Assembly (NCBI GenBank): GCA_037042915.1
Contig: CM073197.1
Span: 682,001 to 746,000, forward strand
Source of the DNA: Auricularia sp. M13
Taxonomy: Eukaryota > Basidiomycota > Agaricomycetes > Auriculariales > Auriculariaceae
DNA: 64,000 bases
Direction of reading: 5' to 3'
Shown here: positions 1-64,000 of the stretch, one piece after another
Numbering within the stretch: the stretch's first letter is position 1
How the letters are laid out: every line of letters starts with the position of its first letter
Translations under genes and position numbers: made by a program
The notes under the pieces: model-generated
Seen by the model: the letters and a program-made list of their open reading frames with translations, nothing else
What the model was told of the DNA's origin: nothing
The model's database searches: none

Positions 1-425
1 CATCACTTTGCGTCCCACAAGGAGGGCAAATTTACAGGAGATCGCGATCTATGCTGTGCAACGTCTTCGCGGCCACCGCAAACCGAGCTGGCCACCGCAA
101 AACCAGTTTCTCTGGAGTCGATAAGATAGCCCTCGCTACCTGAAGCGCGACAGCCAGGCGCTCGATTCGCCGACGTCGGTGAGGATATGTATACCTCTGC
201 TCCCAAACGCAGATGGAAATATCGACGCAGCGATCGCAGAAACCTGATGCGCTGCGATAATTTCGCTCTGTCATGACATCGGGCACCACATGGTTCCGCC
301 GAGGCCAGGGACCGGCAGACTCTCCCAAGAAATGCACCCCCAGTATCTTCACAAGTCCACTCCCTCTCTGAGCACGAAGACCCCTCTACCCGGAGCCCCA
401 GCCCCAGGCGCGCTCGACGTCGCCA
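1..425. other. Left-edge sequence, no gene recognised
   Basis: No open frame here has recognisable protein features. The last 60 bases are C-rich and lead into the probable ATG of the next gene, so this stretch probably contains its promoter and 5' leader. No clear TATA box is visible. Confidence 0.4.
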
Positions 426-1957
426 ATGCCCCCCAAGAAAAAGAGTAAGTCGTGAAGCTCTCCGTCTATACCGAGGCTCACTGCATACCGCGCACGGTTG
501 TCAGAAGACATGGCGGCTCCAGCCACCGCGGCGCCGTCAACGCAGCGCACGCTTCGCTCCCGGGTCGCGGGAGTGGTGCCAGTCTCAACAGCCGCCAGCA
601 AACCGCCAGCTATCCCGCGCAACTGTCGCTCATGCGGCAAACCTCGCGTTGGACACCCGCGGGTATGCCCCGTGCGTAATTGCCAGTTCATGGCCTGCTC
701 TGTTGCTCACGCCTCCTCCTGTGCGAAAAGTACGGCCCTTCGGCGACGCAGCGCCGCAGTCACCTTGACGACGACGCAGCTCGCCGTGAAGATGCCTCCA
801 TTGCAGACGAGGCCGCGTTCGCAGCCCTCGCAGGGAACGCTCTGACCAGGGCTGACGCTGCTTCGGCCAGCGTGGAAATGGACGTCGACGAGGGTCGGCC
901 GGGCGACTTGACCGTTGGCGCAGGTGCACTTGACCGCGCCTTCACTGCGCGTGGGTGGCAGCAGCGCTGATACATCTTCCTAGACGCGCCAGATCAGCCG
1001 CTAGTGCTGCCAGCCGCACCGCTCGCCCAGCCAACTCAACAGCCCGCTCCCCAAGTTCAGGTGCAAGAGCCCGGGGTGCCACCCGTTGCGGCGCTCGCGC
1101 CGCAAGTTCACCCCTTGGAACCTTTGGAACCTGCCGCACCGCCCAGTGGAGAGTCTGCGCCCCCGGTCGCGCCGCCAGCGCCACCAGTTCCGCCGACCGC
1201 GCCACTGGCAAGCTCGACGCAGAACGCAAACGACTCGCGGCCTCTCGACGCAGACCTCGTAATCCCGCCACCGGCGCCGCACGCGGCCGCTCATAACGGA
1301 AGAAAGAAAGGCAAGAAGCGCAAGAGGGGCGACGACAGCGACGGCGACGAGGAGGCTGGAACAGAAGTGCTTCGGGGAGGCCTGAAGTCCACGCCCGCAG
1401 GCGATCTTGAGCTCCGTATGTCGCCCGTGTACTCCCGCGTCAGTCAATACTCAGTGCAGGCGCAAGCCATGTTCCGGAGCAGCAAATGTAAACAGGAATA
1501 CGACCCGCGCAAGGCCAGCAAGAAGGCCACGGACATGTTCAGGTCGCTCGCGATGCAGGTACGCCATACTCGCGCTGCACCGAACTCTGCTCATTGATTC
1601 TAGGGTGACTTGCTAGCCAGTCGCGTCCCCGGATGGGTCTTCTGCATGTTTGTCCCGAAGGAGCGACGGGGCGAGATGCGGTCGTGGTCGTCTGGGCAGG
1701 TGCTCGAGGACGTGCCCGACATGCCCGCAGAGCTTCGCAACATCATTTTCTCGAGACTCGAGCCGTTCCGAGAACAGGCAGACGAGGAACGCGAATTGCT
1801 CATCAAGCAGAAGGACGCCCGACTGCAGGAACAGGAAGGGGAGCTGGAGCGGTATAAGAGGGCGGCAGCGGACGCAGAGGCACGGGCAAAGCAGGCTGAA
1901 TCACAGGCTGCCGCGCTGCTTGAAGCGTACGGTAACGGAGAGCACAGGGTATTCTGA
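426..1957 (+). CDS. Five-exon gene: basic N-terminus, Cys/His knuckle, Pro-rich linker, C-terminal coiled coil (unknown function)
   Basis: I do not recognise this gene. A consistent model uses exons 426-444, 505-671, 731-923, 984-1558 and 1604-1957. Introns are 45-60 nt with donors GTAAGT, GTGCGT, GTGCAC and GTACGC and branch-like CTCAC or CTGAT. Together the exons give 435 codons plus stop with no frame conflict. The protein starts MPPKKKK, then has a compact C-x2-C-x6-H-x3-C knuckle (Cys47, Cys50, His57, Cys61). A low-complexity Pro/Ala segment covers about residues 128-220 and a basic cluster (KKGKKRKRG, about 234-242) suggests nuclear location. Residues about 375-428 are Glu/Lys/Ala-rich and heptad-like, probably a coiled coil. 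The start is chosen because ATG at 426 is followed by a canonical intron that keeps the frame. It lies 1.2 kb upstream of, and co-oriented with, a KDZ transposase-like gene, so it could be transposon cargo. The model is strong; the function is unknown. Confidence 0.7.
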
Positions 1958-3191
1958 GTCTTTAACCCGCTCCAGACTGTCCAAAAATTGCGAAATAGAG
2001 AGCGTTGCCCTGAACGCCGTCACCCATACCGCCGAGCACGAGCATGCTGCTGAACCCCCCTGCACGTCCAGCGAGCTCACGTTCAGGCAGCATAGCTGTA
2101 ACGTGTCTTCGTGCATGCCTGAGTCACAATTCTTATGGAAAAGTCTGCCCGTAGAAAACGGACATCATTCTGAGCGACAAGTGCTGCACATGCAGCGAGC
2201 TCTCGCGGGATCAGATTCGATCAACATTGAGCGCACGCAATTATGGTACAGGGCGCGAAATAAGCCTATCATGACCTATCACCAGACGCCTGAAGCCACG
2301 AACATTGACCTCAGGCTGTTGTGGTTGCGGTCTCAGGCATTGCCCACGCCAACCGGGCGCCAGGGTCTGTTCTACGACACTGCAGTCATGCAACGGAGTT
2401 GTAGAACTTATGAAATTAAAGAATAGAAGTAACGGACAGCACTCGGCGTTTGTCAGCGCGTTGTCGGGCTCGAATACGGGCGGACGCCTACGGTGCCCGT
2501 CCGGGTGCGCCATTGCCCCTTCCAACGCAGCCAGCCAAGCAGCATGGAACAGAGCCAGCGCGTCAGCACACTCCTACTATGCTGCCTGCGTAATAGAGGG
2601 AGAATGCAGACGACATCGAGCGCGCACGAGGGTCGTCTGCGCATGCGGATCGAGCAATCTGGTCGACTCCCGCGACCGCACTCCTTTCGCAGACACCGCG
2701 CCATAACATTCAGCGGACACTCCAAATAGCCAGGGACATGAGCTGTCCGGGTGGCTGACCGATGTGGCACCGTGCCCCGGCACATCTGCTGTGCGGAGGG
2801 CAAGGCGGCTGATCGGGAGCGGCGGAGTGCGAAACGGACTTAGACTCTTGCTCTCGCTCCCCCACCTTCCACCACAGGTCGCGGCCGCGCAAACTCGGCC
2901 TCGCGGCGCAGACTTTAGGCAGGCAACAGGTGAGCCTTTTAGGCCCCGTCTTCTCTTTCCGTTCCCTTTTTAATTTTTATTTTCATCCTCGTTGTCGCTG
3001 GCGCTGCTGACCCCGAGTCACAGGCACCTTCACCACCAGCTCTCACCGCTCGGGCCCAGCCTTTTTGACAGTCCGTGTCGCAGGCTCGGCTCTGACGGTG
3101 GCCTGCGCGTTCTGACAGTTCGTGTCAACGCGTCGGCCGTTGTGAGCGATTGCGGCGACAATCAAGTCATTCCCCGCAGACGAGGTGCGAC
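1958..3191. other. Spacer between the two left-hand genes
   Basis: About 1.2 kb without a convincing coding region. Open frames here lack motif content and overlap each other on both strands. A pyrimidine-rich, T-rich stretch near 2940-2990 resembles a fungal promoter or leader for the downstream gene. A GTGAGC donor-like site near 2932 leaves room for an extra 5' exon of that gene. Confidence 0.4.
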
Positions 3192-6100
3192 ATGGCGATC
3201 AGGACAGCGAAATACCGTCCTCCCCGTCAAGGTCGAGGTCCGACACGCACGCGGGTGGGCGACTCGACGAAATCCCAACCATCAGGAGGCCCGCCCAACC
3301 GCAATCACTCGGAGCACGCGGCGACGCGTGACCAAGATGCTCAAGCCATCAATGCACGTGACGACGTGGCATCCGCAGTGTCGCCTTCCCAGTGTGAGTA
3401 ATCCCCGGTCACAGCACGTGCTCGCGATGCAGATTGCATCAACTCACATGATGCCGCAGCGTCCTACGCGTCTGCCGTCAGTCCCGCCTGCTCACGTCGG
3501 CATGATAGCCATCCTGCGACTCCAACGCGAGGCGCACACCGCAACCGCCCCAACTACCATCGACGCCCTCCGCCGTCGCAATTCTCAGCAGAAACGTCGT
3601 ACGCCCTATATCGCGAAGCAGTTGAGCAGTACCGCGCGGGTTTCTTCCAAGTTGATCCTCGCACCTGGATTGCCGAAATATACGACGTAGCCACGGGAGA
3701 CAGATACCGCGGTGTCCACGCATGGACCGTAATGCAGTCTCATGCCGATCTGCGCGGCGCGGTCACTTACAGCTGCTCGCCGTGTGCCGACTACAAAGCG
3801 CACGGAAAATGCGTGCACATTCTCGTACTTCAATCCGAAGATCCACTCTCGCTGCGCCCCTTCTCTGACCTCGACAATCCGCCCTGTCTCACATTCGAAC
3901 ATTGGGCTCCGAGCGGCGACGAACCCTCGCAGACCACCTTTGTCTGCATGTCGACCGCAAGCGCGCCCGTCTTCGTTGCTCACAATGGCAACTCTTCCAA
4001 GGGTGGCGTGTGGAGTTGCAGCAAGGATCGCGGTGCGACCTGCGGTCATGTCGAGCTCGCGCGCGAAGACGCAACATGGCGCTCCTTCATGGAGCGCTAT
4101 GAATCACGCAATGCTGGCGAGGACGACGGCTCGAGCGAGAGCAGCGACGACGACGAGACGGCTCGCACGGAGCGAGAAGCAGGTACTGGTGCTCCGTTGT
4201 CGTCCGATGATGAGGCTGACGAAGAGATAGTCAATCGCCGTAGCACCAAAGACCTTCATGACGAGCGCAGCATTTCGTACCAACCCGTCGGCCCTCCAAT
4301 CTGGTCGAGGCTCGAATCCGATAGTGCACCATCTTTTAAAACCGTAAGGCCACTGCCCAAGGTGTTGAGCATCGACGCGGACGCGCGATGTCGATGTGGG
4401 AACGTGGCGCGCGAGAACACCGAGGTTCAACTGCTCAGCTGCACGGTCTACGGTACCATGGGCGCAGAGAAAGTTCATATCGAAGTGAAACCGTGCTCCG
4501 TTTGCCGGCCCGAGTCGCGACAGTTCGCAGGACCCGATCTCCGCGAACTCGGCCTGTTCAATTTCAATAATCGCCGAGTCTTCACCCACGAGCTCATGAA
4601 CCGCTTCACGACCTCCATGCTGGCACACGAAACACCATTCCACGCTTTCCGCACCGTGATCGATCGCGGTTACCAAGAGGAACTTTCTGCGATACCGTTC
4701 GTTGGCGACGACGCTTTCCGCATGGCTTGGTTCTCATTTCGCCGCATACAACACCTGGCCGACTCCTTCCAATGTTCCCAGTGCGGGGACAACCCGCGCG
4801 TCGTCATCTTCGACGGCGTTACGGCCGGCTTCAATGCAAAGCATCGGACGTCGACTCTAACGCCACCCACGACCGTGCTGCCCGACGCCCCGCGCCGCGA
4901 CGAGACGCGAGTGCCGGTTGAATCGACGGCGCTCGTCTGGGGAAGAATCCGGGCCAGCGCGCAGAAGGCCGTCCGCTGGCGCATGGGCTTGACGAAGTCC
5001 AACAACTCGCGCTTGGATGGCATCGTGGGTGACGAGGACGCGGACGCCGCTGATGCCGACATTAACTTGACGAGCGCCGAACGCCAGACGCAGAGCCGGC
5101 AAACCAAACGCGACGCCGCGGACGCGCTGATGCGTGAAGGGCTACCGGGTCTTGTCAAGCAGGTCGCACTCGTCGACAAGCCTCTCGGGGTCATGTTTGC
5201 GGCCTTCGTGCCCACAGACTTTGACGAGAAACTCGAGAAGTCAAGGAGATTGTATCTCGAGCTACTCAACCACGTGAGGCATAGCTCCAAATGAATATCA
5301 CTTGTCGGCTGACTTTCTCCATCTAGCTTTTCGCCTACGAATCTGTCCTGCTATTCGTACCCGAATCCTGCTGGTTGACACTGCGCCGCCTGCTATCTGA
5401 CGATCCCGCCGCCGCCGCCGTCCTTCTACGGGAAGTTCCCGCGCTGGGCGCCGTCGCACGACTGGAACAACAACTGCATGGCAGATACACGGACGCGCTC
5501 AAGGGCGTCGTGGAGTTTGTGTGGCGTCGCGCGGTGCGCGTTCGCAGCAGTCTCTCCGACCACGACTTCGAGGCGCCCGACCCGAGTGCGGATAACGAGG
5601 ACTGGCGCGAGGTGAGAGCATATACCAAGTACTCGATGCAGATGAATACTAACCGTTGGCCGAGCAGACAGGCACATTCTACGGGCGGCCTCGCGTGCGC
5701 CTTCGCCCGGAGTATCCGCATCTCCCTGGCGACAAGAAGGTCGACCGCTCTGTCGTGACAGACGCGGGAGCGGGCGGGATAGGCTGCTCGAAATACTACG
5801 AGACGTACGGGCTGCGCGGCCAGACGGGTGGACTCATGGCGGCGTGGTGTCCCCACTGCGTTTGCCTCGGGTTTCACTGCATCCCCAAGGGCGAAGGGCG
5901 AAACGACGTCTTCTCAGCGCTGTTCACGCGCTGGGAGACGGCGCCCGAGGTGGTTGTGTACGACTTCGCGTGCGCGCTCGGCCCGTACTGCATGCAGCGC
6001 GAGCCGAAGTTCTTCGCGCGCACTCGCTTCCTAATTGACGGCTTTCATGCCAAAGGTCACAGGCGCTGCTCCAAAGCCTGCATGATCAGCGCCTACAAGA

Positions 6101-6285
6101 AAAACTCCCCCGACCTCGCCTCCATCAACTCGAGCGCCGCAGAGTGCGGCAACGGCGGTCTCCTCAAAATCCGGCGCCCGCTGAGCTACATGACTCAGCG
6201 GCATGCGATCGTCTACGCGTATACCTTCTTAGCCGTCTGGAACCGTGACCGCCGCGTCGCAGCGGCGCGGAAAGCCTCGAAGTAG
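3192..6285 (+). CDS. KDZ-superfamily transposase-like protein with SWIM-like and CxC cysteine clusters
   Basis: Four exons (3192-3393, 3460-5273, 5327-5611, 5668-6285) join in frame to 972 codons plus stop. Introns are 66, 53 and 56 nt with GTGAGT, GTGAGG and GTGAGA donors and ACTCAC, CTGAC or CTAAC branch sites. Residues 173-187 form a SWIM-like C-x2-C-x8-C-x-H cluster. Residues about 377-520 hold further Cys pairs ending in C-x2-CG...VIFDGVT, the pattern that precedes the catalytic part in KDZ/HMGXB3-type proteins. The C-terminal exon has the family blocks GRNDVFSALFTRW, YDFACALGPYC (Asp866), LIDGFHAKGH and NSSAAECGN (Glu926), ending in the usual aromatic helix before WN. KDZ proteins are DDE-type transposases spread in basidiomycetes, so DNA cutting and joining is inferred from family. 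The ATG at 3192 has a good context, but an upstream exon is possible. All exons are open, so this copy looks intact. Terminal inverted repeats were not identified by eye. Confidence 0.82.
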
Positions 6286-6490
6286 CTCTTTTCATATGTT
6301 TCTGTCTTTTTTTTTCGGGACACGAGTTGGTAGTTTTAGGGGACATGGTCATTTTGTGCGACGGCTGGGTTGTTTTCCGGGATACTCTCATTTTCCGGGA
6401 CACGACTTGAGTATTTTCCGGGACATTCTCATTTTCCGAGACACGACTTGACCGTTTCTCGGGACACGACGGAGTTGTACATTTTAGTTA
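6286..6490. repeat. GGGACACGA-type short repeat cluster
   Basis: Directly after the KDZ stop codon, the words GGGACACGA and CATTTTCCGGGACA recur at uneven spacing from about 6316 to 6470, each differing by a few bases. This is a degenerate tandem repeat in the 3' flank. It could be part of a transposon subterminal region. Confidence 0.5.
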
Positions 6491-6782
6491 CTTTCAGTGT
6501 ACATCCACACTTAGCTAGTTAGAGTGAGTTTTTGCGCTTCGGGACGGCCTCTGCGGTTTTTGGGGACATGTATATACAAGTTCTGGCTCGGATTTCGGGA
6601 CACTTGGATCCAAAATCCGTGACAGCGCTAAGTACAAAATGGGACTACTTTACTGGAAAGGCCTCATCTGGATACCCCTATTTTTCTCCTTGTGTATTTC
6701 TTGAAAATGTCTGTGCACTGTCATTTGAGAAGTGAAAAATAACATGATACTGTTGATATCAACTTTTGCAATGAGGAAAGAT

Positions 6783-6880
6783 AACAAAAGTCAAGTTATC
6801 GCGTGTAAATGTCACTTTGCTTCACATAGGATCAGAGCCAAAAATAACAATAACACAGCATAATGAACCGTGATAACAAA
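6783..6880. repeat. Left copy of a diverged ~100-bp direct repeat
   Basis: The stretch contains AAAAGTCAAGTTATCG, AAATGTCACTTTGC and AACAATAACAC. The same words recur in the same order and spacing at about 7547-7650. The two copies differ at roughly one base in six and flank the SINE-like unit and the (TTAGG)n arrays. Confidence 0.55.
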
Positions 6881-6899
6881 ACGGGATATGTTAGAGCTT

Positions 6900-7030
6900 A
6901 GAAAGTTGGGAGTTGACCCCCAACTCCCAACTTCAGATCTTATCTCACAAAATGACTTGCTATTACCATATTAGTACTTCAGAAAAACATTGTTAAGTAA
7001 AATTATAACCCCCAACCCCCAACCCCCAAC
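6900..7030. repeat. Palindromic TTGGGAGTTG / CAACTCCCAA and C-rich repeats
   Basis: AGTTGGGAGTTGA is followed at once by its near complement CCCCAACTCCCAACT (about 6901-6931), which can form a hairpin. Around 7008-7031 the unit CCCCCAA is repeated. A similar GAGTTGGGAGT word recurs at about 7490-7520. Confidence 0.5.
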
Positions 7031-7060
7031 TCCAAGGAGATGAAAAGCTTCTACGCGTGT

Positions 7061-7137
7061 CTAGTTAAGTTAGGTTAGGTTAGGTTAGGAAGTTAAGTTA
7101 GGTTAGGTAGTTAGGTTAGGTTAGGTTAGGTTAGGTG
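7061..7137. repeat. (TTAGG)n interstitial array
   Basis: An array of the pentamer TTAGG in three blocks, interrupted by short AAGTTAAG-like spacers, with a smaller remnant near 7197-7215. The unit is five bases, not the six-base TTAGGG usual at fungal telomeres. The same pentamer in the other orientation occurs inside both hAT-like MITEs of the window. Confidence 0.8.
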
Positions 7138-7338
7138 TAGAACGTCTTCAAATCCTCCTGTTACTATGCTAGTAGTCACATATAGTGGAATATTTGGTTA
7201 GGTTAGGAACTTGTTCCTAACCTAACCAATTGTGTAAGTCACTAATACCACTGAGATGAACCAGGCAGGATCTATTCAACTTAATTAGGTTCTTGAAATC
7301 TGATTTGCAGAATGAATGTATAGCTGCAAGAGAGAGTT

Positions 7339-7500
7339 GGGGTATAAGCCACTATGGCACAGTAGTTAAGGTGCTTGCATAGTGCTTAAGGCTGCTGCTG
7401 TTTAAGGCTGGTTGCAGATTCAATCCCTGCCAGGAGTATTTTGAATTTCCAGCATTTGGGAGTTTCTTAGAAAGACCCCTTCCCAACATGAGAGTTGGGA
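7339..7500 (+). mobile_element. tRNA-derived SINE-like unit
   Basis: A box A TGGCACAGTAG at 7355-7365 matches TRGYNNANNNG exactly. A box B GATTCAATCCC at 7417-7427 matches GGTTCRANYCC at 10 of 11 positions. The 51-nt gap is right for an RNA polymerase III internal promoter. The sequence around them cannot fold into a good tRNA cloverleaf, so this is a tRNA-like head, not a tRNA gene. The 3' boundary is uncertain and no poly(A) or simple-repeat tail is clear. Confidence 0.55.
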
Positions 7501-7546
7501 GTTGGGAGTCAACTCCCAAGATGCAAATGCCGGTACATGTCCCAAC

Positions 7547-7650
7547 AAAAGTCAGGTTATCGAGTGCAAATGTCACTTTGCATTACGTCATAAGAACCCG
7601 GATGCGGCCCAGCAATAACAATAACACGACATAATGAACCTCAATAACAC
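7547..7650. repeat. Right copy of the diverged ~100-bp direct repeat
   Basis: Partner of the copy at 6783-6880, sharing AAAAGTCAGGTTATCG, AAATGTCACTTTGC and CAATAACAATAACAC. From here to 7941 I see only a T-rich tract near 7910 and no gene. Confidence 0.55.
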
Positions 7651-7941
7651 AGCTGTCATTTGGTTTCGATTAGCAGCTGTCCGATGCAGACCCTTCACAA
7701 TGCCATTAATCAAGGAAAACTGTTCATCCACTTAGCTGCGGGCAGAGTGCAGCGGACCTTCAACACTTCTTTTCCCCTTTCCCCCACCATCGGCACACAC
7801 TGCCATGGTTTCATTCCCTCCATGCCCTAGCGCTAGTCAGCTGCCTGCCTTGGTACTCTGCAACACAGTGCGAGTATGTCTCCATAACCACATTGCTAAT
7901 AAATTCTGATTTTTTTTTTTCCCTAAAGCCTTCCCCCACAG

Positions 7942-8158
7942 TGTTCAGATTATGTGATGTGGCACGGACTCTCCTTTATTCTCCGGATGTATCCTACGAG
8001 TAAATAGGCTGAGTTCGGGACGTCGTGGCACTCTACGCTTACCAGTGCACGACACCCCGGACTCAGGTATGTTGTATCTCCCGCACTGTTCCAATACATA
8101 CGCTTACCAGTGCACAACGCCCCAGACTCAGTGCCCTTTCAACCCTCACGCGCTCACA
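7942..8158 (+). repeat. 5' LTR of copia K1
   Basis: 217 bp, TG...CA ends, matching 14355-14571 at about 95%. It contains an internally duplicated word CTTACCAGTGCAC, present twice in each LTR. Confidence 0.9.
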
Positions 8159-8904
8159 GGTTATGAGCCCCGCGCTCAAGTGAGAAAGGGCCACTGTCTC
8201 ATTTTTCGTGTCATTGCACACTCGCACCACCCCTGGCTACTTGTCTTTCACGTCTGGTTCGATGTCGACCCAGCGCTTGCACTGCTGACGCACGCCTCGC
8301 ACTGCACGGCACGCTCAGCGCTCAACCGGCTTTTACCGACGTGTTGCATTGTTCCTCCTTTGTTCTACCGCCTGCCACCCGCTCCCACTCTTCGTCCTCT
8401 TCGTCATACTCGCGATGGCCGAAACCGATTCCGTCCTCAAACGCGTCCCCACGCTCGGCGAGTCGAACTACGAGAAGTGGAAGCCGGTTATGCTTGCGCA
8501 TCTTGGCAGCCGCGGACTGCGCTGGACGCTCGATGCGTCCAAGGTCAAGCCGACCCCGCAGATCCAAAGGCCGTCACTGCCGCTGAGCGCCGCGAAATCA
8601 AAGACTGGGAGAACGACCGCATGAAGGCTGCGTCCGATCTGTTCATGTCTGTTGACGAGTCTATTCACCTTGACATTAACGACGACCACGACAAAGGGGA
8701 TCCTGCCGCCATCTGGACTACGCTTGCGAAGAAAGGCAAGCAGCAGAAGCCTACTGATCGCTTCAGCTCGCTCGGCAAGATCGTCAGTCTCCAACAGGAT
8801 ACCGACGAAGACCTGCTCGTCTACCATGGCCGCGAGAACCTTACTCTCCCCCACGTTTCCAGGTGGAATTCCAGGTGGAGTGACCTCCAAATTAAGAAAA
8901 TTTG

Positions 8905-9085
8905 ACCAAACCTAAATTAACCTAACCTAACCCCTAACCCATCCCCACACTAACCTAACCTAACCGAACACTGATGCCTGTGTTATAACTCAATCAGTCC
9001 GCATTCCACGTGGAATTTGGGAAGAAAACGTTCCCCAACCTAACCTAACCTAACCTAACCTAACCTAACCTAACCTAACCTCGAT
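8905..9085. repeat. (CCTAA)n arrays inside MITE 1
   Basis: Two blocks of the pentamer CCTAA (about 8915-8965, degenerate, and about 9040-9081, regular) lie between the left terminus and the left inverted arm. They are the same unit as the TTAGG array at 7061-7137 read on the other strand. Confidence 0.8.
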
Positions 9086-9113
9086 GCGCATGCCATGGCA
9101 CTATTTGTGTTTA

Positions 9114-9490
9114 CTCCACGTGGAATAGGTGGAACTACAGTGGAGGACATGGATATTTGAACACCCCAATTTTTTACTCCTGTAAATTTACAATTCCACA
9201 ACATTGGGTAGTACCTTCCTCCCACTAATGACATGTGTTGATGAGAAGTAGCCAAGCTTTAACTTGGTGGTGGATTCATGTCGATTGCATTACTCTGTCA
9301 CGAGTTATGGTGGCAAAACTGATGTGACCATATGCACACCACACAGCCTGCCGAATTTTATCCAAGCTAGGTACCTCTTAGACCTGTTGCACATAGGTAG
9401 ATGAGAAGGTACACTACATGAATACAGTACAGAAATCTCAGTAGCATGCTGCTTCATTGCTCAGAGCGCAGACAACTGCAAAACACAGAA
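9114..9490. repeat. Left long inverted arm of MITE 1
   Basis: About 375 bp that is repeated in reverse complement at about 9648-10045, with a loop of roughly 160 bp between the arms. For example, GAGCGCAGACAACTG on the left faces CAGTTGTCTGCGCTC on the right. Arm identity is about 90% by eye. Confidence 0.8.
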
Positions 9491-9647
9491 TTGGCAAAAT
9501 TTGAACAATGCACAATCCGCTCTGGAGGAGGTCTCAGGTCATGATGCCTAACAGGCAATGAGATATATGGACATACATTGTGACCCCCAAGTGCAAAGTC
9601 CAGAAGCTAATCAGTTGGTCTTTGAGAGAGCATACAAATTTTGCACA

Positions 9648-10045
9648 TTCTAGGTTTCACAGTTGTCTGCGCTCTGAGCTATGAAGCAGTCTGCAAATGA
9701 GATTCCTTGAGTGTATTCATGTAGTGTACCTTCTCATCTACCTATGTGCAACAGGTCCCAGAGGTACCTAGCTTGGATAAAATTCGGCAGGCTGTGTGGT
9801 GCGCATATGGTCACATCAGTTTTGCCACCATAACTCGTGACAGAGTAATGCAATCGACATGAATCCACCACCAAGTTAAAGCTTAGCTACTTCTCATCAA
9901 CACATGTCATTGGTGGGAGGAAGGTACTACCCAATGTTGTGGAATTGTAAATCTACAGGAGTAAAAAATTGGGGTGTTCAAATGTCCATGTCCTCCACTG
10001 TAGGTGGAATAAAGTGCTGGAATCTCCACGTGGAATTCCACCTAT
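9648..10045. repeat. Right long inverted arm of MITE 1
   Basis: Reverse complement partner of 9114-9490. The outer end carries extra GGAATTCCACC repeats not matched on the left. A transcript through both arms would fold into a long hairpin. Confidence 0.8.
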
Positions 10046-10789
10046 TCCACCTGAGAAACTTTTCATATTTAGGTGTTACACTTCATTTCTGACAACTTTT
10101 ATTTTTGAGGTGGAATTACACGTGGAATAGTGGGGGACAGTCACTTACAGATGGCCGCTGCAAGAACGCTGTCGCCGCATGGGCCGAGATGCTTCCCTCA
10201 ACGTACACCATCAACAATCTCAAGCGCGAGCTCGCTTGCTGGTGCACTCTGCGCGGTATCCTTCCAGAGTTCAAAGCTTTTGCGTCCAACATCATTCACA
10301 ATATCGACCTCAACGGCAAAGCTCTGACGATGGAGACACTTCGAACGGCTTTCGCAAACGAGCATGCCCACCGCGAAGGACGCCACTCCGCGACGACTAT
10401 GGCGATGCGCTCGAGCGCCACCACGCCCGCTTCGTCGCCCGCGCACGCCGCGCTTTCGGAGGACGAAGCTCTCCGTGCTTTCGCGACTAGTACTGGTCAG
10501 CACCAGTGCTGGCTCTGCGGCAGTGAGGACCATCTTCTCCCTGACTGTCCCAGCAAGAACACGATCTGCGAGAAGGCCAACAACGACCGCCGCGCGCGTA
10601 ACAAGAAGGGCAAGGGCAAGAAAGGCGACAAGGACGAGGGCAAGACCGCTTCTGCGAACACCGCGAACTCCAAGTCCCGCTGCTGCGCCCGCGTCTGGAT
10701 CTTCCGCCGCATCACTCGCCGCGGCAGTCAAGTCGCTTAATGCAAGTGCCAATTCAGACTATCGTGTTCCCCTCTCAGCGCTCTGCAGC

Positions 10790-12240
10790 CAAGGATCACG
10801 TGCTTCTGCTGACTGGAATACCGACACAGGGTGCACTGCACACATGACGTTGCATCGGTCGTTTTTCGCTTCGTACTCGCCGCACCGCCAACCCATCCAC
10901 CTTGCCGACGACTCGGTCATCTTCTCTGAAGGGCTCGGGTCGGTGGAGTTCAGACCGGTGATTGATGGGGAAGAAGGCCCGCTCGTTGTGTTCCACAATG
11001 TTCTACACGTGCCCAAACTCGCTGTGAATTTACTTTCTGTCTTCGAACTCACGCGCAATAAGGGGTACACAGCCCTCGCGCAGCTCGATAAGCTGGGTCT
11101 CTTCCACTCTGGCCGCCTTGTCTGCACTGCTACAGTCAATTCTGCCAACATTGGGTATCTCGACGGCCACACAGTGCTTCATGACGTCGCTGCTCAGGCC
11201 AACGCTGCTACGACTCGCGCTCTCGACTTCACGCTCTGGCATGAACGCTTTTCCCACATAAACCAGCGCGACTTGCGTGCCATGCATAAGAGCGGCGCTG
11301 TGATTGGCATGGACGTGACGTCAACTGTGCCTGCAGATCCGATTTGCGAGCCCTGCATTGCAGGGAAGCAGCATCGCCACACTGTTCCGCGCGGACCTGC
11401 AGCCCGTGCTCCCGGCGTGCTTGATCTCGTGCATATGGACCTGAAAGGCCCGCTGCCACGTTCGCACAACGGCTATCGGTACAACATGGTCATCGTCGAC
11501 GACCACTCGCGTCTGCGCGTTGACATTCACCTTCGCAAGAAGAGTGAGGCTTTCGCCGGGTTTCTTATCTTCAAGGCTTGGGCAGAGAAGAAGACGGGCC
11601 AGAAAATCAAGAAGATGCACGACGACAAGGGTGGGGAATTCATGTCAAAGGAGTGGATTGCCTACTGCGAACGCGAGGGGATCGAGCGCCAGCACTCTGA
11701 GACGGACGAGCCACATCAGAATGGCGTGGCGGAGCGCGCCAATCACGACGGCGTTGAGCACGCTACTGCTTTGCTGAACCAAGCTAAGCTGCCGGCGTCG
11801 TTCTGGGTCGAAGCACTTGCCGCGCATACTCACACACGAAACTGCTCAGTGACGTCTACTCTTGACTCTGCTCTCACACCGTACACGGTCTTCTATGGCA
11901 AGAAACCTGAGGTGCATTACTTGCGCGCTTTCGGGTGCCTCGCATATGTTTTGCTGCAGAAGAGCCTTCGAGGTGCGTTTGATTCACACACTCGAAAGTG
12001 CATTTTTGCTGGGTACGCTCAGGGCAAGAAAGCTTGGCGCTTCTGGGATCCTTGCGCGCGCATTTTCGTCGAGAGCAGCCACGCTGTTTTTGATGAACGA
12101 TACTTCCCTGGGAATTCTCCCACGGCTATCCGATCCCTCGAGCTTGCAGGCAATGGGGAGGGAGACCTGGTCGATCAGGGGGGTGAACCGGAGTTCGAGA
12201 CTCTGGACGGGGATGGAGACGACGGAGATGCAGACGTTTT
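10790..12240 (+). pseudogene. copia K1 protease and integrase region
   Basis: The retroviral-type aspartic protease motif appears as DTGCTAHM near 10820. The pre-integrase zinc motif LWHERFSHIN...CEPCIAGKQHR is near 11235-11370. The integrase core follows, with conserved DLKGPLP, VDDHSR, DDKGGEF and HQNGVAERAN blocks (11410-11740). In copia elements integrase precedes reverse transcriptase, as here. It is a fossil, part of a polyprotein region that is no longer continuous. Confidence 0.85.
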
Positions 12241-12559
12241 CTGACGCGAGCTGGAGGCTGATGTGATTGCCGGTCTCAATGCGCCTCCCGCGCCTCCTGT
12301 AGCCCCTCAACCTCCTGCTCCCGAAGAACCCGCTCCAGGTCCGGATGCACCTCACCGCGCTCCAGCACGCGAGAAGCGTCCGCCGGCAGGCGCTCTGCGC
12401 GAGCCAGACTTGCGTCGAACTACGAAATACCCTGTCGCACCGCTGCTCCTGAGCAGCGTGCAGCCCCAGGCACCTCAGCCAGATGGGGGTGATGTCCCTG
12501 AAGGCGAGGAAGACCACGCCCCGCATTTTCCGCCGCACTGCGAGCTGGCCTAGAGTTCA

Positions 12560-14286
12560 TGCTCGAAGACGGCGTGCAGCTCGAACTTGAGGACCTCCTC
12601 GAGATTGCGCACAGCCAGAGAGCGGATTCTATGAAGGCATCCTCGCACAGCACAGAGCCTCGCACCTTTCGCGAGGCCATGAACCGCCCTGACGAGGAAG
12701 CCGAGCAGTGGCTAACAGCTACGTTCGACGAACTCAACAGTCTGGTGCAGAACAAGACTTTCCGTCTCGTTTGTCTGCCAGAGGGTCGAAAACACATCGG
12801 TTCGCGCTGGGTCTTTAAGATCAAGCGTAACGCGGACGGCAGCATAGAGCGCTACAAAGCGCGTCTGGTCGCCCAAGGCTTTTCTCAGCATCCGGGTTTC
12901 GACTACCACGAGACTTTCGCCCCTACTCCCAAATGGGCAACGTTACGTGCTGTCCTAGCTCTTGCGGCGTTTGAGGACTGGGAACTCGATAGTGTAGACA
13001 TCTCTTCGGCTTTTCTTAACGGGGAACTTGAGGAGGAAGTTTACATGAAGCAACCTCCGGGTTTCGAGCGTCTTGGTCCCGAGTGGGTTCTGCAGCTTTT
13101 GTGCTCGCTCTATGGCTTGAAGCAAGCAAGTCGCATATGGCATGAGACGTTACACAAAACCCTCCTCGAGATGGGTTTCGAGCGGATACGGGTTGATGCC
13201 AGTTGCTGGGTTTTCAAACGTCACGACGCGCACATCCTCGTGCCCGTTTTCGTCGATGATGTAACTGTTGCGACCAAATCTAAGGAAGCATCAGCGCATC
13301 TGCGCAAGGAGCTCGGACAGCAATTTAAGCTTCGTGACCTGGGCCCCACTAAATGGCTTTTGGGTGTGGAAATCATTCGCCATCAAGCGAACCGCACCAT
13401 TTCTATGTCGCAGAAACAGTATGCCCTCGACGTTCTCCGCCGTTTTGGTCTTGACGACTGCAACTCCGTTACGACTGTGCTCCCTGACGTGAAGCTCTCT
13501 GCGTCGATGGCGCCTGCCAACGACGAGGAGCGTGCTTTCATGGCTGACAAGCCGTACTTGAATGCTGTCGGCGCTCTCGCGTACCTTGCCATTGGCACTC
13601 GGCCGGATTTGGAGTACCCCGTCGGTGTTCTCGCGCGCTTTGGTGCTAACCCCGGCCCTGAGCACTGGAAGGCGTGCAAGCACCTTCTGCGCTACGTAGC
13701 TGGGACCCTTGACGAGAAGCTGATCTTCGCACCACCACCGACTCCGGACCCTGAGATCTTCCGTGTTTACAGTGACGCTGATCATGCCGGCAATCCCGAC
13801 AACGGACACTCTACCTCGGGCATGGTTGTCAAGATGGGCTCTGGCGCTATCAGCTGGTCTAGTCGGCTTCAGTCTTTCGTCACGCTGTCGTCCACCGAAG
13901 CGGAATACGTCGCGGCCTGCAGCGCCGGCCAGGAACTTATGTGGCTTCGCAACCTCTTCGAGGAGTTCAGGTTCCCTCTGTCAACCGCGTCCACCATGTA
14001 CGTGGACAACAAGTCCGCCGTACAAGTCGCGAAGAACCCCGAACACCACGGTCGTATGAAACATCTTGACCTCAAGTTCTACTGGCTGCGTCACGAGGTC
14101 ACGCGCGGTACGATTTGCATCAAGCATCTCTCTACGGATCAAATGCCTGCGGACATCATGACGAAGTCTCTGTCGCGCGTCAAACTCGGGTCGATGCGCA
14201 AGCTCCTCGGTTTGTCGTCCGACCCACTCGATTTTGTCTGGGACTATTTGCTTTCTATTACTGGACTCTCTTCGATTTCTATCTAA
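12560..14286 (+). pseudogene. copia K1 reverse transcriptase and RNase H region
   Basis: A long open stretch with copia RT blocks: KARLVAQGFSQ, APTPKWATLR, DVSSAFLNGELEEEVYM-like (here DISSAFLNGE), LYGLKQASRIWH and the catalytic VFVDDVTVAT. RNase H follows, with YSDADHAG, STEAEYVA and YVDNKSAVQVAKNP. This part is well preserved but belongs to an element that is broken elsewhere. Confidence 0.85.
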
Positions 14287-14354
14287 TCCGACTTTGTTCG
14301 ACTTTTATCACTGTTTTCTCTATTTGCTTCAAGCCGTGCCGAATCAGGGGTGTG

Positions 14355-14571
14355 TGTTCTGACTATGTGATGTGGCACGGACTCTCCTTTAATCTCTGGA
14401 TGTATCCTACGAGTATATAGGCTGAGTTCGGGATGTCGTGGCACTCTACGCTTACCAGTGCACGACGCCCCGGACTCAGGTATGTTGTATCTCCCGCACT
14501 GTCCCAATACATACGCTTACCAGTGCACGACGCCCCGGACTCAGTGCCCTTTCGACCCTCACGCGCTCACA
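14355..14571 (+). repeat. 3' LTR of copia K1
   Basis: 217 bp, partner of 7942-8158. A TATATAG box lies near 14414. It is followed at once by the CACAG target duplication. Confidence 0.9.
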
Positions 14572-14644
14572 CACAGCCTACAGTGCAAATTACAGTCTGT
14601 TCTGCAAGCTTGGTAAGCATGTTTTGTCGTGCAGGTGATTTATG

Positions 14645-14822
14645 ATGCGTGCGCTCTAATACTGATGTTATTGTTATCGATTTTAAATATCCATATATAT
14701 GTAATAACATGTTATTCATAACTGTATGTCCCATTATCATTCCGTGTGCTCTGATACTTATGTTATTGTTATTGATTTCAGATATCCAGATATAATAACA
14801 TGTTATTCATAACTGTACGCGT
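14645..14822. repeat. Two tandem ~75-bp AT-rich repeats
   Basis: The order GTGC(T/G)CTCTAATACT-like, TTATTGTTAT, GATATCC-like, TAATAACATGTTATTC and ATAACTGTA occurs at about 14648-14728 and again at about 14748-14818, with small differences. TAACATGTTA is palindromic. Confidence 0.65.
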
Positions 14823-14875
14823 TCTTCCTCCAATTATCATTTCATCTGATAGCCTTCGTCTTCTTGGACGCATAC

Positions 14876-15160
14876 AGATGGATCCCAGATGGATCCCAGA
14901 TGGATCTCAGATGCATCCATGTGGGATGCATCTTCGGTGCGATGCATCTTGGGGAGCTCCTGGGGGTCAGATGCATCGGGATGCAGACAACAAGATATGG
15001 ATGCATAATGGAGGCACACAGTGAGTGGACCTGTGCTTTTGACATCTGCATCCTGCAAGATGTATCCTTGATGCATCGGATGCATCTTGCAGGATGCAGC
15101 TTGTTACTCCCTCTTGTCACCATGTACATACCTGAGTAGCTTACTTACTAGGATGCATCT
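14876..15160. repeat. GATGCATC palindrome cluster
   Basis: The 8-bp palindrome GATGCATC and its one-off variants (GATGGATC, GATGTATC) occur about a dozen times within 280 bp, alternating with CTTGCAGGATGC-like words. There is no open frame, spacing is irregular, and I see no protein or RNA gene. Confidence 0.65.
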
Positions 15161-15211
15161 TGTGTTAAGTAGTTAATTGAGCAGTTGCATCTGAAATGGG
15201 AGGACAGCTCA

Positions 15212-15901
15212 TGTTACGCCCGTGCCCCGGTCCGCGGACCTCACGTGCTCTCGGCATCACTCGGCGTCATTCTACGTCACCCGGCCAACTCGGTCAACTC
15301 GGTCAAGCTCCCGAATACCCGGCTTATCTCCCCTCGTGTTCATATGCTCGGGATATGTTCTCCTCATCGTCCTCTACCTCTAGACCTCTCCCTCACTTCT
15401 CTAGCTTCTCTCCTTACTCGCATACATCCACCTAACTCGCCTTGTCCCTACTGTATCGATAGTGTTCATATCCGGTTCGCTCCACTCGTCTTAGTCATTC
15501 GCCTCTCGTCATTCGCCCGATCCCCCGATACCTTACCCACTCGCTCTTACTCATCCTATCGGCCGATGACGACGATCTCTATTGATCTGAGGCCCCCTCT
15601 CCTTCGTCTCTAGGATACACTCCGAGTACATCGGATCACCTCCCCAGGTATAAAAGACCCTCGACTTTGTATCTAGCTCCCCAGTTACGAAATCGACATA
15701 GTCGTGCCCCTCGCACACTCTATCTCTCTCTCTCTCGACTTCGCCTCTGGGTTCTCCCTTCGCCCGACTTACTCGTCTGAGTCCTCTGCTGCTCGCGGTC
15801 CCTTCGGTCGTGCTACTCGACGTAGCCGGTGTGCTCAATAACGCACCGAAGGCTCTAGTTGTTCGTTCGAGTGTTCTCTGCAAGGCACAGCAGGCTTAAC
15901 A
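15212..15901 (+). repeat. 5' LTR of gypsy G1
   Basis: About 690 bp, TG...CA. A TATAAAAG box lies at 15649-15656 with a pyrimidine-rich stretch downstream. Its last ~140 bp reappear around 20797-20956, which fixes the outer boundary. Confidence 0.8.
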
Positions 15902-15933
15902 GTATTTCGTAACTCGAGCTCCGCTCGAGTTGT

Positions 15934-17720
15934 ATGGCCTTTGGGACTCGACAGAATCTCAGAAGAAACCAGGAAGAACCTCATCCTCTACTCGACTCCC
16001 CCGACGCTATCCTTCGCGAAGCCCGTCGTCAGGCTCGTCTTCGCGACCAACAACCTCCTCAGCCGGCTACGCCTTCGCCATCAGTCTCGATGTCGGGCAC
16101 TAGCCGCTTCGGATCATCTCGGCACTCGCAACCGCCGAACGATGATGACGAAATCCTCTCGCAACACACTCTCTCCGGCTCGCTTCACACCTCGCGTTTC
16201 TCGCCGGCCCAGTCCACACTACGTGCGGACCCGAGCGGTTCCTACCCTCCCTCGAGTCACACGACGCGATCGCCTTCGCATCCCTCGACTCACTCGCTCG
16301 GCTCTCGACACCCTCTCGCGCTCGTTCCGTACACCGGCTCTCGCTCGACTCCTCGTCTTTCGCAGCACTCCTCGTCGTTCCGCGGCTTCTTCCCATCCGG
16401 CACCCCTAACACGCCTCGGCGTGGCGGCGGGGGTGGCGGTGGAGGCGGCGGAGGTGGCGGCGGTGGAGGCGGAGGCGGCGGAGGTGGCGGTGGCGGTGGT
16501 GGTCATCGAGGTGCTCCCTCGCCCTCGTCGCACCACTCGCACCACTCGCACCACTCGCACGGCTCGCACCCTCCGAACCCTCCTCCCGGAGGTGGCGGCG
16601 GTGGGGGCGGTGGTGGCGGTAACGATCCTCCTGGTCCCCCGGGACCTCCCTTCGACCCTCCGTCGGACGGCTACGACTCGGACGTCGATCGCGAACGACA
16701 ATTCCACGATCAACACGACAACGTCCCTCGTGTCTACTTCGTCGACCGCGACAGCGGCTCTCGCATCGACGCCGCCAAACCCGACAAATTCGACGGCGAA
16801 AACGCCAACAAACTTCGCGGATTCCTCATCGACTGCGAAACCTACTTCCTCGCCAACCCTCGGAAGTACCAGACGTCCCGCGAGAAGATTCTCTTCACCG
16901 CGACCTATCTCTCGGGTCGGGCGAAGGAATGGTGGGGCGGCTACGTTCCTCTCGTCCCGAATCCGCCTCCCGGTTACGAGTTCCTCGAAGACTGGAACGA
17001 ATTCAAGAACGAACTCACGATCACCTTCGGCGTCACGAACGAACGCGAACGCGCCGAAGTCAAGATTCGATGACTGCAAATGGCCGACAACGGCAAGGTC
17101 GCCCGCTACAAGCTCCAGTTCGACGAATACGCCAAACTGCTCGGCTGGGACGACGCTGCACTCGCCTCGCAATTCTATCGCGGACTCCCTCGCCGCATCA
17201 AATCTGTCTTCGCTGCTCAAGTAGCTCAACGCCCGGCTTCTCTGACGCCACTCGCTGCGCTCGCTCTTAGCATCGACGCCAACTACTGGATCGATAAGGA
17301 CGAGCAAGCTCTCGAGCACGCGAACGAACCCCGTAAAGCGCAGAAGACCACCTCGACCGCGACGCCTCAATCGGGCTCCCGATCGAACACCAAGTCCAAC
17401 GCGCGCCAACAACGGCAACATCGGCAACAACGGCAACTCGAACAACCACTCGAACTCGAGGGGTCAGTCCTCGACCTCGGCCCGCTCGTCTTCGAAGACC
17501 ACGACCAAGTCGAAGGACGACGTCGCGAAGAACCTCAACTCGAACGGCAAGCTCAACGACGCCGAACGACGCCGTCGCCTCGATAACTACCTCTGCCTCT
17601 ACTGTGGCCATGCCGGCCACACCGCGTCCGAGTGCCGCAAGGCCGCTCACAATCGCGAGTCGAAGGGTCGCGCCGCTAAGGCTCAACCCGCGACTTCCTC
17701 GACGCCGGCTCCCGCTCCCT
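15934..17720 (+). pseudogene. gypsy G1 gag region
   Basis: The N-terminal part from ATG 15934 is Ser/Pro/His-rich with a long poly-glycine run encoded by GGC/GGT/GGA repeats (about 16424-16503) and a second shorter run near 16590-16620. The gag core follows, with KPDKFDGENANKLRGF and GRAKEWW (about 16780-16940). A CCHC zinc knuckle CLYCGHAGHTASEC lies near 17592. Fossil, not continuous. Confidence 0.75.
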
Positions 17721-17799
17721 CGGGCGCCGCCGCTTCTGCCCGGCGGAAGCGAAAACTAACGGGCAGTTCCCCACGGGCATCTAGGGCCAACTGCGTCAA

Positions 17800-19870
17800 G
17801 CCCAAGATGCCTTACACTCGGTTGAACGCTGCCGCGCTCACCGATCAAGACGCTCTCATCGTCGTCCTTTCCTCCGACGCTGTCCCATCCTTTCGCACAC
17901 TCGTCGACTCCGGCTCCGAAGATCAGTTCCTTGATACTCAGTTCGCCGAGAGTCTTCGACTCCCTCAAAAGTCTCTCGATCAACCGCTACGCCTTCGGCT
18001 CTTCGACGGCTCCTATCGCGGTGTTATCTCCAAATACGTGTCGCTTCCCGTCCGCTTCCCTTGCGGAACTTCGATGATCATCAACTTCCTCCTCACCACT
18101 CTAGATCCGACTTGCTCTGCAGTGTTGGGATACCGCTGGTTGGCCCGCTACAATCCTAGGATTGACTGGTTCCATCACCGCATCTCTTTCCCCACTCGTG
18201 TCTCGCCCTCGGATCCCTCGGGTTTCGTCCCTGGGTTCTCGCTCGACTCGGATCCTCCGACTCCGTCGTCACCTCCTCCCGTGCCACGTACTCTGCCTCC
18301 CGAACCGCCGATGGACGAAACCGCCCTTCGCGCGGCCGCTGCTCGCGTCGACATCAAGATCATCGGCGCCGCAGCCTTCGACACCTCTCGTCGACTTTGC
18401 GGCTCGATGGTCTCGGCCATCTACATTCGAGATCCATCGGTGCCCGCTCGCTCTGCGTCTGCCAACCCGGCCTCGGAAACCGGCGAAGGCATCCCCGAGT
18501 GTTATCACGAGTTCCTCGACGTCTTCTCAAAGGAGGCCTCGAATCGACTCCCTGAACATCGGCCGTACGATCTCAAGATCGACATGGAAGAAGGCAAGCC
18601 TCTCCCATCCGGTCCGATCTACTCGCTCTCCGAGCCCGAGCAACTCGCGCTTCGGGAGTACATTCAGGATAACCTCAGCAAAGGACACATTCGCTCTTCG
18701 TCGTCCCCGGGTGGCGCCCGGTTCTCTTTGTCAAGAAGGCCGACGGTTCTCTTCGCCTATGCGTCGATTATCGTGGGCTCAACAAGATCACTCGGAAGGA
18801 CAAGTACCCGCTTCCGCTCATCTCGTCCACGCTCGACCGCCTTCGCACCGCCAAGAAGTTCACCAAGCTCGATCTTCGTGTCGGATACAGCAACGTTCGC
18901 ATCGCGGCCGGCGACGAGTGGAAGACTGCCTTTCGAACGCGCTACGGCACCTACGAGTATCTCGTCATGCCTTTCGGTCTCACGAACGCTCCAGCCGCTT
19001 TCCAGCGCTTCATGAACGACATCTTCTCCGATCTCCTCGACGTCACGGTCACCGTCTACCTCGACGACATCCTCATCTACTCGGACGATCCCTCGAAGCA
19101 TGAGGAACACGTTCGAGAGGTCCTTCGACGGCTGCGGGAGAATGACCTCTTCTGTAAGCCCGAGAAGTGCGAGTTCCATGCTGACACCATCGAGTACCTC
19201 GGGTACATCATCAGCCCCGAGGGCATCAGCATGGACCCGAAGAAGATTGCCACCCTCCTCGAGTGGCCCGTTCCTCGCAACGTTCGCGACATCCAGTCGT
19301 TCCTCGGCTTCGCGAACTTCTATCGACGATTCATCTACGACTACTCCGATATCGTCGTCCCGCTCACTCGTCTCACTCGAAAGACCGCAACGTGGAACTT
19401 CACTCCGCAATGCCTCGCTGCGTTCAACGAGCTCAAGAAGGCGTTCACTTGCGCTCCCGTCCTTCACCACTTCGATCCCGCTCTCCCTCGCGTCGTCGAG
19501 ACTGACGCTTCCGACTACGCGATCGCGGCGATCTTCTCGCACTTCCGCCCGGATGGCTCTGTTCACCCCGTCGCTTTCCATTCGCGCACGCTCACTCCCA
19601 CCGAGCTCAACTACGACACGCACGACAAGGAGCTACTCGCGATATTCGAGGCGTTCGAACTATGGCGACACTACCTCGAAGGGGCCGAGACCCCAATAGA
19701 CGTCGTCACGGACCACAAGAACCTCGAGTATTTCTCTACCACGAAGATGCTCACTCGTCGGCAAGCTCGCTGGTCCGAGTACCTTTCTACCTTCAACCTC
19801 CTCATTCGCTTTCGACCCGGTCGACTCGGCGGCAAACCCGATGCTCTCACTCGCCGCCACGACGTCTATC
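17800..19870 (+). pseudogene. gypsy G1 protease, reverse transcriptase and RNase H region
   Basis: The protease motif LVDSGSEDQF lies near 17900. RT starts near 18570 with FSKEASNRLPEHRPYDLKI. The catalytic box is [10 protein letters not shown] near 19057, preceded by [13 protein letters not shown]. RNase H follows with [20 protein letters not shown] and [11 protein letters not shown] (about 19500-19730). Typical Ty3/gypsy order. Fossil. Confidence 0.85.
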
Positions 19871-19879
19871 TCAAAAGGG

Positions 19880-20760
19880 GGATGGTGGCTACGCCAGCGC
19901 AAACCCGCAGAACTTCCGACCCGTTTTTACTTCGGAACAGTTCGCCGCTTCCCTTCGCGCGACGTATGCTGAAGAGACTTTCCTTCGCGCAGCCACGATC
20001 ATGGACACTCAGTCCATTCGGGATGACATTCGCGCCTCGTACGACTCGGACGAACTCGCTCTCGACATTCGCTCGAAACTCGGCACCGATGACGCGATCA
20101 ACTGGTCGGCCTCGGACGATGGATTCTTGCTGTTCAAGGGCAGGATCTACGTACCGAACGCTCTCGATTGTCGCCTTCGTATCCTTCGCGAAAAGCACGA
20201 TCACCCGCTCGCTGGCCATCCGGGTCAGAACAAGACACTCAAGATGGCCGCCCGCGAGTACTACTGGCCCGACCTGCGCGACTCGATTCGTACCTACGTC
20301 CAGGCCTGCGTCACCTGTGGGCGCAGCAAACCTCGACGACACAAGCCGTACGGTCGACTTCAACCCCTCCCGATTCCGCTTCGCAACTGGGACTCGATCT
20401 CGATGGACTTCATCGAACAGCTCCCTGAGTCCAACGGTTACACCGCGATCCTCGTCATTATTGATCGCCTCTCGAAGCAGGGTATCTTCGTCCCGACCAA
20501 GGGCAAGATCACCTCCGAAGAACTCGCGCGTCTCTTCCTCATCCACGTCTTCGCCAAACATGGCGCTCCCTCGCACGTCTCTACCGACCGCGGCTCCGAA
20601 TTCGTCTCCCGCTTCTTTCGCGCACTCGGCTCGCTCCTCAACATGACCATGCACTTCACCTCGGGTCACCACCCGGAGGCGAACGGTCAAGTCGAACGCA
20701 CGAACCAGACGCTCGAACAGTACCTCCGTCTCTACTGCAACTACGAGCAGGACTATCCTT
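19880..20760 (+). pseudogene. gypsy G1 integrase region (partial)
   Basis: The HHCC zinc-binding part is seen as [14 protein letters not shown] and [12 protein letters not shown] (about 20200-20345). The integrase core has [27 protein letters not shown] and HHPEANGQVERTNQTLEQYL (20400-20730). No chromodomain is present because the element is incomplete on this side. Confidence 0.8.
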
Positions 20761-20961
20761 GCAACCAAACCCCCAAGGCACAGCAGGCTTAACATCTGAG
20801 TCCTCTGTTGCTCGTGGTCCCTTCGGTCGTGCTACTCGACGTAGCCGGTGTGCTCAATAACGCACCGAAGGCTCTAGTTGTTCGTTCGAGTGTTCTCTGC
20901 GCCCGGACGTTCGACTATCCTTGCAACCAAACCCCCAAGGCACAGCAGGCTTAACAGCTCA

Positions 20962-22064
20962 CAACCACGTGTCCAGACTTAGATCGGGGCGTTGTCCGCT
21001 ATCTACAATCCTCCATAGAGGTCCAGCATTGTGTCATGCCACGTTCTATTCATGCGCAGAGTATCATGCAGAAGACTGTCCGCATCTGAGTACTCTTGCT
21101 GTGGCAAGAGCATTTCCTCCAAGTCCTTCCGCTGCAGATTTGTGTGCAGGCGCTCTGGAGCAGCGGTTGCCAGTTCCAGAGGTATTTTGAAACGAGCATG
21201 AACGACTGTGTGGTCCGAGTAAGTCCTTTATGGATCAATGGAGAAGTGTGAGATCAGCGCTGTGTGTTCGCTGCTGAGCAGTCCGTAGTCAATAACCGCA
21301 TAGCCATTTGGCTGATATGAGGTGTATAAGCCACCCGCAGGACCATCAATGCCTAGTGCACCATTCAGTATAACCAGACCGTTCTCTTGTGTGGTCTTCA
21401 ATATAAACCTCCCCCGACCATTGGGTGGTTCCAAGTCTTGTGATCGACGAGGTGGGTCTTCCAGACCTGCCGTTAGCGAGCCAGTTCGTCCGTTCAGATC
21501 ACCAACAACGTAAATAGGAAGCCCGTGCAACCTGAGCCCTGTCAGCAGCTCCTTGAGTTTGTCTTCTGGATCTACAGCCACCCAGGAACTGGGGTCTCGA
21601 TGGGTGTTCACGGGATAGAGGTAAACACAGACAACGAACATGCCCGACATCTCCAGAACCAATATGTCCGGTGATGAGAGATCAGCCCTCCACATGTATT
21701 TCAGGTTTTTGCGCACAATTGCTGCTACACCCCCCCAGGGAGCACGCATGTCTTTGCGAGTTGGTCTGGGGACCAACACTAAGCGGTACCCATGCGGCAG
21801 TTCTCCCTGTAACACTTGATGTTCACCTGCCCGCAGGTGTGTTTCTTGCAATAATAGGACATGGGATGAGGTGATGAGGTGCTTGACGGACGAGAGGGAC
21901 AACTTCGTGGCCAGCCAACCACCAATGTTCACACTGCAAATAATAAGGCCCAGCTTATCTAGGGCAGCTACATTTGGCGCGGCTACGACATTATGTACAG
22001 GAGCGGCGCAGTACCGTTTGTCCTTGTTCTGGCTACGACGTTGGAGGTCTCCCGTCCTCCTCAA
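20962..22064 (-). pseudogene. LINE-type AP endonuclease fragment
   Basis: On the minus strand, 22064 to 21228 encodes an endonuclease/exonuclease/phosphatase fold: ICSVNIGGW, LLLQETHLRAGEH (the QETH motif), VVCVYLYPVN, VVGDLNGRTG (the GDLN motif) and a late DYGLLS block. In frame after a TAA at 21228-21230 comes the family's SDHTVV motif (about 21205), so that stop is inside the domain and the copy is dead. Some 75 codons further on the frame closes at about 20983 (TAG). No reverse transcriptase follows; sequence to the left is gypsy G1. LINE endonucleases nick target DNA to prime reverse transcription. An isolated EEP protein of other origin is possible but less likely, given the upstream coiled-coil ORF. 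Confidence 0.7.
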
Positions 22065-22860
22065 AAACGTGCACGGCGGCTCTCGACAGTCTCTGGGATG
22101 CAGGTGTTCTTGGCCGCGGACAGGACCACATGCTTGAGCCAGTGGTCATCAACTGCGTCGTTGGTGAGCTTCTCGAGTGCCGCGCGGAATGTGAGAAAGT
22201 CTTTGCGCGTGTCCCAGCTGAGATAGCACGAGGACTTGGGGCGCGCGCTGGACGCATAGAAGCGTGTAGGGAGCGGGATATTGCCCGTGGGGTGTAGCAT
22301 CTTCTCCCACGTTGCGACTGTCTCCGTAGCGTTGCAGCCCCACTGGATAATGGGAGCGCCGCTCTTGGTATCGATATACGCAGTGCGGGAGTCGCTCAGT
22401 TCGTCCGGCGTCGACGTCGGGGCAATCTTGTTGATCGGGCAGGCATGCCCATTGCTCGTGCGGGCGCGTTTGGCAGGTGGGCGCTCAGCACTGGGAGACG
22501 CCACGTGACGGAGGGTCGGGGCCGATAAGCATCCGGTCAGCTCACGGGACAGGCAGGCATTGAGCTCCTTCAGCTGGTGCTGCAGCAGCGCGAGCGTCTC
22601 CTTGGTCGCATTGAGCGCAACCTCCCGAGCAGCATCTGCTGCAGCACGAGGGATCTCGTCACGTAGTTCGACGCGAAGATCCTCCGTGGCCTGTTTTGCG
22701 CGGTCAATCAGTACCTCATCGACGAGGTCGATCGCCTTGTTGAAATGGGTGTCAGCTACGTCGTCAGCCTCTGAGATGCGAGCGTCAGCCGCGTGGACGC
22801 GGGCATACAGGTCGTCAACATGCAGCTTCTTGGTCGAAGAGACACAAGAAGCGCTTCTTG
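22061..22860 (-). pseudogene. Coiled-coil ORF upstream of the endonuclease (LINE ORF1-like)
   Basis: The minus-strand frame contains KKLHVDDLYARVHAADARIS followed by about 90 residues rich in Ala, Glu and Leu (DEVLIDRAKQATEDLRVELR and onward) that look like a coiled coil. Then come a basic linker AKRARTSNG and a small domain with CYLSWDTRKDFLTFRAALEK. It ends at 22061, overlapping the endonuclease start by 4 bases. A coiled coil before an endonuclease ORF fits a LINE ORF1. The 5' end is unclear, since frames diverge upstream of 22860, perhaps because of an intron or decay. Confidence 0.5.
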
Positions 22861-23160
22861 TGCCGGCGGAGCGAACACATCGGAACCATTGCTTCTTTGT
22901 TCCGCTCCGCCAAGCCGTCCTCTGGCATACAGAGGAATTCTTCGTGTTCTTTGGTCGTCTTCGCGGCTCTGTTTCTTGGGTTGCGTACCAACGACCACAA
23001 TCGACCGGGATACGAGAGGTCGAATCACTGGCTTGCTCTTGACGGCGTCGACACGCGTTGCAGCACGACGCGACCCCTATCTTGTTTGGGCGCGAGTGCA
23101 TCACGACTTCGATTACATCTGCATCGTCACTACACGCACACGACCTTCTGCCGATCTGCC

Positions 23161-25284
23161 ATGCCGCCAAAGCGCAGGACGAAGCGCAGGGCAACGCCGC
23201 CGGCGTCTCCACCGTCCACACCTCCACCGCCGAAGCAACTACCCAAGGGCAAAGCCAACAAGGCATCTGCCGCGCCTCCGCCACCCGTCGGCCGTACGCT
23301 GCACTCCAAGAAGGCTGCAGTCGAGCCTGAAGCTGCACCGCCTGAGCCACCGAAGAAGCGCGCTCCCGTCAAGAAAGTGCCCGCTGCCAAACCGGCCACA
23401 ACGAAGGGGAAGGCAGGCACGAAGCCGGGCCCGACGAAAGAGAAGACGGTAGCCAAGAAGGGGAAGGGCAAGGCTCTGCCGCCGCCCGTCGAAGATGATG
23501 AGGAAGACGACAACGACGACGGCGAGGAGGGCGAAGGAGATGACGATGATGGTGCTGAAGAAGAACATCAGCCGCTCGCACCGCCTCCGAAGAAGACCGC
23601 CAAGAAGGCCGCAAAGCAACCAAGCCCGCCCTTGGACTCAGACCTCGTCGACCAGCCGAAACGTGGGCGCAAGATGGTGCCGAGCTACAAGACGGTCAAG
23701 CCCGCCGTGAGTGCCAGCCGCTCCAATCGCATCCCGGCGTCCGGAGCCGCCGACGACAATGGGGACGAGGCCGACGACGGTGAAGACATGGACGTCGACC
23801 CCGACGAACTGGCCGACGCCATCGCGCGCTCCCTAGGTGAGTACGTCAACTATGGGTCGCTGGGCTGTCACGGGCACATACAGCACATGGGGTTCGGGTT
23901 TGGACGACGGCTCGCTTGGCGAGCTGTCGCAGTCGCGCCTGGCGCGACTGGCTTCGGTGCGTCGCCCGGCGACGCGCTCGACGCACCTCTCGTTGCACGG
24001 CATGAGAGGACGGCAGTGCCTGGCACCCCGACACTCGCGCTGCCTGGCAGTCGCGCAGCGTGGACGTCACGGACGCGCGCGCGTGGGTAGTTCCACACGG
24101 TGGACTACCTGCTTCGCCCTGGGGTACGCACACGCGAACCAGAGGAGATGCACAGGGACAGCATCTGCTCCCGCGCATCTCGTCGACCAGGCAATCTGTC
24201 GCGCCGGCGATCCAAGCAGGGGATGCGCGATAGCAGCCATTTGATGCCGCGCTTCTCAATGCCCAGACGACCCGTTGCTCTGCGACGCCTGCGACCCCGC
24301 AACCTGGCACGGCCGTTGCTGATCCATTGCGCAGGCAAACGGGCGCACTCGCCAGACGAGCCTCACACAGCAGCCAAGAAGGCGCGATTCGACGGTGACG
24401 ATACGCTCGAGATCGACTTGAGCCACCTCGACGAGCACCGCACGCCCGACTCCACCAACGAGGTGGAGGTGTCAGAGGCCGCCAGGCGCATCATTCTGGG
24501 CGGCATGCGCGAATATCTGCCCCTGCACTTCCTGTCGGACGAGGTGCTTGAGCACGAGCGCAACTCGCGCGTCGTCATGCTCCACGGCACCGCTCCTGCC
24601 GCCGCCATGACCGTATCCGTGGGCGAACGCACCATGTCCATGCTACAGTGGGCGCTATGGGGTAGACGCCTCGTCGCTGCTCTTCGTCTCTACCGCTTCC
24701 CGCCGTGGGTGCCCGACATGTTTGCGGCCCACTTCGCCTACATCGAGCTGGCCGAGGGCGCGGAACGCAAATGGCATATCTGGCGTGACTACGACCTCAC
24801 GATGCGCGGGAAGTTCAAGGGCAAGAAGCCGCCGAACATCAAGCCGCTCGACACAGAGACGTTCACGGCCTGCGTTACGCGCGCTCAGCTGAAGAACACG
24901 GCCGACGACAGGCCTCGTCAACAGGCATCGTCGTTGCGTGCGCACACGTCCGCCGGCGCAGCCCAGGCCTCCGCGGGCGGCTCCTCGTCGTGCCCGGAAC
25001 GTGGTCCGCTCAAGTATGACCGTTGCATCGTTTGTGGGAGTGGTGCTCACACATACGATAAGGCAAAGAGGGAACCGGCGACGTGCAAGCCACTCTGGGT
25101 CGTCTGGAACAGCGACAAAGGATACTACACCACGCGCGCGTCCAGCAACGCCGTGTGTTTCGCCTGGAACAGCTCCAACAAATGCAAGTGTTCTTCCTGC
25201 CGTTTCGCCGACCACGGGCACGTCTGCTTGTTGTGCGGGTCCACTAGCCACGGGGCCTGCCACTGCTCCGCCGTCGCTCGCTAG
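23161..25284 (+). pseudogene. YR element ORF1 (gag-like, Cys-rich C-terminus)
   Basis: The first part begins MPPKRRTKRRATPP and is Lys/Pro/Ala-rich with a long acidic tract (about 23490-23560). An intron-like GTGAGT donor occurs at 23837. The second part (about 24340-25284) ends with two Cys clusters, CIVCGSGAHTYD and C-x7-CKCSSCRF...HVCLLCGSTSHGAC, the arrangement common in gag proteins of fungal tyrosine-recombinase retroelements. Nucleic-acid binding is inferred. Fossil. Confidence 0.6.
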
Positions 25285-25579
25285 GGATCGTGCGCTCGAC
25301 ACTGTTCCACCATCGCCTACTGAGGGCCGCGCGTACTCGGACCCTGCTGCTGCTTTCCCAGACGTTCCCGCGTGCTTCACCGTTTCTGAGCGCTCGCCAT
25401 CGCCGCGTGTCGCTGTTGCTTCTACCGACGAGGCGGATGTTTTGCCCGCCCAAGATGCTCCCTCTGCACCTCCGTTCCCGTTTCGCATCGTTACCCCATT
25501 GAAAGCGGAGGCATGGCGCCTCGCACTCGACAGCGCCGGCATGCTGCCAGCGCACAACTTCATCCCGCACGGACTGCTC

Positions 25580-27125
25580 CATGGCTTTGACATTGGACTT
25601 GCTCGAGAGACTGTTGACTCGTTCTTCGCTCGCACCCAGCTATGTACCTTATAGATTGTACGAGAACCACACACCGGTGGGCCGCTTCCCGGCCGTTATA
25701 GAGTCGATGCTTGCTGAAGAACTCGACGAGGGTCCCATTTCTGATTTCTTTGAACCTGAGGAGCTTCGACAGCTCATTGGGACCTTTCGCAACACGCCAC
25801 TCACAGTCGCGCCCAAGAACGGGGACTACAGCAAAGGCCAGGTGTGCCAAGACTTCTCTCACCCGCGTAATGACCCGGATGACCCTTCGTTGAACTCCGG
25901 TATTCACATGGAGGACTTCCAGTGCAAATGGGGCACGTTCTCGCTGTGTTTTCTCATGGCCGCACGTGCACCGGAGGGCACGGAAGTGGCTGTCTTTGAC
26001 GTGAAATTGGCTCACAGACGCCTCCCGATTATGCCTTGGCAACAGGCGTAGTACGTTATCTACTGGAACGGCAAGGTCGCGCTCGACTTCTGTTGTCAGT
26101 TCGGGGCAGCATCGTCGAGTGGCATCTGGGGAAAGCTCGCCGATGCGTTCCGCGCGATATTTAGGTTTCGTTTCCCGCGCGACGATTCCCTGAGCTGGGC
26201 GGACGACTTCACCTTCTGGAGATACCCACTGGCCGGTGGAGGTTTCGACATCGCGGAGGACGATGTCTACGCCTTGGCTGACGAGCTCGGTTGGCCGTGG
26301 AGCGAGAAGAAGACTCGTCCATTCGCCAAACAGTTCGTGTACATCGGCTTCTTGTGGGACTTGGAGTACAAGACGGTCCAGGTCACTGAGGCCAAGAAGA
26401 CCAAGTACCTCGACGCCTCCGCATTCTGGGTGAAGGGCGCGCGTTTCTCGCAGCGCGAGGCGCAGAGCCTGCTCGGCAAACTCGTGCACTGCTCGTTGGT
26501 TCTACCGGAGGGCCGTTCCCATTTGCCGCGTTGTCTCGATTCGCAGGCAGCTTCGCCAACACGTTCGCCAAGCACGTACCCAACGCCTCGGTCGTCGACG
26601 ACGTGGACTGGTGGCGCGAGCGCCTCGCGTCCAGCTTCTGCGGCATGATCATCAAAGACGTGCCACCGCCGTCCGCTCACATACTGTACGTTGACGCGTC
26701 GACTTCCTTTGGCATCGGGATCGTTTTTGACGGCATATGGGACCACTGGCGACTGCTCGAGGGGTGGAAGGCGCCATCCCAGGACATCAGTTGGGCGGAG
26801 ATGGTCGCCCTGGAGTTTGGTCTGCACGCCGCGGTGGACAAAGGCGTGAGGAACGTGCACCTCGTGGTGCGAGGCAACAACAAAGGTGTCGTTGGCACCT
26901 TCGACGCAGGCCGCTCACGCAACCTGGAGGCCAATCGCGTATTGCAGCGCGTCGTGTCAATGATGATGCAGCACAACATCTGGCTGTCCACAAAGTGGGT
27001 GGCTAGCGCCGACAACATAGCGGACGCACCGTCGCGCGGCCTGCCTGCACAGGGTCTTGCTCGATGCAGGTTCAAATTTCCGATTCCTTTTCCTCTCCGA
27101 GACTGGGTAACTCTAGTGGAATAAA
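25580..27125 (+). pseudogene. YR element reverse transcriptase and RNase H region
   Basis: RT blocks: NGDYSKGQVCQDFSHP (template grip), then LSWADDFTFW near 26193 as the catalytic box, then FVYIGFLWDL. RNase H begins ILYVDASTSFGIGIVFDG (26684) and ends with SADNIADAPSRG (about 27010). A short (ATA)n run follows the end of this region at 27120-27140. Fossil with several breaks. Confidence 0.75.
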
Positions 27126-27286
27126 TAATAATAATAATTCATATTGTCATTGCTTAAAAATCGACGACGTCGACGGTGCAAATCTGGCAATCATGATCGA
27201 CGAAGAAGGATTTGCAAGATCGGCGGACTTGTGTGCGGGCAAACCCGCTACGCTCTTTCTTCTCTACATTGCACACACCGCGCTAT

Positions 27287-27700
27287 GCTGAAGCGCAGCA
27301 CCTGGCAGCACACGCTGCAAGTACACGACTCGGCATTGTCTGCGGGTACGCGTGCCAACTACGCTAGGGCGCGCGACAAGTTCGCCGAATGGGCAGCTGT
27401 GGAACGGGTCGACGGCGCTATTCGTCCCACGCCAGAGCCGCTTCTCTGCGCCTTCGCCGCGTCAATGGCAGGGGTCTACTCCGGAGGCTCTGCGCGTGCT
27501 ATGATCTCAGGGCTACGGTACTGGCACGACACGGGTGGTCACGCATGGCTAGGCTCGCCCCGCCTGACGCGCATACTGGACGCAGTAGCTCAGCAAGCAC
27601 CGGACTTGACAACCAGAGAGCAGCGCCCGCCGGTCACGCTTGCCATGGTCGACGAGGCGTTGAAGCATCTCGACGAGGCTCGTGGCTTTGACCAGTGCGT
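27287..27700 (+). pseudogene. YR element tyrosine recombinase, N-terminal part
   Basis: The start MLKRSTWQHTLQVHDSALSA is followed by TRANYARARDKFAEWAA and LLCAFAASMAGVYSGGSARA, a SAM-like core-binding domain as in phage-type integrases. The catalytic RHRY half is absent because gypsy A1 sequence starts here. Confidence 0.7.
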
Positions 27701-30688
27701 GAACGACCGCAAGCTCCGCGGAAAGGTTTACGCCTTGTCGCCGAAGGAGACACAGGCGATGAACGAGTTCTTGGACGAGAACCTCGCGACGGGTCGTATT
27801 CGGCCGTCCAACTCGCCCATTGCATCGCCGCTTTTCTTCGTCGGCAAGAAGGATGGAGGACTCCGACCGACTATGGATTACAGGAGGCTCAACGACCACA
27901 CCGTGCGGGACTCCTACCCCCTCCCGCTGGTCGCCGACGTCATGACCAAGATCAAGGACGCCCGTTATTTCTCTAAGTTCGACGTCCGATGGGGGTACAA
28001 CAACGTCCGAATCCGACCGGGAGACGAATTCAAGGCCGCGTTCATCACGAGCCGAGGTCTGTTTGAACCCACCGTCATGTTCTTCGGCATGACCAACAGC
28101 CCGGCCACCTTCCAACGCATGGTGGACGACATATTCGGCGACCTTATTCGGCGGATCGTCCTTATCGTCTATATGGACGACCTTTTGGTTTTTACCCGCA
28201 CCTTGGAGGACCATCGGACCGCGGTTCGGGCCGTACTGGAACTGTGTCGGCAGACAGGCCTATACCTCAAACTGGAGAAATGCGAGTTCGAGCAAGCCCA
28301 AGTCAAGTTCCTCGGCCTGGTTGTAGGAAACGGGCAGGTATCCATGGACCCAGTCAAGGTGGAGGCCATACGCCGTTGGAACCCCCCGCGCAACCTGCGG
28401 TTCATGCAGTTCTGTAACTTCTACCGGAACTTCATCCCCCACTTCGCGCACATCACGAAACCCTTCAACCGTCTAACGGAAAAGGGGGTCGTATTCGAAT
28501 GGGGCCCGGAGCAGCAGCAGGCTTTCGAGGACCTTCGCGACGCCGTGTGCAACGACGTTACTCTTCTTCTCCCCCAGGACCGGGCCCCGTTCAGGTTGGA
28601 GACCGACGCATCAGACTACGCGGCAGGAGGAGTCCTCCATCAGGTCATCGACGGGAAGCTACGCCCACTCGGGTTCTTTAGCAAGAGCTTCAGCCCCGCC
28701 GAGCGTAATTACGAGATCTACGACAAGGAGATGCTCGCGATGATGCTTTGCCTCGAACATTGGCGCCACTTCCTCAAAGGGGCCCCGCAGTTCCAGATAT
28801 GGACCGACCATCGGAATCTGCAGTACTTCCGCGAGCCGCAAAGCTCAACCGTCGGCAAGCTCGTTGGCTCACCGAGCTCTCCGAGTATGATTTTACATTG
28901 CACCACCGGCCGGGCAAGACGAACGTCATCGCCGACGAGCTGAGCCGGAACATGCCTAATGAGGGGGCAGAAGACAACGCCGACGTTGTCCTCCTGCAAC
29001 CGGACCGTTTTCGTCAACTCGCCGAGGAGCACAACGGACCGTTGGACGTGATCATTCGGCAACTAGGACTCCGAGACGAGGACCACATCCTGGCCGAGGT
29101 TCGCAAGTACGCCAACGAACGCGACGAGGCAGTCAAGAAGGGCCTGCTTGCGTACCCGCAGGACTTTGTGGAGACGAACGGCGTCGTCGAGTACAAAGGC
29201 CGAGTCTACATCCCGCGTAACCGCCGACTACGTGAACGCATCGTCAGCGCATTTCACGACACACCGATAGCAGGACATCCGGGCAGGTACAAGACTTTGG
29301 AGCTCCTTAACCGGTACTACTGGTTCCCGGCATGACCGCGTATGTTGCGCGTTACGTCCGCGCATGCGACGTCTGCCAACGCTCCAAACCGAGGCACGGA
29401 CCCCTGGCAGGACCCCTACACCCCAACGAGGCGCCGAGTGCTCCGTGGGAGGTCGTTTCCGCCGACCTCATCGGGCCATTGCCCGAGTCGTTTGGCTTCA
29501 ACGCGGTCTTCGTCGTGACCGACCGCCACAGCAAGATGGTCATCCTCTGCCCGACGCATGTTACGGTGACGTCGGAGGGTATAGCGCGCTTGTACCGCGA
29601 CTTCGTCTTCAAACGGTTCGGCCTGTTCAAGAAGCTCATCAGCGACCGCGGCCCGCAGTTCGTGTCGGGATTCGCGAACGAGAGCTCTACAAGCTCCTCG
29701 GTATCGAGGCAAACCCGTCCACCGCGTATCACCCGCAGACCGACGGACAGACCGAGCGGGAGAACGCGGAGATCGAGAAGTACCTTCGCGCATGGACCAA
29801 CGCCCGGCAGGATGACTGGGCCGACTGGCTCGCTATGGCCGAGTTCGCCATCAACAACCGCGCGTCCGAGGCGACGGGTACGTCTCCGTTCTTCCTCAAT
29901 CACGGTCGCCACCCACGTATGGGCGTGGAACCGCGTCGAGCGGTCACCAACGAGTCGGCCGCCCAGTTCGCCCAGCGGATGGAAAGGACCTGGGAGGAGG
30001 CCAAATCCGCGCTCACCAAGGCCGCCGCGTCCATGAAGACACAGTACGACCGGCGCCGAGGTGCTTCGCGACAATACAAGGTCGGCGACAAAGTGTGGCT
30101 CGAAGCGACCAACCTCAAGCTTGCGGTCTCGTCCAAGAAACTGGCCGAACGGCGCTTCGGTCCTTTCAAGATCCTCGAAAGTGTGGGTCATTCCGCCTTC
30201 AAATTGGAGCTGCCGGAGGCGTGGAAAAACCTACACCCCGTCTTCCACGAAAGCCTCCTCTCGCCGTACGTTGCGCCGTACGCCCGCACCAACGCCGCCC
30301 CGCCCCGCCGGCGCCGACCATCGTGGACGATCACGAGGAGTACGAAGTGGAGGAGATCCTGGATTCCAAGAAGCTCGGACGAGGCGTTGTCTACCTGGTC
30401 AAATGGGCCGGCTACGGGCGCGAGCACAACTCCTGGGTCCCCAAGGGAAATCTCGGCAACGCGATCGGCGCCGTCGAGGACTTCGTCCGCCGCAACCCGG
30501 GTAAACCCCAGAACATCCACTCCCTCGTCTTCGACCGTGCCATATTTCCCTCCAACTTCTTCGAGCGCCACCATACCACAGGGATCGACTTCAACATCCC
30601 CGACCCGGTCACCGCGGCCCGCAGGGCGCGGGCCCTCGGCACGACGCTCGTTCGGTCCTAGTAGGGGGGTTATGTTACGGCTCATTCG

Positions 30689-31544
30689 TGTCACGGCAGA
30701 GCGCTCGTCACTCGCCGAGACCGACGCCCAAGAGAGGAGAGAGGGACGAGGAAGAACGGACAAGCGGTACAATTGACCAGACCAAACCTAAGGTACACGC
30801 ATCTACACCCCACGACCTATATACCCCTCCCCAAGGTCTGCTGATCCGGTCCATGGTGATCCCGGAGCTAAAGGGTCCATCCACCATCGTCTCCCACGGT
30901 GCTAGCACTCCACCACACCTCCAGTCGAACAGGGTCCGAGACAGAGCGAAGGTGCCGAGGTATGCCACACACATACACACCCACCGAGGGTACGGACCGA
31001 GAGGGAGGGCACCTCCCGAGTACACGGGGAGAGCGCCGAGCTGTTGCGGCCACGGGCCGAGGGTCCGAGGATGTAGCCGAGCTTGTACCAGGCGATGATA
31101 ACCGGCCTATTATCCATCCGAGGGGTACCGTCCCAACGAGAAGTCCAATAGAGGCGTTCCCGACCCTCCGAGGTTGCTCAGGGTGACCCACCGAGTCCGT
31201 CCGAGGTCCAAAGGGGGTTCTGGAGCCTGCCCCGAGCACCACAACGCCCATATCCGACGCATACAGCGAGGGGAGAGCTGCCGAACCTTGGTCCGAAGGT
31301 AAGAAGCCTCCACCGAGCCGAATTGGGGTATGCACCGAGGTCGTCTCACCCCCTAGGTAGGTAGAGAGCGGCGTGCAGATCATATCCCGAGTTGAACAGC
31401 CCGAGGCGTATAACCTTGGCCGAGTCTCCGTCCGAGGGTAAACAGTGCGCCGACTGTATGCAGCAGCGACCGAACGCTCGGCGAAGCGGCGTAAAACCCG
31501 CGGGCAAGCGGGCAGAGCTTGCGACGGCCGTGATGACCGCAACA
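30689..31544 (+). repeat. 5' LTR of element B
   Basis: 856 bp, TGTCACGGCA...GACCGCAACA, nearly identical to 34155-35009. A TATATA box lies at about 30818-30823. Confidence 0.92.
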
Positions 31545-31713
31545 TAACCCCCCCTTCAAGCCGCGAGCCGAGGGAGCGTCCGAGGGAGGGAGGCAAACGA
31601 CGGGGAGGGCGAAACAACGGGCCGAGGGCGCCGCGGACTGAATGGCAATTCAATTCGCGGTGGGACATAAAGCTTCGGCCTGTCAATCTGCTTCTTGTCC
31701 TCTTACCATCACC

Positions 31714-33157
31714 ATGCCCTCTGCAGACCGCGCAGACGACGCCCGCGACGACCAGCGCAGTGGCGGAGCACCCGCCTGGGTGCCCGTGCTGCCCGACTTT
31801 GTGCTTTCGCGCGCCCGGGCCGTGGATATGGAGGCTCGCGTCGTCGTCCTGACCGGCGCCATGGACCGCATCGCCGCCGCGCTCGGCGATCCTGGCATTC
31901 CCGCCGCGCATCGTGACCTGGCCCGCGACCGTCAGTTGGAGTTCGGCGTCGAGCGCCGTTTGCTGTTCTCGTTGTTGCCGTCGGCCCGCGCTCTTGCACT
32001 CGGTCTGTCTGCTTGCTCGTCGCCCGCGGATGCTCTGCTGTCGCCGTTTCTGTCCGTTCCCGCTGCGCCGTCTGAGCACGTCCGTCCGCTGGCGCTTCGA
32101 CTGCCGCCTCTGCCGTCCGACGCGGCGTCCAGGACCCGTTGCTCGACGTTGAGGATCCCGCCCGGGCACCCACTATACGCCGAGTGTGAGCGGTCCGCAC
32201 CGCCGCCATCGTCTGTCGCTGCGCCGCCGCCGCGCCGTCCCGCGCTCTCGTCCTCGTCGTCTCGGCCGTCGGCGCCCGTCCCTCCTGCTCGCTCGGCACC
32301 ACCGGTTCGTCCGCCGCGCTCGTCATCTGCTGCGCGGGTGCCGCCCGTTTCTGCGCCACCGTCGTCGGGGTCTCTGCTGCACCACCCGCGCCGGCCACGG
32401 ACGCCCCCGCCTGGCGCGGAGGAACGCCCTGCTCTGCGCGACCGCCGGCACGCATGGGATCGGGCGTTTGCGGACGGTTTGATAGACCGCCATGGGGTCC
32501 CGACCTCGGTGAGTACTCCTTATCGTCCGGCGTGGGGTTGTGATGGCTGACGCTAGGCAGCCGTGCAGCCGGTGTGTGGACCGCGGCGACGACTGCATTC
32601 CGGCGCAGGGGCTTGCGGCGTGCCACGAGTGCTCGCGCCGGAAGGTCAAGTGCACGTGGAAGGACTTGCGCACGTCCCTCGGATTCGGGACCAAGACGGG
32701 GAAGGGGTCCAAGGCGCCGTCGTCGGGCACACGCGTGCCGCCGTCTCGTTCCCGCGCGACGTCCGTCGCGCCCCAGGCGCCCGCGTCGTCGTCGTCCCGT
32801 GCGTCGCGGTCCCGGGCCGCGAAGGAGACTTTGCCCGCGCTGCCCATTGAGGCACCGAGTGCGGGGGTTACGGCGACTGCGCCCGCGCTGCACCCCGACT
32901 TTATGGCGCAGTTCGCAGCGGCGTGGTCGTTAGTCGCCGGGGGTGCCGCGCCGCCTGCGTCGCAGCAGGCGCCCGTGCCGTTGCGCTCGGCCATGCGCCG
33001 CGGGACTCGTTTTGCGGCGGGCACGGCGACACGGTCGTCCCGCTCGTCGGCTACCCCAGGGGCGAGCTCCTCGCGCGCCTCGGCACCACCGGAGTCGGGT
33101 CCGGAGGAGGAGGAGGAGGACGAGGACGAGGTGGAGGAAGCAATGGACACGGACTAA
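31714..33157 (+). CDS. Cargo gene of element B: Ser/Pro/Ala-rich protein with Cys-cluster (unknown function)
   Basis: From ATG 31714 an open frame encodes an Ala/Leu-rich helical N-terminal half (ADRADDARDD..., then RARAVDMEARVVVLTGAMDR) and a long Ser/Pro-rich region. A 52-nt spliceosomal intron is likely at 32509-32560 (GTGAGT donor, GCTGAC branch, CAG acceptor). After it comes a Cys cluster, PCSRCVDRGDDC then CHECSRRKVKC, resembling the C-x2-C-x6-C pairs of fungal zinc-binding proteins but without the classic Zn2Cys6 spacing. The tail is Ser/Ala-rich with an acidic run EEEEEDEDEVEE and ends at 33157. Neither part looks like gag, protease or pol. It is open throughout. Possible roles are DNA or RNA binding, or an unusual structural protein. 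The frame choice rests on composition and the Cys pattern. Confidence 0.6.
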
Positions 33158-34154
33158 CGGTGTGGTTCGGCGTTTTGTACTTAGTCTTTCTTGTCGCAAT
33201 GGGCGCATGTACAGAATATAAATAATTTTCTTGCACTTGCGATCGAAGTGGGAGTCCGAACCAGCGCAAAGACCAATTGGATTTCGTCCTGCGAGTCCGG
33301 GATTTTGGCTCCAGTCGTCAGCGTGTCCATCCCGGCGTGGCACCCTCCGACCCAGGCATCCTGCGGCCGAATCCAAGGTCTGAGAGAGGTTGGATTCCAG
33401 TCCTGTGCTGTGTCCTGTTGGTCCGACTGCGCCTGCGCACCGACCCGTAAGTGATAAGGGAAATAAGGAACGTGTGGGATCCGCCGTCGGCGGCTGGGAT
33501 TCGCGCAGCGAGTGAAGTTACTGGTTGCTGGAGCTTCGGCGTGAGCTCGGAGGGTCGTGAGACATCGTACAGCTCGTCCAGCCAGTGGCCGGTGGGTCGT
33601 GACGTCCTCGGAATGAGGATATACATATCTCAGGCGTTGCGGCGCGTGCATCCAGTCCATCCGGATCACGGCCGAGGCCCCATCTGCCGATGGCGTGCGA
33701 GAGGGGAAGGTACAACAGTTGTGGCTCGAGCGCGCAAGTCCAGACAACCGGGGTGGGATTTTGGGCGTAGGCGAGTGTCTCGGTTTACTCGCCAGGGTAG
33801 AGGGTGCGAAGGAGGTGCTGCACCAGGGGTCGCCGAGGGCGGGATCGGGGTATCCCGCGCGACCGTGTGGAGAGGCTGTGCCAAGGGCTTGGTCATGCGC
33901 TGCGGCCGATGGGATGGAGATAGGGCCTTGGCAGCGGACGCCTCGCTTCTCGGTGTGGGTGGCGACTCCGAGGGAGAAGGATGCGGATGCCAATGGACCT
34001 CGGCCGGTGCACAGCGGCTAGCTGACGGCGAGGCCGGCCTGATGAGGTCGTCGGCGTGACACACGGGCGATAGTAGTCGGGAGGACGTCGCGGCCGTGTG
34101 GGGAAGAAGAAGAGGGATGAGCGTCGGTCGAAAGGGAGTGAAGGTTTGGTCTTA
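33158..34154. other. Non-coding 3' interior of element B
   Basis: About 1 kb between the cargo gene stop and the 3' LTR. Frames open here on both strands are Arg/Gly-rich with no motif. A purine-rich stretch (GGGGAAGAAGAAGAGGGA near 34099) before the LTR could serve as, or be near, a polypurine tract. Confidence 0.5.
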
Positions 34155-35009
34155 TGTCACGGCAGAGCGCTCGTCACTCGCCGAGACCGACGCCCAAGAG
34201 AGGAGAGAGGGACGAGGAAGAACGGACAAGCGGTACAATTGACCAGACCAAACCTAAGGTACACGCATCTACACCCCACGACCTATATACCCCTCCCCAA
34301 GGTCTGCTGATCCGGTCCATGGTGATCCCGGAGCTAAAGGGTCCATCCACCATCGTCTCCCACGGTGCTAGCACTCCACCACACCTCCAGTCGAACAGGG
34401 TCCGAGACAGAGCGAAGGTGCCGAGGTATGCCACACACATACACACCCACCGAGGGTACGGACCGAGAGGGAGGGCACCTCCGAGTACACGGGGAGAGCG
34501 CCGAGCTGTTGCGGCCACGGGCCGAGGGTCCGAGGATGTAGCCGAGCTTGTACCAGGCGATGATAACCGGCCTATTATCCATCCGAGGGGTACCGTCCCA
34601 ACGAGAAGTCCAATAGAGGCGTTCCCGACCCTCCGAGGTTGCTCAGGGTGACCCACCGAGTCCGTCCGAGGTCCAAAGGGGGTTCTGGAGCCTGCCCCGA
34701 GCACCACAACGCCCATATCCGACGCATACAGCGAGGGGAGAGCTGCCGAACCTTGGTCCGAAGGTAAGAAGCCTCCACCGAGCCGAATTGGGGTATGCAC
34801 CGAGGTCGTCTCACCCCCTAGGTAGGTAGAGAGCGGCGTGCAGATCATATCCCGAGTTGAACAGCCCGAGGCGTATAACCTTGGCCGAGTCTCCGTCCGA
34901 GGGTAAACAGTGCGCCGACTGTATGCAGCAGCGACCGAACGCTCGGCGAAGCGGCGTAAAACCCGCGGGCAAGCGGGCAGAGCTTGCGACGGCCGTGATG
35001 ACCGCAACA
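34155..35009 (+). repeat. 3' LTR of element B
   Basis: 855 bp partner of 30689-31544, followed directly by the ATTCG target duplication and the remainder of the A1 LTR. Confidence 0.92.
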
Positions 35010-35297
35010 ATTCGCTTTTCGCTCCTATCGCCGTTGGGCTTATCGGACCTCACTCGCGCCGACGTCATACGGACCGAGTCATCAGACCGAGACCCGCCGG
35101 CGCATGCGTGGCCCCGGCCTGCGGTCAGCGGTCCGGCCGGATCCGGACCCCCTTTATATACCATGTGTTGTCCGCTCTTTGTATGCTAGATTCGAGCTGG
35201 TTTGCCCACCGCCGATACATCTCGTCCTTTTTCCCCCACCCGCAGAGCGTCCGTTCGGCGAGTATCCTCGGTCACCGTAACAACTCTTCCCTATTTC

Positions 35298-35778
35298 GAG
35301 AACCTGACACTGCCCCCTGGTTCCAGGAGGATTCCAGGTGGAATTCCAGAGGAAAACCTGCTCCAGACAAAATATTTTCTAAGGGGTAAAAAATTATGTT
35401 AGACATCACAAATAAGGTTCAGAGATGCACAGCCGCCTCAGGAAACATGAAAACGTTCTAGTAACCTAACCTAACCTAACCTAACCTAACCCCTAACCTA
35501 ACCTAACCTAACTCCTAACCTAACCTAACCTAACCTAACCTAACCTAACACTTAATCATGGTTTTTGATGAATTTCCACATCGTTTCCAGTGGAATTCCA
35601 CCGGCATTCGGCCATTCTGGCCCATCCGATCCAACAGTCCAGTGGAATTCCACCCAAATTCCACCTTAGGGGGTATACCATCAAAATATGATGGATTTGA
35701 CATTCTAACACTTTTTTTGCATAGTTGCATTTTTCCACCTGGAATCCACCTGGAATTGGGGGGCACAGTCACTTACAG
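35298..35778. mobile_element. hAT-like MITE 2 (481 bp)
   Basis: Bounded by an exact 8-bp duplication CCTATTTC (35290-35297 and 35779-35786). Left end GAGAACCTGACACTGCCCCC, right end (complement) CTGTAAGTGACTGTGCCCCC, the same termini as MITE 1. The next ~24 bp (TTCCAGGAGGATTCC versus TTCCAGGTGGATTCC) continue the inverted repeat. It contains GTGGAATTCCACC words and a (CCTAA)n array at about 35463-35548. Confidence 0.85.
35463..35548. repeat. (CCTAA)n array inside MITE 2
   Basis: Sixteen or so CCTAA pentamers, with two short CC-containing interruptions, in the middle of the MITE. Same unit and orientation relative to the termini as in MITE 1. Confidence 0.85.
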
Positions 35779-36404
35779 CCTATTTCTGGTCCAAGGTCCA
35801 CTTCGACTACCGCTACCTCATCGAGGACTGTGATACCTTGTCCGAGGCCTGGCCTAAACTCATGGTGCACTTCCAGCAGGCAACGTTCTTCTCCCGCATG
35901 TCTGCCCGCAAGGACTTCTACGGTGTCGAGCAGGACCCCTCTCTCCCCATTGACACGTACATTCACTCTGGCACTGAGGCCAAGAATGCGCTCACTGCCG
36001 TCAATGTCGCTGTCAACGACACTGAGTTCAAGGACGTCCTCCTCATGTGCCTCGACTCGTCATACCATTCCATTCGCACCAACATCATCACGCAGCCCAA
36101 GGAGCCTGACCTCGAGACTGTCAAGACTCTCATTTGTGCAGCTGGCACTGTCCATCTGGTGATCAAGACCGAGGCTCTTGCTGCCTGTGCTCCTCGTGTG
36201 CCCTCCTTGTCGCGTTTCAATACGCCTCACGCTGCCAGCACCCCCAGCCGTGTTGACTCCAAGGAATTCACCTGGTGCGACCTCAACTCCAACAACTGCC
36301 ATTGCTGTGGCCGCGCCAACCACGTCACTGTGCGCTGCATGTACGAGATGCCTCAGCATGTGAAGGACTGGACCCCTAGAAAAACGTGCGCAGGGTGCGT
36401 GCGC

Positions 36405-37971
36405 TGATCGGGCAGAAATTGACACGCCGGAAAAATCGCGTCCCTTTCAAGATAAAGGCGACATAGCAAGACACAATACAAACTCGAATACAGTACTACC
36501 ACACATCCCGACAACAACGAAGACCGCAAATCAACAAGAACAGCATCCCGAAATGGAACACGCGACACACACCGGCAAGACCCGACATCTCTCCAGCATG
36601 GACAACTTGGCGACAACGGCTCGGCGACCACAATCCCTTCTATTGACCCTCAAGCACGACTCCCGGATTGGCCTTTCGAGACTCCCAGAGTATGCGCGAA
36701 GGACGAACGATCCGTCTCTAAGAGCAGGCGAGCATGTTCCGCGTTCGCCTCCCGAAAGTGTCCCAGCACACGACCGCGTGCTACTCCGGCAAAGACACCA
36801 CAACCACGAAGGTGCGCAGTCGCCCTGGCTGCGAAGGAATATTCTCGACGCCGCTGTCTCCGGTTCCAAGGGATCACCAGCAACCGAGAACGATCCTGAC
36901 TCATTCACCCAAAATCGTTATCGGCACCTGCGCATTCGCGAACACGTCACCCGCTGCGACCTCGGACCATATCCAGACCAGGGTCTAGGGCATCCTTCCT
37001 CTCTACTGTCCCTGAGCATGTGCACCCTGAGAAACCGGGGAAATGCGGAACACGAAACCCATACTAGGGGAATTCCGTCATCGTGATCGCAGCGCACTTT
37101 CCCACGGTCTATGGCGTCATCCAAACGGCAGGGCAGACCGCAGCACACTTGTGGACGATCGGTAGTCTTTCCTCGGAGCAAATTCTGAATCACACGCTCA
37201 CGGGATCGGCCTCTCATTGGCTCCCGAGAATGGATTGCGCAACCCGCAGGCGCGCGCAGTCCGCATGTGACAATCGGGAACTCTTCCTATCGCATGGGCA
37301 TTATCGGTACAGCTCGGGACATGGTCTTGATTGGCTTGGCATTCTCCTGTATAAAACGCGATAGGTAGTTAGGTAGTTTTCTCTTAGCACAGCGGCTCAC
37401 GAGCATCCGGCTCACCAGTAGTTCAGTATCGCGCACTCCGGCGCCCAGTTCTCGTACTCGCACCCGTCCTCCGTTCTAGTCCGTACGCAATCGAAGTCTC
37501 AGTCACCCTCTGCCATCTCCGTTGGCCTCAAGTCTCGTTTTCCCCCTTCCCTCGGTGCGTAGTCGCGACTTCCGTGATTGCACACCATCCTCCCTCCTCT
37601 CCTACTACGACTTCTCCATCCGAACCGTGCTACTTCTGTTCGTCGCGTTCGCACGCAGTCATAGACTTCGCCAGTGCAGCGACGAAGAAAAGACGCACTC
37701 CCGTCTCACAATCCTCCTCTCCCGTGCACCCTCTTCTCGTAGACGACTCCACACGAGTAGTCTCGAGCTCTCCGAATACGGTCGGGTTCCCCCTCGTCTT
37801 TGTGATCCTCACTCGGGTTTTGATCATACACACTCGAGACCATATCCCCGTTTCACCCCTACCTCTATATCTATTCTCTCGTGTGTTGGGTATACTCCAC
37901 CCACCCACCCTTTTGATCTGCGGCTCCTCCCTACTCCTGGATTCATTGTCTTAGTCTTCCCTGGCTGTTCA
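36405..37971 (+). repeat. 5' LTR of element C
   Basis: 1567 bp, TGATCGGGCAG...CTGGCTGTTCA. A TATAAAA box lies at 37350-37356, followed by a CT-rich leader. Partner at 48603-50171. Confidence 0.93.
37350..37356 (+). promoter_or_regulatory. TATA box of element C 5' LTR
   Basis: TATAAAA after a TTGGCTTGGC stretch. The identical box lies at 49548-49554 in the 3' LTR. It would start the genomic transcript about 30 bases downstream. Confidence 0.6.
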
Positions 37972-38412
37972 AAGTGGTGACCACCGCAGGGGAGTCTTTG
38001 AACTAGTCTTACAAACGGTTCAGGCTCCCTGTTTATCCCTTTCACACACCCCCACCACTTACTTGCGTCGAGATTGCGACGGCTTCACCTGGTCCTGCCG
38101 CACGAACTCGTTCTCGTGTTCGCCAAGCAACCATTCCTGTTGCCTCAACATCATCACTCACGCAAGCGAACCCCCATACATCTACATCGGTTTCCTTACC
38201 ATTTTCCCCCCTTTCTTCCCTCTCTTCTCTCACCCTCTCGGAACGAGACCCTGAGTCGGAACCCGAGTTTCATTCCTCACGTTCGCGAGAAGATTCAGAT
38301 CAAGACGTCGCACCCCGTCGTTCTCGATTTGCTTCACTTGCACCACGCACTCCATCACCTGTCAATCGCATACCTCTCGCAGAAGAACATCCGTACTTCC
38401 AAGAGATGGACG

Positions 38413-40740
38413 ATGACGGAAACCCCCAACCCGCCAGGCAATCCAGAAATGGAAGCGGCCTTCGGCAACCTACTGTTCACGTTCATGCAGCGTGCAGTAC
38501 AGAACCTTCCCGCTGTGCCCCCAGGCCAGCAAGCTCCAGCCGCTCAACAAGCACGCGTTCCCCTCCCGTACCCAGACGAGAAGGGCGCGCCGCGATTTGA
38601 CGGTGACCCATACAAAATCGGGACCTTCCTCGAGACGTTCGAAAATCGGGCGCGACTAGCCGCGATTGGAGCCGACCGATGGAAGAAGGTTGTGGTTGAT
38701 TATGTCAACCGTGACACGCGCAATCAGTGGATGCAACTCGAAGAGTTCGGTGATAACTCTACCTGGGAAGAGTTTAAGGCTCAAGTGTTGCGCGCGTATC
38801 CCGAGAACGGTACCATCAAGGAGTATACGTTCGAGGAGCTGAAGGAGAAGATAGATACCTGGAAGGGACGCTCGCTGCGCTCCCCCGAGGATGTCAATCG
38901 GTATACCCGAGAGTTCAACGCTTGTCAAAAGTCGTTGCAGCGTCAGGGCATCGTGCACCAAAAGCAAGAGCTCTACCTGTCGGCCTTTACAGCAGAAGAA
39001 CGCGGGCGTATCGAGAGACGCCTTGAGTGGAAGTTTCCCGACCAGCACTATCACGAACTCGAGATTGATGACATTGCGGACGCGGTTCGCTTCCTGGCAA
39101 AAAACTCGATCGCTGAGATGCCGGGCGCGATTAAACTCGCGTACTCGCCGATTGCAATTGATTCGCGCGAGGTCTCAGTGTCGGTGCAGCCCCCAGCAGC
39201 CGTCAAACGCGAAGGTCCCGATGATCGCCTGATCGCGAGTGTCGCACAGCTCATCGAGGAAAAGTTGGAAGCGCGACTTGGCCCGGCTCGACCAGTGCAT
39301 AATCACACGCACGCAACAGGCCCTAGCGGGTATGCCGCGGGAAGATTTGGTCCTCCCCGAACGGGTGATACCACCTCCCGGATTGGACACGACCGTTGTC
39401 TATTCTGTGACGAATCGGGACACATGATGCGTCAATGCCCCATGCGTCAGGAATACCTGAATGCGGGAAAGATAACGGAAGATCCATTGGGAAGGATGGT
39501 ATTCCCAGGCGGACTGATGATTCCGGGTCCTCGCGAGAAGCCCATTCGCAAGCGTATTGACGAGTACTGGGAGGCTCAGGCACGGTCGCACTACTACGAT
39601 TCCGTGATGCTGTTGGACGGCGACGTTGACCCAGTCGATTACGAAGACGACCAGTTGCTCCCCGAGGAACGCGAGTACCAAGCGTTTCTTATGATGCGCG
39701 AACAAGTGCACAACTACGAGACCACTGGGCGCTTTCGACTGAGCAATAAGAAGTTCGATGGTGTAGAACTTCCGGCGCGACGCTGGGGGCCAGCCTCGCA
39801 GCAGAAGAACACGGAACGGGTACCCGGAATCCTCCCCGTCCCGGCAGCTGCTCGCGCCAGCACCCCCGTCAGTCAACAAGCTCCACCTCAACGCGCACCA
39901 GAGAGGCCGGCCGATCTGCAGGTCCCAATTCCACTCGACGAGGTAGCTCGCAAACACGCCGACCTGACCAAGAAAGCCGCAGACAAGATGGAAGAAGCCG
40001 GCGTGACATTTCGTAACAAGGCTCCCGCAACCGACGATTCGATGGCCGAACAACTGTTCACGCGCGTACTCGAGCTTCCAATCACGACAACAATTCGGGA
40101 ACTGCTCGCAACTTCAGGAGACATCCGCCGCTTGGCACAGAAGTACACTACGACGAGGCGAACTCCTGTGAGCGAAGTACATATCATCGACCAGGACGAC
40201 GGCGACGACGGCGACGTCAATGACGTGTTTCAAGTTGTTGCGTGGGAACAATCGCTGCAGCGGACACCTTCGGGAGACTTCGCGGCGCACGAGTCGTTAC
40301 CGTTGATGGTCATCACCGCCGACATCGAAGGAGTCCCCATCGAGACAATCATCGACACAGGGTCGACTATCTGCTGCATGAGTGATCGCGTATGGAGGAA
40401 GATTGGCTCACCCGTGTACTCGGAAAAGTCAACCAACATGCGCGACGCGAATGGCAACGTAGCCGGCACCTTGGGCGCGATTGTCGACCAAGAAGTCATC
40501 ATCGGAGGACTCAAGTTCTTCATCACCATACACGTCGTCCCGAACGCGCCATTCAGTCTCATTCTCGGAACACCCTTCTGCGCAATCGCCTCGATCGAAA
40601 TCTCGTACCGCCCTTCGTCCGAAATGGTGCTCAAAATCACCGACCCGAATACGGACAAGACCGTGCTTATTCCCGGATCCGCCAAGCCGCGCCGCGCTGT
40701 CGCGTTCGCGCGCACTGTAGACTCGCCTAAGGATTTTTGA
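38413..40740 (+). CDS. Element C gag-protease frame
   Basis: Open frame with a gag core (YKIGTFLETFENRARLAAIG, WEEFKAQVLRAYPE), a CCHC knuckle CLFCDESGHMMRQC near 39405, a middle linker, and an aspartic protease with IDTGSTICCMSDRVW near 40350 and LILGTPFC near 40560. ATG 38413 is chosen because it opens the gag-like part; the frame is open further upstream but is low-complexity there. The stop TGA (38-40 of the 407xx block) overlaps the next ATG in TGATG. Confidence 0.8.
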   Translation: MTETPNPPGNPEMEAAFGNLLFTFMQRAVQNLPAVPPGQQAPAAQQARVPLPYPDEKGAPRFDGDPYKIGTFLETFENRARLAAIGADRWKKVVVDYVNRDTRNQWMQLEEFGDNSTWEEFKAQVLRAYPENGTIKEYTFEELKEKIDTWKGRSLRSPEDVNRYTREFNACQKSLQRQGIVHQKQELYLSAFTAEERGRIERRLEWKFPDQHYHELEIDDIADAVRFLAKNSIAEMPGAIKLAYSPIAIDSREVSVSVQPPAAVKREGPDDRLIASVAQLIEEKLEARLGPARPVHNHTHATGPSGYAAGRFGPPRTGDTTSRIGHDRCLFCDESGHMMRQCPMRQEYLNAGKITEDPLGRMVFPGGLMIPGPREKPIRKRIDEYWEAQARSHYYDSVMLLDGDVDPVDYEDDQLLPEEREYQAFLMMREQVHNYETTGRFRLSNKKFDGVELPARRWGPASQQKNTERVPGILPVPAAARASTPVSQQAPPQRAPERPADLQVPIPLDEVARKHADLTKKAADKMEEAGVTFRNKAPATDDSMAEQLFTRVLELPITTTIRELLATSGDIRRLAQKYTTTRRTPVSEVHIIDQDDGDDGDVNDVFQVVAWEQSLQRTPSGDFAAHESLPLMVITADIEGVPIETIIDTGSTICCMSDRVWRKIGSPVYSEKSTNMRDANGNVAGTLGAIVDQEVIIGGLKFFITIHVVPNAPFSLILGTPFCAIASIEISYRPSSEMVLKITDPNTDKTVLIPGSAKPRRAVAFARTVDSPKDF

Positions 40741-43700
40741 TGCGGAGAGAACGCGCCTCTCCGTTCCGCAATATACAACCCCTGTTCTTCTATGATCGTC
40801 TTGTGGGCGTTTCGCAAGATGTTCGCAAAAGGTTCAAGGACCCTGTCATCCTTGCGATGTTTGGGTTCACGCTGCTAATGTCACTTCCCAAAGAGTTAGT
40901 TCCCGCTTGGGTTCGCGCTCTTGTTCTCGGGATTGCGGCAGGACACGCGGGTACCTTGATTCTTCAGCAGCCGGAAACAGCTGCGAGGATAGAAGAAGTT
41001 GTGGAGGACAAAAACCCTCGGCGACGTCGACGGTCGCGCAGAGGTCGCAAGAGAGGTAAAGCAAATGTACTAACCACCCCGACCAATGATGACCCCTCTG
41101 AGGGAGGGGATGGTGTACAAGAAGCTTATCCCGACGAGCGACTTCTTGAGAACCGACTCCGGTATCTCTACGGCTTTGGATTCACGGAACAAAACGGCAA
41201 CGGAAACGGGACGGCCCAAACAATGCTCATAGAGGATCTGCCTAACCCGGAGACGGAAGGCAAATCGGACGATCAGCCTCAAGATCAGCAACACGCAATT
41301 ACGATAACATCCACGACCATTCCGATTGAGGTCTACACGCTCGATTCGGACAATCGGTTTGCGCAGCCAAGACCATACATCTTTCTCCTCAATGAAGATG
41401 GCACCCGAGTCGTCCCGCGAACGGAAGAAGACACGTGGGAACACGACGAAGACTTCGCTATGACGGTAACACTGACGATCGGCGACGACGCGCACTTCGC
41501 AATGCCTCCACGACCAGTCAAAACGGTACCGCCGCTACGATTGTCACGTGACGCGCGCAGCTTTCGGCACCCGCAAGCCATTCCCATGGGCATCAGCGAA
41601 CTCGAGTTTCCGTCACGCAAACCGGCTGGCATTGACACTGGCATCTTCGCGACTGTCTTTAACGTGATGGAACGGAGACAGCCGAAGGGCGAAGACAAAC
41701 AGCGACCCGGGAACGCGGCAGGACTCGGACGGAGGCCCTACAAGTCCGCGTTACTCAAGGTACACCCGCAGAACGCTCCGATGCCAGAGGAATACCGGAT
41801 AGTACGACGACGACCGTCTGATCCGCTGATGACCTTGCCAGTAATCGGCGCCAAACCCGCGGATTTCGTGCCCACGGCATATATGACGACGGAACGAATG
41901 GCTGGCTTCAAGATTGAGGACTCTGCGCATTTGTGGGACGAGGAAAAGAAGCTGTTCAAAGCTATCGTCGCTGCCAATGAAACCGCGTTTGCATGGACGG
42001 AGGCGGAACGAGGTCGCTTTCGATCAGACTACTTTCCGCCTGTCAAACTCGCCGTGCTTCCGCATGTGCCATGGACCAAACGTCATATGCCGATACCACC
42101 CTCTATTCGCGACAGTCTCATCGAGCTGTTAAAGGAGAAGATCAAAGCCGGCGTATATGAAGAGTGCAACTCCTCGTATCGCAACAGTTGGTTCTGCGTC
42201 GTGAAGAAAGATGGCAAGAGTCTTCGCATAGTGCATGATTTGCAGCCGCTTAACGAGCATACCATTCGGGATGCGGGTCTCATTCCCCAGCCTGATGAGT
42301 TCTCGGAAGAGTGCGCGGGATTTACGCTATTGTCGGTACTCGACCTATTCTCATCTTACGACCAGCAACTGATTGATGAGGCTTACCGTGACCTGACGGC
42401 GTTTCAAACACCTGTCGGGGTACTACGGAATGTTGGATTGCCAATGGGGTACACGAACTCAGTCCCCATTCAGCAAGCAAACGTAACCTTCATCCTGCTC
42501 GACGAGATTCCGCGATTCGCGAACTGCTTTATCGACGACGTTGTCGGGAAAGGCTCGCGGTCGTACTACAAAAACGACGACGGGACGTACCAGACGCATC
42601 CGGACAACCCGGGAATACGGCGTTACGTATGGGAACACGCGATGACGCTAAACCGGATCCTTCATCGTTTGAAGAAGGCGGGTGCTTCCGTTTCGGGAAA
42701 GAAGGCAATCATTGCACAGCCTGAGGCAGTCATTGTGGGGTATCGTTGCAACTTCGAAGGGAGACATCCTGAGAAGGGAAACGTCAAGAAGATACTCGAC
42801 TGGCCGACGCCGCAGAATGTGACACATGTGTGCGCTTTTCTTGGGACGTGTGGCGTATCGAAACTGTGGATCAAAGACTTCGCGCGTGAGGCTCGGCCGC
42901 TGTACCAGCTCACCAAGAAGGACGCAGAGTTCGAGTGGACTCCCGAGTGCGAGGCAGCGATGCAGCGGCTCAAGAAGTTGGTCACGGAAGCCCCAGGACT
43001 CAAGCCGATTGACTACGCGTCATACAACGATGTCATACTCGCAGTCGACTCGTCCGTCATTGGTGTTGGCTACATTCTGCTACAACTAGGCGACGACAAG
43101 AAGCGGTACCCATCGCGGTATGGATCCATCACGTGGAACAATCGCGAAAGTCGCTATTCGCAGGCGAAACTCGAACTACATGGGCTGTTTCGATCATTAA
43201 GGGCTGTGCGTGCATACATTTATGGCGTACACTCCTTGGTGGTAGAAGTCGACGCGAAGTACATCAAGGGAATGCTCAACAACCCGGACATGCAGCCCAA
43301 CGCGACTATCAACCGTTGGATTGCGGGCGTTTTGTTGTTCAACCCGAGAATAGTGCATGTTCCTGCGACGAAACACACGGGAGCGGACGGACTTTCACGA
43401 AGACCGGCAGCACCTGAAGACGAGGACGAGCCCGACGATGCAGACGAGTGGTTGGACAAGGCTTTGGGATTTGCGATAGAACTCGAAAACGCGCGAAGAC
43501 CCGTCTTCGATCACGTGTTTGAGAGCACTCCGCGACTCGCAAAGGCGTTGGGAATTCAGCTCAACGTGCCCCAGCGGCCACGTCATCAACAGGAAGTCTT
43601 CATTTTCGACGTATACGCGACGCTGCGTAGTGGTGCGAGGACGCAACCATCCAAAGTACCCCGCGGAGAGGAGTCAGACTCCGACAAAAACGCGCGCGAA

Positions 43701-43889
43701 AACGACGAAAATGAAGATTCTGGCGACGAATCCGTCTCAGGCGAGGAGGACGAACAAGAGCAGCAAGAAGGACGTCCCGCAAGTCCCGAACGCGAAAAGG
43801 AGCAATCGCAAGAGCCAATGCAAGAGGCGAACGCGGAAACTCGGTCGGGAAATAGCAACAGAACCCGAAGGAGAAGTCAAGATTCCTAG
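40740..43889 (+). CDS. Element C reverse transcriptase-RNase H frame
   Basis: It begins with ATG sharing one base with the gag stop (TGATG at 40738-40742), which suggests termination-reinitiation, a mechanism known from some retroelements. The first 70 residues are unusual: two hydrophobic stretches (VILAMFGFTLLMSLP and WVRALVLGIAAGHAGTLIL) followed by a very basic run. RT follows with IVHDLQPLNEHTIRD, a catalytic FIDDVVG near 42530 and WPTPQNVTHVCAFLG. RNase H has LAVDSSVIGVGY and KHTGADGLSR. The tail is acidic. Confidence 0.8.
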   Translation: MRRERASPFRNIQPLFFYDRLVGVSQDVRKRFKDPVILAMFGFTLLMSLPKELVPAWVRALVLGIAAGHAGTLILQQPETAARIEEVVEDKNPRRRRRSRRGRKRGKANVLTTPTNDDPSEGGDGVQEAYPDERLLENRLRYLYGFGFTEQNGNGNGTAQTMLIEDLPNPETEGKSDDQPQDQQHAITITSTTIPIEVYTLDSDNRFAQPRPYIFLLNEDGTRVVPRTEEDTWEHDEDFAMTVTLTIGDDAHFAMPPRPVKTVPPLRLSRDARSFRHPQAIPMGISELEFPSRKPAGIDTGIFATVFNVMERRQPKGEDKQRPGNAAGLGRRPYKSALLKVHPQNAPMPEEYRIVRRRPSDPLMTLPVIGAKPADFVPTAYMTTERMAGFKIEDSAHLWDEEKKLFKAIVAANETAFAWTEAERGRFRSDYFPPVKLAVLPHVPWTKRHMPIPPSIRDSLIELLKEKIKAGVYEECNSSYRNSWFCVVKKDGKSLRIVHDLQPLNEHTIRDAGLIPQPDEFSEECAGFTLLSVLDLFSSYDQQLIDEAYRDLTAFQTPVGVLRNVGLPMGYTNSVPIQQANVTFILLDEIPRFANCFIDDVVGKGSRSYYKNDDGTYQTHPDNPGIRRYVWEHAMTLNRILHRLKKAGASVSGKKAIIAQPEAVIVGYRCNFEGRHPEKGNVKKILDWPTPQNVTHVCAFLGTCGVSKLWIKDFAREARPLYQLTKKDAEFEWTPECEAAMQRLKKLVTEAPGLKPIDYASYNDVILAVDSSVIGVGYILLQLGDDKKRYPSRYGSITWNNRESRYSQAKLELHGLFRSLRAVRAYIYGVHSLVVEVDAKYIKGMLNNPDMQPNATINRWIAGVLLFNPRIVHVPATKHTGADGLSRRPAAPEDEDEPDDADEWLDKALGFAIELENARRPVFDHVFESTPRLAKALGIQLNVPQRPRHQQEVFIFDVYATLRSGARTQPSKVPRGEESDSDKNARENDENEDSGDESVSGEEDEQEQQEGRPASPEREKEQSQEPMQEANAETRSGNSNRTRRRSQDS

Positions 43890-43899
43890 AGGCGCAAAA

Positions 43900-45303
43900 G
43901 GACGACGACGCGACAAAGAGCTACCGACCATCTTCAAGTTCCTACAGTCGGGCGACCGCGACCCGAATATGCCGCGCGACAAGTTTCACGCGTTGGTACG
44001 CAAGGCATCTCAGTATTTCGTACTTGGCGACGTACTCTACCGGCGAAGCGAAGACGGAAGGCACAAGGCAGTGGTATTCGACAACGACAAGCGACTAGAG
44101 AAGATGAAGCTCGCGCACGACGAACTTGGGCACAAGGGATACTTTCCGGTTCGCGCACACGTGCGAGAACGGTATTTCTGGCACGATATGGACACGGACA
44201 TTCGCTGGTATCTACGCACTTGTCATCAGTGCCAGATTCGCCAATTGGGGCACCAGCGGATTCCGCAAACGGTGCCATTCGTACCCGGCCTATTCTTCAA
44301 GTGTCACATTGATGTGATGCTCATGTCGGTAATGTCCGAAGGCAAGAAGGCGTTGGTGCAGGGCAGATGCGCGACAGCCAGCTTCCCGGAATGGAGAGCT
44401 CTCGCGAAAGTGACTGGCGTCACTCTCGGGCGATTCATTTTCGAAGAGATACTTTGCCGCTGGGGAGTTCTCGCAGAAATCGCTACCGATAACGGCGCGG
44501 ACGTCGTAAAGGCAGTCGATTATCTCAGTGAGAAACACGGGATCCGTCATATTCGCATATTGGCGTACAATTCGCGAGCAAATGGCATAGTCGAGCGCAA
44601 GCACTTTGATGTGCGCGAATCACTCATGAAGGCGTGTGGTACCGAACCACAGAAGTGGGCCTCTAAGGCACACTCAGTCTTCTGGGCGGAACGCGTGACG
44701 GTAAAGAAGCACCTCGGAATGTCACCGTATCGAATGGTACATGGATGCGAGCCCGTGCTCCCTCTCGATTTCGAACAGGCGACCTGGCTTGTCCCGCCAA
44801 TGCAACCCCTGATGACAACGGAGGAGCTTATTGCAACACGGGCGCGTCAGCTGGAGAAATGAGACGAGGACATTGCTGCGATGAGGGAACGAGTGCGGCA
44901 GTTCCGCGCAAAAGCGGCTGAGCGTATGCTCAAGAGCTATCACGGACTCAAAGCACCGGGCAACATTGCGCCAGGCACGCTCGTACTGGTCAAGAACTCG
45001 AGAATCGAACTAGAGCACAATCGGAAACCAAAACCGAGATGGCTAGGGCCGTTTATTGTGCTCAGGAGACATTCGGGAGGATCATACATTTGTGCGGAAC
45101 TCGACTCTGCAGTAATTGTGGATCGAATTGCGGCAGCACGTGTACGCCTCTATCACGCTCGTGCAAATGTGCGTTACAACGTCAAGCAAATCGTGGAGAA
45201 TACGCCGCAATACGTTTGGGAGCGGGCGAACGCGCCGCAACCAGTCGACGACGAAGAAGATGAAACCGAGCTCGACACCGACCCCGGGACCAACGACAAT
45301 TAA
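43900..45303 (+). pseudogene. Element C integrase region
   Basis: Zinc-binding HHCC part (HDELGHKGYFP, CHQCQIRQLGHQ, about 44115-44250), core with CHIDVML, EIATDNGADVVKAV and YNSRANGIVERKHFDVRE (44300-44620), and a C-terminal part with a GTLVLVKNSRIELE...RWLGPFIVLRRH block typical of gypsy integrases. The frame differs from that of RT. The region as a whole is well preserved but not fully continuous. Confidence 0.75.
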
Positions 45304-45572
45304 CGAAGTTCATTCATGCCAACACTCTCGGCTCGGCAAAAATATTTATTTTCGACTTTTGTTACACTCAGTAAGTAGTTCCGGAGCCTTTTTGCACTCA
45401 TTTTTGCGTTTCAGACTTCAAGTTCACTCTGTACGACAAAGACGAGACAAGTTCGATGTGATTGCGGGCGACTTTGGTCGCAAACGAGTACAAAAGGGGC
45501 GCGGAGGCCAATTCGGCGAGAACGACATACGGGACGCCACATGCGAAACGCGAGAAGCTACCTACGGGACAC
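45304..45572. other. Junction between integrase and antisense genes of element C
   Basis: About 270 bp between the convergent integrase and antisense gene X1. It contains a T-rich stretch near 45336-45366 that could hold the 3' ends of both transcripts. No gene is seen. Confidence 0.5.
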
Positions 45573-47137
45573 TCAAGAAGCCTTGCTCATCGGACGCGAG
45601 GGCACCTTCGGGGTCGCCAAGGGGGCGAGCTCGTCGACGAGCTCTCCTTCGGCATCAGCCTCAGTGCCGGCGGCGATGGCGCGCTCCCGCGCGAGCTTCG
45701 CGTGGATTTCCTTCATTTCCTGCGCGAACCCGGGCAGGGTGGCACGGATCTCCGACAAGTCGAGTTCGAGGGCCTTGAGGCGCGTCGAGTGTTCCGTGAG
45801 GAACGCGAAGGGCATCATGAGAGCGTTGACGAGCTCCTCGTCGCGCTTGAAGAAGTGCTTGAGCAGCAACTCGAAGTCGAGGTAGCCTGTGTTGCGAGCG
45901 ATGTTCTCCTGAGACGAGGGCGACACCCTGTACGGCACGAACTTCTCGTCGCGCAGGAATGGCGGCGCGAGGATGTCGGGCTTGAAGTCCGAGTCCGTCT
46001 TCGTGCGCTTGCGGGGAGAAAGCGTGGACGAACCCGTGATCGGCGACGAGTCGCGCTTTCGCTTCTGCAACAAGTGATCAGTGGAATATCGAGGCGCGGG
46101 AAAGACGAAGGACGAACCGAGGCGCTCTCGACGTACTCGTCACCGTCCTCGGGCTCCGGCGTGGGCGTGTGCTCGGCCTCCTCGTCGCAGAGCGTGAAGC
46201 AGACGCGCTTCGAACCGTGGCTGCGCCAGCAGGCGTAGCAGGCCTTCGTGTCCGCCCACTGGAGGCAGTTGCGCCACTGGAAGTTGGGCGCGACTTGAGA
46301 GCGACTTTCCCTAAGCCGCGGCACCACTCGCAGAGGAAGGCGGACATGATGGTCGTCGACGTGTGCGGGTAGAACGAGAGCATGAGGAGCTTCTTCTCCT
46401 CGGGGAACTGGCGCAGCGGGGAAGGCATCTCGTCGAGCTCGACGCCGAGGCTACCGTACAGCGAGCGGATCGTAAGCAGCGCGTTGCGGTGCGCAGAGCC
46501 GCAATCGAAAGTGTACGCCCGAGATCGAGGAGGCGAGTCGCTTGCCGCTTCCAGTGATTGTAGGCGCGAGCGGGACGAGGGCCCTGGTCGTTGTGGCAAG
46601 CGCCGGCCGCGAACTTGTATGCCAGAAAGAGGCGCGCAAGGAAGATAAAGGCGGGGCGGTGCTCCTCGTCGAGCTCCTCGTAGCACTCGGAGGGGATGAC
46701 GCAGTACGCGGCCAACATGAAGCAACACACGGGTTCCGAGTCGTCGTAGCCAGCCAGCGATCTGCGAGACCGTCAGCATAAACGCGCGCTTCCAATATCG
46801 TACCACGTACCGGGAAGTGGGAGAGAATCTCATGCTCGTTCTTGCCGGTGCGAATGACCGTGAGGAATAGCACGAACTTGTTGGCGTCAAGGAGAGCGTC
46901 ACGGCGCGGCTGGTCGCCGTGGCAGCAGACGAAGGACGAAGGAAGCGAAGAGTCCAACACGGGCGGGTCGTCAGGAGCGTTCCAGTATTCAGCGAGGGCC
47001 GCGAGATCCACGGGCACGGGCTCCTCCACGGGCGGAGGCGGTGGCTCCACAGCGCGCGCGACGACCACCAGCCTTGGCCTTGGCCTTGCCCTTGCTGTTC
47101 TTCGGGGTCCTGTCTTACGAGAGCGGCGGCTGGACAT
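45573..47137 (-). CDS. Antisense accessory gene X1 of element C (Cys-rich, unknown function)
   Basis: Not recognised. On the minus strand the block starts at ATG 47137 (MSSRRSRKTGPRRTARA, basic). It continues with AEYWNAPDDPPVLDS and DANKFVLFLTVIRTG, then a helical part rich in aromatic residues (ECYEELDEEHRPAFIFLARL). Next come Cys motifs CEWCRG and C-x6-C-x2-C near 46230-46340 (CLQWADTKACYACWRSHG) and an acidic stretch. The last part (KRKRDSSPITG to a stop at 45573) has a nuclear-signal-like basic cluster and an amphipathic helix. Intron-like boundaries are visible, for example GTACGT...GCTGAC...GCAG at 46762-46810. The coding segments change frame, as in a spliced gene. A TATAAG box lies 41 bases upstream of the ATG. 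Not gag- or pol-like. Whether it is fully intact is unclear. Confidence 0.55.
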
Positions 47138-47177
47138 GAGGGAAAACGCAATGAGAGCAATGCGGGACAGGAACCAA

Positions 47178-47183
47178 CTTATA
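47178..47183 (-). promoter_or_regulatory. TATA-like box upstream of X1
   Basis: TATAAG on the minus strand, 41 bases before the X1 ATG at 47137. The same spacing is found for X2. Confidence 0.5.
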
Positions 47184-47504
47184 TCCTCAGACAGGGGTAT
47201 TCAGTTCTAGCCCTTCACAAACGACTTGGACGAATTCGGGACGGTCAGTACGGTTTGCCGTGCAACGGCAGCCTCAGAACAAGCAGCCTGCGGTCCCGAA
47301 TGTTCCACGCAACGAGTACCATTCACCCGAGTCAACTTCAGCAAACTCAACTCGCGACAAACACGTGGCGGTGCAAGAAATCAATGCTATTCCGCGGGAA
47401 CACTTCCAAGAACATGTCAACTGTCAAACAACTCGACCCTGAGGCGCCGCGCGCGTTACTCCGGACGGCCGAACATCGGGACACTGGACCGCCACGCACT
47501 CGGA

Positions 47505-48509
47505 TCAGCAATCAAGTCGCGAATACGAAGACGGAACGCACTCAAAAGTCAAGGCCTCGAAAGCATCAGCATGTTCACCAGTGGCGTACAGGCCGCCGTT
47601 AATGTTCTGACGCGAAAGAACGTCGTGGACGATCTCGGCACGGATGTCTTCAGGGATGAAGCCGTCAGTACGGGAGAAGGTCGCGAAGCGGAACGGGTTC
47701 CGTTCATCAAGCGCCCCATATTCCCAAAGGCTAGCGGTAGCTGTCGGGATTTCGGTGGTGAACGGCTTGATAACGTTGAACATGGCCATGAGACCCGCAT
47801 ACGAGGAAGGACGAACGGAGCGGAAGTCGCGAGCGACGTTCGCGTGGATGCGCTCGAGTACCTGATACTGCGTTCCAACGAACTTGGCGTATTCGCGATA
47901 GATGCGCGCGAGTCCGGCGTAATGGGCAAGAATCAGAAGCGTGTTCTGCGCGGGCGTTCAGCCTCTTCAAACGCTATTCCGAATACGGCGACTCACGGAG
48001 ATTGCGGGCCAGTGCGAGATGAAGAACCCGACTTCATCGGCGTGCGCTTGGTCAGGAGCGCTCACAAGGCGCCCGAGCTGCGTACTGATATCCTGAGCAA
48101 CGGTGGCATAGAAGTCAAACGCAAGGACAGTAAACTGTCCCGGGTAGACCTTTGCGGGTTCCGGCATCTCGGGAGTCGGGGCGTTTGGATCGAAGTACGT
48201 CGAGAGACCAGCCAAGGCAGGGTTCCATCCAAGGGCCATTGAGTCTTGAGATGCGAGCGTCTGGATAACTTTGGCGGCCGTTTTGGTGATGCTATCAAGG
48301 GCGCGATAATTCTCGGACACCGCGCGCGAGATGGCCGCGAGCTGAGCATGTTGCGTGGCGATAGCCTCGTCGATTTCGCGATGACGCTCAACAGCGCGAC
48401 GGGCGACGTGGGCGAACGACAGGAACGTCGGGAAGACGTAGACCTGAGAGAGGGAGGTATTGACGAAAGACTGCATGATGAATGCGGGTTGGAGGACACG
48501 ACTTAGCAT
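47505..48509 (-). CDS. Antisense accessory gene X2 of element C (two exons, unknown function)
   Basis: Not recognised. The minus-strand frame runs from ATG 48509 (or, better, ATG 48476, MQSFVNTSLSQVYVFPTFLS) to 47997. It is interrupted by a 51-nt intron at 47946-47996 (GTGAGT donor, GCTGAAC branch, GCAG acceptor) and continues to the stop at 47505. Both segments have clear coding character: exon 1 is helical (REIDEAIATQHAQLAAISRA, ENYRALDSITKTAAKVIQTL) and exon 2 is mixed (LARIYREYAKFVGTQYQVLE, FRFATFSRTDGFIPED). Reading stays open across both, giving up to 317 residues. There is no signal peptide, transmembrane segment or nuclease motif. A TATA-like box lies 42 bases before ATG 48476, which favours that start. 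It ends about 90 bases from the 3' LTR and transcribes towards pol. Confidence 0.65.
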
Positions 48510-48517
48510 TCCGAGGA

Positions 48518-48525
48518 CCTTTTAT
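48518..48525 (-). promoter_or_regulatory. TATA-like box upstream of X2
   Basis: ATAAAAGG on the minus strand, 42 bases before ATG 48476 and inside the element just left of the 3' LTR. It is too close to ATG 48509 to serve it. Confidence 0.5.
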
Positions 48526-48602
48526 GGCGACGCGATTTTGCGGGTCCCTGATGCTTCGCAATTTGATGCACAGGGACGTGCACATTCAAAGTACCCCGCG
48601 GA

Positions 48603-50171
48603 TGATCGGGCAGAAATTGACACGCCGGAAAAATCGCGTCCCTTTCAAGATAAAGGCGACATAGCAAGACACAATACAAACTCGAATACAGTACTACCAC
48701 ACATCCCGACAACAACGAAGACCGCAAATCAACAAGAACAGCATCCCGAAATGGAACACGCGACGCACACCGGCAAGACCCGACATCTCTCCAGCATGGA
48801 CAACTTGGCGACAACGGCTCGGCGACCACAATCCCTTCTATTGACCCTCAAGCACGACTCCCGGATTGGCCTTTCGAGACTCCCAGAGTATGCGCGAAGG
48901 ACGAACGATCCGTCTCTAAGAGCAGGCGAGCATGTTCCGCGTTCGCCTCCCGAAAGTGTCCCAGCACACGACCGCGTGCTACTCCGGCAAAGACACCACG
49001 ACCACGAAGGTGCGCAGTCGCCCTGGCTGCGAAGGAATATTCTCGACGCCGCTGTCTCCGGTTCCAAGGGATCACCAGCAACCGAGAACGATCCTGACTC
49101 ATTCACCCAAAATCGTTATCGGCACCTGCGCATTCGCGAACACGTCACCCGCTGCGACCTCGGACCATATCCAGACCAGGGTCTAGGGCATCCTTCCTCT
49201 CTACTGTCCCTGAGCATGTGCACCCTGAGAAACCGGGGAAATGCGGAACACGAAACCCATACTAGGGGAATTCCGTCATCGTGATCGCAGCGCACTTTCC
49301 CACGGTCTATGGCGTCATCCAAACGGCAGGGCAGACCGCAGCACACTTGTGGACGATCGGTAGTCTTTCCTCGGAGCAAATTCTGAATCACACGCTCACG
49401 GGATCGGCCTCTCATTGGCTCCCGAGAATGGATTGCGCAACCCGCAGGCGCGCGCAGTCCGCATGTGACAATCGGGAACTCTTCCTATCGCATGGGCATT
49501 ATCGGTACAGCTCGGGACATGGTCTTGATTGGCTTGGCATTCTCCTGTATAAAACGCGATAGGTAGTTAGGTAGTTTTCTCTTAGCACAGCGGCTCACGA
49601 GCATCCGGCTCACCAGTAGTTCAGTATCGCGCACTCCGGCGCCCAGTTCTCGTACTCGCACCCGTCCTCCGTTCTAGTCCGTACGCAATCGAAGTCTCAG
49701 TCACCCTCTGCCATCTCCGTTGGCCTCAAGTCTCGTTTTCCCCCTTCCCTCGGTGCGTAGTCGCGACTTCCGTGATTGCACACCATCCTCCCTCCTCTCC
49801 TACTACGACTTCTCCATCCGAACCGTGCTACTTCTGTTCGTCGCGTTCGCACGCAGTCATAGACTTCGCCAGTGCAGCGACGAAGAAAAGACGCACTCCC
49901 GTCTCACAATCCTCCTCTCCCGTGCACCCTCTTCTCGTAGACGACTCCACACGAGTAGTCTCGAGCTCTCCGAATACGAATTCGGGTTCCCCCTCGTCTT
50001 TGTGATCCTCACTCGGGTTTTGATCATACACACTCGAGACCATATCCCCGTTTCACCCCTACCTCTATATCTATTCTCTCGTGTGTTGGGTATACTCCAC
50101 CCACCCACCCTTTTGATCTGCGGCTCCTCCCTACTCCTGGATTCATTGTCTTAGTCTTCCCTGGCTGTTCA
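48603..50171 (+). repeat. 3' LTR of element C
   Basis: 1569 bp partner of 36405-37971, with about four differences including a 2-base indel near 49980. Confidence 0.93.
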
Positions 50172-51876
50172 GCGCACACGTGTGCAGAATTTTGCGCGCG
50201 CACAACTTGCGTGCGCAGTTTTCACAATGCGTGTGCATGGTTTTGACCTACGTGCGCAGGGTCCAAAACTCTGGACGCACGCTTTTCCTCATGCGTGCGC
50301 AGGTCATGGGTGTGCGTGCACAGGTCAGAAGTATGCGTGCGCAAGTCACAAGTATGCGTGCGCAAGTTAGACAATGAGGTTGCTAGTGTATTGTATTATA
50401 CTTGATAGATTTTTATTTTTTGAAATCAGTGGTTTAATCAAGCTTGTGTCATACCCAAGTGTAGCATAATAAACAAGAAACCGCCATACTGTCGAGGGTT
50501 AACACACATTTGAGCATAGTAGATTAGAGAGTTTGTAATGCATATCAATGTGATCAATTAGAAATTGCATTAGACTCAAAGGATTGATCTGCACTTGACA
50601 TTGCAAGTGTAGTGAATTAGAAACCACCCTCCAGTGGGCCCCTCCCTCACTCCCTCCTGCCCAATTCGCTAATACATTCCCACACATTTGCTTCTGTATA
50701 TCCAGAACTGCTAACTCTGGCTTCATCAAGATATACCAGGGTGTTTTGCCATCCTACAGTTGTTGAATTGAAGTCTCAGCATTCAGACTTGCATAGTCTC
50801 TGCTGGGCTCAAAGAAGATTCAGACCTCAATTTCAGGACACTGAACAAGCCTCAGGCCCTTCTATACAGCTTCCAGACGACTATCAGAGCCATAAAAAAG
50901 ACAAAAAAATAAGGTCCTCATCAGACCACTCCCTCCCTCATCCTTATGTTATTGGATTTTGCTGATGGATGTCCCATGAGCAGGTGTAATGAATTAGAAG
51001 TTGCACAACACTCAAAAGTCAATGCGCACTTGAAGTTGCAGATGTGTATCAGAATTCAAAATAATAAACAAAAAATCAGAAAAATGTTAGATGCATATAA
51101 AGATGTATATAAAGGTATATTTCAAATGTCTGAGTTGAAAAAGTTTGTCCCAAATAGGAAGTAATCAGCTGAAACATGCCCTAAAGCTTTCAGGACAATC
51201 AGATATTGCTTCATTGGAGATCAATACATGAAGGCCAGTCAATCAAATATAACTTTGGTAAACCAGACCTATCTGTCAGAATGTAATTTTCGAAATAATG
51301 AACAAAACGGGAACTTAGAACATGTGATCCCTGTCCATTAATTGCAGACCCATTTATAAGGGGTGTATGTATGCTTAAGGAATGCTTGTGTACATTTTTC
51401 CAACAGCGTGCACAAAATCCTAGTGAGCGTGCGCAACAATTGAGACTGCGTGCACATTAGGATGCTGTTAAAAAGTTGCCAGGACTTTTTAACGAGTTTA
51501 AAACACAATGTGTTTAAAACAGGCCGTTAAAAACACTGTTAACAACATATGTGCTATATATAGACAGTACAATCAGCAGCTGGAAGCTGAGACTATCTGT
51601 ATGTTATCCAGCTGCGATTTTTCGACCACACAGTGTGCAGAAAGTGATAGTTGACGGTTTGAAATGCCATTCTCAGTGTCCGTGGCTAAATCTCACCCCT
51701 CACCCCCAGCCTGAGGTGTATCCAGCTGCTGAGTAATCACAGACGGTGTTGGAAGACTGATTGAAGTCAAAACATGTGGGAAAACATGTATTAGACCGCA
51801 CATTGAGTGGTCTCATGCAGCATCCCAGCTTAATGATATGTACATACTGAGTTAAAAACATGTTTCCAGCGGCCGC
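50172..51876. other. Body of element D: GTGCGCA-rich end and AT-rich core
   Basis: 50172-50375 is packed with GCGTGCGCA and close variants at about 25-30-bp spacing. From 50380 to 51870 the DNA is AT-rich with no convincing ORF. It holds diverged repeats of TGAATTAGAA and CACTTGA words (about 50550-50625 and 50985-51040), a second GTGCGCA group near 51410-51465, and a TTTAAAACA-rich palindromic area near 51490-51540. Confidence 0.55.
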
Positions 51877-52160
51877 TGTTACGGCTCATTCGCTTTTTGC
51901 TCCTATCGCCGTTGGGCTTATCGGACCTTACTCGCGCCGACGTCATACGGACCGAGTCATCAGACCGAGACCCGCCGGCGCATGCGTGGCCCCGGCCTGC
52001 GGTCGGCGGTCCGGCTGGATCCGGACCCCCTTTATATACCGTGTGCTGTCCGCTCTTTGTACGCTAGATTCGAGCTGGTTTGCCCACCGCCGATACATCT
52101 CGTCCTTTTTCCCCCACCCGCAGAGCGTCCGTTCGGCGAGTATCCTCGGTCACCGTAACA
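51877..52160 (+). repeat. 5' LTR of A2
   Basis: 284 bp, TGTTACGGCTC...CACCGTAACA. A TATATA box lies at about 52033-52038. Confidence 0.92.
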
Positions 52161-52337
52161 TAAGCTCGAATCTACCCCTCCCTTACCAACGCTCCGCGTA
52201 TCCCCCGTTCCTTCCCCCGCCTTCACCCCGCGCCCTCGGCCAAGCTGTCGCACACCACCCCTGACGTCCAGGCCGACGGCGAAGAACTCGCCTCCCATCT
52301 CCAGCGCCTTTCGCTTTCCCCCGACACCACCGTCAAG

Positions 52338-53330
52338 ATGCCGATGACGACCGAGGAGTTCGCTACCTCCATCGAAACGTCGTTGGTCAACGCCATCAAA
52401 TCGCTCGGACTCAAACCGGGCAACCCACCCACCAAAAACTACATCCAGGCCCCGGAGGATTACGATGGGACCCGCGCCAACTACGAGACCTTCCGTCGGA
52501 CCTTGGAGCTCCACGTCAAAGGAATCCCCGGCGACCGCAACAAGATACTCGCCGCGCTCGGCTTCCTGACCAAAGGTGACGCCGACGCCTGGGCACAGAA
52601 CTGGGGTCAGCTCCACGACCTGGACTCGCCGGACCTCAAATGGAGCGACTTCCTTCGCGACCTCAACGAGAAGTTCCTCGACCCGCGCATCGCCGAGCAC
52701 GCCCGCGAAGCGATCTCCAAGCTCACTCAAGGCCGAGGCGACGCCGACACCTTCTTCCTCAAGTTCGACGAGCTCCGCATCAAGGCCGGATTTACCAACC
52801 CGGAGTATCACGACATCGTTCTCGTCGACTACCTTCGGCGCAACCTCAAGCCGGCGCTCGTCCTCGCCGTGATGCAGTCGCACGAAATCTTCCGGACCAC
52901 CAGTCTCGCCACGGTCGAAGGACTTCGCAAGGCCGAGGTCGCCACCGAGGACAAGCTCGTCAAGATGGAGGCCGACGCCGAGAAACCGCTCGGATACTTT
53001 CAATTCCGCAAGTACGCCCTTGAGCAGGACCCGATCATCCGCCGCCACGGTGACCACGCCCCGGCCACCAACTCTACGCCGCGCCCGGAGGCCAAGCCCT
53101 TCGTTCACCATTACACCGAGAGGGTGACTCAACCGGTGATTGTACCTGCCGCGGCGCCCGCTTCGGCGATCACCGCCCCCGCCACCACCGGTCCTGCGCA
53201 CGACCCGGACCCCATGGACGTGGACCGTCACCGCGCCCGGACCCTAGGACTCTGCTACCGCTGCAAGAAACCCGGCCATCTCGCTCGGGACTGCCAGGAG
53301 AGGAACTTCAAGGACGTCATCTGAGGCCTT
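52338..53330 (+). pseudogene. A2 gag region
   Basis: From ATG 52338 the frame shows the gag core of chromoviruses: YDGTRANYETFRRTLELHVK, GDADAWAQNW, FLRDLNEKFLDP and LDYLRRNLK-like. It ends in a CCHC knuckle CYRCKKPGHLARDC near 53256. Gag would form the particle and bind RNA. The gag part itself appears continuous, but the element as a whole is broken, so it is marked fossil. Confidence 0.8.
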
Positions 53331-53429
53331 TCCACCGAGGACATGGAGGAGATCGCTCGGATGGTCAAAGGAAAATCCACGCTCCTGGAGGAACACGCCG
53401 AGGAGACCGAGGACAAGGATTTTTCCGCC

Positions 53430-56400
53430 CCGCAGTGATTTCCGCGCGATCCCTGTGGGAAGACGACGGTGTGCCCTCCGTACCGAATACAGATGAACGT
53501 CTTGTCGATACGCACACCGAGCGTGAACACCTAAGACTCGCCGAGGTCCGACCCTCGGCCCTAAGGCAAATGAACATACCCCTCACCCTCACCTCCCTCG
53601 ACACTGGAGAACGGATCCCGGCCAAGGCTCTTTTGGATAGTGGATGCACGACCTCAAGTGTGGACCAGGCGTTTGTCAAACGCCGACAGCTTACAACCCA
53701 AGCCGCAGCCGTCGTTCGGACCGTCTACAACGCCGACGGCTCGGTCAACGGATTTATCAAGGAGTACGTCGAACTCCTTGTGGTTGTGCGCGACGCACGC
53801 GGCCGCGAACACCGCGACTTTCCGGTCGCCAACCTTGGTGGAAAACACGACCTCTTCCTAGGATACGACTGGTTGGTGGAGCACAACCCGGAAATTGACT
53901 GGCCGAAGGGGGCGCTCACGTTCACCCGCTGCCCGCCTCGCTGTGGTATGCCGAACCCGTTGCCGAGCTCGGCCCGCTACCTCGCCGAGGACTTCGCCTC
54001 GCTCGCCGACGCTTTGGAGTTCGCGGCCGACGACGAAGAAGAGTACGTTCGGGCTTTCGAGTCCATCTCAACCCGCATTGAGCAAGCCGCCAAACCCGCC
54101 GTTGTCGCCAACATCCCCGAATACTACCGCGAGTACGCCGACGTGTTCGAAAAGAAGGAATTCGACAAGCTACCCCCCCCCATCGTCGGTGGGACCACGA
54201 AATCAACCTCCGACCCGGATGGGAGAACGACCGCAAGCTCCGTGGAAAGGTTTACGCCTTGTCGCCGAAGGAGACACAGGCGATGAACGAGTTCTTGGAC
54301 GAGAACCTCGCGACGGGTCGTATTCGGCCGTCCAACTCGCCCATTGCATCGCCGCTTTTCTTCATCGGCAAGAAGGATGGAGGACTCCGACCGACTATGG
54401 ATTACAGGAGGCTCAACGACCACACCGTGCGGGACTCCTACCCCCTCCCGCTGGTCGCGGACGTCATGACCAAGATCAAGGACGCCCGTTATTTCTCTAA
54501 GTTCGACGTCCGATGGGGGTACAACAACGTCCGAATCGGACCCGGAGACGAATTCAAGGCCGCGTTCATCACGAGCCGAGGTCTGTTCGAACCCACCGTC
54601 ATGTTCTTCGGCATGACCAACAGCCCGGCCACCTTCCAACGCATGGTGGACGACATATTCGGCGACCTTATTCGGCGGATCGTCCTTATCGTCTACATGG
54701 ACGACCTTTTGGTTTTTACCCGCACCTTGGAGGACCATCGGACCGCGGTTCGGGCCGTACTGGAACTGTGTCGGCAGACAGGCCTATACCTCAAACTGGA
54801 GAAATGCGAGTTCGAGCAAGCCCAAGTCAAGTTCCTCGGCCTGGTTATAGGAAACGGGCAGGTATCCATGGACCCAGTCAAGGTGGAGGCCATACGCCGC
54901 TGGAACCCCCCGCGCAACCTGCGGGAGGTCCGGTCGTTCATGCAGTTCTGTAACTTCTACCGGAACTTCATCCCCCACTTCGCGCACATCACGAAACCCT
55001 TCAACCGTCTAACGGAGAAGGGGGTCGTATTCGAATGGGGCCCGGAGCAGCAGCAGGCTTTCGAGGACCTTCGCGACGCCGTGTGCAACGACGTTACTCT
55101 TCTTCTCCCCCAGGACCGGGCCCCGTTCAGGTTGGAGACCGACGCATCGGACTACGCGGCAGGAGGAGTCCTCCACCAGGTCATCGAGGGGAAGCTATGC
55201 CCACTCGGGTTCTTCAGCAAGAGCTTCAGTCCCGCCGAGCGTAATTACGAGATCTACGACAAGGAGATGCTCGCGATGATGCTTTGCCTCGAACATTGGC
55301 GCCACTTCCTCAAAGGCGCCCCGCAGTTCCAGATATGGACCGACCATCGGAATCTGCAGTACTTCCGCGAGCCGCAAAAGCTCAACCGTCGGCAAGCTCG
55401 TTGGCTCACCGAGCTCTCCGAGTATGACTTTACAATGCACCACCGGCCGGGCAAGACGAACGTCATCGCCGACGAGCTGAGCCGGAACATGCCTAATGAG
55501 GGGGCAGAAGACAACGCCGACGTTGTCCTCCTGCAACTGGACCGTTTTCGTCAACTCGCCGAGGAGCACAACGGACCGTTGGACGTGATCATTTGGCAAC
55601 TAGGACTCCGAGACGAGGACCACATCCTGGCCGAGGTTCGCAAGTACGCCAACGAACGCGACGAAGCAGTCAAGAAGGGCCTGCTTGCGTACCCGCAGGA
55701 CTTTGTGGAGACGAACGGCGTTGTCGAGTATAAAGGCGAGTCTACATCCCGCGTAACCGCCGACTACGCGAACGCATCGTCAGCGCATTTCACGACACGC
55801 CGATAGCAGGACACCCGGGCAGGTACAAGACTTTGGAGCTCCTTAACCGGTACTACTGGTTCCCCGGCATGACCGCGTATGTTGCGCGTTACGTCCGCGC
55901 ATGCGACGTTTGCCAACGCTCCAAACCGAGGCACGGACCCCTGGCAGGACCCCTACACCCCAACGAGGCGCCGAGTGCTCCGTGGGAGGTCGTTTCAGCC
56001 GACCTCATCGGACCGTTGCCCGAGTCGTTTGGCTTCAACGCGGTCTTCGTCGTGACCGACCGCCACAGCAAGAAGGTCATCCTCTGCCCGACGCATGTTA
56101 CGGTGACGTCGGAGGGTATAGAACGCTTGTACCGCGACTTCGTCTTCAAACGGTTCGACCTGTTCAAGAAGCTCATCAGCGACCGCGGCCCGCAGTTCGT
56201 GTCGGGATTCGCGAACGAGCTCTACAAGCTCCTCGGTATCGAGGCAAACCCGTCCACCGCGTACCACCCGCAGACCGACGGACAGACCGAGCGGGAGAAT
56301 GCGGAGATCGAGAAGTACCTTCGCGCATGGACCAACGCCAGGCAGGATGACTGGGCCGACTGGCTCGCTATGGCCGAGTTCGCCATCAACAACCGCGCGT

Positions 56401-57197
56401 CCGAGGCGACGGGTACGTCTCCGTTCTTCCTCAACCATCGTCGCCACCCACGTATGGGCGTGGAACCGCGCCGAGCGGTCACCAACGAGTCGGCCGCCCA
56501 ATTCGTCCAGCGGATGGAAAAGACCTGGGAGGAGGCCAAATCCGCGCTCACCAAGGCCGCCGCGTCCATGAAGACACAGTACGACCGGCGCCGAGGTGCT
56601 TCGCGACAATACAAGGTCGGCGACAAAGTGTGGCTCGAAGCGACCAACCTCAAGCTTGCAGTCTCGTCAAAGAAACTGGCCGAACGGCGCTTCAGTCCTT
56701 TCAAGATCCTTGAAAGTGTGGGTCATTCCGCCTTCAAACTGGAGCTGCCGGAGGCGTGGAAGAACCTACACCCCGTCTTCCACGAGGGCCTCCTCTCGCC
56801 GTACGTTGCGCCGTACGCCCCGCACCAACGCCGCCCCGCCCCGCCGGCGCCGACCATCGTGGACGATCACGAGGAGTACGAAGTGGAGGAGATCCTGGAT
56901 TCCAAGAAGCTCGGACGAGGCGTTGTCTACCTGGTCAAATGGGCCGGCTACGGGCGCGAGCACAACTCCTGGGTCCCCAAGGGAAATCTCGGCAACGCGA
57001 TCGGCGCCGTCGAAGACTTCGTCCGCCGCAACCCAGGTAAACCCCAGAACATCCACTCCCTCGTCTTCGACCGTGCCATATTTCCCTCCAACTTCTTCGA
57101 GCGCCACCATACCACAGGGATCGACTTCAACATCCCCGACCCGGTCACCGCGGCCCGCAGAGCGCGGGCCCTCGGCACGACGCTCGTTCGGTCCTAG
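53430..57197 (+). pseudogene. A2 pol region (protease, RT, RNase H, integrase, chromodomain)
   Basis: Protease LLDSGCTTSSVDQAF near 53630. RT with PTMDYRRLNDHT, FGMTNSPATFQRMVDD and YMDDLLVFTR (about 54390-54720). RNase H with [16 protein letters not shown] and WTDHRNLQYF. Integrase with CDVCQRSKPRHGPL, DRGPQFVSGF and HPQTDGQTERENAEIEKYL (about 55900-56310). The C-terminus carries a chromodomain (EYEVEEILDSK...WAGYGREHNSWVP, about 56870-56980), known to target chromoviruses to marked chromatin. Fossil with about three breaks. Confidence 0.85.
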
Positions 57198-57208
57198 TAG
57201 GGGGGTTA

Positions 57209-57492
57209 TGTTACGGCTCATTCGCTTTTCGCTCCTATCGCCGTTGGGCTTATCGGACCTTACTCGCGCCGACGTCATACGGACCGAGTCATCAGACCGA
57301 GACCCACCGGCGCATGCGTGGCCCTGGCCTGCGGTCAGCGGTCCGGCCGGATCCGGACCCCCTTTATATACCGTGTGCTGTCCGCTCTTTGTACGCTAGA
57401 TTCGAGCTGGTTTGCCCACCGCCGATACATCTCGTCCTTTTTCCCCCACCCGCAGAGCGTCCGTTCGGCGAGTATCCTCGGTCACCGTAACA
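57209..57492 (+). repeat. 3' LTR of A2
   Basis: 284 bp partner of 51877-52160, followed by the GCCGC duplication. Confidence 0.92.
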
Positions 57493-57870
57493 GCCGCTGT
57501 TTTAAACAGCCTGTTAAAAACATTGTTTTTAACTTGACCCTTTTCCACAGCATCCTGGTGCGCATGTTCCAAGAGTGCATGCGCAGGGTTCCAACTTGCG
57601 TGCGCAGGGCGTGAGCATCTTTGCGCATGCATTTCAACTGCGTGCGCATCTTGCTAACTTGCGTGCGCACGTGCGCACGCAAGTTGAAATGTGTATATCA
57701 ACAATATCTCTGTGGATTTTTATGGTTTGATGACGGTTGTTGGATAGTCCCATGCAATGGTATCATAGCTACCACAATCATCTTCAACAATCACGTTATC
57801 TTATCTAAATGGGCTTCTATGGTTGAATTAATGTTGTGCACGCACCTTGCGCACGTGCGCACGTTTTTCT
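57493..57870. other. Right part of element D
   Basis: It starts with a TTTAAACAGCCTGTTAAAAA palindromic area like that left of A2, then GCGTGCGCA and GTGCGCACGTGCGCAC clusters (57560-57690 and 57838-57862). It ends in the 15-bp terminal inverted repeat. No gene. Confidence 0.5.
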
Positions 57871-59110
57871 CATGACCCGTTTGTCCCGCGTGTAGCCACA
57901 GAGCGTTGCGGACAAACGGATGCAGAACGGAATGAACTCCGACGCCCATATGAATGGAGCACGGACATAAGCTCAAATGCTAACACTCCCCCTGGACGCG
58001 CAAAGGGAATTGCTCCCCCAGAACGTTACCACTCATATCCAGTGAACGATTCCAGGTCGGCGGGAGATGCAGCCGATGCTGCAGCGTGCGCAGAACCAGA
58101 GAGCGAGGCAAGCTCCTCGTCCGTCATGAAGCGATTGCCTTCGAGACGGATGTTGCAGTCGGCAGCAAAGTGGCCCTGCAGGTGACAGCAGTGGCACGTC
58201 TTCTCACTGCTTGGGGTGTGCGATGCACCAGCGGCGGGGCGTGCAGGACGCCGAGGGCCTGAACTCGTGGCCGAGGTGGATGGCCGATAGCAGGCAGCAA
58301 GCGCGCAGTTCTCCTCGCGCGACTCGTCGATCCCCGAATTGCGGTCAGACAAGTGGCGGGTCCACTCGTTAACAATGCGGCGCTTGACGTAGTCCGGTTT
58401 CATGGCGTTCTTGTTGAAACCATCGAGCGTCTGGATGAAAACCTCCCAGTCGGAGCTGAGGCCATTGAGCATGACGTAGACAACGAGGAAGTCAGGTATC
58501 GTGATGCTGAGTCCACGAAGTCGGGTTGCGTTGGATTCAACGTGGCCAGTCCAGGTCGCACCGGTGTCGTCCTCGTGGAAATGCATCTTCAAAAACTCGC
58601 GGAAGAGGGTGAAGCCAGTTCCGAAGCCCTTCGGACGGAACGTGTCCTGCAGGCGAGCAAACGCTTCCGAAGCCGAGTCTGAGTCCTTGATGTAGCCCAG
58701 CATGTCAAAGCCCACACAGACAACGAGCAACGATTTGGCAGCAGTCTGGGCCTGCGCATAGGCAGCGGAAGAGTCGTAATCAGTGACGGCGGCAGTACCC
58801 TCGAGGATCCTGCGGTAGCCACGGACATCGGCGATGGCAAGCAGCATCTGGCGCCAGGGCTCATAGTTGGACAGCGACAGGGGCCGGATGGAGTAGGCAT
58901 CAGCACGGATGTGGTCGGTCATGTGGGAGATAGCGCGGGCCGGGCAGGTGCGGAGCGTGGGGAAAAGAAGAGGATGGGGTCGGGATAACCCGAATCAACG
59001 AAACAAGGTTTGAGATAAGCAAAGCGAGCACCGCGCCCTCTGGCGACGGTGTGGGTGTCGGATCCTCTGACCAGCAACAATATGTGTCCGCTGTTGTACC
59101 ATTCAGTACA
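57871..59110 (-). mobile_element. Antisense copia fragment K2 (gag plus LTR start; fossil)
   Basis: A copia gag on the minus strand is followed by a purine tract CCAGGGGGAG and TGTTAGCATTTGAG, which looks like the polypurine tract and start of a 3' LTR (from 57985 leftwards to the end of D). No pol lies between them, so the element is a gag-only derivative or has lost pol. The upstream boundary near 59110 is uncertain. Confidence 0.6.
58026..58922 (-). pseudogene. copia K2 gag
   Basis: From ATG 58922: MTDHIRADAYSIRPLSLSNY then WRQMLLAIADVRGY, the copia gag N-terminal pattern. A UBN2-like middle (ARLQDTFRPKGFGTGFTLFR, GLSITIPDFLVVYVMLNGLS) follows, and a CCHC knuckle CHCCHLQGHFAADC near 58160-58200. 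The gag frame is open over 298 codons. Since protease, integrase and RT are absent next to it, I class it as part of an incomplete element; a retained or domesticated gag is a remote alternative. Confidence 0.7.
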
Positions 59111-60807
59111 ACGGTGCCGGCGGCCGTCGACGCGTCGAGCGCAGCGCACGTCATTTGGTGTGGTGAGTACAATGAACGGGCGAGCTCCCCATGCGCGACT
59201 GACACTCATCTTGTAGATCTTTGCGTTTGCAAGCGGGACGCTCTCATTCAGGTTGGTTTCGTTTTGGCCATTTTTCGCTCACTCCGACGTCGCGGCTCAC
59301 GCATTGAGGCAGTACGATCACACAGCCGACGCGGGGAACGGCGCGCGGGGCGTGGGGGTGGAAGGAAATGCGATTGCGGCAGGGTAGCTAATATTATTGG
59401 TGCGTACAGCTTCCACGCGCGAATCCGCGCTACCAACGTCGCGCGCTCGATGCAGGACGTGCCTGCTGCGCGCAGACGCGAGCACGCGCGCGAGTGCCCG
59501 GCCCCGTCTCGCTCGCGCAGCCCAAATCCTCGGCCGTCTGATCGTGCGCGATGAGCTGAATTTCGCGCGAGGCAAACGGAGAACGTCTGACGGACGCGCA
59601 GCTCAACGTCCTGGTCGTCTGTCCAACCGCGTTGCGTGCTGCAGAACGCACGGGGCGTCTGTACGGAGGCGTGAGATTGAATTTCTGCGCGACAGGGGCG
59701 AACGGCGTACCGACCATTCGGACGCTCCGAATCGCGGGACATCGTGCGCGAGCGCGACCACTGCTCAAATCGACGGGATGGCGAGTCTGCGGCTGAGAAT
59801 GGGAACGAGGGGTCGGGGCGAGCGTCCCGACCGACTCGGCCGCCTCGGTGCTCGTGAGTCGTGGGCCATTTTCCTGGCCGTGGCAGCGTCGGAGTGGCTG
59901 ACGGCCATGTTTGCTGTATTCGACGAGCGGAATGGCGTGCGCGGGAGACGTGCTACGAGCAGGTCGGTCGTCGCGCGAACCGAGCGAGTCCCGTCGCTCA
60001 GACAGCGTCCAAGCGACCGGGAATGAGACACGGACGTATGGGCGTATGTCCTGCAACGCGTCAGTGAGCGAAAAGTGGCGGAATCGCGGACTTGCCGTCC
60101 ACCGCGCGGAAATGAGCTCGGCGTCCTCGCGCTTCAAAACGGCGTTTGGGCGAATTCCTGCGGCCGCGAGACAATGGCCCAGCTCCCTGGAAGCCGTCAA
60201 TGAGTGAAAAATGACGGGTTAACGGACTTACCGTCCACCGCGCGGATACGAGTTCCTTGAGCGCGCCTAGCGAGTTGGCGGCCTTAAGGTCGGTCCAGCA
60301 GCCTAAGACCATGCTATAGCAGCAATAGGAAGAGCGGATTGGCGCCGTTTGCGTGAGACGAGAGCTCGTTGGCGGCGGCCGTTCGAGCAAAGCTGCCTAT
60401 TGCACGGCGATTTATGAGCGTGCTCACAACCAATGAGAGCGTGATGGCGTACGTACGATCGTGCTCCCCGGGACGCATTTAGACAGACCTGAGTCGTAGC
60501 TGCGATAGGCAGCGCAGACCGGGGCCGTTTGGGCGCGACGATATTGGCGCCGGCTGGCAACCCAAGGCTGCCTATCGCACGGCGTTGGATGACCACGCTG
60601 CAGACGTCGTCCTGGCGGAAGTCTGAGGCAGGGCGAACGATGAGCGCTGCGTAGAATACGGCGAGCGTGCTACTGTGTGGCCGCTGCGCCGCGTGGGTAT
60701 TACGACGATGAGCGGAAGATGCTCTCTCGGGAGCCGTTGCCGACAGCAGAGCAGAAGCAAGGGTGACGGGGGTGCGCGCCGCCGCCGTCGCCGGTGAGGA
60801 AGGAAAC
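59111..60807. other. GC-rich stretch without recognisable genes
   Basis: Several Arg/Ala-rich frames are open on both strands (for example about 59400-60026 plus and 59430-60200 minus), but none has motifs and they overlap each other. Two internal duplications are visible. ACTTGCCGTCCACCGCGCGG (about 60089) matches ACTTACCGTCCACCGCGCGG (about 60224). GCTGCCTATTGCACGGCG (about 60391) matches GCTGCCTATCGCACGGCG (about 60569). Probably intergenic. Confidence 0.4.
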
Positions 60808-61309
60808 CAGTGTTGGCTCTAAGGGTTAAGCCTTAAATTCGATTAAGGGTTAATAAGGGTTTCCTTATTAAGGCTTAAGTCTATTGTGGTCACCAACTTA
60901 AGGGTTAATTACTCTTAACCAGACATTCTCACATGCTATACACCCACCAAAATGCCCCCGGAAGGTTTTCCTGAACCACGAGACACCTGAAGGTACTTGA
61001 TTACAATGTCCACATAATGCAGGAAGCCTCTCCTGGCTGTAGGAGAGCTGTGTTTCTGCTCAATGGTGGTTCCTCAGTGTTTCAAATCAATTGAAACAAC
61101 ATATTGCTGATACAATTAGCTGCTTGGCATGAGATAACCCTCATACCAGTCAGAAGGGTCACCGCAGTACTTTACATATTTCTGTTACTCGGTCTGCTCT
61201 GCTTTGTGTTTTAAGGCTTAATAATTATGGGTTTAATAAGGGTTAATAATGTATTTAAGCCCTTAAGCATTTTGCCAGCCATTATTAAAGGCTTAACGGC
61301 CAACACTGA
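60808..61309. mobile_element. hAT MITE (502 bp) with perfect 8-bp TSD
   Basis: Ends CAGTGTTGGC and GCCAACACTG are exact inverted repeats, continued by (A)AGGGTTAAGCC versus GTTAAGCC. The flanks are an exact 8-bp duplication AAGGAAAC (60800-60807 and 61310-61317). CAGTG termini with 8-bp duplications are the hAT signature. The subterminal parts are full of TTAAGGGTTAA and CCTTAATAA words. It has no ORF and is non-autonomous. Confidence 0.92.
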
Positions 61310-61456
61310 AGGAAACAAGAGACGCTATGTCCGACACGGCGCTCAGGCTGGCTTTTGCTTCCACCTTCATGCTCAAAAATGGCCTCCTGACTTGTGCACG
61401 GCCAGCCTTTGCTTCAAAATGCGCCCATGAACCCCAAGGTATGTCCTTCAATCCAG

Positions 61457-64000
61457 TGTGCCGTGCAAGAGCTCATTATCCACGCCCCGGCTCTCAGCCA
61501 CGCGCTGCTTGCACTCGTCAGCCGTCGTGCAAAAGGCCAACGCTAGACCGCAGCGGTCTTTCAGGGCGGAAAAAACGCGTACGTTGCGCTTGATTCTCGC
61601 TCATCTTCGACTCATCCAACTACAGGCGGCTCCTCGCGCACAAAGCTCGCGAAATACGTCGCGCCGGCAAAGCCCTTCACGGGCAAAGGCGCGTTCGCCT
61701 CGCCGTACAGCCGCGCACCGTCCATCGACCCCGCCAACCAGGAGCTCAGCGCGACGGAGCTGTATATGCGCGCGCGCGCTAACGTCGTCAAGGGCAGGGT
61801 TGGCGGCAGTGTGTACCGCCGCAGCGAGTGGAACCAGTGCGTAGTTCCTTCTGAGTGCCCTCGTCAGACAGCTTAACCGCTTCAGGGAGGTCAAGGCGAA
61901 GCCGCGGCCGTATGGACTAGCGGGCGACATCAGGAAGGACACCAGTCGAAGTCGAGACGCATCGCGTGCTGGCAGGCTCGACGAGGAGTCCAGATACGAT
62001 AAGCGGTCCACTAATCCTCGCCGCAGCGTAGACACGGATAGCCCACGGCTTCAGTACGCGGATTGTACCACCTCCAGTGCCTGAGGACTGATCTTGCTAT
62101 AGAGATGTCCGCGGGAAGCAACGACTGTTTGGCGAGAACGATGAGCACGACGAGTACGTCGCTGTTCTTTTCTATGTTTGACCTTCATTCTAACGATCAT
62201 CGTTGAAGCGTCAGGGAAGACAGATATCGTCCCGCCGAGCCGCGTGGCGAAGAACAGTCAGACTGGCTGAGCCGCAAGGATTGGCAGGCCAAGAACCGTC
62301 ATGCCGCCGAACAACCCGAACCCACCTCAGAACAGGAGACTTCCACACCCGCTGCCGACGTTTGGGACACCCCGCCGTCGTCGTCTGATGCCCAGCAGAA
62401 TTCCTCGCCGACATCGACGTACCAGCCTCCGAAGCGGCGGCTGCCCAAGGAGTTCACGAACACGCCGCTCATACGGCCGCCATCGTTCGACTCCACGGGA
62501 CTGCTGACGACCTTCTCCACCCCGCCGCTCATGCCCGGCCTCGCAATGAGCGTCGCCGAAATCCTCGGCGCCGACACCGCGCCGACCGCCATCCAGCAGC
62601 TCTCCCTGTCACGGCTTATCCAGCCGCCCTACAGCTCGGAGTCGGACTTCGAGCCGTCCAACCAAGACGACGGAGGGTGGAGTCAGACCTTGCTGGCGAG
62701 CGAGACGGGCTCGGGCAAGACGCTCGCGTATATGTTGCCGCTGCTGCACGGCCTGAAGTACACCGAGCTGCACCCGCGCGCCGTCCCTCCCGACTATGAA
62801 CACCGAAACTTCCCGATGATGCCGCGCGCGCTGGTCATCGCGCCCACGCACGAGCTCGCGCGCCAGCTCGCCACGGCGGCCAAGAAGCTCAGCCACAACA
62901 TCAAGCTGCGCGTGCTGTGCGGCAGCCGCGAGAACAAGCCGTCGTCGGGCGGCGCGGGCTCGCGACTGCGCGATCTCAAGCTGCTTGGGCCGCAAGGTGA
63001 CAGGGTGCGTCTGCCTTGTCGCCGCTCGTGAGACTGTTGGTCCTCATGCTGAACTTGCAGGGTGCGGACGCCGACTCGGAGTTCACGATCACGCGCGAGG
63101 GCGCCGCGGCGCTTGGGCTTGGTGTGACGCCGCACAACAGGCCTATCGACGTCCTGATCGCGACGCCGTCCACTATCCTTGAGCTCGTGCGCGGCAATGG
63201 CTGGGAGCGCCGTGGCGAAGTGCGTTCTTGCTCGACGCTCTTGAACAGCACATTTTGATGATAACTGCTAGATCATACGCGACCCGGCTATCCCACGCGA
63301 TCCCGGCCGTCCTTGGGAGGTCGGTCCGCCGACGATGGGTTTGGACAAGGTCGAGTGGGTCTGTATCGACGAGGCTGATGTGCTGCTCGGTACGCTTTAT
63401 ATTTTCTCTTCCCAGCTCCCGCATTGCTCATAGACTGCTAGATCCCGACTTCCGCGAGCAGACTCTGGGCATTCTGGACGAAGTGGCACGCGCGCGCAGT
63501 CATTTCCTCTCGTCGACGTCTCCCAAGTCCGCTCTGCCGTTCCATCTGCTGCTCAACAGCGCGACCATCCCAGGCCTGCTGAGCGCGACGATCGACGAGC
63601 GCTGGCCGGCGATGCAGCGGCTCGCGTCGCCGGGCGTGCACCGGCTCCCGTCGGGGATGAAGACGGAGCACGTGTCGGCGTCGGGCAACCGGATGGCGGA
63701 CGTTGCGGCGCGCATCAAGAGCATCTGGGCGGACGAAGGCCGGCGCGCCGTACAGTCCGCCGCGGACCGCGAGCGCGCAAACTTCGGCCTGCGCGTGCTG
63801 GGCGGCGGCGCGCGCAGCAAGGTGCTGGTGTTCGTCAACCGCGGCAGCAAGGCGGCCGAGCTGAGCGACTATCTCAACGCCAAGGGCATCGCGAACGTCG
63901 CGCTCACCGGGACGCATGGCCGCGCGCACGGGTCCAATCGCCATCTGGCGGCGTTCCTCAACCCCAGCAGCAACACGGCCCATAAGCCGAAACCCATGGA
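61457..64000 (+). CDS. MRH4: DEAD-box ATP-dependent RNA helicase, MRH4-like, mitochondrial (3' end outside window)
   Basis: Seven in-frame introns of 47-61 nt (61579-61625, 61837-61885, 62054-62102, 62154-62214, 63005-63060, 63220-63271, 63390-63441) link eight exons; the reading stays open to the window end. The first visible exon has a mitochondrial presequence character (ATRCLHSSAVVQKANARPQR: Arg, Ser, Ala, no acids). Helicase motifs follow in order: Q-motif-like APTAIQQLSL, motif I ASETGSGKT (about 62696), Ia APTHELARQL, Ib TPSTIL, II DEAD in CIDEADVLLDPDF, III SAT (NSATIPGLL) and IV-like KVLVFVNRGSKAAEL; V and VI lie beyond. The LASETGSGKT and DEADVLLDPDF pattern fits fungal Mrh4, needed for mitochondrial large-subunit assembly (family knowledge). 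The true start is unresolved: no in-frame ATG opens the first exon, so an upstream exon is likely. The hAT MITE lies about 150 bp upstream. Confidence 0.8.

What the first reader, a model, noticed from the sequence alone, without database searches (positions are those of the whole stretch)
45573..48509. Two intron-bearing genes on the antisense strand of a young gypsy element
Element C carries, between integrase and 3' LTR, two genes (X1 and X2) running opposite to gag-pol. X2 is open over two exons with a textbook 51-nt intron. X1 shows Cys pairs and intron-like boundaries. Introns on this strand would survive retrotransposition, because the genomic RNA is the other strand and the splice signals are not read there. 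That explains how an intron-bearing gene can be kept in a retroelement. Neither product resembles gag, pol or an obvious envelope. They could be captured host genes, silencing suppressors or regulators of sense transcription.
Basis: partly seen in the sequence, partly recalled or inferred. Interest (0 to 1): 0.88.

Follow-up and report, generated by a model that had tools for sequence, protein, structure and literature searches.

The report
Intron-bearing antisense genes in fungal retrotransposon
A young fungal retrotransposon carries, on its opposite strand, two intron-bearing protein genes that look about as strongly conserved as its own polymerase, and one of them belongs to a gene family that also rides in a DNA transposon of another class.

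Summary
Element C is a 13.8-kb Ty3/Gypsy element (LTRs 99.7% alike) with two minus-strand genes between integrase and 3' LTR: X2 (2 exons, 306 aa) and X1 (3 exons, 488 aa; frameshifted in the window copy, unbroken in 5 of 11 full copies). Across copies the predicted exons show dN/dS 0.24-0.48, like RT-RNaseH (0.33) and integrase (0.34); introns vary about twice as much, and all copies that hold an intron keep its splice sites. X2 was found only in element C and one divergent partial copy; it has two relatives (45%, 41%) in Auricularia subglabra. X1 belongs to a Cys-rich family with 17 distant relatives here; three lie inside one KDZ DNA-transposon family, four inside a 5.3-kb repeat, and the first intron sits exactly ten codons before a shared motif in all four genes compared. 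Host capture of X1 is therefore not supported; kinship with DNA-transposon cargo is. Role (nuclear regulator or anti-silencing factor), transcription and splicing are inferred. Antisense extra genes in Gypsy elements are known (Grande, Retand, Boty brtn); intron-bearing, constrained ones tied to a DNA-transposon family are a new variant.

The parts
36405..37971 (+). 5' LTR of element C (TG...CA)
   Evidence: 1569-column match to the 3' LTR, 99.7% identity; 4-bp flanking repeat GCGC
38074..40740 (+). gag and protease reading frame
   Evidence: gag-asp_proteas 9.4e-10; zf-CCHC weak, below cut-off
40737..43889 (+). reverse transcriptase and RNase H reading frame
   Evidence: RT_RNaseH_2 3.1e-18; RVT_1 2.5e-5 but below its cut-off; dN/dS 0.33 over 41700-43600
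43519..45303 (+). integrase (open frame 43519-44862; the same frame runs on to 45303 after one stop in this copy)
   Evidence: Integrase_H2C2 1.4e-14; dN/dS 0.34 over 43891-45300
46811..47137 (-). X1 exon 1 (327 nt here, 330 in several other copies)
46762..46810 (-). X1 intron 1, 49 nt, phase 0, GTACGT...CGCAG
   Evidence: same place and phase in L050, L051 and L052
46118..46761 (-). X1 exon 2, Cys-rich core (frameshifted in the window copy)
46065..46117 (-). X1 intron 2, 53 nt, GTTCGT...TGCAG (GTATGT in L022)
45573..46064 (-). X1 exon 3, basic stretch, then what looks by eye like a coiled coil
47997..48476 (-). X2 exon 1, ATG 48476, 126 bp from the 3' LTR
47946..47996 (-). X2 intron, 51 nt, GTGAGT...CGCAG
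47505..47945 (-). X2 exon 2
48603..50171 (+). 3' LTR of element C

Best explanation
X1 and X2 are functional accessory genes of a Ty3/Gypsy element, transcribed from the minus strand (probably from the 3' LTR or the 126 bp beside it for X2, and from the 367-nt gap for X1) and spliced there. Because the packaged RNA is the plus strand, the introns are not removed and are copied into each new insertion. X1 has six cysteines in a CxxC...C...CxxC...C arrangement, invariant in the four family members aligned, a basic stretch and a probable C-terminal coiled coil; it belongs to a family also carried by a KDZ DNA transposon, entered the element as intron-bearing DNA (or left it that way), and most likely works in the nucleus on the element's own expression, as a regulator or anti-silencing factor. 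Shown: gene models, introns in all copies that hold them, constraint like pol, family link. Inferred: transcription, splicing, zinc binding, nuclear role.
For: Gene models and per-copy frames; dN/dS X2 0.34, X1 0.37, pooled p 3.4e-7, per exon 0.24-0.48, RT-RNaseH 0.33 and integrase 0.34 in the same copies; intron variant density 13/153 against exon 99/2384, p 0.015; X2 homologues P0001, P0002 at 45% and 41%; X2 found only in element C and its divergent partial copy; X1 relatives at 17 places with E <= 1.2e-4; KDZ transposase 4.8 kb upstream on the same strand at 3 of those 17, all in one block shared at 99% that ends at L050:7243, past the X1-like gene; phase-0 intron ten codons before VCC in 4 of 4 genes compared.
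Against: No transcript data. Both genes are unbroken in only 2 of 11 full copies. Indels shared by two or more copies fall in exons too (48321, 47108, 47061, 46656, 46521, 45698-45697), so some copies with broken genes may have been multiplied, unless these are assembly errors. X1 has no match in Pfam (exons 1-2 at E <= 10; exon 3 at E <= 1), in the PDB or in the protein collection (only the 8000 best word-sharing candidates were scored). The X2 homologue's model is poor, pLDDT 42. CpG-weighted pooled dN/dS rises to 0.56. The KDZ link is one element family; the other 14 relatives have no KDZ within 5 kb in a capped list.
Confidence: 0.62

Rival explanations
1. Passenger cargo: the genes were picked up once before the family amplified and are now neutral, transposing only because they lie between the LTRs.
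For: Frames are broken in many copies, some by indels shared between copies; no transcript evidence.
Against: dN/dS as low as in pol, no stop-making substitution in the part tested (one stop, in two copies, cuts the last four residues of X2), and protein homologues of 302 and 280 aa at 45% and 41% in another species.
Confidence: 0.12
2. Nested DNA transposon: the X region is a KDZ-derived element that jumped into the Gypsy element before it spread, and its genes serve or once served that transposon.
For: X1 relatives are carried by a KDZ element and by another multicopy block.
Against: No transposase domain in the frames of the X region that were scanned; no terminal inverted repeats enclosing it, only short imperfect pairs, although some KDZ elements lack such repeats (Kyakuja, PMC12730594, passage); X2 was not found in those elements; element-C pol lies near the X region in 14 of 15 places.
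Confidence: 0.12
3. The antisense RNA itself, as double-stranded RNA source or interference, is what matters; the reading frames are incidental.
For: Antisense transcription is discussed as a control device in LTR elements (PMC7264820, passages).
Against: Codon-level constraint in the predicted minus frames and interspecies protein homology of X2 need a protein.
Confidence: 0.06
4. A plus-strand extra gene (env-like) occupies the region and the minus frames are its shadow.
For: Plus-strand open frames exist; plus frame 1 beats the minus frame in X1 exon 1 (0.41 against 0.48) and ties in exon 3.
Against: The best-scoring plus frame holds stops in four of the five exons (9, 4, 6 and 2; none in X1 exon 1); four plus frames scanned have no Pfam match above cut-off; X2 homologues are annotated proteins in the minus reading.
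Confidence: 0.03

Closest known systems
brtn, antisense gene of Boty-like Gypsy elements in Botrytis cinerea (Zhao et al. 2011, Virology; cited in PMC7264820 and PMC8365987, passages seen; the paper itself not seen)
   Same: Fungal Gypsy element with an antisense extra gene between pol and 3' LTR.
   Different: One gene named there, two here; ascomycete; the passages seen say nothing about introns in it; sequence not compared.
Antisense ORFs of plant Retand, Grande and RIRE2 elements, TRP28 domain in Retand (PMC11963269, PMC7264820, passages seen)
   Same: Place and orientation; kept in most copies; proposed DNA-binding or nuclear regulators; own promoter in Grande.
   Different: No TRP28 match in the X1 and X2 sequences scanned; the word intron does not occur in the main text of either paper; plant aORFs were said to lack similarity to other transposons, X1 does not.
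HTLV-1 hbz and related aph genes (PMC10186651, passages seen)
   Same: Antisense, spliced, read from the 3' LTR side; nuclear regulator of sense transcription.
   Different: Exogenous animal retrovirus; bZIP protein; no sequence relation tested.
KDZ DNA transposons, which carry accessory genes such as TET/JBP (PMC12730594, PMC12477816, passages seen)
   Same: One KDZ family here carries an X1 relative with the same first intron.
   Different: DNA transposon; the gene is on the transposase strand there, antisense to pol here.
VANC anti-silencing proteins of VANDAL transposons (PMC10398659, PMC5735166, search listing only)
   Same: Possible functional parallel: transposon-encoded factor against silencing.
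   Different: Plant DNA transposons; no sequence relation tested; the parallel is speculation.

Membership tests
Ty3/Gypsy LTR retrotransposon | paired LTRs with short target duplication | tested here: met
   LTRs 99.7% identical, GCGC flanks (4 bp, could be chance)
Ty3/Gypsy LTR retrotransposon | order protease, RT, RNase H, integrase | tested here: met
   (RVT_1 below its cut-off, RNase H and H2C2 above)
antisense accessory ORF class (aORF-3R) | coding frame antisense to gag-pol between pol and 3' LTR | tested here: met
antisense accessory ORF class (aORF-3R) | kept in most copies with constraint like other element proteins | tested here: met
antisense accessory ORF class (aORF-3R) | antisense transcript | not testable with these tools
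   no RNA data held
Retand TRP28 proteins | TRP28 / Transposase_28 domain (PF04195) | tested here: not met
   no Pfam match: X1 exons 1-2 at E <= 10, X2 exon 1 frame and P0001/P0002 at E <= 1
brtn of Boty | sequence homology to brtn | not tested
   brtn sequence not at hand
X1-like family shared with a KDZ element | CxxC...C...CxxC...C core, VCC..LAAY motif, phase-0 intron ten codons before VCC | tested here: met
   features derived here from 4 genes, not from a published definition
X1-like family shared with a KDZ element | X1 relative lies within the KDZ element's bounds | tested here: met
   block L050 1-7243 at 3 places; left end not fetched
retroviral envelope | env domain or sense orientation | tested here: not met
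   antisense; no Pfam env match
captured host gene | single-copy locus outside the element | tested here: inconclusive
   X2: only two weak matches outside element C, E 0.38 and 3.95, none from P0001; X1: relatives exist outside, two multicopy carrier blocks defined, 9 of 17 contexts not seen

The most novel reading that the evidence does not exclude
X1-like genes are a mobile regulator module that has moved between KDZ DNA transposons and a retrotransposon as intron-bearing DNA; in the retrotransposon it could persist only antisense, where introns act as a strand mark that lets accessory mRNA be spliced while genomic RNA stays whole.
Probability: 0.3. Interest if true: 0.82.

Novelty: new variant of a known kind. 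Interest (0 to 1): 0.62.

Why it matters
A retroelement should lose introns as it copies itself through RNA. Here three introns persist in every copy that holds them, in genes that face the other way, so the element is a natural test of that idea. The plant review seen calls the origin of most antisense accessory genes unknown (PMC7264820, passages); X1 gives one case with relatives in another transposon class and a shared intron. If X1 is an anti-silencing or regulatory factor, two unrelated transposon classes would be using one protein family in the same host.

Tried and rejected
X1 donor at 46136 (GTACGT) rejected because it puts exon 3 out of frame; donor 46117 accepted. The AlphaFold model of the X2 homologue P0001 was too poor to search with (pLDDT 42); no fold search was run. 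X1 protein searches found nothing. A second frame in L052 and the antisense frame of element D were compared with X2: no relation; X2 against the X1 family: no relation. The integrase-domain search scored only 150 of 208 candidates and does not list element C, so it was not used for linkage; the pol search was. TET/JBP beside an X1 relative (1 of 17) is treated as weak.

Limits of the counts. The opposing plus frame also looks constrained in some exons, so frame choice rests on stops, splice joins and homologues as well as dN/dS. Searches tested X2 only to 47560; one search covers it to 47508, which adds 5 nonsynonymous and no synonymous changes. A stop at codon 303 in 2 of 11 full copies (L010, L016) lies in that tail. 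L022 was left out of the variant counts; compared pairwise it gives X1 exon 2 22 syn / 22 nonsyn (0.39), exon 3 17 / 24 (0.58), X2 exon 1 part 7 / 2 (0.11). Intron positions in the X1 relatives were found by asking for an open join: L050 offered two donors for one acceptor (50 or 74 nt, both phase 0), L052 was found only after dropping the branch-point demand and offered two acceptors, of which I took the phase-0 one. A second intron in L050 was looked for and not found.

Full report
Setting. The window is G000:C5:682001-746000 of an unnamed 52.1-Mb genome of 14 contigs. That it is a relative of Auricularia is inferred only from X2's homologues in A. subglabra. Element C runs from 36405 to 50171 with LTRs 99.7% identical over 1569 columns and a 4-bp flanking repeat; protease, RT, RNase H and integrase domains lie in the usual order. 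The LTRs say it is young; in the window copy pol is split over two frames and X1 is frameshifted.

Gene models. On the minus strand X2 reads ATG 48476 to 47997, intron of 51 nt, 47945 to stop 47505. X1 reads 47137-46811, intron 49 nt, 46761-46118, intron 53 nt, 46064-45573. The second X1 intron had two candidate donors. Only the one at 46117 joins the frames; it gives an uninterrupted 487-488-residue protein in 5 of 11 full-length copies, and the 90%-identical copy L022 has GTATGT exactly there. Length changes shared by two or more copies fall in all three introns (46109, 46789-46788, 47980), but also in exons (48321, 47108, 47061, 46656, 46521, 45698-45697), so indels do not by themselves favour the models, and some shared ones break X1 or X2.

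Copies. The DNA search gave 16 matches that I read as 14 insertions: 11 full length and 3 partial. Of 15 X places compared with the element's pol, 14 have element-C pol on the same contig within 6.9 kb, 12 of them at 1.7-3.2 kb; the exception is the divergent L022 (18 of the 55 rows were typed in as pol pieces, 17 of them within 3.9 kb of an X place). X2 as a protein was found nowhere else: the two matches at other places have E 0.38 and 3.95, and the A. subglabra homologue finds only the same places.

Selection. Variants were counted over 14 sequences from 13 insertions (L022 left out; not every sequence covers every site). dN/dS by exon in the predicted frame is X2 0.24 and 0.26 (exon 2 cut at 47560), X1 0.48, 0.45 and 0.27. 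The window and 10 loci give 0.33 for RT-RNaseH (one stop-making change) and 0.34 for integrase in their true frames and 1.1 to 3.2 in the false ones. Among the 25 alternative frames of the five exons, one is lower than the predicted frame (X1 exon 1, plus frame 1, 0.41) and one ties (X1 exon 3, plus frame 1, 0.27). Full-length counts are X2 20 syn / 17 nonsyn and X1 33 / 31; pooled dN/dS is 0.36 (p 3.4e-7), rising to 0.56 (p 0.0024) if CpG transitions are weighted 20-fold. Introns vary at 13 of 153 sites, exons at 99 of 2384, p 0.015. The 126 bp between X2 and the 3' LTR vary at 2 sites, against 33 of 636 in the other two non-coding stretches, p 0.052, which at most hints at a promoter or priming site.

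Introns and retrotransposition. The X2 intron is present with its splice sites in 13 of 13 sequences that hold it, X1 intron 1 in 12 of 12, X1 intron 2 in 12 of 12 of the C type. Since the copies arose through RNA (inferred from LTR structure), that RNA was not spliced at these places.

X2. Two homologues, P0001 (302 aa, 45%) and P0002 (280 aa, 41%), both from A. subglabra, cover 94-95% of it. No Pfam match for its exon 1 frame or for the homologues, no PDB match below E 0.48, and an unusable AlphaFold model of P0001 that is all helical.

X1. Search of the own genome with exons 1 and 2 gave, besides element C, 17 places with E <= 1.2e-4 and 24-32% identity. Three were fetched (L050, L051, L052). 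Aligned with X1 they share VCC..LAAY and six cysteines in a CxxC...C...CxxC...C pattern; downstream frames of L050 and L051 have a basic stretch followed by what looks by eye like a coiled coil, though the join to that frame in L050 was not found. The first intron sits exactly ten codons before VCC, phase 0, in all four (C 49 nt, L050 50, L051 56, L052 53; choices among candidates are told under Tried and rejected). At 3 of 17 places a KDZ transposase lies 4.8 kb upstream on the same strand (spacings 4841, 4839, 4819 by subtraction). The three share one block at 99% that ends at L050:7243, beyond the X1-like gene, and L050 also holds a frame with an Ulp1-like end (Pfam E 0.03, below cut-off; motif recalled), so the gene is cargo of a KDZ element. 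The L052 gene lies in a 5257-bp block present at four places whose class I could not name; its ends show no target duplication or clear inverted repeat, and a KDZ match lies 8 kb from one of the four, outside the block and on the other strand. L051 has a TET/JBP frame 2.6 kb from its X1 frame (E 2.5e-6, below cut-off); its near relative at C6:685185 has none listed. The other 9 contexts were not seen.

Mechanism. I think the proteins act in trans in the nucleus: X1 has basic stretches, a probable zinc module and a coiled coil, as expected of a DNA-binding regulator, and sister genes ride in a KDZ element, a group known to carry DNA-modifying TET/JBP cargo (PMC12730594, passages). X2 may be its partner; nothing tests that. 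Regulation of the LTR and escape from silencing are both possible and not separated by my data.

Comparison with the literature. [quoted passage not shown] passages). Spliced antisense genes are known in deltaretroviruses (passages). My searches for antisense, intron-bearing accessory genes in fungal or other LTR retrotransposons listed no paper that I recognised as describing one; the listings show only the top rows, and most subscription papers are outside that library, Zhao et al. 2011 included.

A second element. The nearest pol relative (65%, C12:198433) has LTRs of 744 nt at 99.9% and, in its own integrase-to-LTR stretch, an antisense frame joined by a 54-nt intron with donor GTATGT and branch-like CTGAC; its start is not settled. 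Only one full copy was found, so no selection test is possible, and the frame compared is unrelated to X2. It hints that antisense intron-bearing genes may recur in this clade.

Noticed in passing
L053:2772-3434 (-), in C12:200800-206800: Related Gypsy element (pol 65%) with 744-nt LTRs also has an antisense frame with a 54-nt intron between integrase and 3' LTR, plus a 247-aa sense frame.
   Followed up: partly
L052:2037-7293: Unclassified 5.26-kb repeat, four copies at 98-99%, carrying an X1-like gene and a second possible gene upstream (2456-3040).
   Followed up: partly
L051:874-1458 (-): TET/JBP dioxygenase-like frame (below Pfam cut-off) 2.6 kb from an X1 relative.
   Followed up: partly
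window 27696-30582 and 54220-57118: Two copies of another repeat, 96-99% alike, 26.5 kb apart.
   Followed up: no
window 9135-9503 and 9635-10003: 369-nt inverted repeat, arms 94% complementary, 131 nt apart.
   Followed up: no
window 5827-6084: Faint KDZ transposase match (26.0 bits, cut-off 26.6), with equal ones on C1 and C7.
   Followed up: no
G000:C7:3287095-3291420 and C11:1338334: One element-C copy seems to have X1 split by about 4.3 kb of inserted DNA; another has X1 exon 1 next to pol, as after a deletion.
   Followed up: no
window 45573-48476 across copies: Many single-base G or C indels, many private to one copy, some shared; decay or assembly error cannot be told apart here.
   Followed up: partly
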